Source: Zygnema cylindricum
Taxonomy: Eukaryota > Streptophyta > Zygnematophyceae > Zygnematales > Zygnemataceae
Reading direction: 5' to 3'
Assembly (NCBI GenBank): GCA_037447655.1
Contig: JBBHKE010002295.1
Coordinates: forward strand, 1-64,000
Length of the DNA: 64,000 nt
This document shows positions 1 to 64,000 of this stretch, in pieces. The position numbers and the translations under genes are program-made. Each line of letters begins with the position of its first letter. The stretch's first letter is position 1. Under the pieces are notes generated by a model. That model worked only from the letters and a program-made list of their open reading frames with translations, had not been told where the DNA came from and did no database searches.

Positions 1-349
1 CATTCAGGATGCGACTTCATGTTTTTTCAAAGTTGGCTATGTGCATTCCGAAAAGGGTTTCCGAAAAAGAAGATGACTCACCACAGCTGTCAATTTTTGA
101 CGCACTTAACCGTATATTTTGTTAGTCGCTACGCTTCAAATGGTGTATTTTGTCCGTCGCTACGCTCCAAAAGGGTTGACAGCCGAGCAGTCGATTAGTT
201 TGACGCCTCTATTTTTGTTTTTTTGCGACATGAATGGTACGGGATCATTCATTTCCTCATCTCATTCATCATCAATTTTTAGTGTGAATGCAGCATGTAA
301 CATCGTCAATAGAGTTAACAGTAATAGCGATTCACAGTGTATTGTACAA
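1..349. other. Flank outside the inverted-repeat element, with a MITE-end remnant
   Basis: This stretch has no inverted counterpart beyond 41,788, so it lies outside the large inverted-repeat element. Bases about 310-347 (spacing around TAATAGCGATTCACAGTGTA) resemble the right end of the MITE family seen complete at 42,198-42,404, so a decayed MITE end probably abuts the element. No credible gene is seen. Confidence 0.45.
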
Positions 350-1631
350 TACACCGCCAATGGCTATTAGCATACGGGTTTCTTTAGCGTATAGGAATAA
401 ATACTGTGATTTATGCTAATTAAGAATTTGAAAATTTTGAGAAATAACAAACATTCTAATTATTCAATAATGCTAATTTGGGTCTTTGAAAAAAAAAATG
501 TCGGTCGCACACATACTTACACTAATATAGGTACCCGTACATTTATTTTGAAATCGTACGCTGTCACGTATAAGATTCATCCGTACATGTCAAAATATTT
601 TACTGCTATTAAGCGTCATCGTTACGCCGTAAAGCGTACATTTTTTGTCCAGTTGTAATATTCGTAACTTATACGGTTGTAACGTTTACGCAACGCATGT
701 TCTCGAAAAAGTTGGTCGCTTGTCCGTTGTACCTCCATACTGTACGTTACTAAGGGTTCTCAACGCTAATAATATCGCAATGCTTTGTTTTATTAGAGTG
801 AATTAATGATATTATGTGTATTAACTCTAAAAACGTTGCACTCCCATTTGTCTTTTCGGCTTGTGATTGGTATTAGCGTTAATGTTATGATGTATTAGTA
901 AACACTTATTCTAAATTGGTCTTAAATGTACAATCTCAACAACCACCTCGTCTCAAGTATAATGTGATTGGTCGCCCAAAATTACACGTGGACAGTTTTA
1001 TATCCATGCAAACATTACAGCTCCAACACGAAGTGAAACAAACCACCTGTTATACCCGCCGCCATTCCGAATACAATCCGTACATTCGACACCTCCATTA
1101 TCAATAGGAACCGTACATTCAATTAGCAGCAGGTAGTTACCATGGTTCTTTCATAAAAAATGTTAGTCACCTACCACGTACATACTCCCTCTCCCAAAAC
1201 TAACAAAAAATGTAAAACTTGGCCGCTTTCTTTGTGTAGTCAAAAAATTATGGATAATTCACTGATACGCTAAATATTAAAGTTCAAATTTTGAACACCT
1301 AAAGTTTGAGGAAAGGTTTCCCTCATTTTTGTCCCACTTCTTTATTTTTACTTGGTATATATATTCGACGTTCAGTCCAACAATGGCACTCTCTTAGCAC
1401 ATTCTTCATTTACCCAGGCTTTTGCATCCCTATTATTTGTTTTGTATCCTTTTTGGCCAATACTTTTACTTTATATTTGCAAATATGTGGCCCATTACTT
1501 CCCATATTACCACTTTTTTTGCGGCGAAAAACATAGCTACGGCTAGATTATTGCCACCACTAGCCAAAGAGGACATGGATTGTAACGAAACCCAAGAACT
1601 TAACCCAGCAAGTGAAGAAATGGGATCAGCC

Positions 1632-2580
1632 TGTAATTCTCTGACCTCCATCGGTCCACAGAATGTCCAGCTTATATGAAGCCTCTAGGATATTATTTGC
1701 ACTTTTGACTCTAGCAATGAATAAATGCCACCGTTTCACGCAAAAACTTTGACCGACTACATCTTTATGTAGCCTGGACTCCGTTGAGTACGCAACAAAA
1801 AGAATCACTGAAATTGCTCACTTGAGCATTAAGTAATGGCCGGCCAAAGATGGCCTGTAAATACAAAAGCAATATGGGAGAGAGGCGGCTATCTTAATTT
1901 TTCCTGTCCTAATCTCCCTCTCTAAACCTACTACTAGTGTACCCTAACCAATAAAATGACTGTAAGGTTCAAGAAGATACAGGTACCGCTGTACTTCTGT
2001 TACGGTCATAGTACGCCATGGCTGCTCTGCTGACGCGTGTCAGTTCTTGAGCCGTAGTTGCTCCCCCCGTAATATTCGTTGTCCAACCATATCTCGCCAC
2101 TTGTCTTCTGTCGACATTGGCTTGCAAAGCGCCAAATGTCCACTCCGGAATTTCGACTCCTCCGCGAGCCGTCGATCACGAACGACATTTGATTTCGTCC
2201 GTTGAAATTAGATGTCGTTTTGTTTATTTCGTATGGTACAATATTTCGTGCGGTACTGTACGTTTCATGTTCATTTTGTTTCGTATGTGTCGCCGCGTCA
2301 CTATTTTAATATTTATCACACACAGTAAACCTAACACTTCATCAAGACCTATTGGATAAAGCGAACAGCTACGTTGCAGGGGTGTTATCTGGAGGTCACA
2401 AGATCAATTCTTGCTCCTAATTGGTTATCTTTTGCAGGGGCTATTTCTTGCGCCGTCTTCTTATCTGCCGGAGACAGCCATGGTTGCGTGTCTGTTCTTA
2501 GTGACTACGACAAGTATGAGAACTATAGAATGACCATATACTAACAAAAGAGATAGAATACAAAATACCCTTTTTCAACA
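1632..2580 (-). mobile_element. Solo LTR of a copia element (949 bp)
   Basis: On the minus strand it starts TGTTGAAAAAGG with the family 5' box and ends GAATTACA. It is flanked by CAGCC (1,627-1,631) and CACCC (2,581-2,585), a 5-bp target duplication with one change. The right arm lacks it at the matching site, which confirms insertion. Its last bases (ATGGAGGTCAGAG...) correspond to the U5 end of the other LTRs here, including the in-frame ATG. It also contains the CCATGGCTG block and an antisense tRNA-like module. The internal region was presumably lost by LTR-LTR recombination. Confidence 0.8.
2347..2433 (+). other. tRNA-like Pol III module, antisense within the solo LTR
   Basis: Read on the plus strand, there is a D-arm/A-box-like segment (CCTATTGGATAAAGCG), then a T-arm CAAG-ATCAATT-CTTG containing the perfect B box GATCAATTC, then TTTT at 2,430-2,433. 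The LTR is on the minus strand, so the module is antisense to it. No full acceptor stem is seen. Confidence 0.5.
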
Positions 2581-3059
2581 CACCCGATGTGGACCCCCTC
2601 GTGGAAGGCGCTAATACCAAAGATTCATACTCACCGTGTGATAATTACAAGAACGTCCTGATGTCCAACCGAAAAATTCACCAACTTTCTACTAAGATTA
2701 CTTGACTTCGAGTAATCAATTGGATGATCGCCGATTGTTATGAGAATGGAAAGGATATGCTCGTCCTAAGGACTAAAAAAAAGTTTTCGCAACATTTTAC
2801 GTGTGTGTATAGTACAAATAAGGGTTTTTACCCTTCTTCCTTACCTTCATATAGCTAACCCCGGTTGCCTAATTTGTGTGACGCTAGCTACCATTGTTTC
2901 TAATTTATTTTGATATAATGAAAAATTTATATTTGATTATTTTTCCCTCATATTGTATGTTTATGTATGCCCATTATTTCCCTCCCCCCACCTCGTGTCG
3001 TTATCATGGGTCGTTGTGCTACGTCGTCGAATACATTTTTGTAATGAGTTTAAATCAAT

Positions 3060-3175
3060 GAACAAGCGACGACATGGTGTTGTCGCTTGAATGTGGTGAA
3101 TGGAAGGCTACTACATTGGATTGTCGACAAATGTTAGAGAAATCGAAAAGGCGACGACAATGCGTCGTCGCCTAC
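3060..3175. repeat. Two CGACGACA hairpins within the foldback arm
   Basis: The stem-loop with AAGCGAC/GTCGCTT at about 3,063-3,090 and the near-perfect palindrome GGCGACGACAATGCGTCGTC at about 3,150-3,173 are also present in the right arm (about 27,850-27,962). In the right arm the first hairpin has stem ATGCGAC/GTCGCAT, a paired change that keeps the stem. Confidence 0.5.
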
Positions 3176-3520
3176 ATGTTGGAAGTTTCTAAAAAAGACT
3201 TCATGCCGGTTAAATGTGTAGCCGTCACTTAAACGTAACATCTGTGAAACGTCGAACAGGCGACGACACCTAGTATTGAAATCACATAGTAAATGAGACG
3301 CGGGACTCATTGTTTCGTTTCGTCGCCCCATCGTTGGAATAGTCAAACGCATACATCGACCATACATAAAAGTAGGTACCCCTCGCAAGAAATCGTAGTA
3401 TTTTACATTGGTATATACTTTTCATCAAAATAGGGTTCAAGGTTTTTTTTTGTTTTCCCTCCACTTTTCGTAGCCGTGTCTTCTTCAGTTTTCTTTTACA
3501 TGCGTCTTTGAAGCTACGCT

Positions 3521-4004
3521 ATGGAGGACAGCAGCCAGCAACATAGGCGACCACGTACTGTGATGGCTTATCGTCGTCGCTATTCTCCCATTGTTACGGC
3601 GACCGCGAAAGAGTTATTGAGGCAACGTGAGGGGTCAACACAATTAGCCATTGGATAGGAAGGAGGAAAGAGGGAAGAGAAGGAAAACGGGGCATCTATT
3701 GAGGTGAGTAGGGGGGAGGAGGTAGATGGCAAGGAAGGATGGGGAAAAAAGGCGAAGGTTTAGGAGGGGGAGGAGTAGAGAGGAGGAGGAGGAGAAGGAA
3801 AACCAGGGTTTTGATGAAGGGGAGGAGGAGGAAGAAGGTGAGGTGTGGGGGGAGGTGGCACTAGGTGAGGAAGGAAGGGGAAAAAAGGCGACGATAGAGG
3901 AGGGGGAGGAAAGTGAGGCGGGGGGAGGAGTAAAGAGGAGGAGTAGGATAAAAAGGAAAATTAGGCTTTTTGATGAGGGGGAGGAGGAGGAAAAATGTGA
4001 TGTG
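3521..4004 (+). pseudogene. Partial ORF of the foldback arm with Arg/Glu-rich minisatellite (left copy)
   Basis: An ATG at 3,521 opens a frame (MEDSSQQHRRPRTVMAYRRR...) that aligns with the ORF starting at 27,480 on the other arm and is closed by TAG near 3,655. It runs into purine-rich repeats of GAGGAGG and GGAAAAAAGGCGA type that can encode Lys/Arg/Glu-rich peptide in several frames. Element A1 interrupts it at 4,005. I recognise no domain. Conservation of the first 45 or so residues between arms suggests it was once coding, but coding of the repeat part is doubtful. Confidence 0.35.
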
Positions 4005-4462
4005 TGTTGAAATCACTAGATTTATGGAGTATTTTCTAGGTTTAAATAGCTTAGTAGAAACTCTTTGTAAGGCATGACTAAAGAGTGACATAAGTCACTC
4101 GAAACAAAAGGTTGAGTCCGACAGGACTCGAACCTCCGACCGGTAGAGCGAGGCGTAGCCGTCAACTCTAACCGGTCTGTCGTAGAAGTTTGTTAAATTA
4201 CATAGGGTTTGATAAATACTTAAACTGTGTTATGATCTTATAACCAATTAACTGAATTATGAATGAAGGAACAAAATACTAGTTAATATATAGTGCGAAC
4301 GTGATCCTACACGAAACAAATGAATCGGACATTTGTTATGACGGCTAACATTAAATGACAGATTTAATCCAACGCCATATATCGCCGCGAAGATCCCGAA
4401 ATGGTAACTTTGGCGTTTTTTGACGTTGCTTAACCTACCGCCACGTGGAGGGATAACATTTG
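4005..4462 (+). repeat. A1 5' LTR, first part
   Basis: This is the upstream half of the A1 LTR. It holds the conserved start (TGTTGAAAT ... TATTTTCTAGG) and the antisense tRNA-like module. It ends in ATTTG, the target duplicated on B1 insertion; the rest resumes at 10,967. Confidence 0.8.
4106..4186 (-). other. tRNA-like Pol III module, antisense in A1 LTR
   Basis: On the minus strand, a D-arm-like GACCGGTTAGAG is followed by a T-arm AGG-TTCGAGT-CCT (B box GTTCGAGTC, 4,123-4,133) and TTTT at 4,106-4,109. CGACAG and CTGTCG bracket the unit like a short acceptor stem. The middle can also fold as one long hairpin (GACCGGT..ACCGGTC), so this is not a functional tRNA. Confidence 0.6.
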
Positions 4463-4680
4463 TGTAGAAATTGATGGTTATTTTTAGTATTTTCTAGGTC
4501 TAAAATATAATGCAGAAAAGAAGTCGAGGCAATCTGCCTCTAACTCCTCTCTTCAACTCCCACACTTGTTGCAGTCACTGAAAGTTGGAGAGGAAGCTAG
4601 ACCCATGGCTGCCTATGCTATCCAGTGATTTAGAGGTAGAAGATTAGTTGATATACGGGTAGTAGATTAATTGATTTACT

Positions 4681-4783
4681 AAAAGAATACATGTCGGAAC
4701 CACGATTTGATCCTAGTACCTACCTTCCGTCAAAGCTGCTAGTAGCCTGTAGCTTTAGCCGTTTAGTCTAAGACTAGTGTTAG
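4681..4783 (-). other. tRNA-like Pol III module, antisense in B1 5' LTR
   Basis: On the minus strand, an A-box-like TTAGACTAAACGGCTAAAGC is followed by a degenerate T-arm with loop ATCAAAT (B box near 4,703-4,713) and then TTTT at 4,681-4,684. The copy in the 3' LTR (about 10,109-10,213) has decayed in its B box. Confidence 0.5.
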
Positions 4784-5145
4784 GTCATATGAGGTTTGAT
4801 AAACCTATAAATGTTTCCACGTCGACAAATTCATTTAACGATAACTATTTACTGGATACATAGATTCGGTTATATAAAATGCGGATTAAGGTACGGAGAA
4901 GAAACAGGTACCGCGCATTTGTTTCGATAGCGAAACGAATACCGCGCAGGTATTTATGACGGCTAAGATTGAAATATGCATTGAATCGGACGACAAAAAT
5001 AAATGCCGAGATCGCGCACAAGGATTTCGGCGGTTTGTGGTCATCGCCACATCGGATGACACGTGGCACCATGACATTGGATTTTGGCATCTTTAGGGAT
5101 AACGGAAACAAATCCGGATATGACATGTGTCGACTTTTTGGCCAT

Positions 5146-5200
5146 GTCGTACAATGTCCGTACAAAAAGTACACCGACACTTGTACTTTTCTGTACGACA
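5146..5200 (+). promoter_or_regulatory. GTAC cluster (SBP/copper-response type) in B1 5' LTR
   Basis: Five GTAC cores lie within about 55 bp, including TCCGTACAA, which fits the published SBP-domain consensus TNCGTACAA. The outer and inner sites are arranged as inverted pairs (GTCGTACA..TGTACGAC and AAAGTAC..GTACTTT). The same cluster lies at 10,575-10,630 in the 3' LTR. Binding is inferred from the motif only. Confidence 0.5.
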
Positions 5201-5309
5201 TAGTAATATGATTAGTGCCATACATCAGTAGATAGAGTTTTAAAGAGAGATAGAACTTAGAAAAATTTGGTAGATAGGACCGTCTCTCCCAGAGAGCTTC
5301 TGTACAAAA

Positions 5310-5438
5310 GGTCAACTTTGACCCTCTATAACTTACTGCTCAAGGGAGCAAATTCAGAGATTTTTTTTGCTATCGATTCAAGGGAGTCTTGCCTTTACAC
5401 AGGTGAAGGTGGTCAGAGTTTTTTTCTGCCAAGGTGGC
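5310..5438 (+). other. Series of short RNA hairpins in the B1 leader
   Basis: In order: GGTCA-ACTT-TGACC (5,310-5,323), TGCTC-AAGG-GAGCA (5,337-5,350), GATTC-AAGG-GAGTC (5,375-5,388), a weaker hairpin around CACAGGTG (5,391-5,408) and GCC-AAGGT-GGC (5,428-5,438). The same order recurs in the other families, with different stem bases that still pair. The position between the TATA region and gag suggests the leader of the genomic RNA. Confidence 0.6.
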
Positions 5439-5534
5439 ATTTATTCTTGCTGAAACACAAAAGGGTCAGCGTTATCCTAGAGGCTTTTTGCAAGCTGCCC
5501 TTTCTGAGGACCTTTTGGAGGTCTCAGTGTTTCA

Positions 5535-5549
5535 GGTCATGGGCCCACC
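5535..5549 (+). promoter_or_regulatory. B1 primer-binding site (initiator tRNA-Met anticodon region)
   Basis: GGTCATGGGCCCACC follows the LTR directly. Apart from one base it is the complement of the plant initiator tRNA-Met anticodon stem-loop (GGTGGGCCCATAACC), not of the tRNA 3' end. Confidence 0.75.
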
Positions 5550-8500
5550 CTCTAAGGTACCTATATTTAATGGAACTGGCTTCATATACTGGGAAAGTAT
5601 GATTACACGAGCTCTATGCGAGAAAAGGTTTTGGGGGATAGTGAGTGGACGAGTGCAGTGTCCATAAAGTCTTGGCATCCCTCCAAGGTTTGGAGGAGGC
5701 ACATTCACCAAGAAAGCAGATCCATCTCCAAAAGAGGAGACAAAGGAAGGGGAGGTGGTGGACAAAGGAAAGGAGAAAGAGACCACCACACCAATAAAAA
5801 CTAGTTCGGCATTCATATCACCTATTCTGAGGAACGAGGAGAAAGATACTGATACCTGGAACTTCAACAATATGGCGGCAAAGCACTTCAATCTCCGCCA
5901 TCTTACTCAAGGGCTTGCATTTCCTCATTTGCAGGTAGAGAGGGCATCCGATCTTTGGGTGGCTCTCATAGAGATGTATTGAAGTGGTACGATTCAACAA
6001 GAACTGTTGGCTGATCAGAAAAATTAATGAGTATGTATACAAAGGGGGGAAGATGTTGGATTTTTGTAATGAGCTCGCAAAACTTTTTATGGAACTAGAG
6101 AGTTTGGAAAAGTATTTAGTGAAAATGAAAAGGTTAATTGTTTACTGATGAAGTTACCCGATGAGTTCGCGAACATAGTCAACCGTGTGTAGGACTTGGC
6201 GGACTCAAGGTGGATATGGAACTTATTGGTAGGGATGATTCTCGTTCAGGAGAATACGATTGAGATCCGAACGGGAGGAAAGAGTCGGCAAGCCTTCACA
6301 GCTGGGACCGATTAGAGGAAAAAGGATTCCCTGAAAACAGGTCGATAATTACAGAGGGGGGGGGGGGCAAAAAAATTAGACGGACGAGTTCAGACAAAGG
6401 GCTCCCCAGGGTTTATGTCATTTTTGAAAGAAACCAGGGCACTATATGGCGAAGTGCACAAAGCTAACCGAGCTTCGGTTAAAAGAGGGGCAAACTAGTG
6501 GACCCTCGAGAGGAAAGAAAAAGGCCCTTGTGACACAGGTACATGAGGTGGAATCCGAAGACGAGGATGATGAGCTCATATTGGATGAGAAGTTGGAGGC
6601 GACAAACGAGGTTGAAATTCCACGAAAGCATAAATGTGCTTTCGGTGGATTGAAAGGTGAAGCAGGCTGGATTGTAGATTCATGTGCCTCCATGCACATG
6701 TGTAAGGATAAATACCTGTTCACTAAGATAAGAAAGATTCCCACCATAGAGATAGAGTACGGGGATGGGAGGATAGTCACAACTACTCTTGTATGATCGG
6801 TAAATCTTGAAGTGTTAGTAGAATGAAAGACATCCATAGTTACATTCTCCGATGTATTGTTTATTCCGGAGCTGAACAAAAACCTCATCTCTACGTCTGT
6901 ATTAGATGATAAGGGTTTTGATACTAGCACTAGGAAAGGAGTCTTTACTGCTAGTTTTGAGGAGGAAGTTTATTTCACTGCTAAAAAAGGTAGCCAAGAG
7001 ATGTTTAGGTTGATTTTAAGCAATGAAAAGAAGAAACTTTATTATGCTGGTGTTCATGATATAATGTTGTGGCATAAGAGGCTTGGGCATGTGAATCTAG
7101 ATAAGTTAATAGTGATGAAAAAGATGGGAATGGTGGAAGAGATTTAGTTCAGTGAAAGTGAGAATCTAAGTGATTGTAGTGGATGTGTTCAGGGTAAAGC
7201 ACACTAGTTACCGTTCCCAAAAACTGCCACCTATAAGGGAGAAAAAATTCTAGATTTAGTACACACAGATATTTGGGGGCCGGTCAGAGTGCCATCACCT
7301 GGGGGGAAGAGACTTATGATGACTATCACTGATGATTGATCTCGGTATTCCAGGGTGTATTTTTTGAAAAACAAGTCAAAAATTCAAGAATGTTTTAGAC
7401 AATATAAAGCATGGAGCGAAAAACTCCATGAAACTCTGATCAAGAGAGTAAGGAGTGACAATGGTGGAGAGTATGCTTCTAACCAATTTGAGGATTTTCT
7501 GAGGGAAGATACAGTTCAACACCAAAAGACAGTTCCAGAAAATCCGGAAAGAATGGGGTAGCTGAAAAATTAAATAGGACACTAAGTGATAGTGTTAGGA
7601 GTATGTTGTCGGATAAGAAGATAGGAAAAAGGTTTTGGGCAGAAGCAATGAATTCTGCTAATTATCTCAAAAATTGAGTTCTTACTTCATTTATGAAAGG
7701 TCAAACACCTTATGAGAGATGGACCGACCGGAAACCAGATATATCTCATTTAAAGGTTTTCGACAGTTAAGTATTGAGTCTAGATACAGATCGGTCTAAT
7801 TAGAAGCTAGATCCTAAAGGAAAACCGGGGTACCTATTTGGATATGATGAGGATGTTAAAGGATATAGAGTTAATGATCTAAAAAGGGAAGATATAATCT
7901 TAGTAAAGCATCTATTAGTTATGGATGAAGAAAAGTCTGTGGATCCCTTCATGTATTCAAAGTCAGTAAAAATCAGATTTGAGTCAGAAAATTCCGATGA
8001 CTTTGACCTTCTTAACTATCCAGGTTTTAGAGAAGATGACATTCTTACAGGTACAAATCAAACCCGAAAAGACTCGTCTACGGAAACTCCAGTGACAACT
8101 CTACCCGAAGTGGAAGATGTGGTGGAAATTGATTCGGAATCGACCGACAAGGGAGAAGCCGAGATTGTTCGAAAAAACCCACGAGAACCATCTATTCCGA
8201 CCACAAATTTTGAGGGAGGAAGGAGAAGTTGCAAAAAGTTGCAAGAAAAACAGGTTAATAGCAAGGTAACAAAACTATCTCATCAAGATGAACCTCAAAC
8301 TTATGGAGAGGCAATGACTTGTCTAGAAAAGAACCGGTGGAAGACAGCCATCAATGAGGAGATGGCCTCAATTATGGCAGCTGATACTTGGGAGTTAGTA
8401 GATTTTCCACCTAACCGTAAACCAATCGGTTGTAAGTGGGTGTTCAAATTAAAACTGAACCTAGATAATACCATTGAGCGTTACAAAGCCTGGTTAGTGG

Positions 8501-9877
8501 CAAAAGGATTTACATAGAAAGAAGGAATAGACTACGAGGAAACCTTTGCCCTGGTTTTCAGATTTCCCTCCGTCCTCATACTTCTCAATCTGGCTGCAGC
8601 GAAAGACATGGAGGTGCACCAGATGGATATCAAGATAGCCTTTGTACATGGAGAATTGGAAGAGGAGATCTTTACGCGACAACCCGAAGGATTTGTGGAG
8701 GAAGGAGAGGAGAGTAAGGTATGCAGGCTAATTAAATCTCTTTATGGTATCAAACAGGCGTCTCGATAATGGAATAAGAAGCTCGATGAGTTTCTTACCG
8801 GTCCGGGATATATTCGGATCAGCTCAAATCACTCAATCTATGTTTTTGAAGATGAGGAAGGTGTTATTTTTTTTGTAATTTATATTGATGATTTTGCTTG
8901 TCTTAAGTAAATTAATGGAAAAAATTAATAAACTGAAAACCGATCTTAAAGGGAGATTTGAGATGAAGGATATGGGGGAGGCATGATATATTTTGGGAAT
9001 TCAAGTAGAAAGAGACTGAGAAAGAAAGATTAAAAGATTGATTTAAAAGGAAGCAATAGGGAACATGTTGGAAAATTTTCAGATGGATAAGGCTAATAAT
9101 TGTACAACTCCCATGGAGTTAATGAAGGGAAGTGAGGGGAATGAGGAAGAAGGAGTCATAGTATTAGACAAGGAATTAAGTCATGAAAAACAGAAGTTTA
9201 TGCAGATTATTATTTACAGGCAAGTAGTGGGAAGTCTAATTTATTTTATGAATTGTACCCAACCAGATTTAGCTGCAGCTGTAGGAGTGCTGAGTAGAAG
9301 TCAAAATGCTCCCACTAAGAGGGATTGGGAGGCGGCTAAGAGAGTCCTTAAATATTTGATAGGAACTAGGGATCTATGATTGCATTTGGGTAGGGAGAAT
9401 ACTGACAACACTACTTGGAGTGATGCCAGTTATGGTGATGCTCCGATGAGGAGATCTACTTCTAGATATGTATTATATATGGGTGATGGGGCTTGTTGTT
9501 GGAATACCAAACAACAAAAGGTTATTGCTCAGTCCACCATAGAGGCTGAGTATATGACCTCTTGCTCTGCTGTAAAAGAAATGATGTGGGTGAAGTCTTT
9601 GCTTGGTGAGCTTGGTTACATAAAGAGTGGTGTGCAATTTTTTTTTTGTGATAATCAGGTAGCAATCGCTATTTTGGCCAATCCTAAACATCATTTTAAA
9701 GCCAAACACATGGACATTAGACTCGGCTTTGTTAGAGAGAAAGTAGAAAACAAAATAATCAGTTTAGAGTACCGACCAGATAGGGAGATGGTAGGAGATA
9801 TGATGACCAAACGTGTGCCTTCCCCTAAGCTAATTTTTTGCAGGGAGAAGTGTGGTCTGAAATTAAAGAGTGACTAG
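5539..9877 (+). pseudogene. B1 gag-pol, inactivated
   Basis: Gag begins at the ATG inside the primer-binding site (MGPPSKVPIFNGTG) and is stopped after about 42 codons; several further stops and frameshifts follow. Recognisable parts are a CCHC knuckle near 6,414-6,458 with its second Cys replaced by a stop, a protease site DSCAS instead of DSG (about 6,675), the integrase HHCC motif (HKRLGH about 7,072; DCSGC about 7,170), integrase catalytic regions (HTDIWG about 7,260; SDNGGEY about 7,453), RT with a frameshift in the YxDD box (about 8,880), and RNase H from 9,380. The frame ends at 9,877, 13 bases before the 3' LTR. It cannot make active Pol; it could at most be mobilised in trans. Confidence 0.9.
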
Positions 9878-9890
9878 AAGATAAGGGGAG

Positions 9891-10961
9891 TGAAGAAATT
9901 GATGGTTCTTTTTAGTATTTTCTAGGTCTAAAATATAATGCAGAAAAGAAGCTGAGGCAATCTGCCTCTAACTCCTCTCTTCAACTCCTACACTTGTTGC
10001 AATCACTAAAAGTTGGAGAGGAAGCTAAAACCATTGCTGCCTATGTTATCCAGTGATTTACAAGTAGAAGATTAGTTGATATACGGGAAGTAGATTAGTT
10101 GATTTACTAAAAAAAATACCTATCGGAACCAGGATATTATCGTGGTACCCACCTTTCGTCAAAGCTGCTAGTAGTCGGTAGCTTTAGCTGTTTAGTCTAA
10201 GACTAGTGTTAGGTCATATGAGGTTTGATAAACCTATAAATGTTTCCAAGTCGACTAATTCGTTTAGCGATAATTATTTACTGGATACATAAATTCAGTT
10301 ATATAAAATACGGATTAAAGTACGGAGAATAATCAGGTACCGCGCATTTGTTTCGATAGCGAAATGAATACTGCGCAGGTATTTATGACGGCTAAGATTC
10401 AAATCTGCATTTAATCGGACTATCGGAATGAATGTCGGGATCGCGGAAGAAGATTTCGGCGGTTTGTGTTCATCGCCACATCGGATGACACGTGGCACCA
10501 TGATATTGGATTTTGGCATCTTCAGGGATTACGGAAACAAATTTGGATATGACATGTGTCGACTTTTTGGCCATGTCGTACAATGTCCGTACAGAAAGTA
10601 CACCGACACCTGTACTTTTCTGTACAACACAGTAATATGATTGGTGCCGTATATCAGTAGATAGAGTTTTAGAGAGAGATAGGACTTAGAAAAATTTGGT
10701 AGATAGGACCGTCTCTCCCAAAGAGCTAAGGAACAAAAGGTCAACTTTAACCCTCCATAACTTACTACTCACGGTAGCAAATTCAGAGATTCTTTTTGTT
10801 ATCGACTCACGTGAGTCTTGCCTTTACAGTGGTAAAGGTGTTCAGGTTTTTGTCTGCAAGGGTGGCGGTTATTCTTGCTGAAACACAAAGGGGTCATGGT
10901 TATCCTATAGGTTTCTTGCAAGGTGTCCTTTATGAGGACCTATGGAGGTCTCAGAGTTGCG
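9891..10961 (+). repeat. B1 3' LTR
   Basis: It starts TGAAGAAATT (TG kept, third base changed relative to the 5' LTR) and ends TTGCG, where CA has mutated to CG. It is followed by the ATTTG duplication. The GTAC cluster, hairpins and U5 ATG (ATGGAGGTCTCAGAG) are conserved, while the tRNA-like B box is degraded. Confidence 0.88.
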
Positions 10962-10966
10962 ATTTG

Positions 10967-11409
10967 ATCGCACTATTTCACGGGAATATACATACGTGTG
11001 TAATGTTGACACGCATCCACTCGTTGGCCTTTTCGTACACAAGCCGTACAGAAACTACATCGGACGTAGTACCTTTCTGTATTGTACGTATATTTGATTA
11101 GTTTGTACTACAGTAGATATGGATTGTGAGAGGGGTTAGGACTTAGGTATTTTTTGAATAGACAACCCTCTCTCTCCTTAAGAGTTTGTATAAATTGGCA
11201 TCTTTGCCACCTCATAACTTATCAGCTAGTTAGCCGTTTTCAGTGATTCTTTTTGCTACGAACTCAGAGGAGTCTAGTCTGCACAAAAGTGCAGTCACAT
11301 TATCAATTTGTGTCCTTGTGTAGCATTGGTTGTGGCTTAAAATGGGTTAGTTAAAATCTACTTAGAGGCTTTTTGAATTTTGCATTCCAATGGAGGACAC
11401 ATAATTGCA
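10967..11409 (+). repeat. A1 5' LTR, second part
   Basis: This is the continuation of the LTR begun at 4,005. It carries GTAC motifs (11,025-11,090), the TATA-like TATAAATTGGCATC region, the hairpin CTGCAC-AAAA-GTGCAG (11,279-11,294) and the LTR end ATTGCA at 11,409. Confidence 0.8.
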
Positions 11410-14221
11410 GGTTATGGGCCGAACCTCTAGGTTGGCTTTCTTGAATGGATCAAGGTTCATCTATTGGGAATTTATGATGACAAGAGATTTGTGCGAAAAA
11501 AGATATTGGGGTATTGTCAGTGGACAAGTGAAACGTCCACCTGAGGGAACTCCACCAGGATTTGGTGTAATAAGGTTTTTCCGCAGTAGCATCTGCTATT
11601 GCAGAGGAGGCAAATGATAGGGACAGCAGTGTCTGTGATAAAGGGAAAGAAAAAGAGACACCTCTTACTCCTATTGCTGTTATTACCACGACACATGGAG
11701 CGGCGGCTATGAAGACCTCGGAGAACGATACCCAAACGTGGGAAGACATCAACATGGCTGCCGAAAAACTCATTCTAATACACCTCACTCAAGCTTTGGC
11801 AACCCCCCACCTTCACATTTACAAGGCCAAGGAGTTGTTGGTGAGTTTAGTGTAAATCTATAGAGTGGGTACTATTCTGGAGCTCCGGTTGATTGAACAA
11901 AAGTTAGGGAATTATACTTACAAAGGGTGAAAGACGTTAGACTATTGTTATGATCTCTCTTGTTTGTATATAGAGATGGAGAGTGTTGGGTGGACAAGTA
12001 CAATGAAGATGAAAGTTAATACTCTCATCATGAAGTTACTCGACGAGTATGAAAACATAGTGTACCGGGAACAAGAAATCAATGACAGTTCATGGAAGTG
12101 GAACATAATGGTCTGGATGATACTTGTGCATGAGAACACATTGGAGATTAGGAGAGGGGGAAAGAGCATCCAAGCTCTAACTGCAGGAGCAAACCGGAGG
12201 GGGAAGGATCCGAAGAAACCATACAAAGGAGAGAGAGATCAGTCTAGAGTACTGAGGCACCCAAAGGGTCTTTGTCACTTTTGAAAAAAGCCACGATACT
12301 TCATAGCAGATTGTGTCAAGCTGTCAGAGCTGAGGCTCCAAGAGAGCCGTGGAGGGGGTTCTTCCGGAGGGAAAAAGAAGGCACTTGTGGTCACAAAAGT
12401 GAAAGGAGACACCGAGGACAAGTCCTTTGAGGAGGAGGATTGGGAGCTTCTTCTTGACGAGAGTTTAGAGGAGAAGGAGATCCCCCAGAAACAAAAGTGT
12501 GCTCTCGGAGCAATTCGAGAAGCTCCACATGAAGGATGGATCATCGACTCAGGTGCATCCATGCATATGTGTTGTGATAAGCACCTCTTTACTAAGCTAA
12601 GAAAGATCCACATTGTAGAGATAAAGTATGGGGATGGGAGAGTGGTTACTACAGATCTAGTGGGGTCGATAGATTTAAAAGTTTTAGTGGAGAGTAAAAC
12701 CTCTATACTCCCCTTCTCTGATGTACTCTACATTCTTCAGCTAGGTAAAAGTCTTGTCTCTAAGTCTGTGTAAAATGACAAAGAGTTTGATACCTTCACT
12801 AGAAAGGGAGTCTTTACAACTAAATATGGGGATAAACTATACTTCACAGCAGATAAGGGTAGCTAAAGAATGTTTAAGCTTAACATGAGTAATGAAAAGA
12901 ATAATGTTTACTATGTTGGTGTTCGAAAATTGATGATTTCGCATAAGCGGTTGGGCCATGTGCTTTTTAATTGGCTAAGGGAAATGAAGAAGCTTGGTGT
13001 AGTAGAAGGCATTCAGTTTGGGGATAATGAACTGGTGGATGATTGTAGTGGCTGTGCACAAGGTAAAGCTCACACACTCCCTTTTCCCAAAGCTGCCACA
13101 TTTAGGGGTGAGAAAGTACTAGATTTGCTCCACACATATATTTAGGGACCCGCAAAAGTACCTTCGGTCGGAGGGAAGAGGTTTATGTTGACAATAATCG
13201 ATGACTAGTCTAGATACTCTATAGACTACTTCCTAAAAACAAAGTCTGAAACACCAACTTACTTTACACAATATAAAGCCTGAAGAGAGAAGTTCCATGG
13301 AATCCCCATTAAGTGAATAAGGAGCGATAACATGGGGGAATATACATCTAACTAGTTTGAGGAATATTTGAGATTAGAGGGAGTTCAACACCAGAAAACC
13401 GTACCATATAATCCCGGAACAAAATAGGGTAGCTGAGAGGTTGAACCGAACACTATGAGATACTATATGCAGTATGTTGGCCGACAAGAAAACAGGAAAG
13501 AGATTCTGGGCAGAAGCCATGAACTGTGCCAACTACATTAATAATAGAGTCCTTACCTCAGCCGTAAAAGGTATGACACCTTATGAGAGATGGGTTGGAA
13601 GGAAACCATATATATCTCACCTTAAAGTATTCAGTAGCCAAGTTTACAGTCTTGGAAACTAGATGCTAAGGGAAAACCTGGATACTTTGTAGCATATGAT
13701 GAGGATGTTAAGGGATATAGAGTCTATGACTTAGCAAAGAAAGATATAATTATGGTCAAACACCTAGTTGTCATGGATGAAGGGAAGTCATTTGACCCTT
13801 TCAAATATACCAAGAAGATAAGAATCAAATTTGAGTTTGAAAGTGAGGAGAACTCCGTCTTTCCCAAAAGGGACATGAGTGAAATACTGATTGCAGATTC
13901 AAGGGAGATCGAAGATACATGAGATCCACTAGAAACCTCACATATTTATATGGACTTCGAGGAGAGAGAAGAAGAGGAACCGGAACTGGCTTCCATGGAT
14001 AGGGGAGCCGATGAGAAGTAAGGAGAAATCTAAGACTTCCCTCCATTCCAGCTTCGGAGTTTGAGGGAAGAAGAAAGAGCAGCAAAATGATACAAGAAAA
14101 ATATGCCGCTTATAAGGTAACTAAGCTATCTCACCCAGATGAGCCTCAGTCATACTCGGAGGCAGTGAACAGTCCGAAGAAAGACAGATGGATTAGAGCT
14201 ATAATTGATGAGATTACCTCC
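11410..14221 (+). pseudogene. A1 gag-pol, inactivated and 3'-truncated
   Basis: Gag starts around the primer-binding-site ATG at 11,414 (MGRTSRLAFLNGSRFIYWE) and is recognisable to about 12,310. Its knuckle reads CHF-stop-KKPRYFIADC, with a stop in place of the second Cys and the His lost. The protease motif DSGAS is intact near 12,546. The integrase zinc region (HKRLGH about 12,943; DCSGC about 13,042) and DDE region carry stops (for example after HTYI near 13,141). A 62-codon stretch at 13,474-13,662 is still open. The RT start is recognisable to about 14,221, where the element ends. RT catalytic core, RNase H and the 3' LTR are missing. Confidence 0.85.
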
Positions 14222-14353
14222 AATTGCCCCTATTACCACAGCACCCGTTCCATGCCTCACTTCCCTTCCCCTCCTCAACCGTCGCCTTTTTTCCCTTTCC
14301 TTCCTCAAATAATGCCCCCTCCCACCCCCCTCCCCACTAAATTTATTCTTTCT
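14222..14353. repeat. Minisatellite fragment of the foldback right arm
   Basis: This pyrimidine-rich stretch (CCTCCTCAACCGTCGCC...) matches the repeat unit at 26,334-27,300. It lies between the broken end of A1 and B2, and B2 is inserted in this repeat. Left of A1 the repeat is purine-rich on the same strand, so the palindrome centre lies somewhere in 4,005-14,222. Confidence 0.7.
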
Positions 14354-15408
14354 TGAAACTCTGAGACCTCCATAAGTCCTCTGAGTGGACAACTTCCTAG
14401 ACGCCTTTAGGATAACCCTGACCCCTTTCTGTTTCAGCAAAAACAACTCCCACCCTGGCAGACAATAACTCTGACCAACTTCACTTTTGTGAAGGCAAGA
14501 CTCCCCTGAGTTGATAGCAAAAAGAATCTCTGAATTTGCTCCTCTGAGCAGTAAGTTATGGAGGGTCAAAGTTGACCTTTTGTACAGAAGCTCTCTGGGA
14601 GAGAGGGTCCTATCTCCTAATTTTTCTAAGTCCTATCTCTCTCACAGACTCTATCTACTGATGTATGGAGCAAATCAGATTAGAGTTCCGTACACAAAAG
14701 TACAGCTGTGGGTGTACTTTCTGTACGCACACTGTACGACATGGCCTAAATGTCGACACGTGGTATGTCTGGATTCGCCCCTTTAATCTTCGGAGATGCC
14801 GCGATCAAATGATCTTCGGCCATGTGTCATCCGATGTGGCGATGACCACAAACCGCCGAAATCCTCTTCCGCGATCTTGGCGTTAATTCCGGCCGTCCGA
14901 TTTAATTCACATTTAATCGTAGCCGTAATAAATACATGCGCGGTATTCGTTTCATTAAAAAAATAAATGCGCGGTATTGGTTTCTTATCCGTAACGTAAT
15001 CCGTACTTTTAAATTACTGGATCTATGTATCCCGTAAACAGTTACAGTTAAATGAATTATCCTACTTGATAATGTTTAATTAAATATCAAACCATATAGT
15101 ACGTAACACTAGTTCTAGACTTAACGGCTAAGGCTACCAGCCAGCGGTTGTCTGCCGTCCGGTAGGTACCAGGATCAAATCCTATGGCCGACACATACCT
15201 TTTAGTAAATAAACCCCTAACTAATATATATTTCCTGTAAACCTCTAGATAGCCTAGGTAGCCATGGCTCTAGCTCCCTCTCCAATTTCTCAGTGACTGC
15301 GACAAGTTTGAGAGTTCGAGAGAGAAGTTAGAGGTAGACTACCTCGGCTTCTTTCTTTATTTCTATTTAGACCTAGAAAATACTTTAAATGGACCATTAA
15401 TTTCTACA
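14354..15408 (-). repeat. B2 3' LTR
   Basis: On the minus strand it starts TGTAGAAATTAATGG and ends GAGTTTCA. It contains the GTAC cluster (14,688-14,745), the hairpin leader (GGTCA/TGACC and TGCTC/GAGCA types) and the antisense tRNA-like module at 15,105-15,203. Confidence 0.9.
15105..15203 (+). other. tRNA-like Pol III module, antisense in B2 3' LTR
   Basis: On the plus strand, an A-box-like TAGACTTAACGG (15,116) precedes a T-arm AGG-ATCAAAT-CCT with perfect B box GATCAAATC (15,173-15,181) and TTTT at 15,200-15,203. The 5' LTR copy is at 26,030-26,127. Confidence 0.55.
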
Positions 15409-15421
15409 CTCCCCTAATTTT

Positions 15422-17368
15422 CTAGTCAATCTTTAATTTCAGACCACACTTCTCCCTGTAGAAGCTTAGCTTAGGGGAAGGCACAGGTTTGGTCATCATA
15501 TATGCTACCATCTCACTATCTGGTCGGTACTCTAAACTGATTATTTTGTTTTCTACTTTCTCTCTAACAAAGCTGAGTCTGATGTCTATATGATTGGCTT
15601 TAAAATGATGTTTAGGATTGGCAGAAATAGCGATTGCTGCCTGATTATCACAAAAAATTTTCTGCACACCACTCTTAAGGTGACCAAGCTCACCAAGCAA
15701 AGACTTGACCCACATCAATTCTTTTACAGCAGAGCAAGAGGCCGTATACTCAGCCTCCATGGTGGACTGAGCAATAACTTTTTGATGTTTGCTACTCCAA
15801 CAGCAAGCCCCATCACCCACATATATTACATATCCAGAAGTGCATCTCGTCATCGGAGCATCACCATAACAGGCATCACTCCAAGTAGTGATGTCAGTAT
15901 TCTCCCCACCCAAATGCAACCATAGATCCCTAGTTCCTATCAAATATCTAAGGAATCTCTTAGCTGCCTCCTAATCCCTCTTAGTGGGAGCATTTAGACT
16001 TCTACTCAGCACTCCTACAGCTGCAGCTAAATCCGGCTGGGTACAATTCATAAAATAGATTAGACTTCCCACTACTTGCTTGTAAGGAATAATTTGCATG
16101 AACTTCTGTTCTTCAGAAGATAATTCCTCGTCTAAGACTATGACTCCTTCTTCCCCACTCCCCTCATTTCCTTTCTTCAACTCCATTGGAGTTGTACAAC
16201 TATTAGCTTTTTCCATTTGAAATTTTTCAAGCATGTTCCCTATTGCTTCCTTTTGAGTCAATCTTATAATTTTTCTTTTTCGGTCTCTCTCTACTTGAAT
16301 TCCCAAAATATATTTTGCTTCCCCCATATCCTTCATTTCAAATCTCCCCTTAAGATTGGTTTTCAGTTTATTAATTTTTTCCATTGATTTACTTAAAACA
16401 AGCAAATCATCAACATAAATTGCAATAAATATAAAACCTTCCTCATCTTTGAAAACATAGATTGAGTGATCTAAGCTGATCCGAATATATCCCAGACCGG
16501 TAAGAAACTCATCAAGCTTCTTATTCCACTGTGGAGGCGCTTGTTTCAAACCATAAAGAGATTTAATCAACCGACATACCTTACTCTCCTCTCCTTCCTC
16601 CACAAACCCTTCGGGTTGTCGCATGAAGATCTCCTTTTCTAATTCTCCATGCAAAAAGGCTGTGTTGATGTCCATCTGGTGCACTTCCATGTCTTCCGCT
16701 GCTGCCAGGCTGAGAAGTATGCGGACGGAGGGAAATCTGACCACCGGGGCAAAGGTTTTCTCGTAGTCAATTCCCTCCTTTTGTGTAAATCCCTTTGCCA
16801 CTAATCTGGCCTTGTAGCGCTCGATTATGTTATCTGGGTTCAGTTTTAATTTGAAAACCCACTTACAACCGATTGGTTTTCGGTTAGGTGGACAATCCAC
16901 CAGCTCCCAAGTATCGGCTGCCATAATTGAGGCCATCTCCTCATTGATGGCTGTCTTCCACCGGTTTCTTTCTGGACAAGTCATTGCCTCTCCATAAGTT
17001 TGAGTTTCATTTTGATAAGATAGTTCAGTTACCTTGTTATTAACCTGTTTTTCTTGCAATCTTTTGCTACTTCTCCTTCCCCCCTCAAAATCTGAGGCCG
17101 GAATAGATGGTTTTCGTGGATTCTTTCGAACAAACTCGGCTTCTCCCCTACCCCTTGATTCCGAATCAATTTCCACCACGTCTTCCGCTTCGAGTAGAAT
17201 TGTCACTGGATTTTCCACAACCGAGTCTTTTTCGGTCTGATTTGTACCTGCAAGAATGTCATCTTCTCTAAAACCTGGATAGTTAGGAAGCTCAAAGTCA
17301 TCGGAATTTTCTGACTCAAATGTGATTTTTACAGGCTTTATATATTTGAAGGGATCCACATATTTCAT
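15422..17368 (-). pseudogene. B2 reverse transcriptase and RNase H (nearly open)
   Basis: An open stretch of 465 codons (17,368 to 15,971) covers the integrase-RT linker and the RT palm. The RT has the YVDDLLVL catalytic box near 16,420 and the conserved [20 protein letters not shown] region upstream. A single Trp-to-stop change (TGG to TAG, about 15,971) separates it from the RNase H frame (15,943 to 15,422), which keeps SDACYGDAP, MEAEY and FCDNQAA. The ORF ends LKLKID-stop just before the polypurine tract. RT would copy the element RNA and RNase H degrade the RNA strand within the virus-like particle. The one stop inactivates RNase H in this copy. Confidence 0.85.
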
Positions 17369-17745
17369 TCATCCATAACTACTAGATGCTTTACTAAGAT
17401 TATATCTTCCCTTTTTAGATCATAAACTCTATATCCTTTAACATCCTCATCATATCCTAATAAGTATCCCGGTTTTCCTTTAGGATCTAGCTTCCAATTA
17501 GACTGATCTGTATCTAGACTGAATACTTGACTGCCAAAAACCTTTAAGTGAGATATGTCTGGTTTCCGGCCTGTCCATCTCTCTTAAGATGTTTGATATT
17601 TTATAGTTGATGTAAAAACTCTATTTTTGAGGTAATTAGCATAGTTCATTGCTTCTGCCCAAAACCTTTTTCCTATCTTCTTATCTGACAACATACTTCC
17701 AGCACTATCACTTAGTGTTCTATTTAACCTTTCAGCTACCCCATT

Positions 17746-18884
17746 CTATTTTGGGTTTTCTGGAACTATCTTTTGGTGTTGGACCCCATCTTCCCTCAGA
17801 AAATCCTCAAACTGGTTAGAAGTATACTCTCCACCATTGTCACTCCTTATTCTCTTGATTGGAGTTTCATAGAGTTTTTCGTTCCATGCTTTATATTGTC
17901 TAAAACAATCCTGAGCTTCAGACTTATTTTTCAAAAAATACACTCGGGAATACCGAGACCAATCATCAGTGATAGTCATCATAAATCTCTTCCCCCCCGG
18001 TGAGGGCACTTCAGCCGGTCCCCAAATATCTGTGTGTACTAGATCTAGAATTTTTTCTCCCTTATAGGTGGCTGTTTTAGGAAAGGGTAATATGTGTGTT
18101 TTACCTTGAGCACATCCAATACAATCACTTATATTATCACTCTCACTGAACTTAATCCCTTCCACCATTCCCATCCTTTTCATCTCCCTTAACTTGTCTA
18201 GATTCACATGCCCAAGCCTCTTATGCCACATCATAATATCATTAACACTTGCATAAGAAAGTTTCTTCTTTTCATTACTTAAAACCAGCCTAAACATCCC
18301 ATAGCTACCTTTCTCAGCAATGAAATAGACATCCTCCTCAAAACTAAGAGTAAAGACTCCTTCCCTAGTGCTAGTAATAAAAACCCTTATCATCTAATAC
18401 AGATGTAGAGATGAGGTTTTTGTTCAGCTCCGGAATAAACAATACATCGGAGAATGTTACTATGGATGTCTTTCCTTCTACTTTCACTTTCAAATCTATC
18501 GATCCTACAAAAGTAGTGGTGACTATCATCCCATCGCCGTACTCTATCTCTACGGTGGGAATCTTTCTTATCTTAGTGAACTGCCTATCCTTACACATGT
18601 GCATGGAGGTACCTAAATCTACAATCCAGCCTGCTTCACCTTTCAATCCACCGTAAGCACATTTCTGCCTTCGTGGAATTTCGACCTCGTTTTTCGCCTC
18701 CAACTCCTCATCTAAAAAGAGCTCATCGTCCTCGTCCTCGGATTTCGCCTCATCTACCTGTGTCACAAGGGCCTTTTTCTTTCCTCTCGAGGTACCACCG
18801 GTCTGCCCCTCCTTTTACCGAAGCTGAGTTAGCTTAGTGCACTCTACCATATAGTGCCCAAGTTTCTTACAAAAATGACATTAA
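17746..18884 (-). pseudogene. B2 gag knuckle, protease and integrase segment
   Basis: Immediately downstream of the C1 insertion, gag resumes with an intact CCHC knuckle (CHFCKKLGHYMVEC, about 18,838-18,880). The protease motif reads DLGTS instead of DSGAS, which should abolish activity. A frame change near 18,371-18,393 precedes an open integrase stretch (18,393 to 17,746). This has the zinc motif HKRLGH..DCIGCAQGK, catalytic HTDIWGP and SDNGGEY, and a stop at the expected EQNG position. Confidence 0.8.
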
Positions 18885-19070
18885 CCTTTTGTTATATTTG
18901 TGTATTTTCTAGGTCTGTAATAGGATAGAAAAAGGCAGAGGCAGTCTGCCTCTAACTCCCCTCTCCAAGCCCCCACACTTGTTGTAGTCACTGAAGGCTG
19001 GATAGGGAGCTAGAGCCATGGCTGCCTATGCTCTCTAAAAAAGACAGGGGGTAAATTAGTAAGACTTACC

Positions 19071-19170
19071 AAAAGGTACTTGACGGACCCAGGAATTGAT
19101 CCTGATACCTACCGTCCGTCAATCTGATCTTAGCCGGTAACTTTAGCCGTTTAGACTAGAGCTAATGTTA
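19071..19170 (-). other. tRNA-like Pol III module, antisense in C1 5' LTR
   Basis: On the minus strand, a TAGTCTAAACGGCTAAAG A-box region precedes a T-arm CAGG-ATCAATT-CCTG (perfect B box GATCAATTC) and TTTT at 19,071-19,074. An identical arrangement is in the 3' LTR at 22,132-22,230. Confidence 0.6.
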
Positions 19171-19539
19171 CGACGTATGGGGTTTGATAAATATCTAAAT
19201 AGTTACACGTAGACTAGTTCATTTAACTGGAAATATATACGTATTGTATAGATACAGTTATGGATAGTACGGAGTACGGATTTCTTTATTGAAACGGATA
19301 CCGCGCATTTGGTTCGACCGCGAAACAAATACCGCGCGTCTATTTTCAACGGCTAGAAATGTAGACGGATATGATCGGACGGCCACGATAGGCGTCGCGA
19401 TCACGGGATATGTACTTCTGGCGGTTTGCGGTCATCGCCACATAGGATGACACGTGGCACGTCAACATTGGATTGCGGGGCCACCGGAGATTACGGGAAC
19501 AAATAGATATATGACATGTGTCGACATTTCAGCCATATC

Positions 19540-19600
19540 GTACGATTGTCGTACAAAAAGTACACCGACACCTGTACTTATCTGTACGGTACAGTAAAGT
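19540..19600 (+). promoter_or_regulatory. GTAC cluster in C1 5' LTR
   Basis: Six GTAC cores lie in about 60 bp (TCGTACGA, TCGTACAA, AAGTACAC, CTGTACTT, CTGTACGG, GGTACAG), matching the layout in B1, B2, D1 and E1. The 3' LTR copy is at about 22,598-22,655 and has lost one core. Confidence 0.5.
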
Positions 19601-19689
19601 GATTGGTGCCGTACGTCAATAGATTGGGTCTTAGAGTGAGAATAGGACTTAGAATTTTTTGAGTAGGTAGTCGCCTCTCCCAGAGAGCA

Positions 19690-19830
19690 TCTTTTATAAA
19701 TGGCTAACTTTGGGCAGCCATAACTTTTAATTTACTTGACCATTTTCAGTGATTCTTTTTGCTGCGGACTCAGATGAGTCCAGGCTACACAAAGGTGTAG
19801 TCGGTCAGAGTTTTTGTCTGCCAGGGTGGC
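19690..19830 (+). other. Leader hairpins in C1 5' LTR
   Basis: ATGGCT..AGCCAT is followed by GGACTC-AGAT-GAGTCC (19,766-19,781), CTACAC-AAAG-GTGTAG (19,785-19,800) and GCC-AGGGT-GGC (19,820-19,830). The stems differ from those of B1, A1 and D1 but still pair. Confidence 0.6.
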
Positions 19831-20050
19831 GGTATTTCTAAGGGAAAGTCAAAGTGGGTAAATGTGTCCAAATCTCATATTCTAACTTTGCAATCTGTGG
19901 TGGAACTGACCACACAAAAAGTGCTATTTCACAGGGGTGAATCAATATTTGGGTTCTCATTGTCAAGGGGTCAATCATTTCGGTTTATATCAACTTGGAG
20001 CCGGCACTATCTAGATAAGCTAATTTTGGATCTGCTTACTCTGAGGGCCA

Positions 20051-21112
20051 ATGGAGGTCTCAGAGTTTCAGGTTATCGGCCCACCATCTAGGGTGCCTAT
20101 GTTTGATAGAACACGCTTCACGTATTGGGCGTTTACAATGGAGGGATTGCTTTTCGAGAAGCACTTATGGGGAAGTGTTGCGGGACAAGTGAGATGTCCG
20201 CCACCTGGCTTTGGAGGAGCTTACTACGGAGAATCATGTGAGACTGCCCAGAATATCATCCGGAGTTCAGATGCAACGGAAGGTGAAGGGAAAAACCTTT
20301 CCGTGGATGGGGAAATAGGGGAGAAGGAAAAAGGGACACCTATGGTTAGGGGAGCTAGGCTCTCAGCTATGGTACCACATGTAGAGATTAAAACTGAAGA
20401 AAAAGACGGAAAAATATGGGAATACAAAAACACTATAGCAAAACATCTCATACTTAGATATGTCTCTAAGTCGATAGCTATCACTCCTTTAAGTCTAACC
20501 AAGTCTTCAGAGATATGGGAAACACTAAGTCAGATTTATAAGAGTGAGACTATTCAAAGGCAGCAATTAGTAAAACAGGAAATAAAGGCCTATGTTTATA
20601 AAGGCGGTAGCATGATAGAGTTTTGCAATGATGTTGCTGCGTTATATGTTGAGCTAGCTAGTGCGGGATATGTAGAATCTGAGGAGAGTAAGATTAATAC
20701 ACTACTTATGAAACTCCCAGATGAGTACGAAAACATCATTTGTCGTATGCAGGCACTTGATGGTTCCTCATGGACTTGGAGCTTTACCATGGGGATAATT
20801 CTTGTGAGGGAAAGCACTTTGGAGCTTTGTAGGGGAAGTGACAGAGTGAATGCATTTACAGCTGGTGGTGATTGGCGGAAGCGTGATGAGAGGAACGCCG
20901 GTGACGAGCGAAAGCGTGATGAGAGGATGAAAGACAAAGGTAAACCTTATCAGAACTTTGATAGAAAGAGAGGGAGAGGAAAAGACACGGGAGCTTTGAA
21001 AAAAGGGGTTTGCTTCTTTTTTAGGGAACCGGGTCATTATATGGAAGAATGCCCTTGTTTGGAAAAACTTAGAAGTTGGAATGTGGATGAGGAGGAAGAA
21101 AGGGAAGCGTAG
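20051..21112 (+). CDS. C1 Gag-like protein
   Basis: This open frame of 353 codons starts at an ATG in the last 20 bases of the 5' LTR (MEVSEFQVIGPPSRVPMF) and reads straight through the primer-binding site. The alternative in-site ATG used by other families is ATC here, so the LTR ATG is the likely start. The body resembles copia gag (YWAFTMEGLLFEK; KAYVYKGGSMIEFCNDV; LLMKLPDEYENIICRMQ). Near the C-terminus the knuckle reads CFFFREPGHYMEEC, so the second Cys of CCHC is Phe. It would build the virus-like particle. It is the only intact gag in the window. Confidence 0.8.
   Translation: MEVSEFQVIGPPSRVPMFDRTRFTYWAFTMEGLLFEKHLWGSVAGQVRCPPPGFGGAYYGESCETAQNIIRSSDATEGEGKNLSVDGEIGEKEKGTPMVRGARLSAMVPHVEIKTEEKDGKIWEYKNTIAKHLILRYVSKSIAITPLSLTKSSEIWETLSQIYKSETIQRQQLVKQEIKAYVYKGGSMIEFCNDVAALYVELASAGYVESEESKINTLLMKLPDEYENIICRMQALDGSSWTWSFTMGIILVRESTLELCRGSDRVNAFTAGGDWRKRDERNAGDERKRDERMKDKGKPYQNFDRKRGRGKDTGALKKGVCFFFREPGHYMEECPCLEKLRSWNVDEEEEREA
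20071..20085 (+). promoter_or_regulatory. C1 primer-binding site
   Basis: GGTTATCGGCCCACC follows the LTR end. It is the initiator tRNA-Met anticodon-region complement with one mismatch. Confidence 0.7.
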
Positions 21113-21949
21113 AAAGAGGATGAAGATATTTTAGAGATTCTCCGGATTAGTAGTATGGGGAAGAGAAAAAGCACACAGAAATTGCACGAAGGTAACAGTG
21201 TGCTTTTGGAGGTATAAGGGAAGAAAAGAGAGAAGAGGTACTTGAGGATGTCGAGGAGTGTAAAGTGTATGACTTAGAAATGAGAAAGTCAGATCTAGGA
21301 TCCATAAGTGAAAACGGGAAAGATAAAATTAATGAGGATAATTTTATAGGTATTTTGAAATTAAAAAACTTGTCGGAAAGGGAGACCTCAACGGATTTCG
21401 AGGAAAGGGGAGAAGTGAAACTAGAAGGGGTTTTGAAAGATAAGGGAGAAGAGGAATATTTAATGAAAGGTTTAGGGGAGGAGAAAAACTTATTGGGAAT
21501 TAATTTAGAAAGGGAGAGTGGAAAGAAATCCATAAGAGAGAGTGAGGAAAGTTCAATTTTTGCGGGTAATGGGTTTGATATCGCTAAAGGGAGTGATGGT
21601 ATTTATGAAAGTGTGCCTGTAAAAGGGTTAGCATCTGGGTGAATGTTGCAGATTGGAGATGGGTATGGCTGTTTGGATGGCAAGAGGGAAATCGGTTTGT
21701 GTGTGGATGAAAAAGTGATGAGGTGGATAAAATCTTTGTTCGGATTTATGAAAAGTGGGATGTTAAATAAAATGTGTGATGCAATTATTATTTCAGTTCA
21801 TTTAACGCACTATGTTAAATACTTAAGTTTTATGAAAGGAAAAGGAAAAAGGAAAAAGAAAAAGAGAAAGAAAAAGGGGAGGGGGTGTTTGCTTTCTTGT
21901 TTGTGGAAGTTGAAAGAAGAAAAAAAAAAGGACTAGAAAATAAGGGGAG
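21113..21949 (+). pseudogene. C1 collapsed pol remnant
   Basis: After the gag stop the sequence keeps short recognisable islands in normal order. These are a protease-upstream CAFGG-like block (about 21,190), the integrase-tail block KVYDLEMRK (about 21,264), an RT island LLGINLERES (about 21,490) and RNase H islands (MRWIKSLF; MCDAIIIS; LSFMKGKGK, 21,715-21,845). It ends in a Lys/Arg run and the stop before the purine tract. From 21,265 to 21,936 the frame is broken by only one TGA, directly followed by ATG at 21,643. The active-site motifs are gone. Confidence 0.7.
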
Positions 21950-23130
21950 TGTTGATATTTGTGTATTTTCTAGGTCTGTAATAGGATAGAAAAAGGCAGA
22001 GGCACTCTGCCTCTAACTCCCCTCTCCAAGCCCCCACACTTGTTGTAGTCACTGAAGGCTGGATAGGGAGCTAGAGCCATGGCTGCCTATGCTCTCTAGA
22101 AAAGACAAGGGGTAAATTAGTAAGACTTACCAAAAGGCACTTGACGGACCCAGGAATTGATCCTGATACCTACCGTCCGTCAATCTGAACTTAGCCGGTA
22201 ACTTTAGCCGTTTAGACTAGAGCTAATGTTACGACTATGGGGTTTGATAAATATCTAAATAGTTACACGTAGACTAGTTCATTTAACTGGAAATATATAC
22301 GTATTGAATAGATACAGTTATGGATAGTACGGAGTACGGATTTCTTTATTGAAACGGATACCGCGCATTTGGTTCGACGGCGAAACAAATACCGCGCGTC
22401 TATTTTCAACGGCTAGAAATGTAGCCGGATATGATCGGACGGCCACGATAGGCGTCGCGATCACGGGATATGTACTTTTGGCGGTTTGCGGTCATCGCCA
22501 CATAGGATGACACTTGGCACGTCAACATTGGATTGCGGGGCCACCAGAGATTACGGGAACAAATAGATATATGACATGTGTCGACATTTTAGCCATATCG
22601 TACGATAGTCGTACATAAAGTACACCGGCACCTGTACTTATCTGTATGGTACAGTAAAGTGATTGGTGTCGTTCGTCAGTAGATAGGGTCTTAGAGTGAG
22701 AATAGGACTTAGAATTTTTTGAGTAGGTAGTCGCTTCTCCCAGAGATCATCTTGTATAAATGGCTAAATTTGGGCAGCCATAACTTTTAATTTACTCGAC
22801 TATTTTCAGTGATTCTTTTTGCTGCGGACTCAAGAGAGTCCACGCTACACAGGGGTGTAGTTGCTCAGAGTTTTTGTCTGCCAGGGTGGCGGTATTTCTA
22901 AGGGAAAGTCAAAGTGGGTGATTGTGTCCAAATCTCATATTCTAACTTTGCATTCTGTGGTGGAACTGACCACACAGAAAGTGTTATTTCACAGGGGTGA
23001 ATCAATATTTGGGTTCTGATTGTCAAAGGGTCAATCATTTGGGTTTATATCAACTTCGAGTCGGCACTATCTAGATAAGCTTCTTTTGGATCTGCTTACT
23101 CTGAGGGCCAATGGAGGTCTCAGAGTTTCA
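21950..23130 (+). repeat. C1 3' LTR
   Basis: It has the same length as the 5' LTR (1,181 bp) and starts TGTTGATATTTGTG. The differences are scattered single changes, for example in the G-box (GACACTTGGC) and one GTAC site. Confidence 0.92.
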
Positions 23131-23135
23131 CCTTT

Positions 23136-25278
23136 GGGAGCCCTTGGTCCGAACTCGTCGGTCTGATTTTTCTGCTCCCTCCCCCAATAGTTTCTGACCG
23201 GTTTTCGGGAATCCTTATTCCTCCAATCGGTCGCAGTTGCCTAGGCTTGGCCAATTTTTCCTCCCCTTCGGATCTCAATCGTATTCTCCCGAACGAGAAT
23301 CATCCCTACCACTGAGTTTCATATCCACCTTGAGTCTGGCAAGTCTTATACACGGTTGACTATGTTCTCGAACTCATCGGGTAACTTCATCAGTAAATAG
23401 TTAACCTTTTCTTTTTCACTAAAATCTTTTCCTGCACTCTCTAGCTCCATGAAGAGTGTAGCAAGCTCATTTTAAAAATCCAACATCTTCCCCCTTTTGT
23501 AGACATACTCCTTAACTTTCTGATCAGCCAACTGTTGTTGTTGAATCGTGTTGTTCTTTGGTCTAAAATAGACCGCAGAAGCCACCCAAACTATCATGCA
23601 AAAACTAAGCAAAAATAGGTCGACGAACAATCATATGAAATGCATCCTCCATTTAACATACAACAACTAAGGTTTGATGGAAAAATCAACATAAGCAAAC
23701 CCTAGGACAAATGCATAAATAATGCATATCAAACAAACATAAATAACATAAATAAATAATAACAAAAAGAGTCCAATCTCACATAAACATTAAATAAACA
23801 AAAGTATATCAATAAACATATTACTCAAATGCATGATCTAATCGGCAACCCTAAAAGTCTACATCTTCGGTCCCTACTTTTCATGCTAAGCATTGATGAT
23901 TTATTCCTAACAAAGCTCATTCCTATATATACACTTGTGAGCTATCAATGAATCGCTACGTGTCAAATTAACCAATGTAACTTCCACTAAGTAGTAATAA
24001 ACCAATAGAACATATTACGACAAATAATCCTAACTGTAAGTGTACACTTGAGAGTGGACCAATCATAAGAGTAAACTTGTCTGCAAGTACGACACTACAT
24101 ACACACAAATTAAACTGTCGAAACCCTAATTGACCACATAAATAATAAACGCCATAATAAACTCTATTTTTTTAATACACATAGGACAAACCAATGTTGT
24201 TCCAAATATTTACAGGGACACAAAATCTCACAAAATCGTATGCTGACTCATGCTAAGTCACTCAACGAAACTCCTCAAATTTTGTCAAACAATTTGGAAC
24301 GTCCAAAAATAAATATCGTGTGATTGACGCGATTTCGCGTCCCCACTCTTGATAAATAGCGGCGGCCTTTGTTTGGCGTCCGTGACTCTTATTAGGCACC
24401 GTTGATGTCGCGCCGCGTGGTCATAAAAACCCACTTGACGAAACCTCGTCAAACCATCCGAAATTGTCCGTACCGCAATTTTGTTCCTCATCATAAATGC
24501 GCCTGTCAAAAATAAGTACACCTGTCCCCAAAAAGATTCTATGTACCGGCGGCGTCCTTTTTCATATATCCCACGTGTCGACGTACCATTTTATCTTCGT
24601 TGATTATCTCACGTCGGATCGCTTCGCGATCCGCCGTCCATTTCCTCTCACATTTCGCGCCACTCAATTACTCCATTAGTTTTACTCGTACATTTAATCC
24701 CCCCAATCCGCAAATCCTTTCGAACCTCCACATTATATCACGTAAATGCGTACGCACGAAACATCGCGTACGCACGAAACGTCGTGTTCGCACGAAACTA
24801 ACTTTTCAAAAACAACAAATCGTACCATTTCGGTACATCTCTATGAGAGCCATCCAAAGATCGGATGCCCTTTCTACCTGCAAATGAGGACATGCAAATC
24901 CTTGAGTGAGATGGCGTAGGATGAAGTGCTTTGCCGCCATATTGTTGAAGTCCCAGGTTTCAGTATCATTCTCCATGTTCCTCGGAATAGGTGACATGAA
25001 TGCCGAACCATTTGATATTGGTGTGGTCGCCTCCTTCTCCTTTCCTATGTCCACCACCTCTCCTTCTTTTGTTTCCTCCGTTGAAGGTGGATCCTCTTTC
25101 CTGGTGAATCTGCTTCCTCCAAACCCTGGAGGAATTCCAAGACTTGATGGACGCCCCAACCGTCCACTCACTATCCCCCAAAACCTTTTTTCGCATACAA
25201 CTCCTATCATCATACTTTCCCTGTATATGAAGCCAGTTCCATTAAAGATTGGTACCCTAAAGGGTGGGGCCCATAACC
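23136..25278 (-). pseudogene. B2 gag, split by a solo LTR
   Basis: Reading on the minus strand from the primer-binding site (25,278), gag runs open to about 24,823 (PIFNGTGFIYRESMMIGVVCEK; FNNMAAKHFILRHL; ERASDLWMALIEMYRNGTI). The solo LTR at 23,549-24,817 splits it, and it continues from 23,543 (QQQQLADQK; LLMKLPDEFENIVNRV) to C1 at 23,136. A one-base insertion in the primer-binding site (GGGCCCCACC) shifts the ATG frame. Scattered stops are present in the second part. The matrix/capsid-like body would otherwise assemble the particle. Confidence 0.8.
23549..24817. mobile_element. Solo LTR of an unidentified LTR retrotransposon (1,269 bp)
   Basis: It begins TGTTGTTCTTTGG and ends AAAACAACA (TG..CA). 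It is flanked by a perfect AATCG duplication at 23,544-23,548 and 24,818-24,822, and it interrupts B2 gag at a codon-level continuous site. It has no primer-binding site, no coding sequence, and none of the family blocks of the A-E elements, so it comes from another lineage. Orientation is not determinable. Confidence 0.85.
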
Positions 25279-26333
25279 TGAAACTCTGAGACCTCCCTAA
25301 GTCCTCAGAGTGGATAGCTTCCAAAAAGCCTCTAGGATAACCCTGGCCCCTTTGTGTTTCAGCAAAAATAACAACCACCCTGGCAGACAATGACTCTAAC
25401 CAACTTCACCTCTGTGAAGGCAAGACTTCCCTGAGTGGATAGCAAAAAGAATCTCTGAATTTGCTCCCCTGAGCAGTAAGTTATAGAGGGTCAAAGTTGA
25501 CCTTTTGTACAGAAGCTCTCTGGGAGAGAGGGTCCTATCTCCTAATTTTTCTAAGTCCTATCTCTCTCACAGACTCTATCTACTGATGTAAGGAGCCAAT
25601 CAGATTACAGTTTCGTACACAAAAGTACAGCTGTCGGTGTACTTTCTGTACGAACAGTGTACGACATGGCCTAAATGTCGACACGTTGTATGTCCGGATT
25701 CGCTCCCTTAATCCTCGGAGATGCCGCGATCCAATGTCATTCCGCCACGTGTCATTCGATGTGGCGATGACCAAAAACCGCCGAAATCCTCTTGCGCGAT
25801 CTCGGCGTTAATTCCGGTCGTCCGATTAAATTCACATTTAATCGTAGCCGTAATAAATACATGCGCGGTATTCGTTTCATTAAAGAAATAAATGCGCGGC
25901 ATTGGTTTCTTATCCGTACCGTAATCCGTACTTTTACATTACTGGATCTATATATCCCGTAAACAGTTACAGTTAAATGAATTATCCTACCTGATAATGT
26001 TTAATTAAATATCAAACCATATAGTACGTAACACTAGTTCTAGACTTAACGGCTAAGGCTACCGGCTACCGGCTGTCTGCCGTCCGGTAGGTACCAGGAT
26101 CAAATCCTGTGGCCGGCACATACCTTTTAGTAAATAAACCCCTAACTAATATATATTTCCCGTAAACCTCTGGATAGCCTAGGTAGCCATGGCTCTAACT
26201 CCCTCTCCAATTTCTTAGTGACTGCGACAAGTTTGAGAGTTGGAGAGAGAAGTTAGAGGTAGACTGCCTCGGCTTCTTTCTATATTTCTATTTAGACCTA
26301 GAAAATACTTTAAATGGACCATTAATTCCTACA
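25279..26333 (-). repeat. B2 5' LTR
   Basis: On the minus strand it runs from TGTAGGAATTAATGG to GAGTTTCA. It has a G-box (CCACGTGTC about 25,745), a GTAC cluster (25,612-25,670), the TATA/hairpin region (25,440-25,515) and the antisense tRNA-like module at 26,030-26,127 (B box GATCAAATC, then TTTT). Confidence 0.9.
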
Positions 26334-27310
26334 TCTCCCTCCCTCCCACCTCACCTTCTTCCTCCTCCTCTCTTATCAAAAACCTTATTTTTCCTTTTTA
26401 TCCTCCTCCTCCTCCCATTTACTTCTTCCCCCGCCTCACTTCCCTCCCCCTCCTCAACCGTTGTCTTTTTTCCCCTTCTTTCCTCACCTATTGCCGCCTC
26501 CCCCCCCCCTTTTCCACTCAATGTATTCTCTTCCCCCCCCCCCCATCTCACCTTTTTCCTCCTCCCTCTTATCAAAAACCCTATTATTCCTTTTTATCCT
26601 CCTCCTCCTCCTCTCTACTCCTCCCCCCCGCCTCACTTCCCTCCCCCTCCTCAACCATCGCCTTTTTTCCATTTCCTTTCTCACCTAGTGCCCCCCCCCC
26701 CTTTCCCACTCAATGTATTATCCTCCCCCCCCCCCACCTCACCTTCTTCCTCCTCCTCCCTCTCATCAAAAACCTTATTTTTCCATTTTATCGTCCTCCT
26801 CCTCCTCTCTATTACTCCCCCCGCCTCACTTCCCTCTCCCTCCTCAACCGTCGCTTTTTTTCCCCTTCCTTCCTCACCTAGTACCGCCTCCTCCCCCCCC
26901 CCCTCCCCACTCTATGTATTCTCTTCCCCACCCACCTCACCTTCTTCCTCCTCCTCCCTCTCATCAAAAACCTTATTTTTCCTTTTTATCGTCCTCCTCC
27001 TCCTCTTTACTCCTCCCACCGCCTCATTTCCCTCCCCCTCCTCAACCGTCGCCTTTTTTCCCCTTTCTTCCTCATCTAGTGCCGCCTCCCCCCCCTCTCC
27101 CCACTCAATGTATAATGTATTCTCTTCCCCACACACCTCACCTTCTTCCTCCTCCCTCTCATCAAAAACCCTATTTTTCCTTTTTATCCTCCTGCTCCTC
27201 CTCTCTACTCCTCCCCCCGCCTCACTTCCCTCCCCCTCCTCAATCGTCACCTTTTTCCCCTTCTTGCCTCACCGTCTACCTCCTCCTCCCTACTCACCTC
27301 AACAGATGCA
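26334..27310 (-). repeat. Minisatellite of about 187-208 bp units (Arg/Glu-coding on minus)
   Basis: About five tandem units are marked by CCTCAACCGTCGCC at about 26,450, 26,648, 26,842, 27,029 and 27,237, and by ATCAAAAACC in each. On the minus strand the units can encode Glu/Gly/Arg/Lys-rich peptide (RIKRKNRVFDEREEEE). C-run and T-run length changes shift the frame between units, so it is probably not one long coding sequence. Confidence 0.75.
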
Positions 27311-27480
27311 CCGTTTTCCTCCCCTCCCTTCTTTCCTCCTTCCCATCCAATGGCTAACACGGTTGCCGCCTCCCGTTGCCTCGCTAACTCTTCTGCGGTC
27401 GCCGTAACAAGGGGAGGATAGCGACAGCGATAAGCCATCACGATACATGGTTGCCTACTTTGCTGGCTGCTGCCCTCCAT
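27247..27480 (-). CDS. Hypothetical ORF at the start of the foldback right-arm repeat
   Basis: This 77-codon frame (MEGSSQQSRQPCIVMAYRCR...) begins just outside the minisatellite and runs into it. The left arm carries a counterpart at 3,521 with many of the same residues (VMAYRxRY, PxVTATAxEL, QRE, LAIG). The shared reading frame in diverged arms hints at former protein coding. I recognise no family. It may be the N-terminus of a larger protein whose remainder is the repeat, or a chance frame. Confidence 0.3.
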   Translation of the reverse strand: MEGSSQQSRQPCIVMAYRCRYPPLVTATAEELARQREAATVLAIGWEGGKKGGEENGASVEVSREEEVDGEARRGKR

Positions 27481-28240
27481 AACGAAGCTTCAAAGATGTG
27501 TGTAAAAAATAATTAAAGGAGACGCGGCTACGAAAAGTGGAGGGAATACAAAAAAAAACCCAAAGCCCTATTTTCATGAAAAGTACATACCAATGTAAAA
27601 TTCTACGATTTCGTGCGAGGGGTACTTACATCATATATGGTCGAGCACGGATTAACTATGTCGCCTTCTCGATGCGTTCGACTATTCCAACGGTGGGGCG
27701 ACAAAACAAAAGAATGCGTCCCATGTTTCATTTTCTACGCAATTTCAATATTGGGCGTCGTCGCATGTTCAACGTTTCTCAGACATTACGTTTAAGTGAC
27801 GGCTACAGGTATAACCGGCACGAAGTCTTTTTTGGAAACTTCTAACATTGAGGCGACGACGCATTGTTGTCGCCTTTTTGATTTCTCAAACATTTGCTGA
27901 CAGTCCTATGTAGTAGCCTTTTGTTCACCACATTCATGCGACGAAACCATGTCGTCGCATGTCCATTGGTTTAAACTCATTACAAAAATGTATTCGACGA
28001 CGTAGCAAAAAATCTATTGGATGACGTTGCACAACCACCCATCATAACGACACGAGATGGGGGGCTAAAATAATGGGGCATACTCAAACAAACAATATGA
28101 GGGAGAAATAATCAAATAGAAATTATTCAATATGTCAAATTAAATTAGAAACAATGGGAGCTAGCAACACACAAATTAGGCAACCGGGGCTAACTAAATA
28201 AAGGTAACGAGGAATGATAAAAACTCTTAGTTGTACAATA

Positions 28241-28639
28241 TGTTGTTCTGTGACTACTACTGAAGATGAAGATGATGCTGGAGTAGTCATCACAAAATTC
28301 AGATAAGCAAGAAGCTCTCACAGATGCTCAGAAAAATACACACAACTTTGGAACACAGCCAAAGACAATTTAGACAACCAAATGGCCTACAAATCTGACA
28401 CAATGCAGATAATACACAAAGGAACACAAATGCAAACTTACACAGAAATCTGCAAACAGATCTGAGAAATATTCTCAGTCAAATATATATCAAAATGACA
28501 CGGCATAATTTTGATACAACAAGCTCGTCATTCTGAAATGGCTAAGTCCTATATTTATACCTAAAAGATCTATTCTTCTAAGAGCTAGCAGCCACTCACT
28601 ACTCTAACTAAGCAAAGAAGACATACCAGCCATGCATCA
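28241..28639. mobile_element. Probable 399-bp solo LTR in the right arm
   Basis: It starts TGTTGTTCTGTGAC and ends CATGCATCA, with ACAATA on both sides (28,235-28,240 and 28,640-28,645). The left arm lacks it at the matching position (about 2,815). A TATATTTATA box is near 28,550. It is not related by eye to the A-E LTRs. Confidence 0.55.
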
Positions 28640-29921
28640 ACAATATCTACTATCTGAAAGGAGGATACCTGAATATGTCACGGTATGTCATACAGAAAGA
28701 ATCTGAACTCAGACACTAATCAAACAAAACACGCTTCTGTACAAACTAGAGATAAGTAACGTCACAGTACACCGTGTATAAACACGTCACCGTGTATAAA
28801 CACGTCATATAATTACAGACGTGGTCCCGGATGACCACCTTCCGTCGGCAGCAAGTCTTCACCGTCCATTATTTCGAAGTTTCATCCAAGATGAAACTTT
28901 TATGTGACACCTCGGTCTTTGTGGTAAGTCTGAATAGTACGAACAGATCTTTGTAGAGTTTCTCATTTACTGACGTGTGTCCTGAAGTGTGTCACACCGT
29001 GAACTCCCTCACTGTTCACTGTAACATTAATTCTGGTACATACTGCCTTTCACGAGGGGGTCCACAGTCGGTGATCCCATTTCTTCACTCGGTGGGTCGA
29101 GTCCTTGGGTTTTGCTACAATCCATGTCCTATTCGGCTAGAGGTGGCAAATATTCAGCCGTAGCTGTGTTTTCCGCCGCAATAAAAGGTGGTAATATGGG
29201 AAGTAATGGGCCACATATTTGCGAATATAAAGTAAACGTTTTGGCCAAAAAAGGATACAAAGCAAATAATAAAGATGCAAAAGCCAAGGTAAATGGAGAA
29301 TGTGGAAAGATAGTGCCATTGTTGGACTGAATGCCTGATAAATGTACCAAGTAAAAATAAAGAAGTGGGACAAAAAGGAGGGAAACCTTTCCCCAAATTT
29401 TTGGTGTTCAAAATTTGAATTTTAATATTTTGCGTGTTAGTGAATTATCCAATTTTATTATTCGACACAGAGAAAGCGAGAAAGTGTTAATATTTGCATC
29501 TGTTTGGGAGAGGGAGTATGCACGTGGTAGGCGATGGACGATTTTCATGAAAAAGCCATGGTAACTTTTGAAATATGTGTATTTTCTAGGTCTATTTTGT
29601 GTAGATAATAATGTTTTTCTTAGGATATTTTTCTAGGGTGAAATAGAAAAGAAGCGGAGGCAGTCTGCCTTTAACTCCTCTCTCTAACCCCCATACTTGT
29701 CATAGTCACTGAAGGCTAGAGAGGGAGCTGTTGAAATTAAAGGTATTTTCTAGGTTATTTAATTAAGTTAAATATGAGAAGGAAAAAGCAAAGGCAGCCT
29801 TCTTCTAACTTCTCTCTCTAGCCCTCATACTTGTCGTAGTCACTGAAGGCTGGAGAGGAAGCTAGAGCCATGGCTGTCTATGCTCCTTCTTGTCAGAAGG
29901 TAGATCATTGGTAAACTTACC

Positions 29922-30012
29922 AAAAGGATTGACGGACCTAGGATTTGATCCCGGTACCTACCCTCGGTTAATCTAGACGTTAGTCTTAACCTGTAGTCTA
30001 AGACCAGTGCTG
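29922..30012 (-). other. tRNA-like Pol III module, antisense in E1 LTR
   Basis: On the minus strand, an A-box-like TTAGACTACAGG precedes the B box GATCAAATC (29,942-29,950, T-arm GGG-ATCAAAT-CCT) and TTTT at 29,922-29,925. Confidence 0.5.
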
Positions 30013-30482
30013 AAGTATATAAGGTACGATAGCTACTTAAAGATAACAAAATAGAGAAGTTCGGTTTACTGACAAACGGACCACAATCGCACAGACACAG
30101 TTGAATGGAATTACACTTAAAAGTACTGTTTGTATTTTAAACGGCTATAAATTAAGGCCGACATCAATCCAACGACGTAAAAAGAAGCCGGCATCGCGGA
30201 ATGATCTATTTCGCGGTTTGCTGTCATAGCCACACCGAGTGACACGTGGCAGCATGACATTGGATGACGGCATCTCCGGGACATAGTATGGCGAACCCGG
30301 ATATGGTTGGCGTCGTCTTTTTGGCCATGTCGTACAATGGACGTACAGAAAGTACTCCGGACAAAGTACCTGTCTGTACTATACAGTTAATTGATTGGTT
30401 CCGTACATCAGTAGTAGAGGGTTTAGAGAGGGGTTTAGAACTTAGGAAATTAGAGGTAGGCGCCTCTCTCCCAGAGAGCTTC

Positions 30483-30620
30483 TATATAAAAGGTCATCTT
30501 TGACCATTGATAATTAACTGCTCAGGGGAGCAAATTCAAGTATCTCTTTGTGGCAGACTCAGGGGAGTCACCTCTTTCAATGGGTGCACTTTGGTCAGTC
30601 TGTATACTGTCTGGGTGTCA
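30483..30620 (+). promoter_or_regulatory. E1 TATA box and leader hairpins
   Basis: TATATAAAAGG is at 30,483. The hairpins GGTCA-TCT-TGACC (30,492-30,504), TGCTC-AGGG-GAGCA (30,519-30,532) and GACTC-AGGG-GAGTC (30,556-30,569) follow. This is the clearest example of a TATA box set just upstream of the hairpin series. Confidence 0.6.
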
Positions 30621-30713
30621 GCTATACTTGTACAAAGAAAAGGGGTTGAAGTCATCCTAGAGGCTTCTAGTAAGTTGCCTGCTTTGAGTACCAATGGAGG
30701 TCTCAGAGTTGCA

Positions 30714-30728
30714 GGTTATGGGCCCACC
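30714..30728 (+). promoter_or_regulatory. E1 primer-binding site
   Basis: GGTTATGGGCCCACC is a perfect 15-base complement of the plant initiator tRNA-Met anticodon stem-loop, directly after the LTR end. Its ATG (30,718-30,720) is in the gag frame. Confidence 0.8.
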
Positions 30729-33700
30729 CTCTAGGGTGCCCATATTCAATGGGACTGGGTTAATCTACTGGGAAAGTATGATGATAGGAGCCCTATATGA
30801 GAAAAGATTTTGGGGAATAGTGAGTGGGCGAGTGAAGCGCCAATCCGGTCCAACTATCCCTCTAGGGTTAGCAGGAAGCAGATTTGGTAGAAAACCAGAT
30901 CCACCGTCATCAGAGGAGTCAGAGGACAGAGAAAGCATCGTGATGGAAAAAGGGAAAGAAAAAGAGAACACCACACCTATAGCAACCAGATTTGCTTTCA
31001 TGTCTCCTATTCCAAGGAATGAGGAGAATGACATTGATACCTAGGACTACAACAACATGGCGGCGAAGCATTTTGTCCTCCGTCATCTCACACAAGGACT
31101 CGCAGGTCCTCATTTGCAGGTGGAAAGGGCATCCGATCTGTGGGATGCTCTTATAGAGATGTACCGTAGCGGTACTATTCAGGAACAAAAGCTAGCAGAT
31201 CAAAAGATCAATGGATACTTTCACAAAAGAGAGAAGATGCTTGATTTCTGCAATGAGCTGGCTATACTCTTCATGGAGTTAGAATGTGCCGGAAAAGTAG
31301 AAACCGAGAACGCAAAGGTTCACCGCTTACTCATGAAACTACCCGATGAGTATGAAAACATTGTGAACCGGGTACAGGATCTGCCGAACTTCAGGTGGAT
31401 ATGGAATTCGGTAGTTTGTATGATCCTTGTCCGAGAGAACACAATCGAAATATGGAGGGGAGTTAAGAGTGGACAAGCCTTGGCGGCCTGAGCAAGTTGG
31501 AGAAACAAAGATTCACGCAAACCCCTTGGAAGTAATGGAAGGGAAGATAAAAAAAAACACTCCGATGAGTTCTTAACAAGGAGACCAAAAGGGCTTTGTC
31601 ATTCCTACAAGAAACCCGGGCATTACATGGTAGAATGTACCAAAATGACCAAACTTCGGATAAAGGAGAGGCACACCAAGGGTCAGCCACGAGGGAAGAA
31701 AAAGGCACTTGTCACGTAGGTACTAGAGGAGGAGTGTGATGAAGAGGACGACGAACTTATTTTGGATGAGGAGTTGGAGGCAAAGACAGAAGTCGAAATT
31801 CCACGAGAGCAAAAATGTGCCTTCGGTGGACTGAAAGGTGAAGAAGGCTCGATTGTGGATTCAGGTGCATCCATGCACATGTGCAAGGATAAGCATCTGT
31901 TTACTAAGCTAAGAAAGATCCCTACAGTAGAGATTGAATATGGGGATGGGAGGGTAGTGACCACTACTTATGTAGGATCGGTAGATCTGAAAGTCATAGT
32001 GGAGGGAAAAACCTCAATAGTTACGTTCTCCGATGTATTGTTTATTCCGGGGTTAAACAAAAACCTTATCTCTACATCTGTATTAGATGATAAAGGATTT
32101 GAAACTAGCACCAGAAAAGGAGTTTTTACAGCTAGCTTTGAGGAAAATGTGTATTTCACTGTTGAGAAAGGTAGCCAAGGGATGTTCAGGCTTGCAATAA
32201 GTAATGAAAAACTCAAACTTTACTATGCTGGTGTCAATGATATTATGTTGTGGCATAAGAGACTTGGGCATGTGAATCTAGAAAAGTTAAAAGAAATGAA
32301 AAAGTTGGGAGTAGTTGAAGGGATACGCTTTAGGGAAAATGATAATGTGAGTGATTGCAGTGGGTGTGCCCAAGGTAAAGCACACAGATTACCATTCCCA
32401 AAAGAAGCAACTTATAAAGGAGAAAAAGTTCTTGATATGGTACACAGGGACATTTGGGGACCAACGAGAGTGTCATCACCCGGAGGCAAAAGATTTATGG
32501 TAACCATTACTGATGATTGGTCCCGGTACTCCCGGGTATACTTTCTGAAAAACAAATCAGAAACTCCGGAGTATTTCAAACATTATAAGGCATGGGCCGA
32601 GAAACTGCACGAGACCCCAATAAAGAGAGTAATAAGTGACAATGGAGGGGGATATACCTCCAATTAGTTTGAGGAGTTCTTAAGGGAGGATGGTGTTCAA
32701 CATCAAAAGACAGTTCCAGAAAACCCGGAACAGAATGCTGTTGCTGAGAGATTGAATAGGACACTAAATGATAGTGCCCGGAGTATGTTGTCAGATAAAC
32801 GGATAGGAAAAAGATTTTGGGCCGAAGCTATGAATTGTGCTTATTATTTTAGAAACAGAGTACTAACTTCGGCAGTGAAATGCGAAACTCCATATGAGAA
32901 ATGGACCAGCCGAAAACCAGATCTATCTCACTTAAAGGTTTTTGGTAGTAAAGTCTTCAGTTAAGATACAGATAAATCAAACTGGAAACTAGATCCTAAA
33001 GGAAACTCGGATACTTGTTAGGATATGATGAGGATGTAAAAGGGTATAGAGTGTATGATCTAAAGAGAGAAGATATAATTTTAGTAAAGCATCTGGTAGC
33101 TATAGATGAAGGGAAGTCGGTAGATCCCTTTAAATCCTCAAAGTAAGTCAGAATCAGATTTGAGTCAGATAATTCTGATGACTTTCATCTTCCTAACTAT
33201 CCGGGTCTTCACGAAGATGATATCCTTGCAGATTCAAAACAGACAGATAAAGACTTGAACTTGGAAACACCAATGACACAAGCGGAAGATGTGGTGGAAA
33301 CAGATATGGATCCGAGGGACAGGGGAGAAGCCGTGTTGATTCGAAAGAACCCACGAGAACCATCTATCCCAGCCGCATATTTTGAGGGAGGGAGAAGAAG
33401 CAGCAAAAGGCTTCAAGAGAAACAAGTTAACAACAAGGTAACTAAACTGTCTCACCCGAACGAACCTCAAACATAGGAAGAGGCAATGAACTGCACGGAA
33501 AGAAACCGGTGGAAGACGGCCATCAATGAAAGATGGCTTCCATCATGGCAGTTGACACATGGGAGTAGGTGGACTGTCCACACGATAGAAAACCAATTGG
33601 ATGTAAGTGGGTTTTCAAACTAAAAATGAATCCAGACAATACTATTGAGCGGTATAAGGCCCGATTAGTGGCGAAATGCTTTACTCAGAAAGAGGGAATA

Positions 33701-35046
33701 GACTACGAAGAAACCTTCGCTCTAGTCGTCAGATTTCCCTCGGTCCGGATACTTCTCAGTCTGGCAGCTGTAGAAGACATGGAAGTTCACCAGATGGACA
33801 TAAAGACAGCTTTCCTACATGGAGAACTAGAGGAGGAGATCTTCATGCAACAGCCGGAAGGATTCGTGGAAGAAGGAGAGGAAAGTCAGGTATGTCGGCT
33901 GATCAAATCTCTCTATGGTTTGAAACAGGCGCCCAGACAATGGAACAAGAAACTTGATGAGTTCCTTACCGGTCTGGGATACATCCGCATCAGTTCAGAT
34001 CATTCAATTTATGTTTTTGAAGATGAGGAAGGTGTCATCTTTATTGCAATTTATGTTGATGATCTTCTTGTTCTAAGTAAGTCATTAAAGAAAATCAACA
34101 AACTAAAAACAGATCTAAAGGGAAGATTCGAAATGAAGGATATGGGGGAAGCTAGATATATTTTGGGAATACAAGTAGAGAGAGATAGAAAAAAAATGAT
34201 AATTAGACTAACTCAGAAAGAGGCAATTCAAAACATGTTATAAAAATTTCAGATGAACAAAGCCAACAGTTGTACAACTCCCATGGATCTAAAGAAGGAA
34301 AGTGAGGGGAGTGAGGAAGGAGACATCCTAATTCTAGATGATGAACTAGGTCCAGAAGAAAAGAAGTTTATGCAGACTATTCCATACAGACAAGTAGTGG
34401 GCAGTCTGATTTATTTTATGAATTGAACGAGACCGGATTTGGCAGCAGCTGTAGCAATGCTAAGTAGAAGTCTGAATGCTCCTACCAAAACGGATTGGGA
34501 AGCAGCTAAAAGGGTCCTCAGATATCTCATACGAACTAGAGATCTATGGCTGCATCTGGGTGGGGAAAACACTGACATCACCACTTGGAGTGATGCCAGC
34601 TATGGGGATGCTCCGATGAGAAGATGAACATCTGGATATGTGTTGTATGTGGGGAATGGTGCTTGTTGCAAGAGCAGTAAGCAGCAAAAGGTCATTGCTC
34701 AGTCTACCATGGAGGCAGAGTATATGGCATCTTGCTCTGCTGTGAAGGAATTGATGTGGGCCAAATCCTTGCTTAGTGAATAGGGGTACCTAAAGAGTGG
34801 AATTCAGAAAATATTCTGTGATAATCAAGCATCAATTCCAATTGGTGCTAATCCCAAACATCATTTTAAAGCAAAACACATGGACATCAGACTTAGCTTT
34901 GTTAGAGAAAAAGTGGAGAACAAAATAATAAGTGTAGAATACAGACCAGAGAGTCAGATGGTGGCAGACATGGTGACTAAGCCTGTACCGTCTCCTAAAC
35001 TAATTTTTTGCAGAGAGAGATGTGGACTTAAAGTTAAAAGTGACTA
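30718..35046 (+). pseudogene. E1 gag-pol, inactivated
   Basis: Gag is open from the LTR ATG (30,694) or primer-site ATG (30,718) to a TAG at about 31,042. It reopens at 31,057-31,491 (MAAKHFVLRHLTQGL). The knuckle at about 31,597 reads CHSYKKPGHYMVEC, with the second Cys lost. Protease DSGAS (about 31,855) and an open segment at 31,762-32,667 include the integrase zinc region and the first catalytic Asp (HRDIWG). A TAG at about 32,665 and a frame break near 33,000 follow. RT is open at 33,569-34,243 with YVDDLLVL at about 34,050, then stops in LEKF. RNase H (34,439 onward) has a stop and ends with SD-stop at 35,046. Confidence 0.85.
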
Positions 35047-35060
35047 GAAAATAAGGGGAG

Positions 35061-35269
35061 TGTTGAAATTAAAGGTATTTTCTAGGTTATTTAATAAAGT
35101 TAAATAGGAGCAAAAAAAAGCAAAGGCAGCCTTCTTGTAACTTCTCTCTCTAGCCCTCATACTTGTCGTAGTCAGTAAAGGCTGGAGAGGAACCTAGAGC
35201 AATGGCTGCCTATGCTCCTTCTTGTCAGAAGGTAGATCATTGGTAAACTTACCAAAAGGATTGGCGGAA
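35061..35269 (+). repeat. E1 3' LTR, first 209 bp only
   Basis: It matches 29,729 onward (TGTTGAAATTAAAGGTATTT) through GATTGGCGGA, then switches without a spacer to D-family gag. Confidence 0.85.
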
Positions 35270-35279
35270 AGGCGATACC

Positions 35280-38200
35280 AGCAGCAGCACCACTAACAAC
35301 GGCGACAAGGGTTCAGATCGAAAGATTGGAGTATGAAAAGTGTAACTTCAAAGACAAGGTTGCTTAACTCTTAATTCTTAGAAGTGTAGCAAAAGGCATT
35401 GCCATTTCCCTTATGCACGTCAAATCTTCATCTCAGATTTGGATATCACTAGTTAACAAATATAAGAGCGGATCATTGCAGCAGCAACAGCTGGCAGAAA
35501 ACAAGATTGCAGCTTATACTTATAAGGGAGGAAGCATGAATAATTATTGCAATGATTTAGGAGCATTATTTGGAGAGCTAGAGAGTGCAGGTAACTCATG
35601 GTCTGAGAGAGAAAGAGTGAACTTATTAATGATGAAACTACCTGAAGAGTATAACAATATCATTAATCGATTGCAGGACATAAGAGATAGCAATTGGAAT
35701 TGGGATGACACAGTGGGAATGATTTTAGTGAAAGAAAGCACCATAGAGCTTAGGAGAGGGAGTCCAAGTGTTCAAGCATTGTCTGCAGGAGCTGATTGGC
35801 TGAAGCGTGACGAGGAGAGAGAGAAAGATCCTTATCGAAACTTTGGAGGAAGAGGACAAGGAGGTGGCAGATTTGATAGACAGGGGAGAGGAACTTCTCG
35901 TGGAGGATTATGTCACTTCTGCAAAAAACCGGGACACTATATGGCAGATTCTGGCAAACTTGCAGATCTTCGACTAAAAGATGGGCAAGGGAACTCAAGA
36001 AATGGAGGAAAGAAAAAGGCTTTCCTAACTCAAGATCATGATGAGCAAGAGAACGAAGAAACCGAATAGGAAGAGGAGCTTGAGGAGCTTGATGAGCTTC
36101 TTCTTAATCCGAAAAACACTGAAAATCATTTTGACATTCCACGGAGACAAAAGTGTGCTTTCGGAGGTAAGAGGGATCCACCTGAAGATGGGTGGATCAT
36201 AGACTCAAGGGCCTCAATGCATATGTGCAAAGATAAAAGGTGGTTCACTAAACTGAGAAAGATCCCAACAGTTGAGATAGAGTACGGAGATGGTAGAGTA
36301 GAAACCGCAAGTCTTGTTGGAACTGTTGACTTGAAGGTTCTAGTTAATGGAAAGGCCTCAATTATAACACTCTCAGAATTTCTTTACATTCCACAGCTTA
36401 GTAAGAACTTGGTCTCAATAGCTTTCCTAGATGAAAAGGAGTTTGAAACAGGAACTAGGAAAGGAATCTTCACAGCAAGCTTTGATAATGAGGTTTATTT
36501 CATAGCTGAGAAAGGCAGTCTGGGAATGTTCAAAATTGTGCTTTGCAATGAAAAGAGTGTTCTCTACTCGTGTGCAGGTGAGGTGATGATTTGGCACAAA
36601 AGGTTGGGGCATGTGTATCTAGATAGATTAAAGAAAATGAAGAAAAATGGAATAGTGGAGGGTATTACTTTTGAGGATGATGAAACCTTTGATGATTGTA
36701 GTGGATGTGCCTAAGGGAAGATTCATAGACTTCCATTTCCAAAGGCAACCACATATAGGAGAGAGAAAGTATTGGATCTAATTCACACATATGTTTGGGG
36801 ACTTGCTAGATCTGCTTCACATGGGGGGAAGAGGTGGATGTTAACTATCACAAATGATTCGTCTAGATACACGAAGGTATACTTTCTCAGACATAAGTCA
36901 GAGGTATTGAGATGTTTCAAAGAGCATAAAGTATGGAGTGAAAAACTACACGAAACCTCAATAAAAGAGATAAGAAGTGATAATGGGAAAGAATACACCT
37001 CAAGGGAATTTGAAGAATATCTTAAAGAAGAAGGAATTCATCATGAGAAAACTGTTCCCTATAATCCGGAACAAAATGGAGTAGCACAAAGAGTGAATAG
37101 AACTTTAGGAGATATGTCCAGAAGTATGTTAACTGATAAGAGGATAGGGTTGCAGTTTTGGGCGGAGTCTATGAACTATGCTAATTTCATCAAAAATAGA
37201 GTTCTAACTTCAGCAAATAAGGAGGAAACTCCGTATGAGAGGTGGACAGGAAGAAAGCCTGATTTGTCTAGTTAGAGAGTGTTCGGAAGTCAAGTCTACA
37301 GTTTGGATTCCGATAAGACTAAATGGAAGTTAGAGGGGAGAGGGAAGCCAGGATATCTTGTAGGATATGATGAGAGCACAAAAAGATACTGAGTGTATGA
37401 CTTGAAAAAGAAAGATATAATTTTGGTAAAACACATAGTGGTGATGAATGAAGAGAAGTCCATTGATCCATTCAAATATAATAAGGAAGTCAAAATCAGA
37501 TTTGAAACGGATCAGTTTTCTGACTTTGACTTTGAAAATGAAGAGAAGGAAGAGGGAGAAAAAGAAAAATCTGCAAAATTACCAAAGGAGAAGGAGGAAA
37601 GGACAACATCCAAGGTAAGGCCACAATACGAAGTGGAAACCGAAGAGGAACTTGATGAGACACCGGAATTGGAGGATAGAGGAGCTGAAAATCTCCCTAA
37701 ACGAAACCCAGGGATGCCTTCCATACCGGCGTCCGATTTTGAAGGGGGGAGAAGAAGTAGTAAACGACTTCAAGAAAGACAAGTAAATAACCAACTCACA
37801 AAGATGTCTCACCCAGATGAACCTCGGACATACTAAGAGGCCATAAACACTCCAGAAAGTAGCAGGTGGATCACAGCTATAAATGAAGAAATGGCCTCTA
37901 TCATGGAAGCCAATACATGGGAGTTGGTAGATTGTCAACCGGACCGAAAACCGATCGGATGTAAGTGGGTTTTTAAACTTAAATTAAACCCGGATAATAC
38001 CATTAAGAGGTACAAAGCTAGGTTAGTTGCAAAAGGGTATACTTAGAAAGAGGGGATAGACTACGAAGAAACCTTTGCACCTGTTGTCAGATTTCCTTCT
38101 GTTAGAATCCTTTTAAGTATAGCGGCAGCGGAGGATATGGAAATCCACCAGATGGATATTAAAACGACCTTTTTGGACGGAGAGTTGGAAGAAGAAATTT

Positions 38201-39405
38201 ACATGAGGCAACCAGATGGATTCGTGGAAAGTGGGGAAGAAAACAAAGTTTGCAAACTAATAAAATCACTCTATGGGCTTAAGCAAGCCCCGCAACAGTG
38301 GAATATAAAGCTCGACGAATTTCTGACCGGTTTGGGGTATACCAGAATTAGTTCAGATCACTCCATATATTTATTTGAGGATTAGGATGGAGTGATATCT
38401 ATTGCTATTTATGTGGATGATTTGTTGGTCTTAAGCAAGTCATTAGATAAAATTAACAAACTAAAACGGGATCTTAGAAGCCGCTTTGACATGAAAGATC
38501 TCGGCGAAGCAAAGTACATTTTGGGAATTCAAATGGAGAGAGATAGAGGGAATAGGATTATAAGACTCACTCAGAAAGAAGCAATTGGTAATATGCTAGA
38601 AAAATTTCAAATGGAGAAAGCAAACAGATGTACTACTCCCATGGATTTGAAGAAAGTGAGTGAGGGGAGTGAAGAGGGAGGAATATTGATCATAAATGAT
38701 GAGATAGATGAGATAAAAAAAAGATTTATGAAAAATATCCCTTATCGGCATATTCTAGGCAGTTTAATATGTTTTATGAATTGTACCCGGCCAGATATAG
38801 CTGCAGCCGTAGGAGTCCTCAGCAAGAGTCTAAATGAACCAAGACAGAGAGACTGGGAGGCCGCCAAAAGGGTGATGAGGTATTTGGTGGGGAAAAGGGA
38901 ATTGTGGTTGCATTTGGGAGGGGAGCACACTGACATCACAACCTGGAGTGATGCCAGTTATAGAGATATGCCTTTAAGGCGGTGTACGACTGGATATGTG
39001 TTGCAAATTGGATCTGGTGCATGCTGTTGGAGTAGCAATCAACAAAAAGTAGTTGCTCAGTCCACTATGGAGGCTGAATACATGGCTTCTTGTGCTGCTA
39101 CTAAAGAATTAATGTGGGTGAAATCTCTTCTTGAAGAACTTAGGTTCATGAAGACAAAAACTCAGAATGTTTTTTGTGATAATCAAGCTGCTATCTCTAT
39201 TTCAGCTAATCCGAAACATCACTTCAAAGCTAAGCATATGGATATTATACTAAGCTTTGTCAGAGAGAAGGTTGAAAATAAAATCATTAAACTGGTTCAT
39301 AAAACTGATAGAGAAATGATTGCAGACATGATGACAAAACCAGTACCTTCCCCTAAGTTGATTTATTGTAGAGAAAATTGTGGATTAAAATTGAAAAGTG
39401 ACTAA
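35280..39405 (+). pseudogene. D1 gag-pol, inactivated
   Basis: Gag is open at 35,413-36,069 (YKSGSLQQQQLAENK; LLMMKLPEEYNNIINRLQ). Its knuckle CHFCKKPGHYMADS has the last Cys changed to Ser. The protease site reads DSRAS (about 36,200), probably dead. Integrase is in 36,217-37,275 with single stops (for example in CAQGK at about 36,712); SDNGKEY and EQNGVAQR are preserved. RT is interrupted by stops at about 38,045 and 38,385. From 38,392 to 39,405, 337 codons are open and include YVDDLLVL (about 38,407) and a complete-looking RNase H (SDASY, MEAEYMAS, FCDNQAA). The ORF ends 13 bp before the LTR. Confidence 0.85.
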
Positions 39406-39418
39406 GAATTAATGGGAG

Positions 39419-40318
39419 TGTTGAAAAGAGGTAATTAATAGTTCACTTCTATAGTTTAGTTAGAATGTAAAGAGAGAGAAAGAGAGAACCAAAGGCAAGC
39501 CATGGCTGCCGCGTCATTTATGAGGGAGAATGAAATAGAAGGTAGTTTACTATTTGTAGCAAAATACAGCCTCTAGCCGGATTTTAACCGGGGTCTACGG
39601 AGTACTACTTAGACCCTAGCCTTATCCATTAAGGCACTAACGAAACGATATACATATTACGTTTCACGCATATTTTTCTATTTGTTAAACGGGCTAATTT
39701 GCAGCAGACTAACGAAAACACGCATTAATCAATTCATGCATGGAAGCGAATCGAAGCCGCATAAATACAAATGATCGGACGACCACAATTGCAGCCGCCA
39801 CCCGTAATAAACTTTCGGCGGCCTTTGGGGATAGGGTCACGCGACGCCACATGGCACCATACTATTGGATACCGGAGAAGATGGGAGGAGGAACCATGGC
39901 TCCCGTTTTCACAGGCGTCACTTTGAAAGCCATATCGTACAATGGCCGTACAATAAGTACATCGCCTAATGTACCTTCTTGTACTATATAGTGTTTCTAT
40001 TGGACTAGGGTTTAGTAGTAGGCAGTCGTAAGTAGGCAGACCATGACTTAGTGAAATTTAGGTACCTCTCTCTAAGAGAGCTTGTAACTATAAAGGTCAT
40101 CTTTGACCAACCATAAGTTACTGCTCAGGGGAGCAAATTCAGTGATTCTTTTTGCGTTTGACTCAAGGGAGTCTTGTCCTCACAGGGGTGAGAGTGGTCA
40201 AAACATTTGTGTGCCTGGGCGGCGCTTATTCAGCGGGATAGTAGAAGAGGCAAATATTATCCTAGAGGCTTTACATAGGCTGCTCATTCTCTGGGTCAAT
40301 GGAGACCACAGAATTGCA
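39419..40318 (+). repeat. D1 3' LTR
   Basis: A 900-bp LTR with the tRNA-like module (39,561-39,640), GTAC cluster (39,928-39,990) and hairpins. The hairpins are GGTCA/TGACC (40,095), TGCTC-AGGG-GAGCA (40,122), GACTC-AAGG-GAGTC (40,160) and CTCAC-AGGG-GTGAG (40,179). Confidence 0.88.
39561..39640 (-). other. tRNA-like cloverleaf, antisense in D1 LTR (best preserved)
   Basis: On the minus strand it has a D-arm GCC-TTAATGGATAA-GGC (39,619-39,635), an anticodon-arm-like hairpin GGGTCT..AGACCC (39,591-39,616) with an enlarged 14-base loop, a T-arm CCGG-TTAAAAT-CCGG (39,577-39,591) and TTTT at 39,561-39,564. The D-arm is of the TAATGGATAAGGC type common in tRNA-Arg. No acceptor stem is seen, so it is not scored as a tRNA gene. 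Confidence 0.6.
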
Positions 40319-40903
40319 ATGGTCATACATAAAGCACACCATCACCTGTACTTTTTTGTACAACACACTATTGTGATTAGTGCCGTATGTTAGTAGATAG
40401 AGTTTTACAGAGAGATAGACTTATAAAATTTATTAGAAAGCCACCTCTCTTCGAGAAAGCTCCTGTTTTAGAGAGAGATAGGACTTAGAAAATTTATTAG
40501 TAGCCACCTCTCTCCGAGAGAGCTCCTATACAAAAGGTCATCTTTGACCACTCATAACTTACTGCTCAGGGGAGCAAATTCAGAGATTTTTTTTGTTGCG
40601 CACTCAAGGGAGTCCATGCTACATAAGGGTGTTGTTGGTGAGAGTCTTTGCCTGCCAAGGTGGCTGCATTTCTAAGGGAAAGTCAAAGTGGGTGAATGTG
40701 TCTAAAACTCATATTCTAGCTTTGCATTCTGTGGTGGAACTTAGCATACAGAAAGTCTTATTTCACAGGGGTGAAGTTGTATTGGGGTTCTGATTGTCAA
40801 AGGGTCAATCATTTGGGTTTGTATCAACTTGAAGTTGACACTAACTAGATAAGCTTCTTTGGATCTGCGAATTCTATGAGGGAATGGACCCCATAGAGTT
40901 TCA

Positions 40904-41788
40904 TGCCTGTTGCTAATTGAATGTACGAATCGTTTTTGGAATGGCGGCGGGTATGACAGGCGGTTTGTGTCACGTCGTGTAGGCGGTATCGTTTTTGGAA
41001 TGGCGGCGGGTATGACATGCTGCTAATTGGATGTACGGATCGTTTTTGGAATGGCGGCGCGCATGATAGGCGGTTTGTGTCACGTCGTGTAGGCGGTTTG
41101 TGTCACCTGGTGTTGCTGTAATTTTTGCGTGGATATAAAATTGTCCACGTGTAATTCTAGGCGACCAATCACAATATGCTTGAGACGAGGTAGTTGTTGA
41201 GATTGTACATTTTGGACCAATTTAGATTAAATGTTTACTCTAATACATCATAACATTAACGCTAATACCGGTCACAAGCCGAAAAGACAAATGGGAGTGC
41301 CTCCTTTTTAGAGTTAAGACACATATTAGGGTTAATTCACTCTAATAAAACAAAGCATCGCGACATTATTAGTGTTAAGAACCCTTATTAACGTACAGTA
41401 TCGAGGTACAACAGACAAGCGACCAACTTTTTCGACAACAAGTGTTGCGTAAACGCTACAACCGTATAAGTTACACATCTAACAACTGGACAAAAAGTGA
41501 GTGCTTTACGGCGTAGCGCTGACGCTTAACCGCGGTAAAATAGTCTGACATGTATGTATGAATCTTTTACGTGACGGCGTACTATTTCAAACAAATTGTA
41601 CGGGTACCTATATTAGTGTAAGCATGTTTGCGACCGACATTTATTTTTTCAAAGAGCCAAATTAGCATTAGTAAACAATAAGAATGTATGTTTTTTTCCA
41701 AAAATTTCAAATTCCTAATTAGCGTAAATCACAATAATTATTCCTATACGCTAAAGAAACCTGTACGCAAATAGGGATTGGCGGTGTA
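40904..41788 (-). repeat. Right arm of the inverted-repeat element, outer part
   Basis: This is the reverse-complement counterpart of 350-1,140. Near the C2 junction it carries a local duplication (TCGTTTTTGGAATGGCGGCG at about 40,930, 40,990 and 41,041, plus repeated GGCGGTTTGTGTCACGTCG). It ends GGCGGTGTA at 41,788. Confidence 0.65.
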
Positions 41789-42197
41789 GCCTGCTGTAGG
41801 GAATGCGCCTAGTCTATACGTAAAGCTTCAAGTTATGTGGTACAAAACTGTACAAAAAAGTGTCAGATAACGGCGTCGAGGTAGGAAATTTCAGATTCGA
41901 TTCATAGCTGAGGAAAATCGAACCTAAATCGGACCTAAAACTGGGGAAACTGTACGTAAAAAAATTATAAGTACTGCACCGCCCATTGTTATTACTTATT
42001 AGCGTTAACTATTTTTCGGGTCGTTAGAGCTCTTTACCTTTCGATTGCTTTCCTCGGAAAATAAATCCAACGGTCCATCACGGATCTAAATGCTTATGAA
42101 TTTCAAAAAAATGTTTAAGAACTCTCATTCAGCGCCCCTAAATTTTGACCCTCTAACCTAAAAGTGAATTAGTAGTTATGTTTTCTAATTTACGCTA
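41789..42197. other. Intergenic, no gene seen
   Basis: No gene or element end is recognisable. AAAAAGTGTCAGATAACGGC (about 41,857) recurs nearly unchanged at about 42,524, on the far side of the MITE. Confidence 0.4.
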
Positions 42198-42404
42198 CAG
42201 TACACCGTGTATCGCTCATAGTGTTAATAATTTTTTCGCCACTTAAAACATCTTTCTCCGTAGACACTAGTTATATTTTCACATGGAAACCGCTTGGATT
42301 TCAATCTCAACCGTCAAATCCATAATCCGACAAGTGTGTACGGAGAAAATATGTTTTAAGTGGCGAAAAAAGTATTAACACTAATAGCGATACACGGTGT
42401 ACTG
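42198..42404. mobile_element. MITE with about 65-bp terminal inverted repeats and TA duplication
   Basis: Both ends read CAGTACACCGTGTATCGCT inward and pair for about 65 bp. The element is 207 bp and flanked by TA (42,196-42,197; 42,405-42,406). Size, TIRs and TA target fit a Tc1/mariner-type MITE. Related copies are at 43,653-43,879 and, as ends only, near 310-347, 28,755 and 51,290. Confidence 0.8.
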
Positions 42405-43652
42405 TACAGGTACGATTTAACTAGTGTCGGTCACACTATTTTAAAAGGATTTTAATAAGTGTATTTTTCAATATGTGCTAGTTTGTACTAAGACTGCTCA
42501 ATATTTCATACACAAGTACAGAAAAAGTGTCAGATAACGACGTCGACACAAGAAAGTGGATGGCGTCGACGCGGGGAAGCGCACTCAAACTTGATTCTAG
42601 TAATAAATACAGGGCAACATCGCTCGAACCTGTTCTCACGCCTTCGTCGATATGTGAACATAGTCCATAGAGGTTACGCTATGGATTACGAGGAAACGTG
42701 TTCGCAATCCCAAACATTTCGCAAAAACGGAGAGCACTCCTCTAAAATAGAGGAACATCTCTACTCAAGTGCCAACGCTCTCGTTTCCCCCCTCGAAGAC
42801 CTAGGTGATTTTGCCACTTTGAAATTGAAAATCGGCAATCGCCAAGGTGACCCTGTATTTTACTTGGCTCACCTTTAAGTTAAATAATCATCAATTACTA
42901 CTATCTTAACTTGTTTGTTCACTTTACTCATCAACGTCAAACAGGTAATTTGTCCGCCATATTAAAATGTTATTGTTTTTCATCATTTTTTCGAAAAAAA
43001 AATGAGATATGTGGTAGCTTGTGTACAAATAAACTCCCCGTGTCAATAGTGATACTTTGTGCACTAGATCATGTAACGTGTACGAATTTACCTTTCATGG
43101 GTTCAATGGTCGTACTTGGTGGTACCTTCCTCTCGTGCTAGGTGATGCTATCAAAGAGGACCATAAACCACAAATAAACAATAACCGACCTAACGTTATA
43201 ACCGCCACTCTATTATGTTCGCTAAAAGCGTCCAATCTCTCGCTCCAATATGGTTCCAATGCACTCCGCTTCAAGACGATTTTAAGATATTAGGTTCTCT
43301 TATTGGTGCACTTTGGTATTTTAAACCAAGTTTTTAATGATACCATGTCAGACCACCTCGCAAATTGTGGCACACTTCATTTTTGACTCGCAAAAGTGCA
43401 TTCATTACTTTGGTTTTTATTTTACCCAAAACCCGCTTGGCCTGATGGCTTCCTCTTACCTCCTACACTTTCACTCTTTGAAATTTCGATCATCGCCTCT
43501 TTATGACCTTACATAAATTTGTCGACCAATCGTTGTTCAATCCCTTTAAAAGACTATTTGTTCATACAAAAGTTGTTTTATTAAATTTTTTACTGGTTTG
43601 GGCTCAAATCTTACAACCACAACAATCTTAACAACAAAATAAATAAGTTGGG
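42405..43652. other. Intergenic, no gene seen
   Basis: Short open frames occur on both strands, but none shows recognisable protein features or consistent codon structure. I see nothing further here. Confidence 0.4.
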
Positions 43653-43879
43653 CACTACATTGCTCATCGTTAATAGTGTTAACGTTTTTTCGCCACTTAA
43701 AACATCTTTTCTCCGTCCACGCTTCTCGCATTGGCAATAAGGGGCCGCCAATAGGATGGTGAGAATCTCGTCTCTCAATAGCAACCATTGGACTGAGAAT
43801 CTGACAAGTGTACACGATGAAAATTTGTTTTTAAGTGGCGATAAAAACTTTAACACTAATAACGATGAGTTGGTTGAGG
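43653..43879. mobile_element. Second, more diverged MITE copy
   Basis: It has the same inner TIR blocks as the first copy (TTTTTTCGCCACTTAAAACA on the left and their complement on the right) around an unrelated about 90-bp core. The outer ends have drifted, so limits are set by alignment to the first copy. Confidence 0.65.
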
Positions 43880-45440
43880 ACGACTCTCACATTGAGGCTT
43901 GTGTCAGTCTCCAAAATCGAGGAGGGACATTTATCATTTCAAGAATCATTGTTATTTATTGATTGGCTTTTGGCGGTTGGGGCCCAAGGCCAAGTTTAGG
44001 TTTTGCACCATAATCTCTCACAAGTCCAAATAGATGTCGTTATCATGGTAGTTACTGTCAATTTTATGAATCTTGTTTAGGCGCTACCTTTGACTGAAAC
44101 ACATGGTTGACTTTGATCTTATTGTGACCCTTGCTTGGCTTACTAACGATTGCCATGCTCCAATTGACTTCTCCACGATTTTTTTCGGCAGTCATCCTAC
44201 GCCCCGCACCCTTACGCCCTGCATTGTTGGGCCTTCCTTCCTTGCACACTTCGCTTTTGGGCAGCCCACCTTATGTCTATTGTGAACCTTTTGACGAGGA
44301 AGGCGTCCATTTACTTTGTTGTTCTCAAAGTGGGGAAAAAACTTCGACACGAGATAGTTGAGCGATGGAATAGCCGTCATGGAAGGAGAAGCATTTTGCA
44401 CTGTTGAACATGGATTGTCACGGATACTCCCACGTATTCATTTTAGTGGTCTCTGATGCCCTTGAGTGATTTCCTTGCACGCTGCAAAAACAATATCGAG
44501 TGACAGAGTCCTAGAAGCCCTCAAAACCCATCTCATATTTGTGGGTAACATCGCATAAAGCATCTCGGGTGTGACAACCTCGAACGAAAGGGTCTATTCA
44601 CACCCAATACTAACTAACATTGTCATACCTTTTAATTTGGATACCTTTGGACTTCCGGGCAATTTATTACGTGATTTGTCAGAAGATTGAATGCGTGAAC
44701 CCAGCCCATCCCTATCCTCTCATCTTTTCCTGTAAACCCATAAGTCTTTCCTCAACCAACCTCTATCCTCTCATCTATTCCTGTAAACCCATAGTGACAC
44801 CCCTTCATACCAAACCGTCCACCCCTTCGTACCAAACCGTCCAGTGCAAATAGACGGTCATCAGCAAGGCATATGTAGTGTATCCTTTGAATCAAGGCCA
44901 TGAGCCGCCTTTTGCATATTAGCTTCGTTACCTTGTATGGTAATTTTGACTTGTAGAAAATGACATAGTTTAAACTCCGCACACGTAAACTTCACAGAAT
45001 CCGGATAGACTCCTCTTCTTATTTTTTCGTGAGTTTCTTGTGTTCTTTACTTATTGGTAAAAATAGAAAACCATAACAAAAGTCTATTCTACATGATGAC
45101 CATACATATCTTTCTGTTTTTTCCTTTTCAAACAGTGAAACGTTCAGAAACCCAAAAGCAAAGCTGATAACGAGTGCACCATTACACAATTGAGTTCCTC
45201 AACTTTGAGGGTGAGGACGGATTCCTTTTGCCATTGCAATAGAATCAGGACAATTGGATATTGGAAAGAAAAAAAATTACACATGCTATTGTGGTCTATA
45301 GCAAATCACATGTTCTTTTAACAGGCACAGATAAAGCTAGGGTACAATGCAATTCAAAAGTCATTCTTCCTCACTAATGTAAATAGAGGGCGCAATAGAG
45401 GACAGCAGCACCTGTCAGTTATAACAGGTGCAGCGGTCCT
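43880..45440. other. Intergenic between MITE and NAPRT 3' end
   Basis: No gene is recognised. Two short tandem duplications occur at about 44,710-44,845 (CCTATCCTCTCATC..CCTGTAAACCCATA twice, and CCCCTTC.TACCAAACCGTCC twice). Confidence 0.4.
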
Positions 45441-45451
45441 ATTTGACCCCA

Positions 45452-45457
45452 TTTATT
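45452..45457 (-). terminator. Probable polyadenylation signal of the NAPRT gene
   Basis: AATAAA on the minus strand, about 112 bases past the stop codon. Confidence 0.4.
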
Positions 45458-45568
45458 CCTTTTTCATAATAGCTTTCCTAGAGAAATGAGTACGGCCACT
45501 CTTTGTACATCATACCCAACGGCCATACAAAATCGGACTGTCAAACAATTCGTCCCTTCTTCAAGGGT

Positions 45569-48500
45569 TCACCGAAGTTCTCCAACTGGCGCTTCACTCA
45601 ACCATAACGAGTGGAAAAACTCATAGAGACTGTCGGTCAAACTCACCTGCCCACCACCAAGGAACCCAAGGGTGAACTTTGCAACACAAGCAAAGAGACG
45701 ATGTATTTGTCTTGCCAATAATAGATGTGGATTAATTTGCACAACTGCATTTTCTGACCAGACAAGAGATAACAATTTGGCTTCAAGTTTTAGAGCCAAC
45801 AGTGTATAAAAAGCTCTGATGGACCACCAACCACCAACCACCAACCACCAACCACCAACCACCAACCACCAATAGAAATGATATTTCAGGCCAGTTAAAT
45901 GTCAAGAATTTCATATCTAGTAGTGAATCAAAAAATTTATTCCGATTGAAACATCCAAACAATGGCCACTGTCCAAGAGCTTCACATTCCACATCTACCA
46001 ATTACAACACTGGTCCACCACTGGAAGGTCTAATTGTTATTGCTGTAATCATATTTGTACAAATAACACATGCATTCCTTCCAAATTTTGTGCACGAAAA
46101 TTCATCCTTGTGATGCAGATACACCATCAATATCCATTCCTGGCATTTCTCACTGTCCCTCATTCTCCACCATTTTCCTTGACGAAAAAGAAAAGCTTAT
46201 ATGAAAAATTCGCATCTTATTAAACAGTGTGTGCATCAGCGATATGTCATTCAAAATTGCCACGTCTCCACATGAGTATTTAAGGATAAAGAAGGTATAT
46301 CCATGATAAACAGAAGCAAGCACAGAGACACTCACAAAAAGAAACTCGTGACACTAATTCTGAAACAGAAAAGAAGTACAAATTCTGGACAACAACAGAC
46401 TACGGGAAGGTTACAGCAAGCCCAAAGGAATACTCGTGGCATCGTCCGTGGACTGCACATTTTCACTTTATAATCAACAGGCTACTTCCATGTCCCACTA
46501 TAATATTCTTGATAGCAGCATTTTATAAGGCCTTGCCCCTATAAGCGGCCATCAAAGAGCCTAAAGATCATATAAGATGATTATTTCTGGTCTCCAAAAA
46601 ATGGTGTTCCTAAAAATTGTGGTGCAGTGAAGAAATTATGTACCTTGTAAGGTGTTGGATTGAGATCTCTGATATGATCAGGTCTCATCGCGGCCAGCTG
46701 TTGCTCACACCGGAGCTTGAGGTCTTTCAAACTTGGCAAAGTCTCCACCTTCTCTCCTGCATAGCTTGTCATCAACTCCAAAAACCTTAATGGGGCCAGC
46801 AGCTTGATGACAGTAATGTTCTAACAATCATGCTTTAGGCCCAACACATGCAATAGTAGCAGCAGGAAGGACAGTGAAGAGCGCACCACTGTTGCCAGCC
46901 CAAAAGCAGCGATACAGAGGCTCGACTTTTCGGGGAACCACATATGCTCGCTTCGATTCAGAAAACGGATGTCGGCACAAAATTCTTGACCCCTCCTGTA
47001 GCGGCCAATGCACTGCTTCCACGTTAATAGTGAATTCATGAACGACCAGTCATGCTCCAAGGAGGGCAGAAGAAACGATGTCATCTGACTTTCAGGTCTA
47101 CAACCTATAAACAATGGTAACCAACATATGGCTGCATAAGGAAAGTAAGTACAAACCCGAGGAACAGCGTCCGTCTCTCCAGCTAAAATGTCAACAAGAG
47201 CATATCCTTCTTGACCATATAATCGGTAGCAGTCTTTCTTTCCAGGAATAGTCACCTGTGGCCCATCCACACCTCAGACATCTTATTTCAGCTAAGTGCC
47301 TGAAAAAGAGCTCCAACTAATTCCCAAATCCTATCATAGACAATACGCAACTTCATAGACTTGCCTCACCTTTTCCACTTCCTCACTAAGCTTGATTCTC
47401 GGTTGACCGTTGATTTCAACCAATTTGTACACACAACCCAAAGCCGGCTGTCGAAAGCATGTCACAAGATGCGTTCCTATTCCAAAGGCATCAATTTCAT
47501 GGCCCTGTCCAAAAGTTTCCCAGACCACCTCACATGCATATCAATGAATTGTTCACATAATCACAACAGCAATCCACAAAAAATGACTCCCACTTCTTGG
47601 AGTTCTAGGCCTGTAAGACACAAACTTATTGCGGCAAAAGCAATAACGAAGACAAAAAAACCACAGACAATTCTGTCCCTAAATACCTGCTACATAAAAT
47701 GGACTATCTACCTGCTTGTTAAGGGCACTCAAGGTTGCCTCATTTATGTCGTTGCTTGCGGTTATGGTGATCTTCTCAAAACCAGGCACATTGAATTCCC
47801 TGGCGATATTTTTGAAAAAAGCCCTACAGCGTTGTGACAGGTAGCAAAGGTCACCAGAATCCAAACGCACTCCTATTGGCTTATATCTGCACACGTTCAG
47901 TTATTTTTGGAAATTTTTCTTTAGTCCCTCGTTCAAGGAAAAAGCAGCAAAATTCAATGAATCCTGCAATGCCCCAATAAGTGTACATTTGTCCAATTTT
48001 TTGTCACTGAAGAAGTAGAAGATAATTAACCGCCAGTATAATCATATCAGGTTCGAGAATCCTCCCCTCTTATCATCACCATCACCAATGAAGTAATCAT
48101 AAAAATAGAAGGGTTGGGCATATATTTCACAAACAAAGTTTTAGCCAAGATGCCCAAATTTGCCCAACCATATTCGCCATTGAAGACCTGAAAATCCTAA
48201 AACACAGTGTGACTACATCAAGCAATGATGGATGGTATCATTTAAACAGAACCAAGTGCTTGAACAGATTGACTAACATCTAAATATCAAAGCTATGCAT
48301 CATATCAAACCTTGCGAGGCAATATAAAACACACTAAGTGCTTATCTTCCAAATCAATGACCATGGTTTGACAAATTCCCTCCCAATCCACTCCTTATGT
48401 GCTGCTTCACATTCGAGAACCAATGAATTGTTTGACTTATAAAACTGTAGCAACATTTGCATCCACATTCTTGAACAAGATTATCTGAGACTGCAACGTC

Positions 48501-51500
48501 TTGACCGAACTCAATTAAGAATGTCAGATAGGGAAGGCAGAGAATGTGTTAACAAGGATGCTGTAAAATACTCTTATACTCCAAATCTCAAAAAAGAAAA
48601 GTGATGCTGACCCAGCACATATGGGGTAAAAATGCTTCATAGGGAGCTTTTTGATTCCGCGTTGCAGAATGGGGAAGAATATCCAAATCGGCAAGACATG
48701 CTGGATAAAGTACAATAATCAAAATATTCTCATCTGAAAGACAAGCTCCCGATGACAAAAGTTCCTCCCTAGCCTTCTGGCAAACCCCACCTTCCGGATA
48801 ACTTAGCTCTGATCACTCCCAACTCCTCATTGTTTGACAGTACAATTGGAAGACAGCCAATAATGTGCAATAATTATTGAAGCCCAGAGTGAGATGTAAG
48901 ACTGTACCCTAACTCCAATAACGCCAGAGCCACGGCTGAAAAATTTGGTAGTCCACTGCGAAGTACCTGTCGATTTTTCCATCCGAAAATATCCAGCAGG
49001 TTCTCTCAGTGAAAAGCACCAGAACCAAAGAACTTTGAAAACAGAGACTTGCATTCATACAGACAATTCCTAATGACTCTGCAATACGAGCTCCGGACAA
49101 ACATATTATAAATGAAAATGAGACAAATGGAATGGAACTTACATCGTAGGTGTCCACCAACGCCTGAAAAGCTGAAGGGAAAGCCAAAGCATATGAAGTG
49201 AATGCAGCAAGTTCGCTTATATTCGTTTCACGAAAATCCCTGCAAAGAGACTCCTCCTTCTGCAAAGCCCTCCTCTATTTTGTTAAAAACGAAGTCACTT
49301 AAAAGTCCTTCAACTTGATGTTGGTCTCAATAGCGTGCAGGAACCAATTTCCTTAAGACCATCCAATCCTAAATCAAAAAAGGCGTAACTCCGTGGACTT
49401 TTAACTCTGCATTTCTTCACTGTCCACCAAATCTTTTTAACAGCATGCTTGAGAAGGAAAAATAATCCTGCCTGCATTTTCGCCATCCACAGCTCCACCT
49501 TGCTCACAAAATCTTCACATTCACCACTTCCGTCCGCCTTCTTCAACTTCCGGTTCTGAAGTTCTTCAAAACCCTGTAAGTCCACATGTCGAAGGTGAAT
49601 CCTCATCATTGGAAATCTCAGTCATCCGCTGTACATTCATAAAGACATTTATACTTTGAATCAAAGCCAAAAGGATGGGTGCAATATATATGCTCCCTGC
49701 TGGAGCTCAGTACAGGCATCTCTTCCCTCTGCTCAAAAACTGTAATTTGAACAATAGACCATAACCGCAGAGGTACATACTGTATAGGATGAGACAAAGG
49801 CATGCGAATGAGTTCCTTTGACTGGGATCCCATAGAGTTGTCCCGCTTTCATATTACTGCTCCACATCAGCCCCAACACAGTGGAGAGCTTCAACATCCT
49901 TGCAAACGCAATCGAGGAACAAAACATCAGAAGAGACGAAGTTAGTTAACCATCCACACTAACCTTGTACCATCAAAGCCCCCTAAATAGCAGTACTTTG
50001 ATGCTGACACTCCACCATCTGGGCCCTGCGCACCCATTCAAAACATGACAGCTCAGCTCTCCTCCTCAAAAGGAAAACTTCAAATTTTGCAGTATAGCAA
50101 AGCACAGAAGAGATCCCACCTGTGCTCGCCGTAATCCAAATTCTATTAATATTTTTCCCGGCCCAGCAACCTGTCGATACCGAGCTGCATTTGTCGCGAC
50201 CAATGACGCATAGTTCACCAAAGTTAAGAATGTTGTTTCCAGCAGCTGGACGATCTGGAGAGCAGAAAAACAACAACAAAAAAAAAAACAAAAAACCGAA
50301 AAAAGGAGAGCTTTCATAAAAAATATATATATATGTAAGAAGGATAAACCAAAAAGACCATAGTTTGAGATGTACGTAAATGGATTCACAACAGACATGC
50401 CAAAACGGCATTGAAATTAGCATGCCTACTCAAAAACTTGTAATCCACCCCTTTAACTTGAATAATTTGACGACACAGGACAGAGTCAAAACATTGAACA
50501 CATAAAGCTTGTCAGCAGAAATTCAAAGATTGTCACATAATATCAATTGCTTGAGTGAACCAATAAATTTTTCGATGTGCTTAAAAAAATAAATGAACAG
50601 TAACATAAAAAAAAAAAAACATTTCAGCTATTGATCCCAACATTTGCCCATCTCCCCAAAGATGCACCTTCAGCGAATTTATCCCAATAATTCCAAAAAC
50701 AAAAAAATAAGAGTGCTTCAGGAAGTATAAGAAACATAAAATGTCGAACAGAACACGTGTTAAAAACAAAATCTGTAAGCCAAAGGGAACTTTTCCGAAA
50801 AAACATGCAACCTATAGCAGTTATGATATTTTTGCTGTGAGCAAGACATTCAAATGGTCAATACAAAACAAAATACTCCATTCACAGAACAGCAATGTTG
50901 CCCGGGAAAATGAGTCCTTACGACATCCATAATGCGGCCAGAAAAATGAAATAGACAGAAGACAGTCTTAAGAATGAATTTAGGCCTGGAGCATATGCCA
51001 AAAAATGCCGCCTAAATGAAAATTAACTCCAAAACAAAAAAAGTTGAGGACATATGTACACACAAAAAAAAAACATTTTCAGGCAAAACATAGAATGGGC
51101 CTCAGGAGAGCTAAAAAAACTTCTTCAGCATGCAAACAATCTTCACATGAAACTACATACACCGGGAATTATAACCAGGGCTCTTCAGGAAACATTTAAA
51201 GAATTAGCGTTAAGATAAGGAACAATAAGTATTATTAACGCAATTTTGTGGTCAGAGGGCAAAAAAAAGCCTGGCTCCGAATTAGTTCTATTAACGTTAA
51301 TAACGATTCAGTGTAACAGCCAATGTATAGAAGAGCACACATTTTAAAACAAACTTACAATCAAGAGTGGAGAGGAACGCCTTAGCCACAAAGAGTGTCA
51401 CGTCACAGAAGCACTCAAAATGCTGTTCATTTCTACTTTCACTTACAATTATCGATAATTGAGCAAACGACATGCCAATACAACAGCCAGTTACTGCACT

Positions 51501-52825
51501 TCACATCCTATTTCCACCAAACACCCAAAGACCATGATCAATGAACTACACAACCATCACAAAGTATTCATCAAAAACAATCAGTTTCTGCACAGATGTT
51601 TCCCAAGTCATAATCAATTGATCTGCTATGAGGATTACGACAGTGAAACACATCAAAACACAAAAAAGGAAATGATATCAGGCTGATAAAAAATCATTTC
51701 ATTACAGTAATTTGGGACCATTAATCGGAATAATTAATAAGGTACCAAAGTTGAAAAAAAGATAAGAAAAGAGAGATCAAGTAGTAAAAGCCCTTCGCAA
51801 AATGAAAGCGACTGTCCAAGAATCTTGAGAAAAAACAGGTTAACTGACAAAATGGCATCGTTGTCAAAAGTAACAAGCTCCATACTCTAATTCAAAGAGA
51901 TGTGTAATCAAATAGTGAACTGAAGGTGATAAAATGCAACAGATCATATGGCTTGACTGGTACAAGAGACAGGTGCCAAAAACTCAAACTATGTAACCAC
52001 CGTTTTCAGTCACTTGCAGCGTTGCAGGAGTGCTGAGAAAAACTATAACAAGATTGGTTAAAATTAGTCATACCAAAAGAGGTCCTTCCACGCGAATGAG
52101 TGGTACACGAGGGAAGACCACGGACCCCTCAGGTATTGCCACAATTCGTACATTGGAACAATCCAGTGTCTCCAAATACGAGTAAAACTCTTCCTGCACA
52201 CCATAACGTGATTTTTGCAGAAAAACTTGGACTGCCATCCTTGCTGACACATCCTTCAAGATGCAACCACCAAATGCTTCAAATCGTCCACTGAAAAAAT
52301 CCCAAGCCTTCCTGGTAATGCTCCTAAGTTGCTTAGGTGAAAGGAGAACTTGTCTGCACCTCACAGATTGCGGGGAGTACTTTCCGCAAGTACTCAATCT
52401 CATCGATGGCAAAATGAAAATTAGCGGTGAAGCGAATGCATTCTTCTAATCCAGCAAATATAGTATACTCCCCTTCGAAGGGATTTTTGCGGAAAAAAAG
52501 GTCAAATCTGCAGGAAAAAAATCCCATGAGATGTGTGTATATATTGGGTGCATTCTAGAAAGCCACTACATGGTTCTTGAAGGGTTTGCAAACTTAAACA
52601 TGCTGCACTACATATCACCAGAAATGCAAAGAGGAGAAAGGTTGATACTCACACTGCATTGTCATTGTGCTTCCCTGCTTTCCAGTTTACATATGCCATC
52701 GTTAATTGGTACATATCAGTTAACAATGGAGTCACTAACGGATTCGTCTGACAAACATGCTTGTCAACAGTGTTGTTTTGGTAAGAATTAACATGATTGT
52801 TGGATGGTTCAGATTGTCCTGCCAT
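45569..52825 (-). CDS. NAPRT: Nicotinate phosphoribosyltransferase (NAPRT), 15 exons
   Basis: It joins nicotinate and PRPP to nicotinate mononucleotide with ATP hydrolysis (EC 6.3.4.21), the entry step of the Preiss-Handler NAD salvage route, in the cytosol. Exons: 52,825-52,653; 52,507-52,360; 52,193-52,074; 50,254-50,120; 50,025-49,964; 49,856-49,781; 49,573-49,472; 49,259-49,143; 48,966-48,908; 47,886-47,712; 47,504-47,370; 47,255-47,157; 46,995-about 46,887; 46,756-46,644; 45,646-45,569. The phases join to about 566 residues, close to plant homologues. Motifs: [14 protein letters not shown] (31-45), [13 protein letters not shown] (185-197), GTHSHA (227-232, probably with the phosphorylated His), VDTYD (307-311), RLDSGDL (338-344), ASNDINE, FGIGT (396-400), C-terminal APVGEL. 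The start is the first ATG in frame with the conserved N-terminus. Exon 7 appears to end at a GC donor, and exon 13 has two possible donors three bases apart. The gene looks intact. Confidence 0.95.
45823..45872. repeat. Heptamer microsatellite in the last NAPRT intron
   Basis: About seven copies of ACCACCA lie in the 997-bp intron between exons 14 and 15. Confidence 0.8.
50255..52073 (-). other. Long NAPRT intron 3
   Basis: At 1,819 bp it is the largest intron of the gene. It contains a MITE-end-like segment near 51,290-51,320 (ATTAACGTTAATAACGATTC) and an AATTAGCGTTAAG motif near 51,200, so a decayed MITE probably contributes to its length. No other gene is seen inside. Confidence 0.5.
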
Positions 52826-53843
52826 CTTTTTATTAAAAGAAAAATGGTGGCAAAAGAAGAGGATTCCTCGAAGGATGGACACTAAAATAATTTTTCCTAA
52901 GTTGAAAACTCGACAGGAATTGAAACAAAGAAGTGCCTTGAACGATTGTGCTTTGGGCTCCTTAATTTTGAATGAGCCAAACAGCACGAGACAAGAACTC
53001 TAGAAGTTCGTGGCTTCTCGACGCCCCGAGGTACAAACGAACATGCAATCGCATATTTCATATTTGGCGCAGCAGAACTCATGTACTGCAACTTGCATGG
53101 AAATTACAGTTAGGCTCGCGTATCGATCCGCATCGGACTGATGCACATCGCCCCGATGCAGCCGTTGGCTGACGACATGTGGCTGACGTGGCGATTTGGG
53201 GAGCAGGGTGTACAACTTGCTGACTAAATTTTGTCGGTGTTTGTCAGATGTCTACAGTACCATCCTACGTTCTGGCTGGCCCACGAGTCCCTAATTTAAG
53301 TTCCTTTACGGGGTGTGCCCATACTTTGAAGTGGTACTTTGTACTTTTAGTGAAGATTCTCCGTTTTGCTTTGCAGGGCGTTAGATTTGGTTATCAAAAC
53401 CGCGATAGTTTTACAAAATATGAATGAAATGTAAAATTGTTCACGGGGACTTACGAGGTTGCTTTTCGGCTTCTTTGGATGTCTTTGTTTTACGTGTCGT
53501 TTTTGTGTGTTCGTTGCTTGTCCTTTTTCTGTGTGTTCGCTGCTTTTGCTTTGCTTATCTTTTTTTGTTTGCTTTCCTCCACCTGTGATTCTTCAGTTTT
53601 AGCGTTGCTGCCCTTTTTTGTTCCCGTGGACTCCGATGGTTTACCATCGCGCTTTTTAATGTAGTAGGTGTTGTTTTATTAGAGGCTGCAGATGGAAAAC
53701 CCAAAACTATTAACAACGAGTACAAAAGCTAAACAACACTAAGGGTGCGTCTCCATATGCCTAAATAAGGGTTTTTTTCTGTCGATTTCCTGTAAAACTT
53801 AGAGCCGTACCGCGTAAGTTTCAACCGTACAAAAAAAGAAAAA
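52826..53843. other. NAPRT upstream region
   Basis: This is the 5' leader and putative promoter for the minus-strand gene. A TGACGTGGC (ACGT-core) element lies near 53,182. No TATA box or gene is convincing. The region around 53,440-53,650 is T-rich. Confidence 0.35.
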
Positions 53844-54422
53844 ATGAGAAGTACATTTTGCGTCATCATCGAATTGAAGATGTACTGTATATTGTCGTTT
53901 TGTGTTCTTCGACCCACGGCCACGCCAAAAAACGTCATCTTCAAACTTTTCTTTAAAACACAGGGAAGATGTGTTTTAAGACAAAGATTTTTCGAAAAAC
54001 AAATAAAAACACGTAGTCGCACGTGTAAGAAATTTCCAGGAAATTTCAAAAGAATCCAAACGACGACGAAAAGTTCACGATCCGCTATGTTTTGTCCGTT
54101 TGCGTTCAGGTACGACAAAGCAAAGTACATAATTTGTATGGTTTTGTCCGTTTGCGCCTGGTACGGATTTTATTTCGCCAGGGGTCTCAAGATCCGATGT
54201 CATTTCACGTCGCGCGGACAAGAAGACGCGAAGGCAAAGTGCATCTTCCTCAACCGTGAAACGGCACAGGCTGGATGGCGGTACGTCTACAATGTCACGA
54301 AAACTCATGCGACGTCACAACCTGCTACAAAAAATAGCGTGCTTCATCACAGATTGTTACGGTACTTGGAAAATAACCCTAAATGGCGTAAAGAAAAAAA
54401 TAGAATAAGCTACGCTATTTGA
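53844..54422 (+). CDS. Unidentified 192-codon ORF
   Basis: An open frame in CpG-rich sequence unlike its AT-rich surroundings. The product is basic, with Cys-containing stretches and one hydrophobic segment (YIICMVLSVCAWYGFYFARG, about residues 94-113). An overlapping 133-codon antisense frame is also open, which weakens the case. I do not recognise it. It could be a remnant of a DNA transposon or a chance frame. Confidence 0.25.
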   Translation: MRSTFCVIIELKMYCILSFCVLRPTATPKNVIFKLFFKTQGRCVLRQRFFEKQIKTRSRTCKKFPGNFKRIQTTTKSSRSAMFCPFAFRYDKAKYIICMVLSVCAWYGFYFARGLKIRCHFTSRGQEDAKAKCIFLNRETAQAGWRYVYNVTKTHATSQPATKNSVLHHRLLRYLENNPKWRKEKNRISYAI

Positions 54423-54739
54423 GAATAAAAAAAAATGCGGGACGGAATTAGCGTACACTACGCTAATAGCATAGATGTCCAATTCGTAAGGATTTGGACT
54501 TTTTTACATAAACTACATAGTATTCGTTTGTTTCGTAGCTTTCGCAAATTTCGTACATCTCACACTGTACGAAAAATTATATGGATACTACAAAAAAAGG
54601 TTGTTTCATTTGCGCGAACGTATTTTTTGTGTCCTCCTCTCTGTCTTCAGAAAGAAGCCGTCGTTGGAGACGCCGTAAGTTCCGCCGCTCGTCGCTTGTT
54701 CGTTGCACTTTGCAGTTTTTGCACTTTCACTTCATTTGC

Positions 54740-54930
54740 GCACGCGTATTTTTATCTGAGCGGCAAGCGGCAGAGTTTTTAACGTCTCGCGCGTGTATTT
54801 TTATCTGAGCGGCGAGCCGCGGAATTTATGGCGTCTCGCACCCGTATTTTTATGTGAGCAGCGAGCCGCCGAATTTATGGCGTCTCGCGCGCGTATTTTT
54901 GTCTAAGCGGCGAGCCGCGGAATTTATGGG
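54740..54930. repeat. 49-bp tandem repeat, about four copies
   Basis: Units carry GTATTTTTATCTGAGCGGCG and AATTTATGGCGTCTCGC. The GTATTTTT landmark recurs at 54,046+700, 54,795, 54,844 and 54,893 (i.e. 54,746 onward), a period of 49. The array ends at the D2 LTR. Confidence 0.8.
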
Positions 54931-54933
54931 GTT

Positions 54934-55819
54934 TGTTAAAAAGAGGGAATTAATACTTCACTTCTCTACTTTAGTTACACTTTAAAGAGAGAGACTGAGG
55001 ATCAAAGGCACGCCATAGTTGCCGCCATATTTAGAAAGTGGCAGATTTTGAGGTAGAGGATATTTTACCAAAATGTTCCCTACGTCCAGATTTTATCTTA
55101 GGTCGGTCTGTGGTTCACTATGCAATCGTTAGCCTTATCCACTAAGGCGTTATCGAAACGATACACATGACGAATTTTAAAGATATATAAACATTAACGC
55201 GACGGATAAATAACACCAAACTAACGAAGAGGAACAATTAATGCCGTCATGTCGAACGTGTAAAATATGATTTGATCGGAGGACCAGCATTGTAGCCACC
55301 ACCCGAAGTGAGATTTTGGCGGCATTCAAAGATTGCGTCACGCGATGCCATGTGGGGCCGCATTATTTGATATCGGAGAAGATGGGAGAAGGAACCATGG
55401 CTCCCGATTTGAGAGGTGTCACCTTGTAGACCATGTTGTACAATGGACGTACAATAAGTACATCGCCCATTGTACCTTCTTCAACTATATAGTGTTCTTA
55501 TTGGACTAGGGTTTAGTAGTAGGTAGTCGTGAGTAGGCAGACTAAGACTTAGTGATATTTAGGTATCTCTCTCTAAGAGATCTTGTAACTATAAAGGTCA
55601 TCTTTAACCAACCATAACTTACTGCTCAGGGGAGCAAATTCAGTGACTCTTTTTGCGTTCGGCTAAGGGAAGTCGGGTCCTCACACGGGTGAAGGTGGTC
55701 AGAATAAATGTGTGCCTGGGTGGCACTTATTTAGTGGGAAAGTGAAAGGGGCAAATATTATCCTAGAGGCTTTGCATAAACTGCCTATTCTTTGGGTCAA
55801 TAGAGACCACAAAATTGTA
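54934..55819 (+). repeat. D2 5' LTR
   Basis: 886 bp, starting TGTTAAAAAGAGGG and ending ATTGTA. It has an antisense tRNA-like module (55,070-55,149; D-arm GCCTTAGTGGATAAGGC kept, T-arm decayed), a GTAC cluster (55,433-55,490) and leader hairpins including TGCTC-AGGG-GAGCA (about 55,622) and GTGCC-TGGGT-GGCAC (about 55,711). Confidence 0.85.
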
Positions 55820-55823
55820 GGTT

Positions 55824-57012
55824 ATGGGCCCACCCTCTAGGGTGCCTATATTTGACGGATCAGACTTTTTTTATTGGGAAATGATGATGGAGGGGGAACT
55901 TTTTGAAAAACATATATGGGGCATAGTGTCTGGACAAATCCGTTGTCCACCTAGACCTAGTTTGGAGGAACACGCTTCTCTGGCATCTCCACCACCTTAG
56001 CGGCGAGAACAGCTGCCACTATCACCAATGACGATGACGAGGAAAGGGAGGAGATTGTCATGGAAAGAGAATAGCGAGGAGTTACACCTTGAGTGACACC
56101 TTTATCAAAGACGATAACGATAGCAGCACCACCAGCAACGGTAACAGTGGGTCAGACTGAGCGGTCAGAATATGAAAAGTGGAACTATAAAGACAAGGTT
56201 GCTAAATTCATAATTCTCAAAAGTGTAGTGAAAAGAATTGTTATTCCCTTTATGCATGTCATGTCTTCATCTCAGGTTTGGATATCACTAGGCAACAAAT
56301 ATAAAAGTGGCTCTTTGCAGCTACAACAGTTGGCAGAAAAAAAGATTGCAGCCTATACTTATAAGGGAGGAAGCATGAACAATTATTGCACTGATCTAAG
56401 AGCATTAGTTGGAGAGCTAGAGAGTACAGGTAACTCATCGTCAGAGAGACAAAGTAAATACCTTGATGATGATGTTACCTGAAGAGTATGAGAATGTTAT
56501 TTATCGGTTGTAGGATATAGAAGATAGCAATTAGAACTGGAGAACTTAGGAGAGGGAGTCCAAGTGTTCAAGCATTGGCTGCATGATCTGATTGGCGGAA
56601 GCGTGATGACGAGAAAATAAAAGATCCCTATTGAAACTTTGGAGGAAGAGGACAAGGAGGTGGCAGATTTGATCGACAGGGGAGAGGAACTCCTCGAGGA
56701 GGACTATGCCATTTCTGCAAAAAACTAGGACACTATATGGCAGATTGTGGCAAACTTGCAGATCTCCGATTGAAAGATGGACAAGAAGCCTCAAAGGATG
56801 GAGGAAAGAAAAATGCCTTCTCGACTCAAGTTCATGATGAGGAAGAGGAGGATGCGACCGAACCGGAAGAAGAGCTTGAGGAGGTTATTCTTAATCCGAA
56901 AACCACTGAGAAGCATGACGATATTCCACAGAGACAAAAGTGTGCTTTCGGAGGTAAGAGGGATCCACTAGAGGATAGGTGGATCATAAACTTAAGAGCA
57001 TCAATGCATTGT
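55824..57012 (+). pseudogene. D2 gag and protease start, inactivated and truncated
   Basis: Gag starts at the primer-site ATG (MGPPSRVPIFDGS). The upstream U5 frame is closed by TAG here, so in this copy only the primer-site ATG could serve. An open segment at 56,093-56,482 (VTVGQTERSEYEKWNYKDKVAKF; YKGGSMNNYC) is followed by stops near 56,510-56,640. The CCHC knuckle CHFCKKLGHYMADC (56,707-56,748) is intact. The protease Asp of DSG is replaced (INLRAS). Confidence 0.8.
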
Positions 57013-57884
57013 TGTGTCGTATCACGTCGGCGCATTTAATTGAAATTTGTCGCATGTAAACGGTCCGTAAAGACCGACACCACACTAATTTGCTTTTGGT
57101 ATGTTTTCGGTGGTGACAGAGCCGTACAGATTTCCGGTGATGTCATGAAACCAGCGAGCAGATTTGGTTTCGTATATCCATTCGTTAGACGCCGGAATAT
57201 ACGCGAACAATTTGAAGTTGTCATCCAGACTTTTTGTGAACCAAAACGTAAACTTAAAATGATGTCAAGACCAGCGCAAATTCGAACGCGCATCAAAAGC
57301 CGCCAAAGACGCAGACGAACGGACGAGCCAGATTCAAATTGCTCACGGCGACGCGATTGGTCCATTTTAAGTCGTGGACCCTTGGAGGTCTTACGCATTC
57401 ACATGTAGCGTGGGTATGGTTTTTTATCCTTAGGCTATAGATTTTGTAACGCAAGGCATACGATTCCGGTCGCCTATTGGCCAAAATCTAAAATAGGCGC
57501 AGACGACTACATTGAACGCATCTATGAAGAATAGGTTAGACGCTCAGTTGTAGACTTTGTACTTAGTGAATTTAAGGAGAATTCTGTGCTCACAATTTGA
57601 AGAGCACAGGAATTAATTTTGGAAGATTTGACCTTTGCTTTCATTTTTTTCTTGTGAAATTGTCAGGATAGTTTTAGTGACTATTTTCTCTTGTCATTAA
57701 GCATTCTGCTACCTAGCTCACACTCACCTCTCTTTGTAATCTGCCTTGCAATTTAATCTATGTGGCTCACGCCGAGGCCTAACCAGTTTCCTTTAACTTT
57801 TTATCTCGTCGTATCAAGTGGATTACTGTTTAGCCTTCTCTCACAAGCTATTGGTTTGCTTGCGTGGTTTGCTTGTTGTTTGCT
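57013..57884. other. Unassigned sequence between D2 and A2
   Basis: It holds a CpG-rich stretch with a 122-codon frame (57,040-57,408, Arg-rich C-terminal half) overlapped by an equally long antisense frame, so coding is uncertain. The rest is AT-rich without genes. The base composition resembles 53,800-54,900, so the two may flank the same old insertion site of D2. Confidence 0.3.
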
Positions 57885-59301
57885 GCAATTCTGTGTCCCC
57901 CATTGAACTGCAAAATTGAGCAAGCCTCCAGATAGCTTTTGACTAACCCACTTTTAACTAGAACTGCTGCTACCCAAGCAGGTTAATAGACAATCTCACT
58001 GCACCGCCGTGGAGTACGGACTCCCCTGAGTCCACAGCAAAAATTATCAACAAAAACACCCAACCAAGCGATTAATTATGAAATGGCAAAGATGCCTATA
58101 TTTATACAAGCTTGTTGGGAGAGAGGCGACTACCTCTTCAATCCTCTAAGTCCTAAACTCCTCTCACAACCCCTATGTACTTATGTACGAACCAATCAAA
58201 GGATTGTATAGTACAGAAAAGGTACTGTGACCGATGTTTTTTCTATACAGCTGGAGTAGGACAAGGCCATAGAGGGGACGTCTTTTTTCTTCGGACTTGT
58301 CCTCATGCTCTCCGGGATTCCCGCTTCCCAATGATATCTTGTTACGTGTCGATAGGTCATGTCACGTCCAAAAACCGCTAAGGCGGCTATTCCGAGATCT
58401 CAGCGATGATGCGGACCGTTAGATCCAAACCGACTTTTAATGCTCGCCGTCCAAAATAACATATGTCCGGTACATTTGTTTCATGCGCACTAAAACTCAA
58501 CTAGTTTCTATGCCCTTAATTTATTATTCCGTTGAACGAATTAATGACATAGCTAATGTTTAAATAGCTATCAAACCCCTCTCACAACCGCTATCTAATG
58601 ATGTAGGAACCAATCAAAGGAGTGTATAGTACAGAAATGGTAATACGACCGATGTACTTTCTATACGGCTGGTGTACGACAAGACTATGGAGGGGACGTC
58701 TTTCTCCTTCGGACTTATCCTCATGCTCCCCAGGATTCCCGCTTCCCAATGATATCTTGTTACGTGTCGATAGGTCATGTCATGTGCGAAAACCGCGAAG
58801 GTGGCTATTTCGGGATCCCGACGATGATGTGGACCGTCGGATCCAAACCGACTTTTAAAGCTCGTCGTCCAAAATAACAAATGTCCTGAACATTTTTTCG
58901 TGCGCATTAAAACTTAACTAGTTTCTACGTCTTTAGTTTATTATTTCGTTGAACGAATTATTGACCTAGCTAATGTTTAAATAGCTATCAAACCCTATGT
59001 ATCCTAACGGACTACTACGACAGACCGGTAAGAGCTAACGGCTACGCCTCGCTCTGTCGGTCGAAGGTTCGAGTCCTACCGAACTCAACCTTTTTGTTGA
59101 GAGTGACTTAGGTCACTCTTGAATCCTGCCTATAGAGCTGAGGCAGCCATGGCTCCATCGCCCTCTCTCTCCTTCAGTGACTACAACAAGTATGGGGGCT
59201 AGAGAGAGAAGGTGGAGGCTAGCTACCTATGCTATTTCTTTTAGTTATTTTACCTAATTAAGACCTAGAAAATACCTTCCCTAAATCTAGGGATTTCAAC
59301 A
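57885..59301 (-). repeat. A2 3' LTR with internal 417-bp duplication
   Basis: On the minus strand it starts TGTTGAAATCCC and ends GAATTGCA. A segment of about 417 bp is repeated in tandem (about 58,160-58,577 and 58,578-58,994). Marker strings ACCAATCAAA (58,191; 58,609) and ATAGCTATCAAACCC (58,564; 58,981) are 417-418 bp apart. The copies differ at many sites, so the duplication is not recent. It doubles the GTAC-containing part of U3. Confidence 0.8.
59018..59095 (+). other. tRNA-like Pol III module, antisense in A2 LTR
   Basis: On the plus strand, CGACAG, a D-arm-like GACCGGTAAGAGC, a T-arm AGG-TTCGAGT-CCT with perfect B box GTTCGAGTC, and TTTTT at 59,091-59,095, 13 bases past the T-arm. 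It is the A1-type module; the middle forms an alternative long hairpin. Confidence 0.6.
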
Positions 59302-59314
59302 CTCACATTATTTT

Positions 59315-61177
59315 CTAGTCTAATTTTAGTTTCTCTTTTAAACCACACATTTCTCTGCAGTATTCTAACTTGGGAGGTGGCACAGGTTTTGTAATCATAT
59401 CAGCCACCATGTCCCTATCACCCCTATACACTAGATTCACAATTTTGTTTTCAACCATTTCCTTCACAAATCTCAATCTTTCATCCATATGCTTAGCCTT
59501 GAAATGATGTTTTGGATTGGCTTCAATTGCAATTGCAGCCTGATTATCACAAAACATTTCATGCAGTCCCTTCTTCATATACCCTAGTTCTTGAAATAAA
59601 GACTTGACCCACATCAACTCTTTCACAGCTAAACAAGAGGCCATGTACTCCGCCTCCATAGTAGACTGAGCAACCACCTTTTGTTGCTTGCTACTCCAGC
59701 AGCAAACACCTTCCCCCACATACAACACATACCCAGAAGTGCATCTTCTCATAGGTGCATCCCCATAATTGGCGTCACTCCAAGTAGTGATGTCAGTGTG
59801 CTCCCCTCCCAAATAAAACCATAATTCCCTTGTTCCCACCAAGTATCTCATAAATTTCTTGGCTGCCTTCCAGTCTCTTTTCCTATGATCATTAAGACTC
59901 TTAGTGAGGACTCCAACTGCTGCTATAATGTCCGGTCTAGTACAATTCATAAAGTATATCAAACTTCCTACAACCTGTCTGATAGGAATAGACTTCATAA
60001 ACTGTCTTTCTTCTAGACTCATCTGATCATCTAGTATTGTAACTCCTCCTTCTACACTCCCATCACTTACTTTCTTCAAGTCCATGGGACTGGTACAACT
60101 GTTTGCCATTTCCATCTGAAATTTCTCAAGCATATTTCCGATCGCTTCTTTCTCAGAAAGTCTGATTATTCTCTTCCCTCTATCTCTTCCCATTTGAATC
60201 CACAAAATATATTTAGCCTCCCTTAAATCCTTCATATCAAATTTGCTTCTAAGGTTTTTCTTTAAATTATGGATCTTTTCCATAAACTTACTTAACACGA
60301 GCAAATCATCCACATAAATTGCAATAAAAATCACACTATTCTCATCCTCAAACATGTAAATGGAATGGTCAGAACTGATCCGAATATATCCCAGACTGGT
60401 AAGAAACTCATCTAGTTTCTTGTTCTATTGTTTGGGAGCCTAATTCAGTCCATATAAGGTTTATGAGCCTGTAGACTTTGCTCTCTTCTCCTTCCTCTTT
60501 AAATCCCTCTGGTTGTCGCATGAAGATTTCTTCCTCTAGTTCACCGTTGAGGAAAGCGGTCTTGATATCCATTTGGTGTATTTCCATGTCTTTCACTGCT
60601 GCTAGCCTAGGAGAATCCTTATAGATGGGAACCGAACCGCCAGAGCAAAAGTCTCCTCATAATCTATCCCCTCTTTTTGGGTGAACCCCTTTGCTACTAA
60701 CCGAGCCTTATATCTCACAATGGTATTATATGGGTTCAGCTTCAATTTAAATACCCATTTGCACCCGATAGGTTTTTTGTCTAGAGGATAATCCACCAGC
60801 TCCCAAGTATTAGCTTCCATGATGGAAGCCATCTCATCATTTATGGCTCTGACCCATCGGTCTTTCTCCGGACTGTCCATTGCCTCCAAGTATGACTGAG
60901 GCTCATCTGGGTGAGATAGCTTTGTTACCTTGTGAACAACATGTTTGTTTTGTAGCCTTTTGCTGCTCCTTTGTCCTCCCTCAAACTCTGAATCTGGAAT
61001 GGATGGAAGTCTCGGGTTCCTCCGTACTGTGTCATCGGCTCCCCTATCCATGGGAGCCGGTTCCGGCTCCTTCTCCCCTATCTCCTCGAAGTGTATAGAG
61101 ATATGAGGAGATCCCGGTGTATCTCCCCCATCTTGGATCTTCCTTGAATTTGAAATCACGTTTTCACTTGTGTCCAT
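59315..61177 (-). pseudogene. A2 reverse transcriptase and RNase H
   Basis: The C-terminal 346 codons (60,355 to 59,315) are open and include YVDDLLVLSK (about 60,320) and a full-looking RNase H (SDANYGDAP, MEAEYMAS, FCDNQAA). The protein ends LKEKLKLD. Upstream, frameshifts break RT near 60,360-60,440 and 60,600. An open segment at 61,177-60,602 covers the linker and RT fingers ([20 protein letters not shown]). It would copy the element RNA, but the frame breaks make this copy inactive. Confidence 0.85.
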
Positions 61178-63640
61178 TCGGGGAAGATACGAGTCCTCAT
61201 CACTCTCGGACTTAAAACTGATTCTTATCTTCTTAGTGTATTTGAATGGTTCAAATGACTTTCATTCATCCATGACAACTAGATGCTTTACCAGAATGAT
61301 ATCTTGTTTAGCTAAGTCATAGACTCTATATCCCTTGACATCCTCATCTTATCCCACAAATATATCCTGGTTTTCCTTTAGCATCTAGTTTCTAGTTTTT
61401 CTTATCTGTGTTAAGACTACATACTTGACGACCAAAAACTTTCCAGTGAGAAATATCTGGTTTCCTTCCAACCCATCTCTCATAAGGTGTCATTCCTTAA
61501 ATGGCTATAGTGAGAACTTTATTATTAATGTAGTTAGCACAGTGGATGGCCTCTGCCTAAAATCTTCTTCCTGTTTTCTTATCAGCCAACATACTACACA
61601 CACTATCTCCCAACGTCCGGTTTAACCTCTCAGCTACCCCATTTTGTTCTGGATTATTTGGTACAGTTTTTCTGATGCTGAACTCCTCATCTCTCAAGTA
61701 TTCCTCAAACTAGTTAGAGGTGTACTCTCCCCCATTATCACTCCTTATTCGCTTAATGAGGGTTCCGTGCAATTTCTCACTCCAGGCTTTGTATTCTTTG
61801 AAGTACTGTGGTGTTTCAGACTTTGTCTTTAGGAAACAGACTCAAGAATATCTGGACCAATCATCAGTAACTGTTAGCATATACATCTTTCTCCCAACCG
61901 AGGGTACTCTTGCTGGTCCCCAAATATCTATGTGGACCAGATCTAGTACTTTCTCACCTCTATAAGTGGCAATTTTTGGAAAGGGCAGTCTGTGAGCCTT
62001 ACCTTGGGCACAACCACTACAATAGTCTATCATTTCATTATCCCCAAACTGAATGCCTTCTACTACACCAAGCTTCTTCATTTCCCTCAGCCTATCAAAA
62101 TGCACATGCCCGAACCGCTTATGTCATATCATCAAGCTTGGAACACCACCATAGAAAGCACTATTCTTTTCGTTACTCAGGTTAAGCCTAAACATTCCTT
62201 AGCTGCCCTTATCTGCTGTGACGTAGACTTCATCTCCATACTTAGCTATACAGACTCCCTTTTTAGTGAAGGTATCAAAATCCTTGTCATCTAGTATAGA
62301 GGTAGACACAAGATTTTTACTCAGCTGAGGAATATAGAGCACATCTGAGAAGGTGAGTATAGAAGTCTTACCCTCCACTAAAACTTTCAATTCTACCAGG
62401 CCCACTTGATCTGTCGTAACTACTCTCCCATCCTCATACTCTATTTCTATAGTAGGGATCTTTCTTAAATTAGTGAAGAGGTGTTTGTCATGGCACATAC
62501 GCATGGATGCACCTGAGTCGATGATCCATTCTTTTGTGTAGCTTTCGAATGGCTCCAACATCACACTTCTGTTTCCGAAATATCTCCTTCTCTTCCAGAT
62601 TCTCGTCGAGAAGAAGCTCCCCATCCTCTTCCTCAGAGGACTCGTCCTTCTTGGTCTCTCCTTTGAGATATGTGGCCATAAGTGCCTTCTATTTCCCTCC
62701 GGAAGAACCTCCTCCACGGTTTTCTTGGAGCCTCAGCTTGGACAACTTGGTGCAATCAGCTGTGAAGTGTCCCGGTTTTTTGCAGAAATGTCAAAGACCC
62801 TTGGGGGGCCTAGGATCTCCAGATTTGTCTCCTTTGAGGTTGTTGTACGACTTTCTTTTGATCGTTCCTCCACCGGTCGGTTTCGGCAGCTAGAGCTTGA
62901 ACGCTCTTTCCTCCTCTACGGATCTCAATGGTGTTCTCCTGCACGAGTATCATTCGGACCACTGTGTGCCACTTCCAAGAACTGTCATCCATTTCTTGCA
63001 CTCGGTACGCTATGTTTTCATACTCCTTAGGCAACTTCATGATGAGGGTGTTGTATTTCATCTTCATTGTGCCTGTCCATCCGGCACTTTGCGTCTCCAT
63101 GTACAAGCAAGAGATATCATTACAGTAGTCTAACATCTTCCCTCCTTTGTAAGAATAACTCCCCACCCTTTCCTCAACCAGCTGAAGCTCTTGAATGTTA
63201 CCAGCTTTATAGATCTCCACAAATGTCATCCACAACTATTGGGCCTTAAATATGTGAAGATGAGAGGTAATAAGACCTTGAGTGAGGTGCCTCAGAATGA
63301 AATGCCTGGCATTCATGTTGGTGTACTCCCACATCTAAATGTCGTTTTCCTCGGTTTTCACGATCACCGCTCCGGGTGTGGTGGCAATGGGAGTAAGAGG
63401 TGTCTCTTTATCTTTCCTTTTTTCGGACACACTGCTGTCCCCATCGTCTGCCTCCTCTGTTGGAGCAGATATTGCTGTAGAAAACCTCACTCCACCAAAC
63501 CCTGGTGGAGTTCCTTGAGATGGACGTTTCAGTTGTCCACTGACAATACCCGAGTATCCTTTTTCACACAATGCTCTTGTCATCATGGCTTCCTAGTAAA
63601 TGAACCCAGATCCGTTGAAGATGGGCACCCTAGAGGGTGG
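61178..63640 (-). pseudogene. A2 gag, protease and integrase, inactivated
   Basis: Gag reads from the U5 ATG frame (MGDTKLQVSGPPSRVPIFNG). The primer-site ATG is TCG in this copy. A stop follows soon after YW-equivalent residues. Open pieces are 63,586-63,335 and 63,235-62,810 (SYSYKGGKMLDYCNDI; LIMKLPKEYENIAYRVQ). The knuckle is near 62,790, the protease DSGAS is intact at about 62,515, and the integrase zinc region and first catalytic Asp (HIDIWGP) lie in 62,105-61,842. Further stops follow to 61,260. Confidence 0.8.
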
Positions 63641-63650
63641 GCCCGAAACC
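63636..63650 (-). promoter_or_regulatory. A2 primer-binding site
   Basis: GGTTTCGGGCCCACC is the initiator tRNA-Met anticodon-region complement with two changes, including loss of the ATG. Confidence 0.65.
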
Positions 63651-64000
63651 TGCAATTTTGTGTCCCCCATTGGACTACAAAACCGAAGAAGCCTCTAGAT
63701 AGCTTTTGACTAACCCACTTTCAACTAGAACTGTTGCTACCCAAGCAAGTCAATAGACAATTTGACTGCACCCCTGTGCAATCTGGATTCCCCTAAGTCC
63801 ACATCAAAAAGGATCAGTGAAAACGCCCAACTAGGCGATTAATTATCAAATGGCAAAGATGCCATTATTTATATAAGCTTGTTGGGAGAGAGGCGACTAC
63901 TTCCTCAATCCTCTTAAGTCCTAAACCCCTCTCACAACCCCTATCTAATGATGTAGGAACCAATCAAAGGAGTGTATAGTACAGAAATGGTACTACGACC
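63651..64000 (-). repeat. A2 5' LTR, partial at window edge
   Basis: The U5/R end of the LTR. It contains the leader hairpins AATGGC-ATCTTT-GCCATT (about 63,849-63,866) and TGCAC-AGGG-GTGCA (63,767-63,780) and a TATATAAAT box (about 63,870). The U3 part lies outside the window. Confidence 0.85.

Follow-up and report, generated by a model that had tools for sequence, protein, structure and literature searches.

A putative antisense, tRNA-derived Pol III unit in the U3 region of Copia LTRs of Zygnema cylindricum

Pol III units in long terminal repeats (LTRs) are already known from Cassandra, Helenus and foamy viruses. In Helenus (TRIMp3, Kojima 2024), a tRNA-like sequence with A and B boxes is located inside the LTR, most fungal Helenus elements have anticodon-loop primer sites, and "not a few LTRs" in Repbase are said to resemble part of a tRNA (PMC10886601). 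Helenus elements are short non-autonomous TRIMs, and their tRNA part was proposed to make the template RNA; autonomous partners were argued to need Pol II, and extended LTR similarity between them and TRIMp3 was considered unlikely (PMC10886601). Cassandra TRIMs are non-autonomous and carry 5S rRNA sequence in the LTR, which is transcribed into the element RNA (PMC10886601). Foamy viruses harbor Pol III miRNA cassettes with A and B boxes in the U3 of the LTR, and some of these give two-hairpin RNAs (PMC8674446, PMC7693620). Our search of open-licence PMC papers found no antisense Pol III unit in the LTRs of Copia elements with coding domains, and none common to coding Copia families.

We analysed a stretch of 64,000 nt (the window; contig JBBHKE010002295.1) from the 352.8 Mb assembly of Z. 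cylindricum. As in Helenus, its LTRs contain a tRNA-like sequence with A and B boxes (PMC10886601). For Helenus, a sense orientation of this sequence is implied and not stated, and the paper nowhere uses the word antisense (PMC10886601), whereas the units described here were antisense in 12 of 12 cases in the window and in 10 of 10 cases in eight further stretches of the genome. Unlike the short non-autonomous TRIMs, the LTRs of the window are about 0.9–1.2 kb long and flank Copia coding domains (PMC10886601). A Pol III promoter and terminator conserved in the LTR are shared with Cassandra, but the Cassandra promoter derives from 5S rRNA and the window units are of the tRNA type (PMC10886601). 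Rfam scans detected no 5S rRNA match in the window, which separates its elements from Cassandra. The Pol III cassettes of foamy viruses are on the sense strand. Like these cassettes, the window units lie in the U3 of an autonomous type of retroelement, and the units of one family (E) likewise form two hairpins before the T run; foamy viruses differ in being animal retroviruses whose miRNAs were shown by sequencing (PMC8674446, PMC7693620).

Copia elements and primer-binding sites

The window is a nest of Copia elements, and gag, integrase or RVT_2 domains (Pfam) were detected in eight of the nine ORFs scanned. The ORFs are broken pieces, and present-day autonomy of the elements is presumed. 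One reverse transcriptase ORF had matches at 38–51% identity among the best 120 of 5442, the named ones being from seed plants. Elements A and I are flanked by 5-bp target-site duplications; element I has 1.9 kb between its LTRs and only a gag ORF. The boundaries and primer-binding sites used below were as follows.

4463-10961, plus strand: element A
4463..5534, plus strand: 5' LTR of element A; the target-site duplication ATTTG flanks the element
14354..15413, minus strand: 3' LTR of element C, with the 5' LTR at 25279-26339 (BLAST boundaries)
18890..20070, plus strand: 5' LTR of element I, with the 3' LTR at 21950-23130; target-site duplication CCTTT
20071..20085, plus strand: primer-binding site of the half-tRNA type, similar in sequence to the complement of the anticodon arm of tRNA-iMet, directly 3' of the 5' LTR
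5535, 11410, 30714 and 55820, plus strand, and 25264 and 63636, minus strand: other primer sites of the half-tRNA-iMet type, directly after 5' LTRs

Seven half-tRNA primer sites (at most three mismatches) were found in the window, compared to a mean of 1.05 in 20 shuffles. A full-length tRNA-Met primer site, as is usual in plants, was rejected with three matches in the window versus 4.5 expected. A half-tRNA-Met primer site right behind the 5' LTR, as judged with a tRNA sequence that is not this genome's own, is the arrangement of Bryco-like Copia elements. In plants, such primers were described for Osser, Bryco (moss) and part of the Gymco-II Copia elements (PMC6317226). The window elements share with them the primer site beside the 5' LTR, the Copia domains and the 5-bp target-site duplication, and are likened to them by these features and not by phylogeny; an antisense Pol III unit is not mentioned in the passages that describe Osser, Bryco and Gymco-II (PMC6317226).

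Two repeats were seen in the nest. Five tandem copies of a C/T-rich repeat of roughly 197 bp adjoin the 5' LTR of element C (26329-27311), with a related piece of 93 bases at 14254. A direct duplication of about 420 bp (58155-58995; 87.5% identical) lies apparently within the LTR of the element carrying unit E2. Close by, at 59498-59565 on the minus strand, a microRNA family of Rfam was matched below threshold (24.6 bits, E 0.98), which is most likely due to chance.

Antisense units in the window and in other genomic DNA

The initial annotation had listed a tRNA-like Pol III unit at eleven places of the window, as present in every sufficiently complete Copia LTR and always antisense. A profile HMM matched all eleven places and revealed a twelfth unit, at 10,111-10,206 in the 3' LTR of element A, which that list had overlooked. 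The twelve strong matches had E values from 8.6e-12 to 3.7e-24, and the next match had 0.71. The HMM was trained on eleven of the window units, and eleven of its twelve matches are its own training units, so it serves here only to fix the coordinates. All twelve units are in the U3 of half-tRNA-primed Copia LTRs; their distance from the LTR start, measured in six of these LTRs, was 141–322 bp. The antisense orientation held for every unit when the LTR strand was assigned by primer site, R-U5 or LTR homology.

2342..2430, plus strand: unit F1, in a solo LTR, element on the minus strand; HMM E 1.4e-13; degenerate B box AGATCAATTCT; shuffle test not significant
4104..4186, minus strand: unit E1, in the LTR of a plus-strand element split by element A; HMM E 1.2e-13; B box GGTTCGAGTCC, T4 14 bases on
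4683..4777, minus strand: unit A1, in the 5' LTR of element A; HMM E 1.2e-23
10111..10206, minus strand: unit A2, in the 3' LTR of element A; HMM E 1.2e-21; degenerate B box CGATAATATCC
15109..15202, plus strand: unit C1, in the 3' LTR of element C, element on the minus strand; HMM E 5e-22
19072..19164, minus strand: unit I1, in the 5' LTR of element I; HMM E 4.8e-22
22133..22225, minus strand: unit I2, in the 3' LTR of element I; HMM E 1.4e-21; not a training unit
26034..26127, plus strand: unit C2, in the 5' LTR of element C, element on the minus strand; HMM E 3.7e-24
29922..30007, minus strand: unit J1, in the 5' LTR of element J; HMM E 1.5e-16
39561..39643, minus strand: unit D1; HMM E 4.4e-12; B box GGTTAAAATCC
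55068..55156, minus strand: unit D2; HMM E 8.6e-12; degenerate B box AGATAAAATCT; shuffle test not significant
59015..59096, plus strand: unit E2, element on the minus strand; HMM E 8.1e-14; B box GGTTCGAGTCC, T5

A box, B box and T run have the order and spacing of a type-2 Pol III promoter with its terminator; the likeness is weak in the A box for E and in the B box for A2, D2 and F. In family D, 12 of 20 genomic copies have the B box GGTTCAAATCC, from which D1 of the window differs (GGTTAAAATCC). An R-U5 piece ending near 40,903, apparently without U3, had no unit.

Element A, together with its ATTTG duplication, sits apparently inside the LTR of element E1, the remainder of which seemingly extends to about 11,407. 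Read in the direction of the E1 unit, the insertion lies 276 bp upstream of it. As the sole case, it proves nothing about a targeting of new insertions to the unit, and this idea was dropped.

We scanned the first 450 bp of each LTR (293 bp for E1) for A box, B box and T4 together and compared the result to 300 dinucleotide shuffles. On the antisense strand seven of nine LTRs exceeded the shuffles (p 0.003–0.04, uncorrected). D2 (p 0.21) and F (p 0.42) were not significant, and in F the best site was not the unit. No qualifying site was present on the sense strand of the nine LTRs. A looser scan of whole LTRs for B box and T4 only gave sites in 9 of 11 LTRs antisense and in 3 of 11 sense. A lack of B-box and T-run enrichment over shuffled LTRs, named in the initial annotation as evidence against the unit, was not what these nine LTRs of the window displayed.

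Further DNA of the genome was sampled in eight stretches (L089-L096; 69,006 bases) from the window's contig and six contigs known via unit matches; the stretches lie beside those matches and exclude them. Probes for R-U5, which exclude the unit but derive from unit-bearing families only and would miss unit-free LTR families with diverged R-U5, identified 11 LTRs. Two of these run off the stretch too early for the unit to be seen; the other nine all have the unit, in antisense orientation. The unit HMM gave ten matches with E≤4e-9, all inside LTRs, and the next match had E 4.8. These ten correspond to the nine LTRs found by R-U5 and to L089:366-447, in the LTR that ends at window position 63,651; all ten units were antisense. 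L093, L094 and L096 had neither an R-U5 LTR nor a strong HMM match. In L096 a sequence resembling a primer site occurs at 659, and no LTR was recognised with it; the corresponding unit would fall outside the stretch. At 27 further R-U5 places, which include the window and of which several are double calls of one LTR, a consensus score of at least 14 was reached antisense in 13 and sense in two. A first look at the genome gave 3383 and 693 candidates for two of the units, of which 40 each were scored. The unit is probably present in a great many LTRs of this one genome. A free-standing SINE was rejected, as all ten strong HMM matches in the 69 kb sample were inside LTRs. With these ten matches and seven of nine LTRs passing the shuffles, a chance origin of the motifs was also rejected at the family level.

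Conservation, tRNA likeness and folding

We aligned 24 units, three of which (D3, D4 and E6) had been chosen by motif or unit search. The T run that had been noted shortly after the B box was confirmed: at least four Ts started 14–18 bases after the B box in all 24 units. In a separate set of 25 C copies, T4 was lost in one (L025). T4 is a minimal terminator for Pol III. For comparison, T4 was found within 25 bases downstream in 11 of 29 tRNA loci of this genome, the boundaries of which are rough. Within the B box, position 2 was G and position 9 was T in all 24 units, and position 4 was T and position 10 was C in 23 units each. Variation occurred mostly at positions 3 (A15/T9), 6 (A18/G6) and 8. 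Positions 6 and 8 are free in tRNA genes.

The mean pairwise identity among 16 divergent copies was 0.97 for T4, 0.78 for the B box, 0.64 for the A box and 0.67 for an upstream block, compared to 0.45 between A and B box, 0.39 between B box and T run, 0.45 upstream and 0.51 downstream; the families are homologous, and the copies are therefore not independent in these counts. When 420 bp of U3 were aligned for nine LTRs, many conserved columns likewise lay in T run, B box and A box. When 11-base segments of the 16 copies were ranked by conservation, the top 25 comprised eight from the A and B boxes, one from upstream and 16 from two further blocks of U3. Since these 16 fall in two blocks nearer the LTR start, U3 has further constrained parts, and both blocks are at least as conserved as the boxes of the unit. 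On the C1 reference the blocks are at about 296-312 and 329-347, with no obvious Pol III match.

Two sets of copies were fetched by the unit itself and describe conservation within a family only. In 25 C LTRs (24 of 28 fetched, which passed a length filter, and that of the window), identity was 0.96 for the A box, 0.97 for the B box and 0.98 for T4 versus 0.87 for the rest of the LTR; the B and A segments ranked only in the top 7% and 10%. In 20 D copies, identity was 0.994 for the A box, 1.0 for T4, 0.955 for the B box, 0.924 between the boxes, 0.936 upstream and 0.972 downstream, and the B box was conserved no better than the downstream stretch. The initial annotation had proposed a conserved antisense promoter of Pol III type, and as far as comparison goes this is supported by A box, B box and T4 standing above the adjoining stretches, by the pattern of B-box variation and by the presence of the unit in nine of nine assessable LTRs from DNA beside known copies. 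The DNA upstream of the A box is A+T-rich, with TATCAAAC in 7 of 15 copies and TAAC closer to the box in 11 of 15 (by eye). Plant tRNA genes have A+T-rich, TATA and CAA signals (PMC11700998). The upstream signals of the units may fit this pattern, but the agreement is suggestive only.

A check of the units with tRNA models, which the initial annotation had recommended, was negative: neither ARAGORN (bacterial setting) nor Rfam detected a tRNA in the window or in the 20 genomic D copies. A true tRNA gene was rejected, as no cloverleaf was recognised in either set. We then compared a 17-base D arm of the units to seven tRNA types of this genome. Identical positions to tRNA-Arg(TCT) numbered 14-15 for D, 13-14 for C, 14 for F, 10-14 for A, 10 for I and J and 8-9 for E. 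tRNA-Arg was best or tied in 21 of 24 units, with p≤0.02 against shuffles in 13 of 24. The A-box part of the E copies was better than shuffled sequence in none of six; the exact B box of tRNA-Arg (11/11) was present in four of these six. The B boxes of D and E matched best to tRNA-Phe, Gln or Arg and mostly have the elongator-type GGTTC. Most A, C, I and J units carry GGATC. This is the form found in initiator tRNAs. In 38 other loci (about 115 kb) the unit HMM gave six matches with E≤1, five of which (0.0005 to 0.8) were on tRNA-Cys or tRNA-Arg genes in the right strand; the sixth (L039) was off the tRNA, and most tRNA genes of these loci were unmatched. The simplest account of these likenesses would be a single ancient capture of a tRNA-Arg-like sequence, with E as the weakest fit.

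The arm pairing that had been claimed for D1 was reproduced in a single-sequence fold, which gave D-, anticodon- and T-like stems, but across families pairing of the D and T stems was only partial. In the predicted fold of the E copies, two hairpins precede the T run. RNAalifold energies (100 shuffles) were -31.5 antisense (z -4.95) and -25.0 sense (z -3.0) for E, -5.5 (z -2.35) and -2.5 (z -0.7) for the combined A, C, I and J group and -18.2 (z -2.8) and -13.2 (z -2.9) for four D copies. The pair counts for E were about equal on both strands, in a comparison of G-U pairs with each structure derived from its own strand. The lower antisense energy in all three groups leans towards an antisense RNA but is not decisive.

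Interpretation and significance

We consider it fairly probable, judging from the sequence, that this is a tRNA-derived type-2 Pol III unit, kept by selection in antisense orientation in U3, and that it would make a short antisense U3 RNA. Its source would be a tRNA gene most like tRNA-Arg(TCT), fixed antisense in the U3 of a half-tRNA-primed Copia ancestor, with selection acting on promoter and terminator and not on the tRNA fold. A and B boxes would recruit TFIIIC, TFIIIB and Pol III; transcription would start in the A+T-rich upstream stretch and stop at the T run. The predicted product is a structured antisense RNA of roughly 90–120 nt, confined to U3. A unit in the 5' LTR would be directed outwards, facing away from where Pol II starts; the RNA of a unit in the 3' LTR would be antisense to the U3 portion of the genomic RNA and terminate short of pol. 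The conserved stop makes sense if Pol III runs there, because without it transcripts from the 3' LTR would continue into pol as antisense RNA. Much of the conserved U3 near the unit is, as judged from these alignments, what Pol III would need, in order, with the terminator inside the LTR and antisense.

The same conservation might reflect sense-strand U3 elements, either a Pol II promoter or enhancer or a structured 3' end of the genomic RNA, which merely resemble Pol III boxes. We regard this as unlikely. It would account for the 16 of 25 most conserved segments in two neighbouring U3 blocks without Pol III resemblance, for the same fold z-score of the D group in sense and for E hairpins that pair about equally in sense. 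It does not predict that the conserved columns form an A box, a B box and a T run, ordered and spaced as for Pol III, that the B box varies mostly at positions free in tRNAs, that the D arms match tRNA-Arg at 14-15 of 17 positions and four of six E B boxes at 11 of 11, or that the antisense fold energy is lower in three of three groups. Alternatively, the unit could be a fossil: a tRNA, or a SINE derived from one, that entered an ancestral LTR in antisense long ago and was passed on without use. Such a history would leave degenerate boxes in several copies and no remaining tRNA fold, as was seen, and a single origin would agree with homologous LTRs having it at one place and on one strand. Under neutral decay, however, the boxes and the T run would not be expected to stay conserved while identity drops to 0.45 between A and B box and to 0.39 between B box and T run, and such a fossil appears distinctly improbable.

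Ty3 has a bipartite primer site, and in a similar way a U3 sense strand complementary to a tRNA could aid capture of the primer tRNA. The GGATC of most A, C, I and J units and the tRNA-iMet-like primer sites would agree with this. D and E, with mostly elongator-type GGTTC and best B-box matches to tRNA-Phe, Gln or Arg, do not; moreover, the primer half would be without the T arm and a conserved T run is not predicted, so we give a role in primer capture very little probability. Almost none is left for chance motif matches in A+T-rich LTRs: the single-LTR tests fail for D2 and F, but seven of nine LTRs pass antisense against no qualifying sense site in nine, and all ten strong HMM matches in other DNA are inside LTRs.

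If selection has maintained a tRNA-derived Pol III unit here, the element may benefit from a short antisense or regulatory RNA, or the occupancy by Pol III factors may keep U3 open or bounded; we hold both to be about equally likely. Only tentatively can we propose a wider scenario, in which a coding group of plant Copia elements would have a dedicated antisense Pol III gene in U3, whose structured small RNA might serve, like that of foamy viruses, as a precursor of small RNAs. This gene would go back to a single capture from a tRNA-Arg-like gene and would have been retained as the families diversified, to control the element's own genomic RNA or the chromatin of U3. If the unit is transcribed, these Copia elements would be retrotransposons with their own Pol III gene opposing their Pol II transcript. 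They would allow direct study of the use of Pol III factors by LTR elements, be it for antisense control, as a chromatin boundary or for attracting further insertions. LTR-borne Pol III units would then extend from short parasites and foamy viruses to coding plant Copia families, in antisense orientation.
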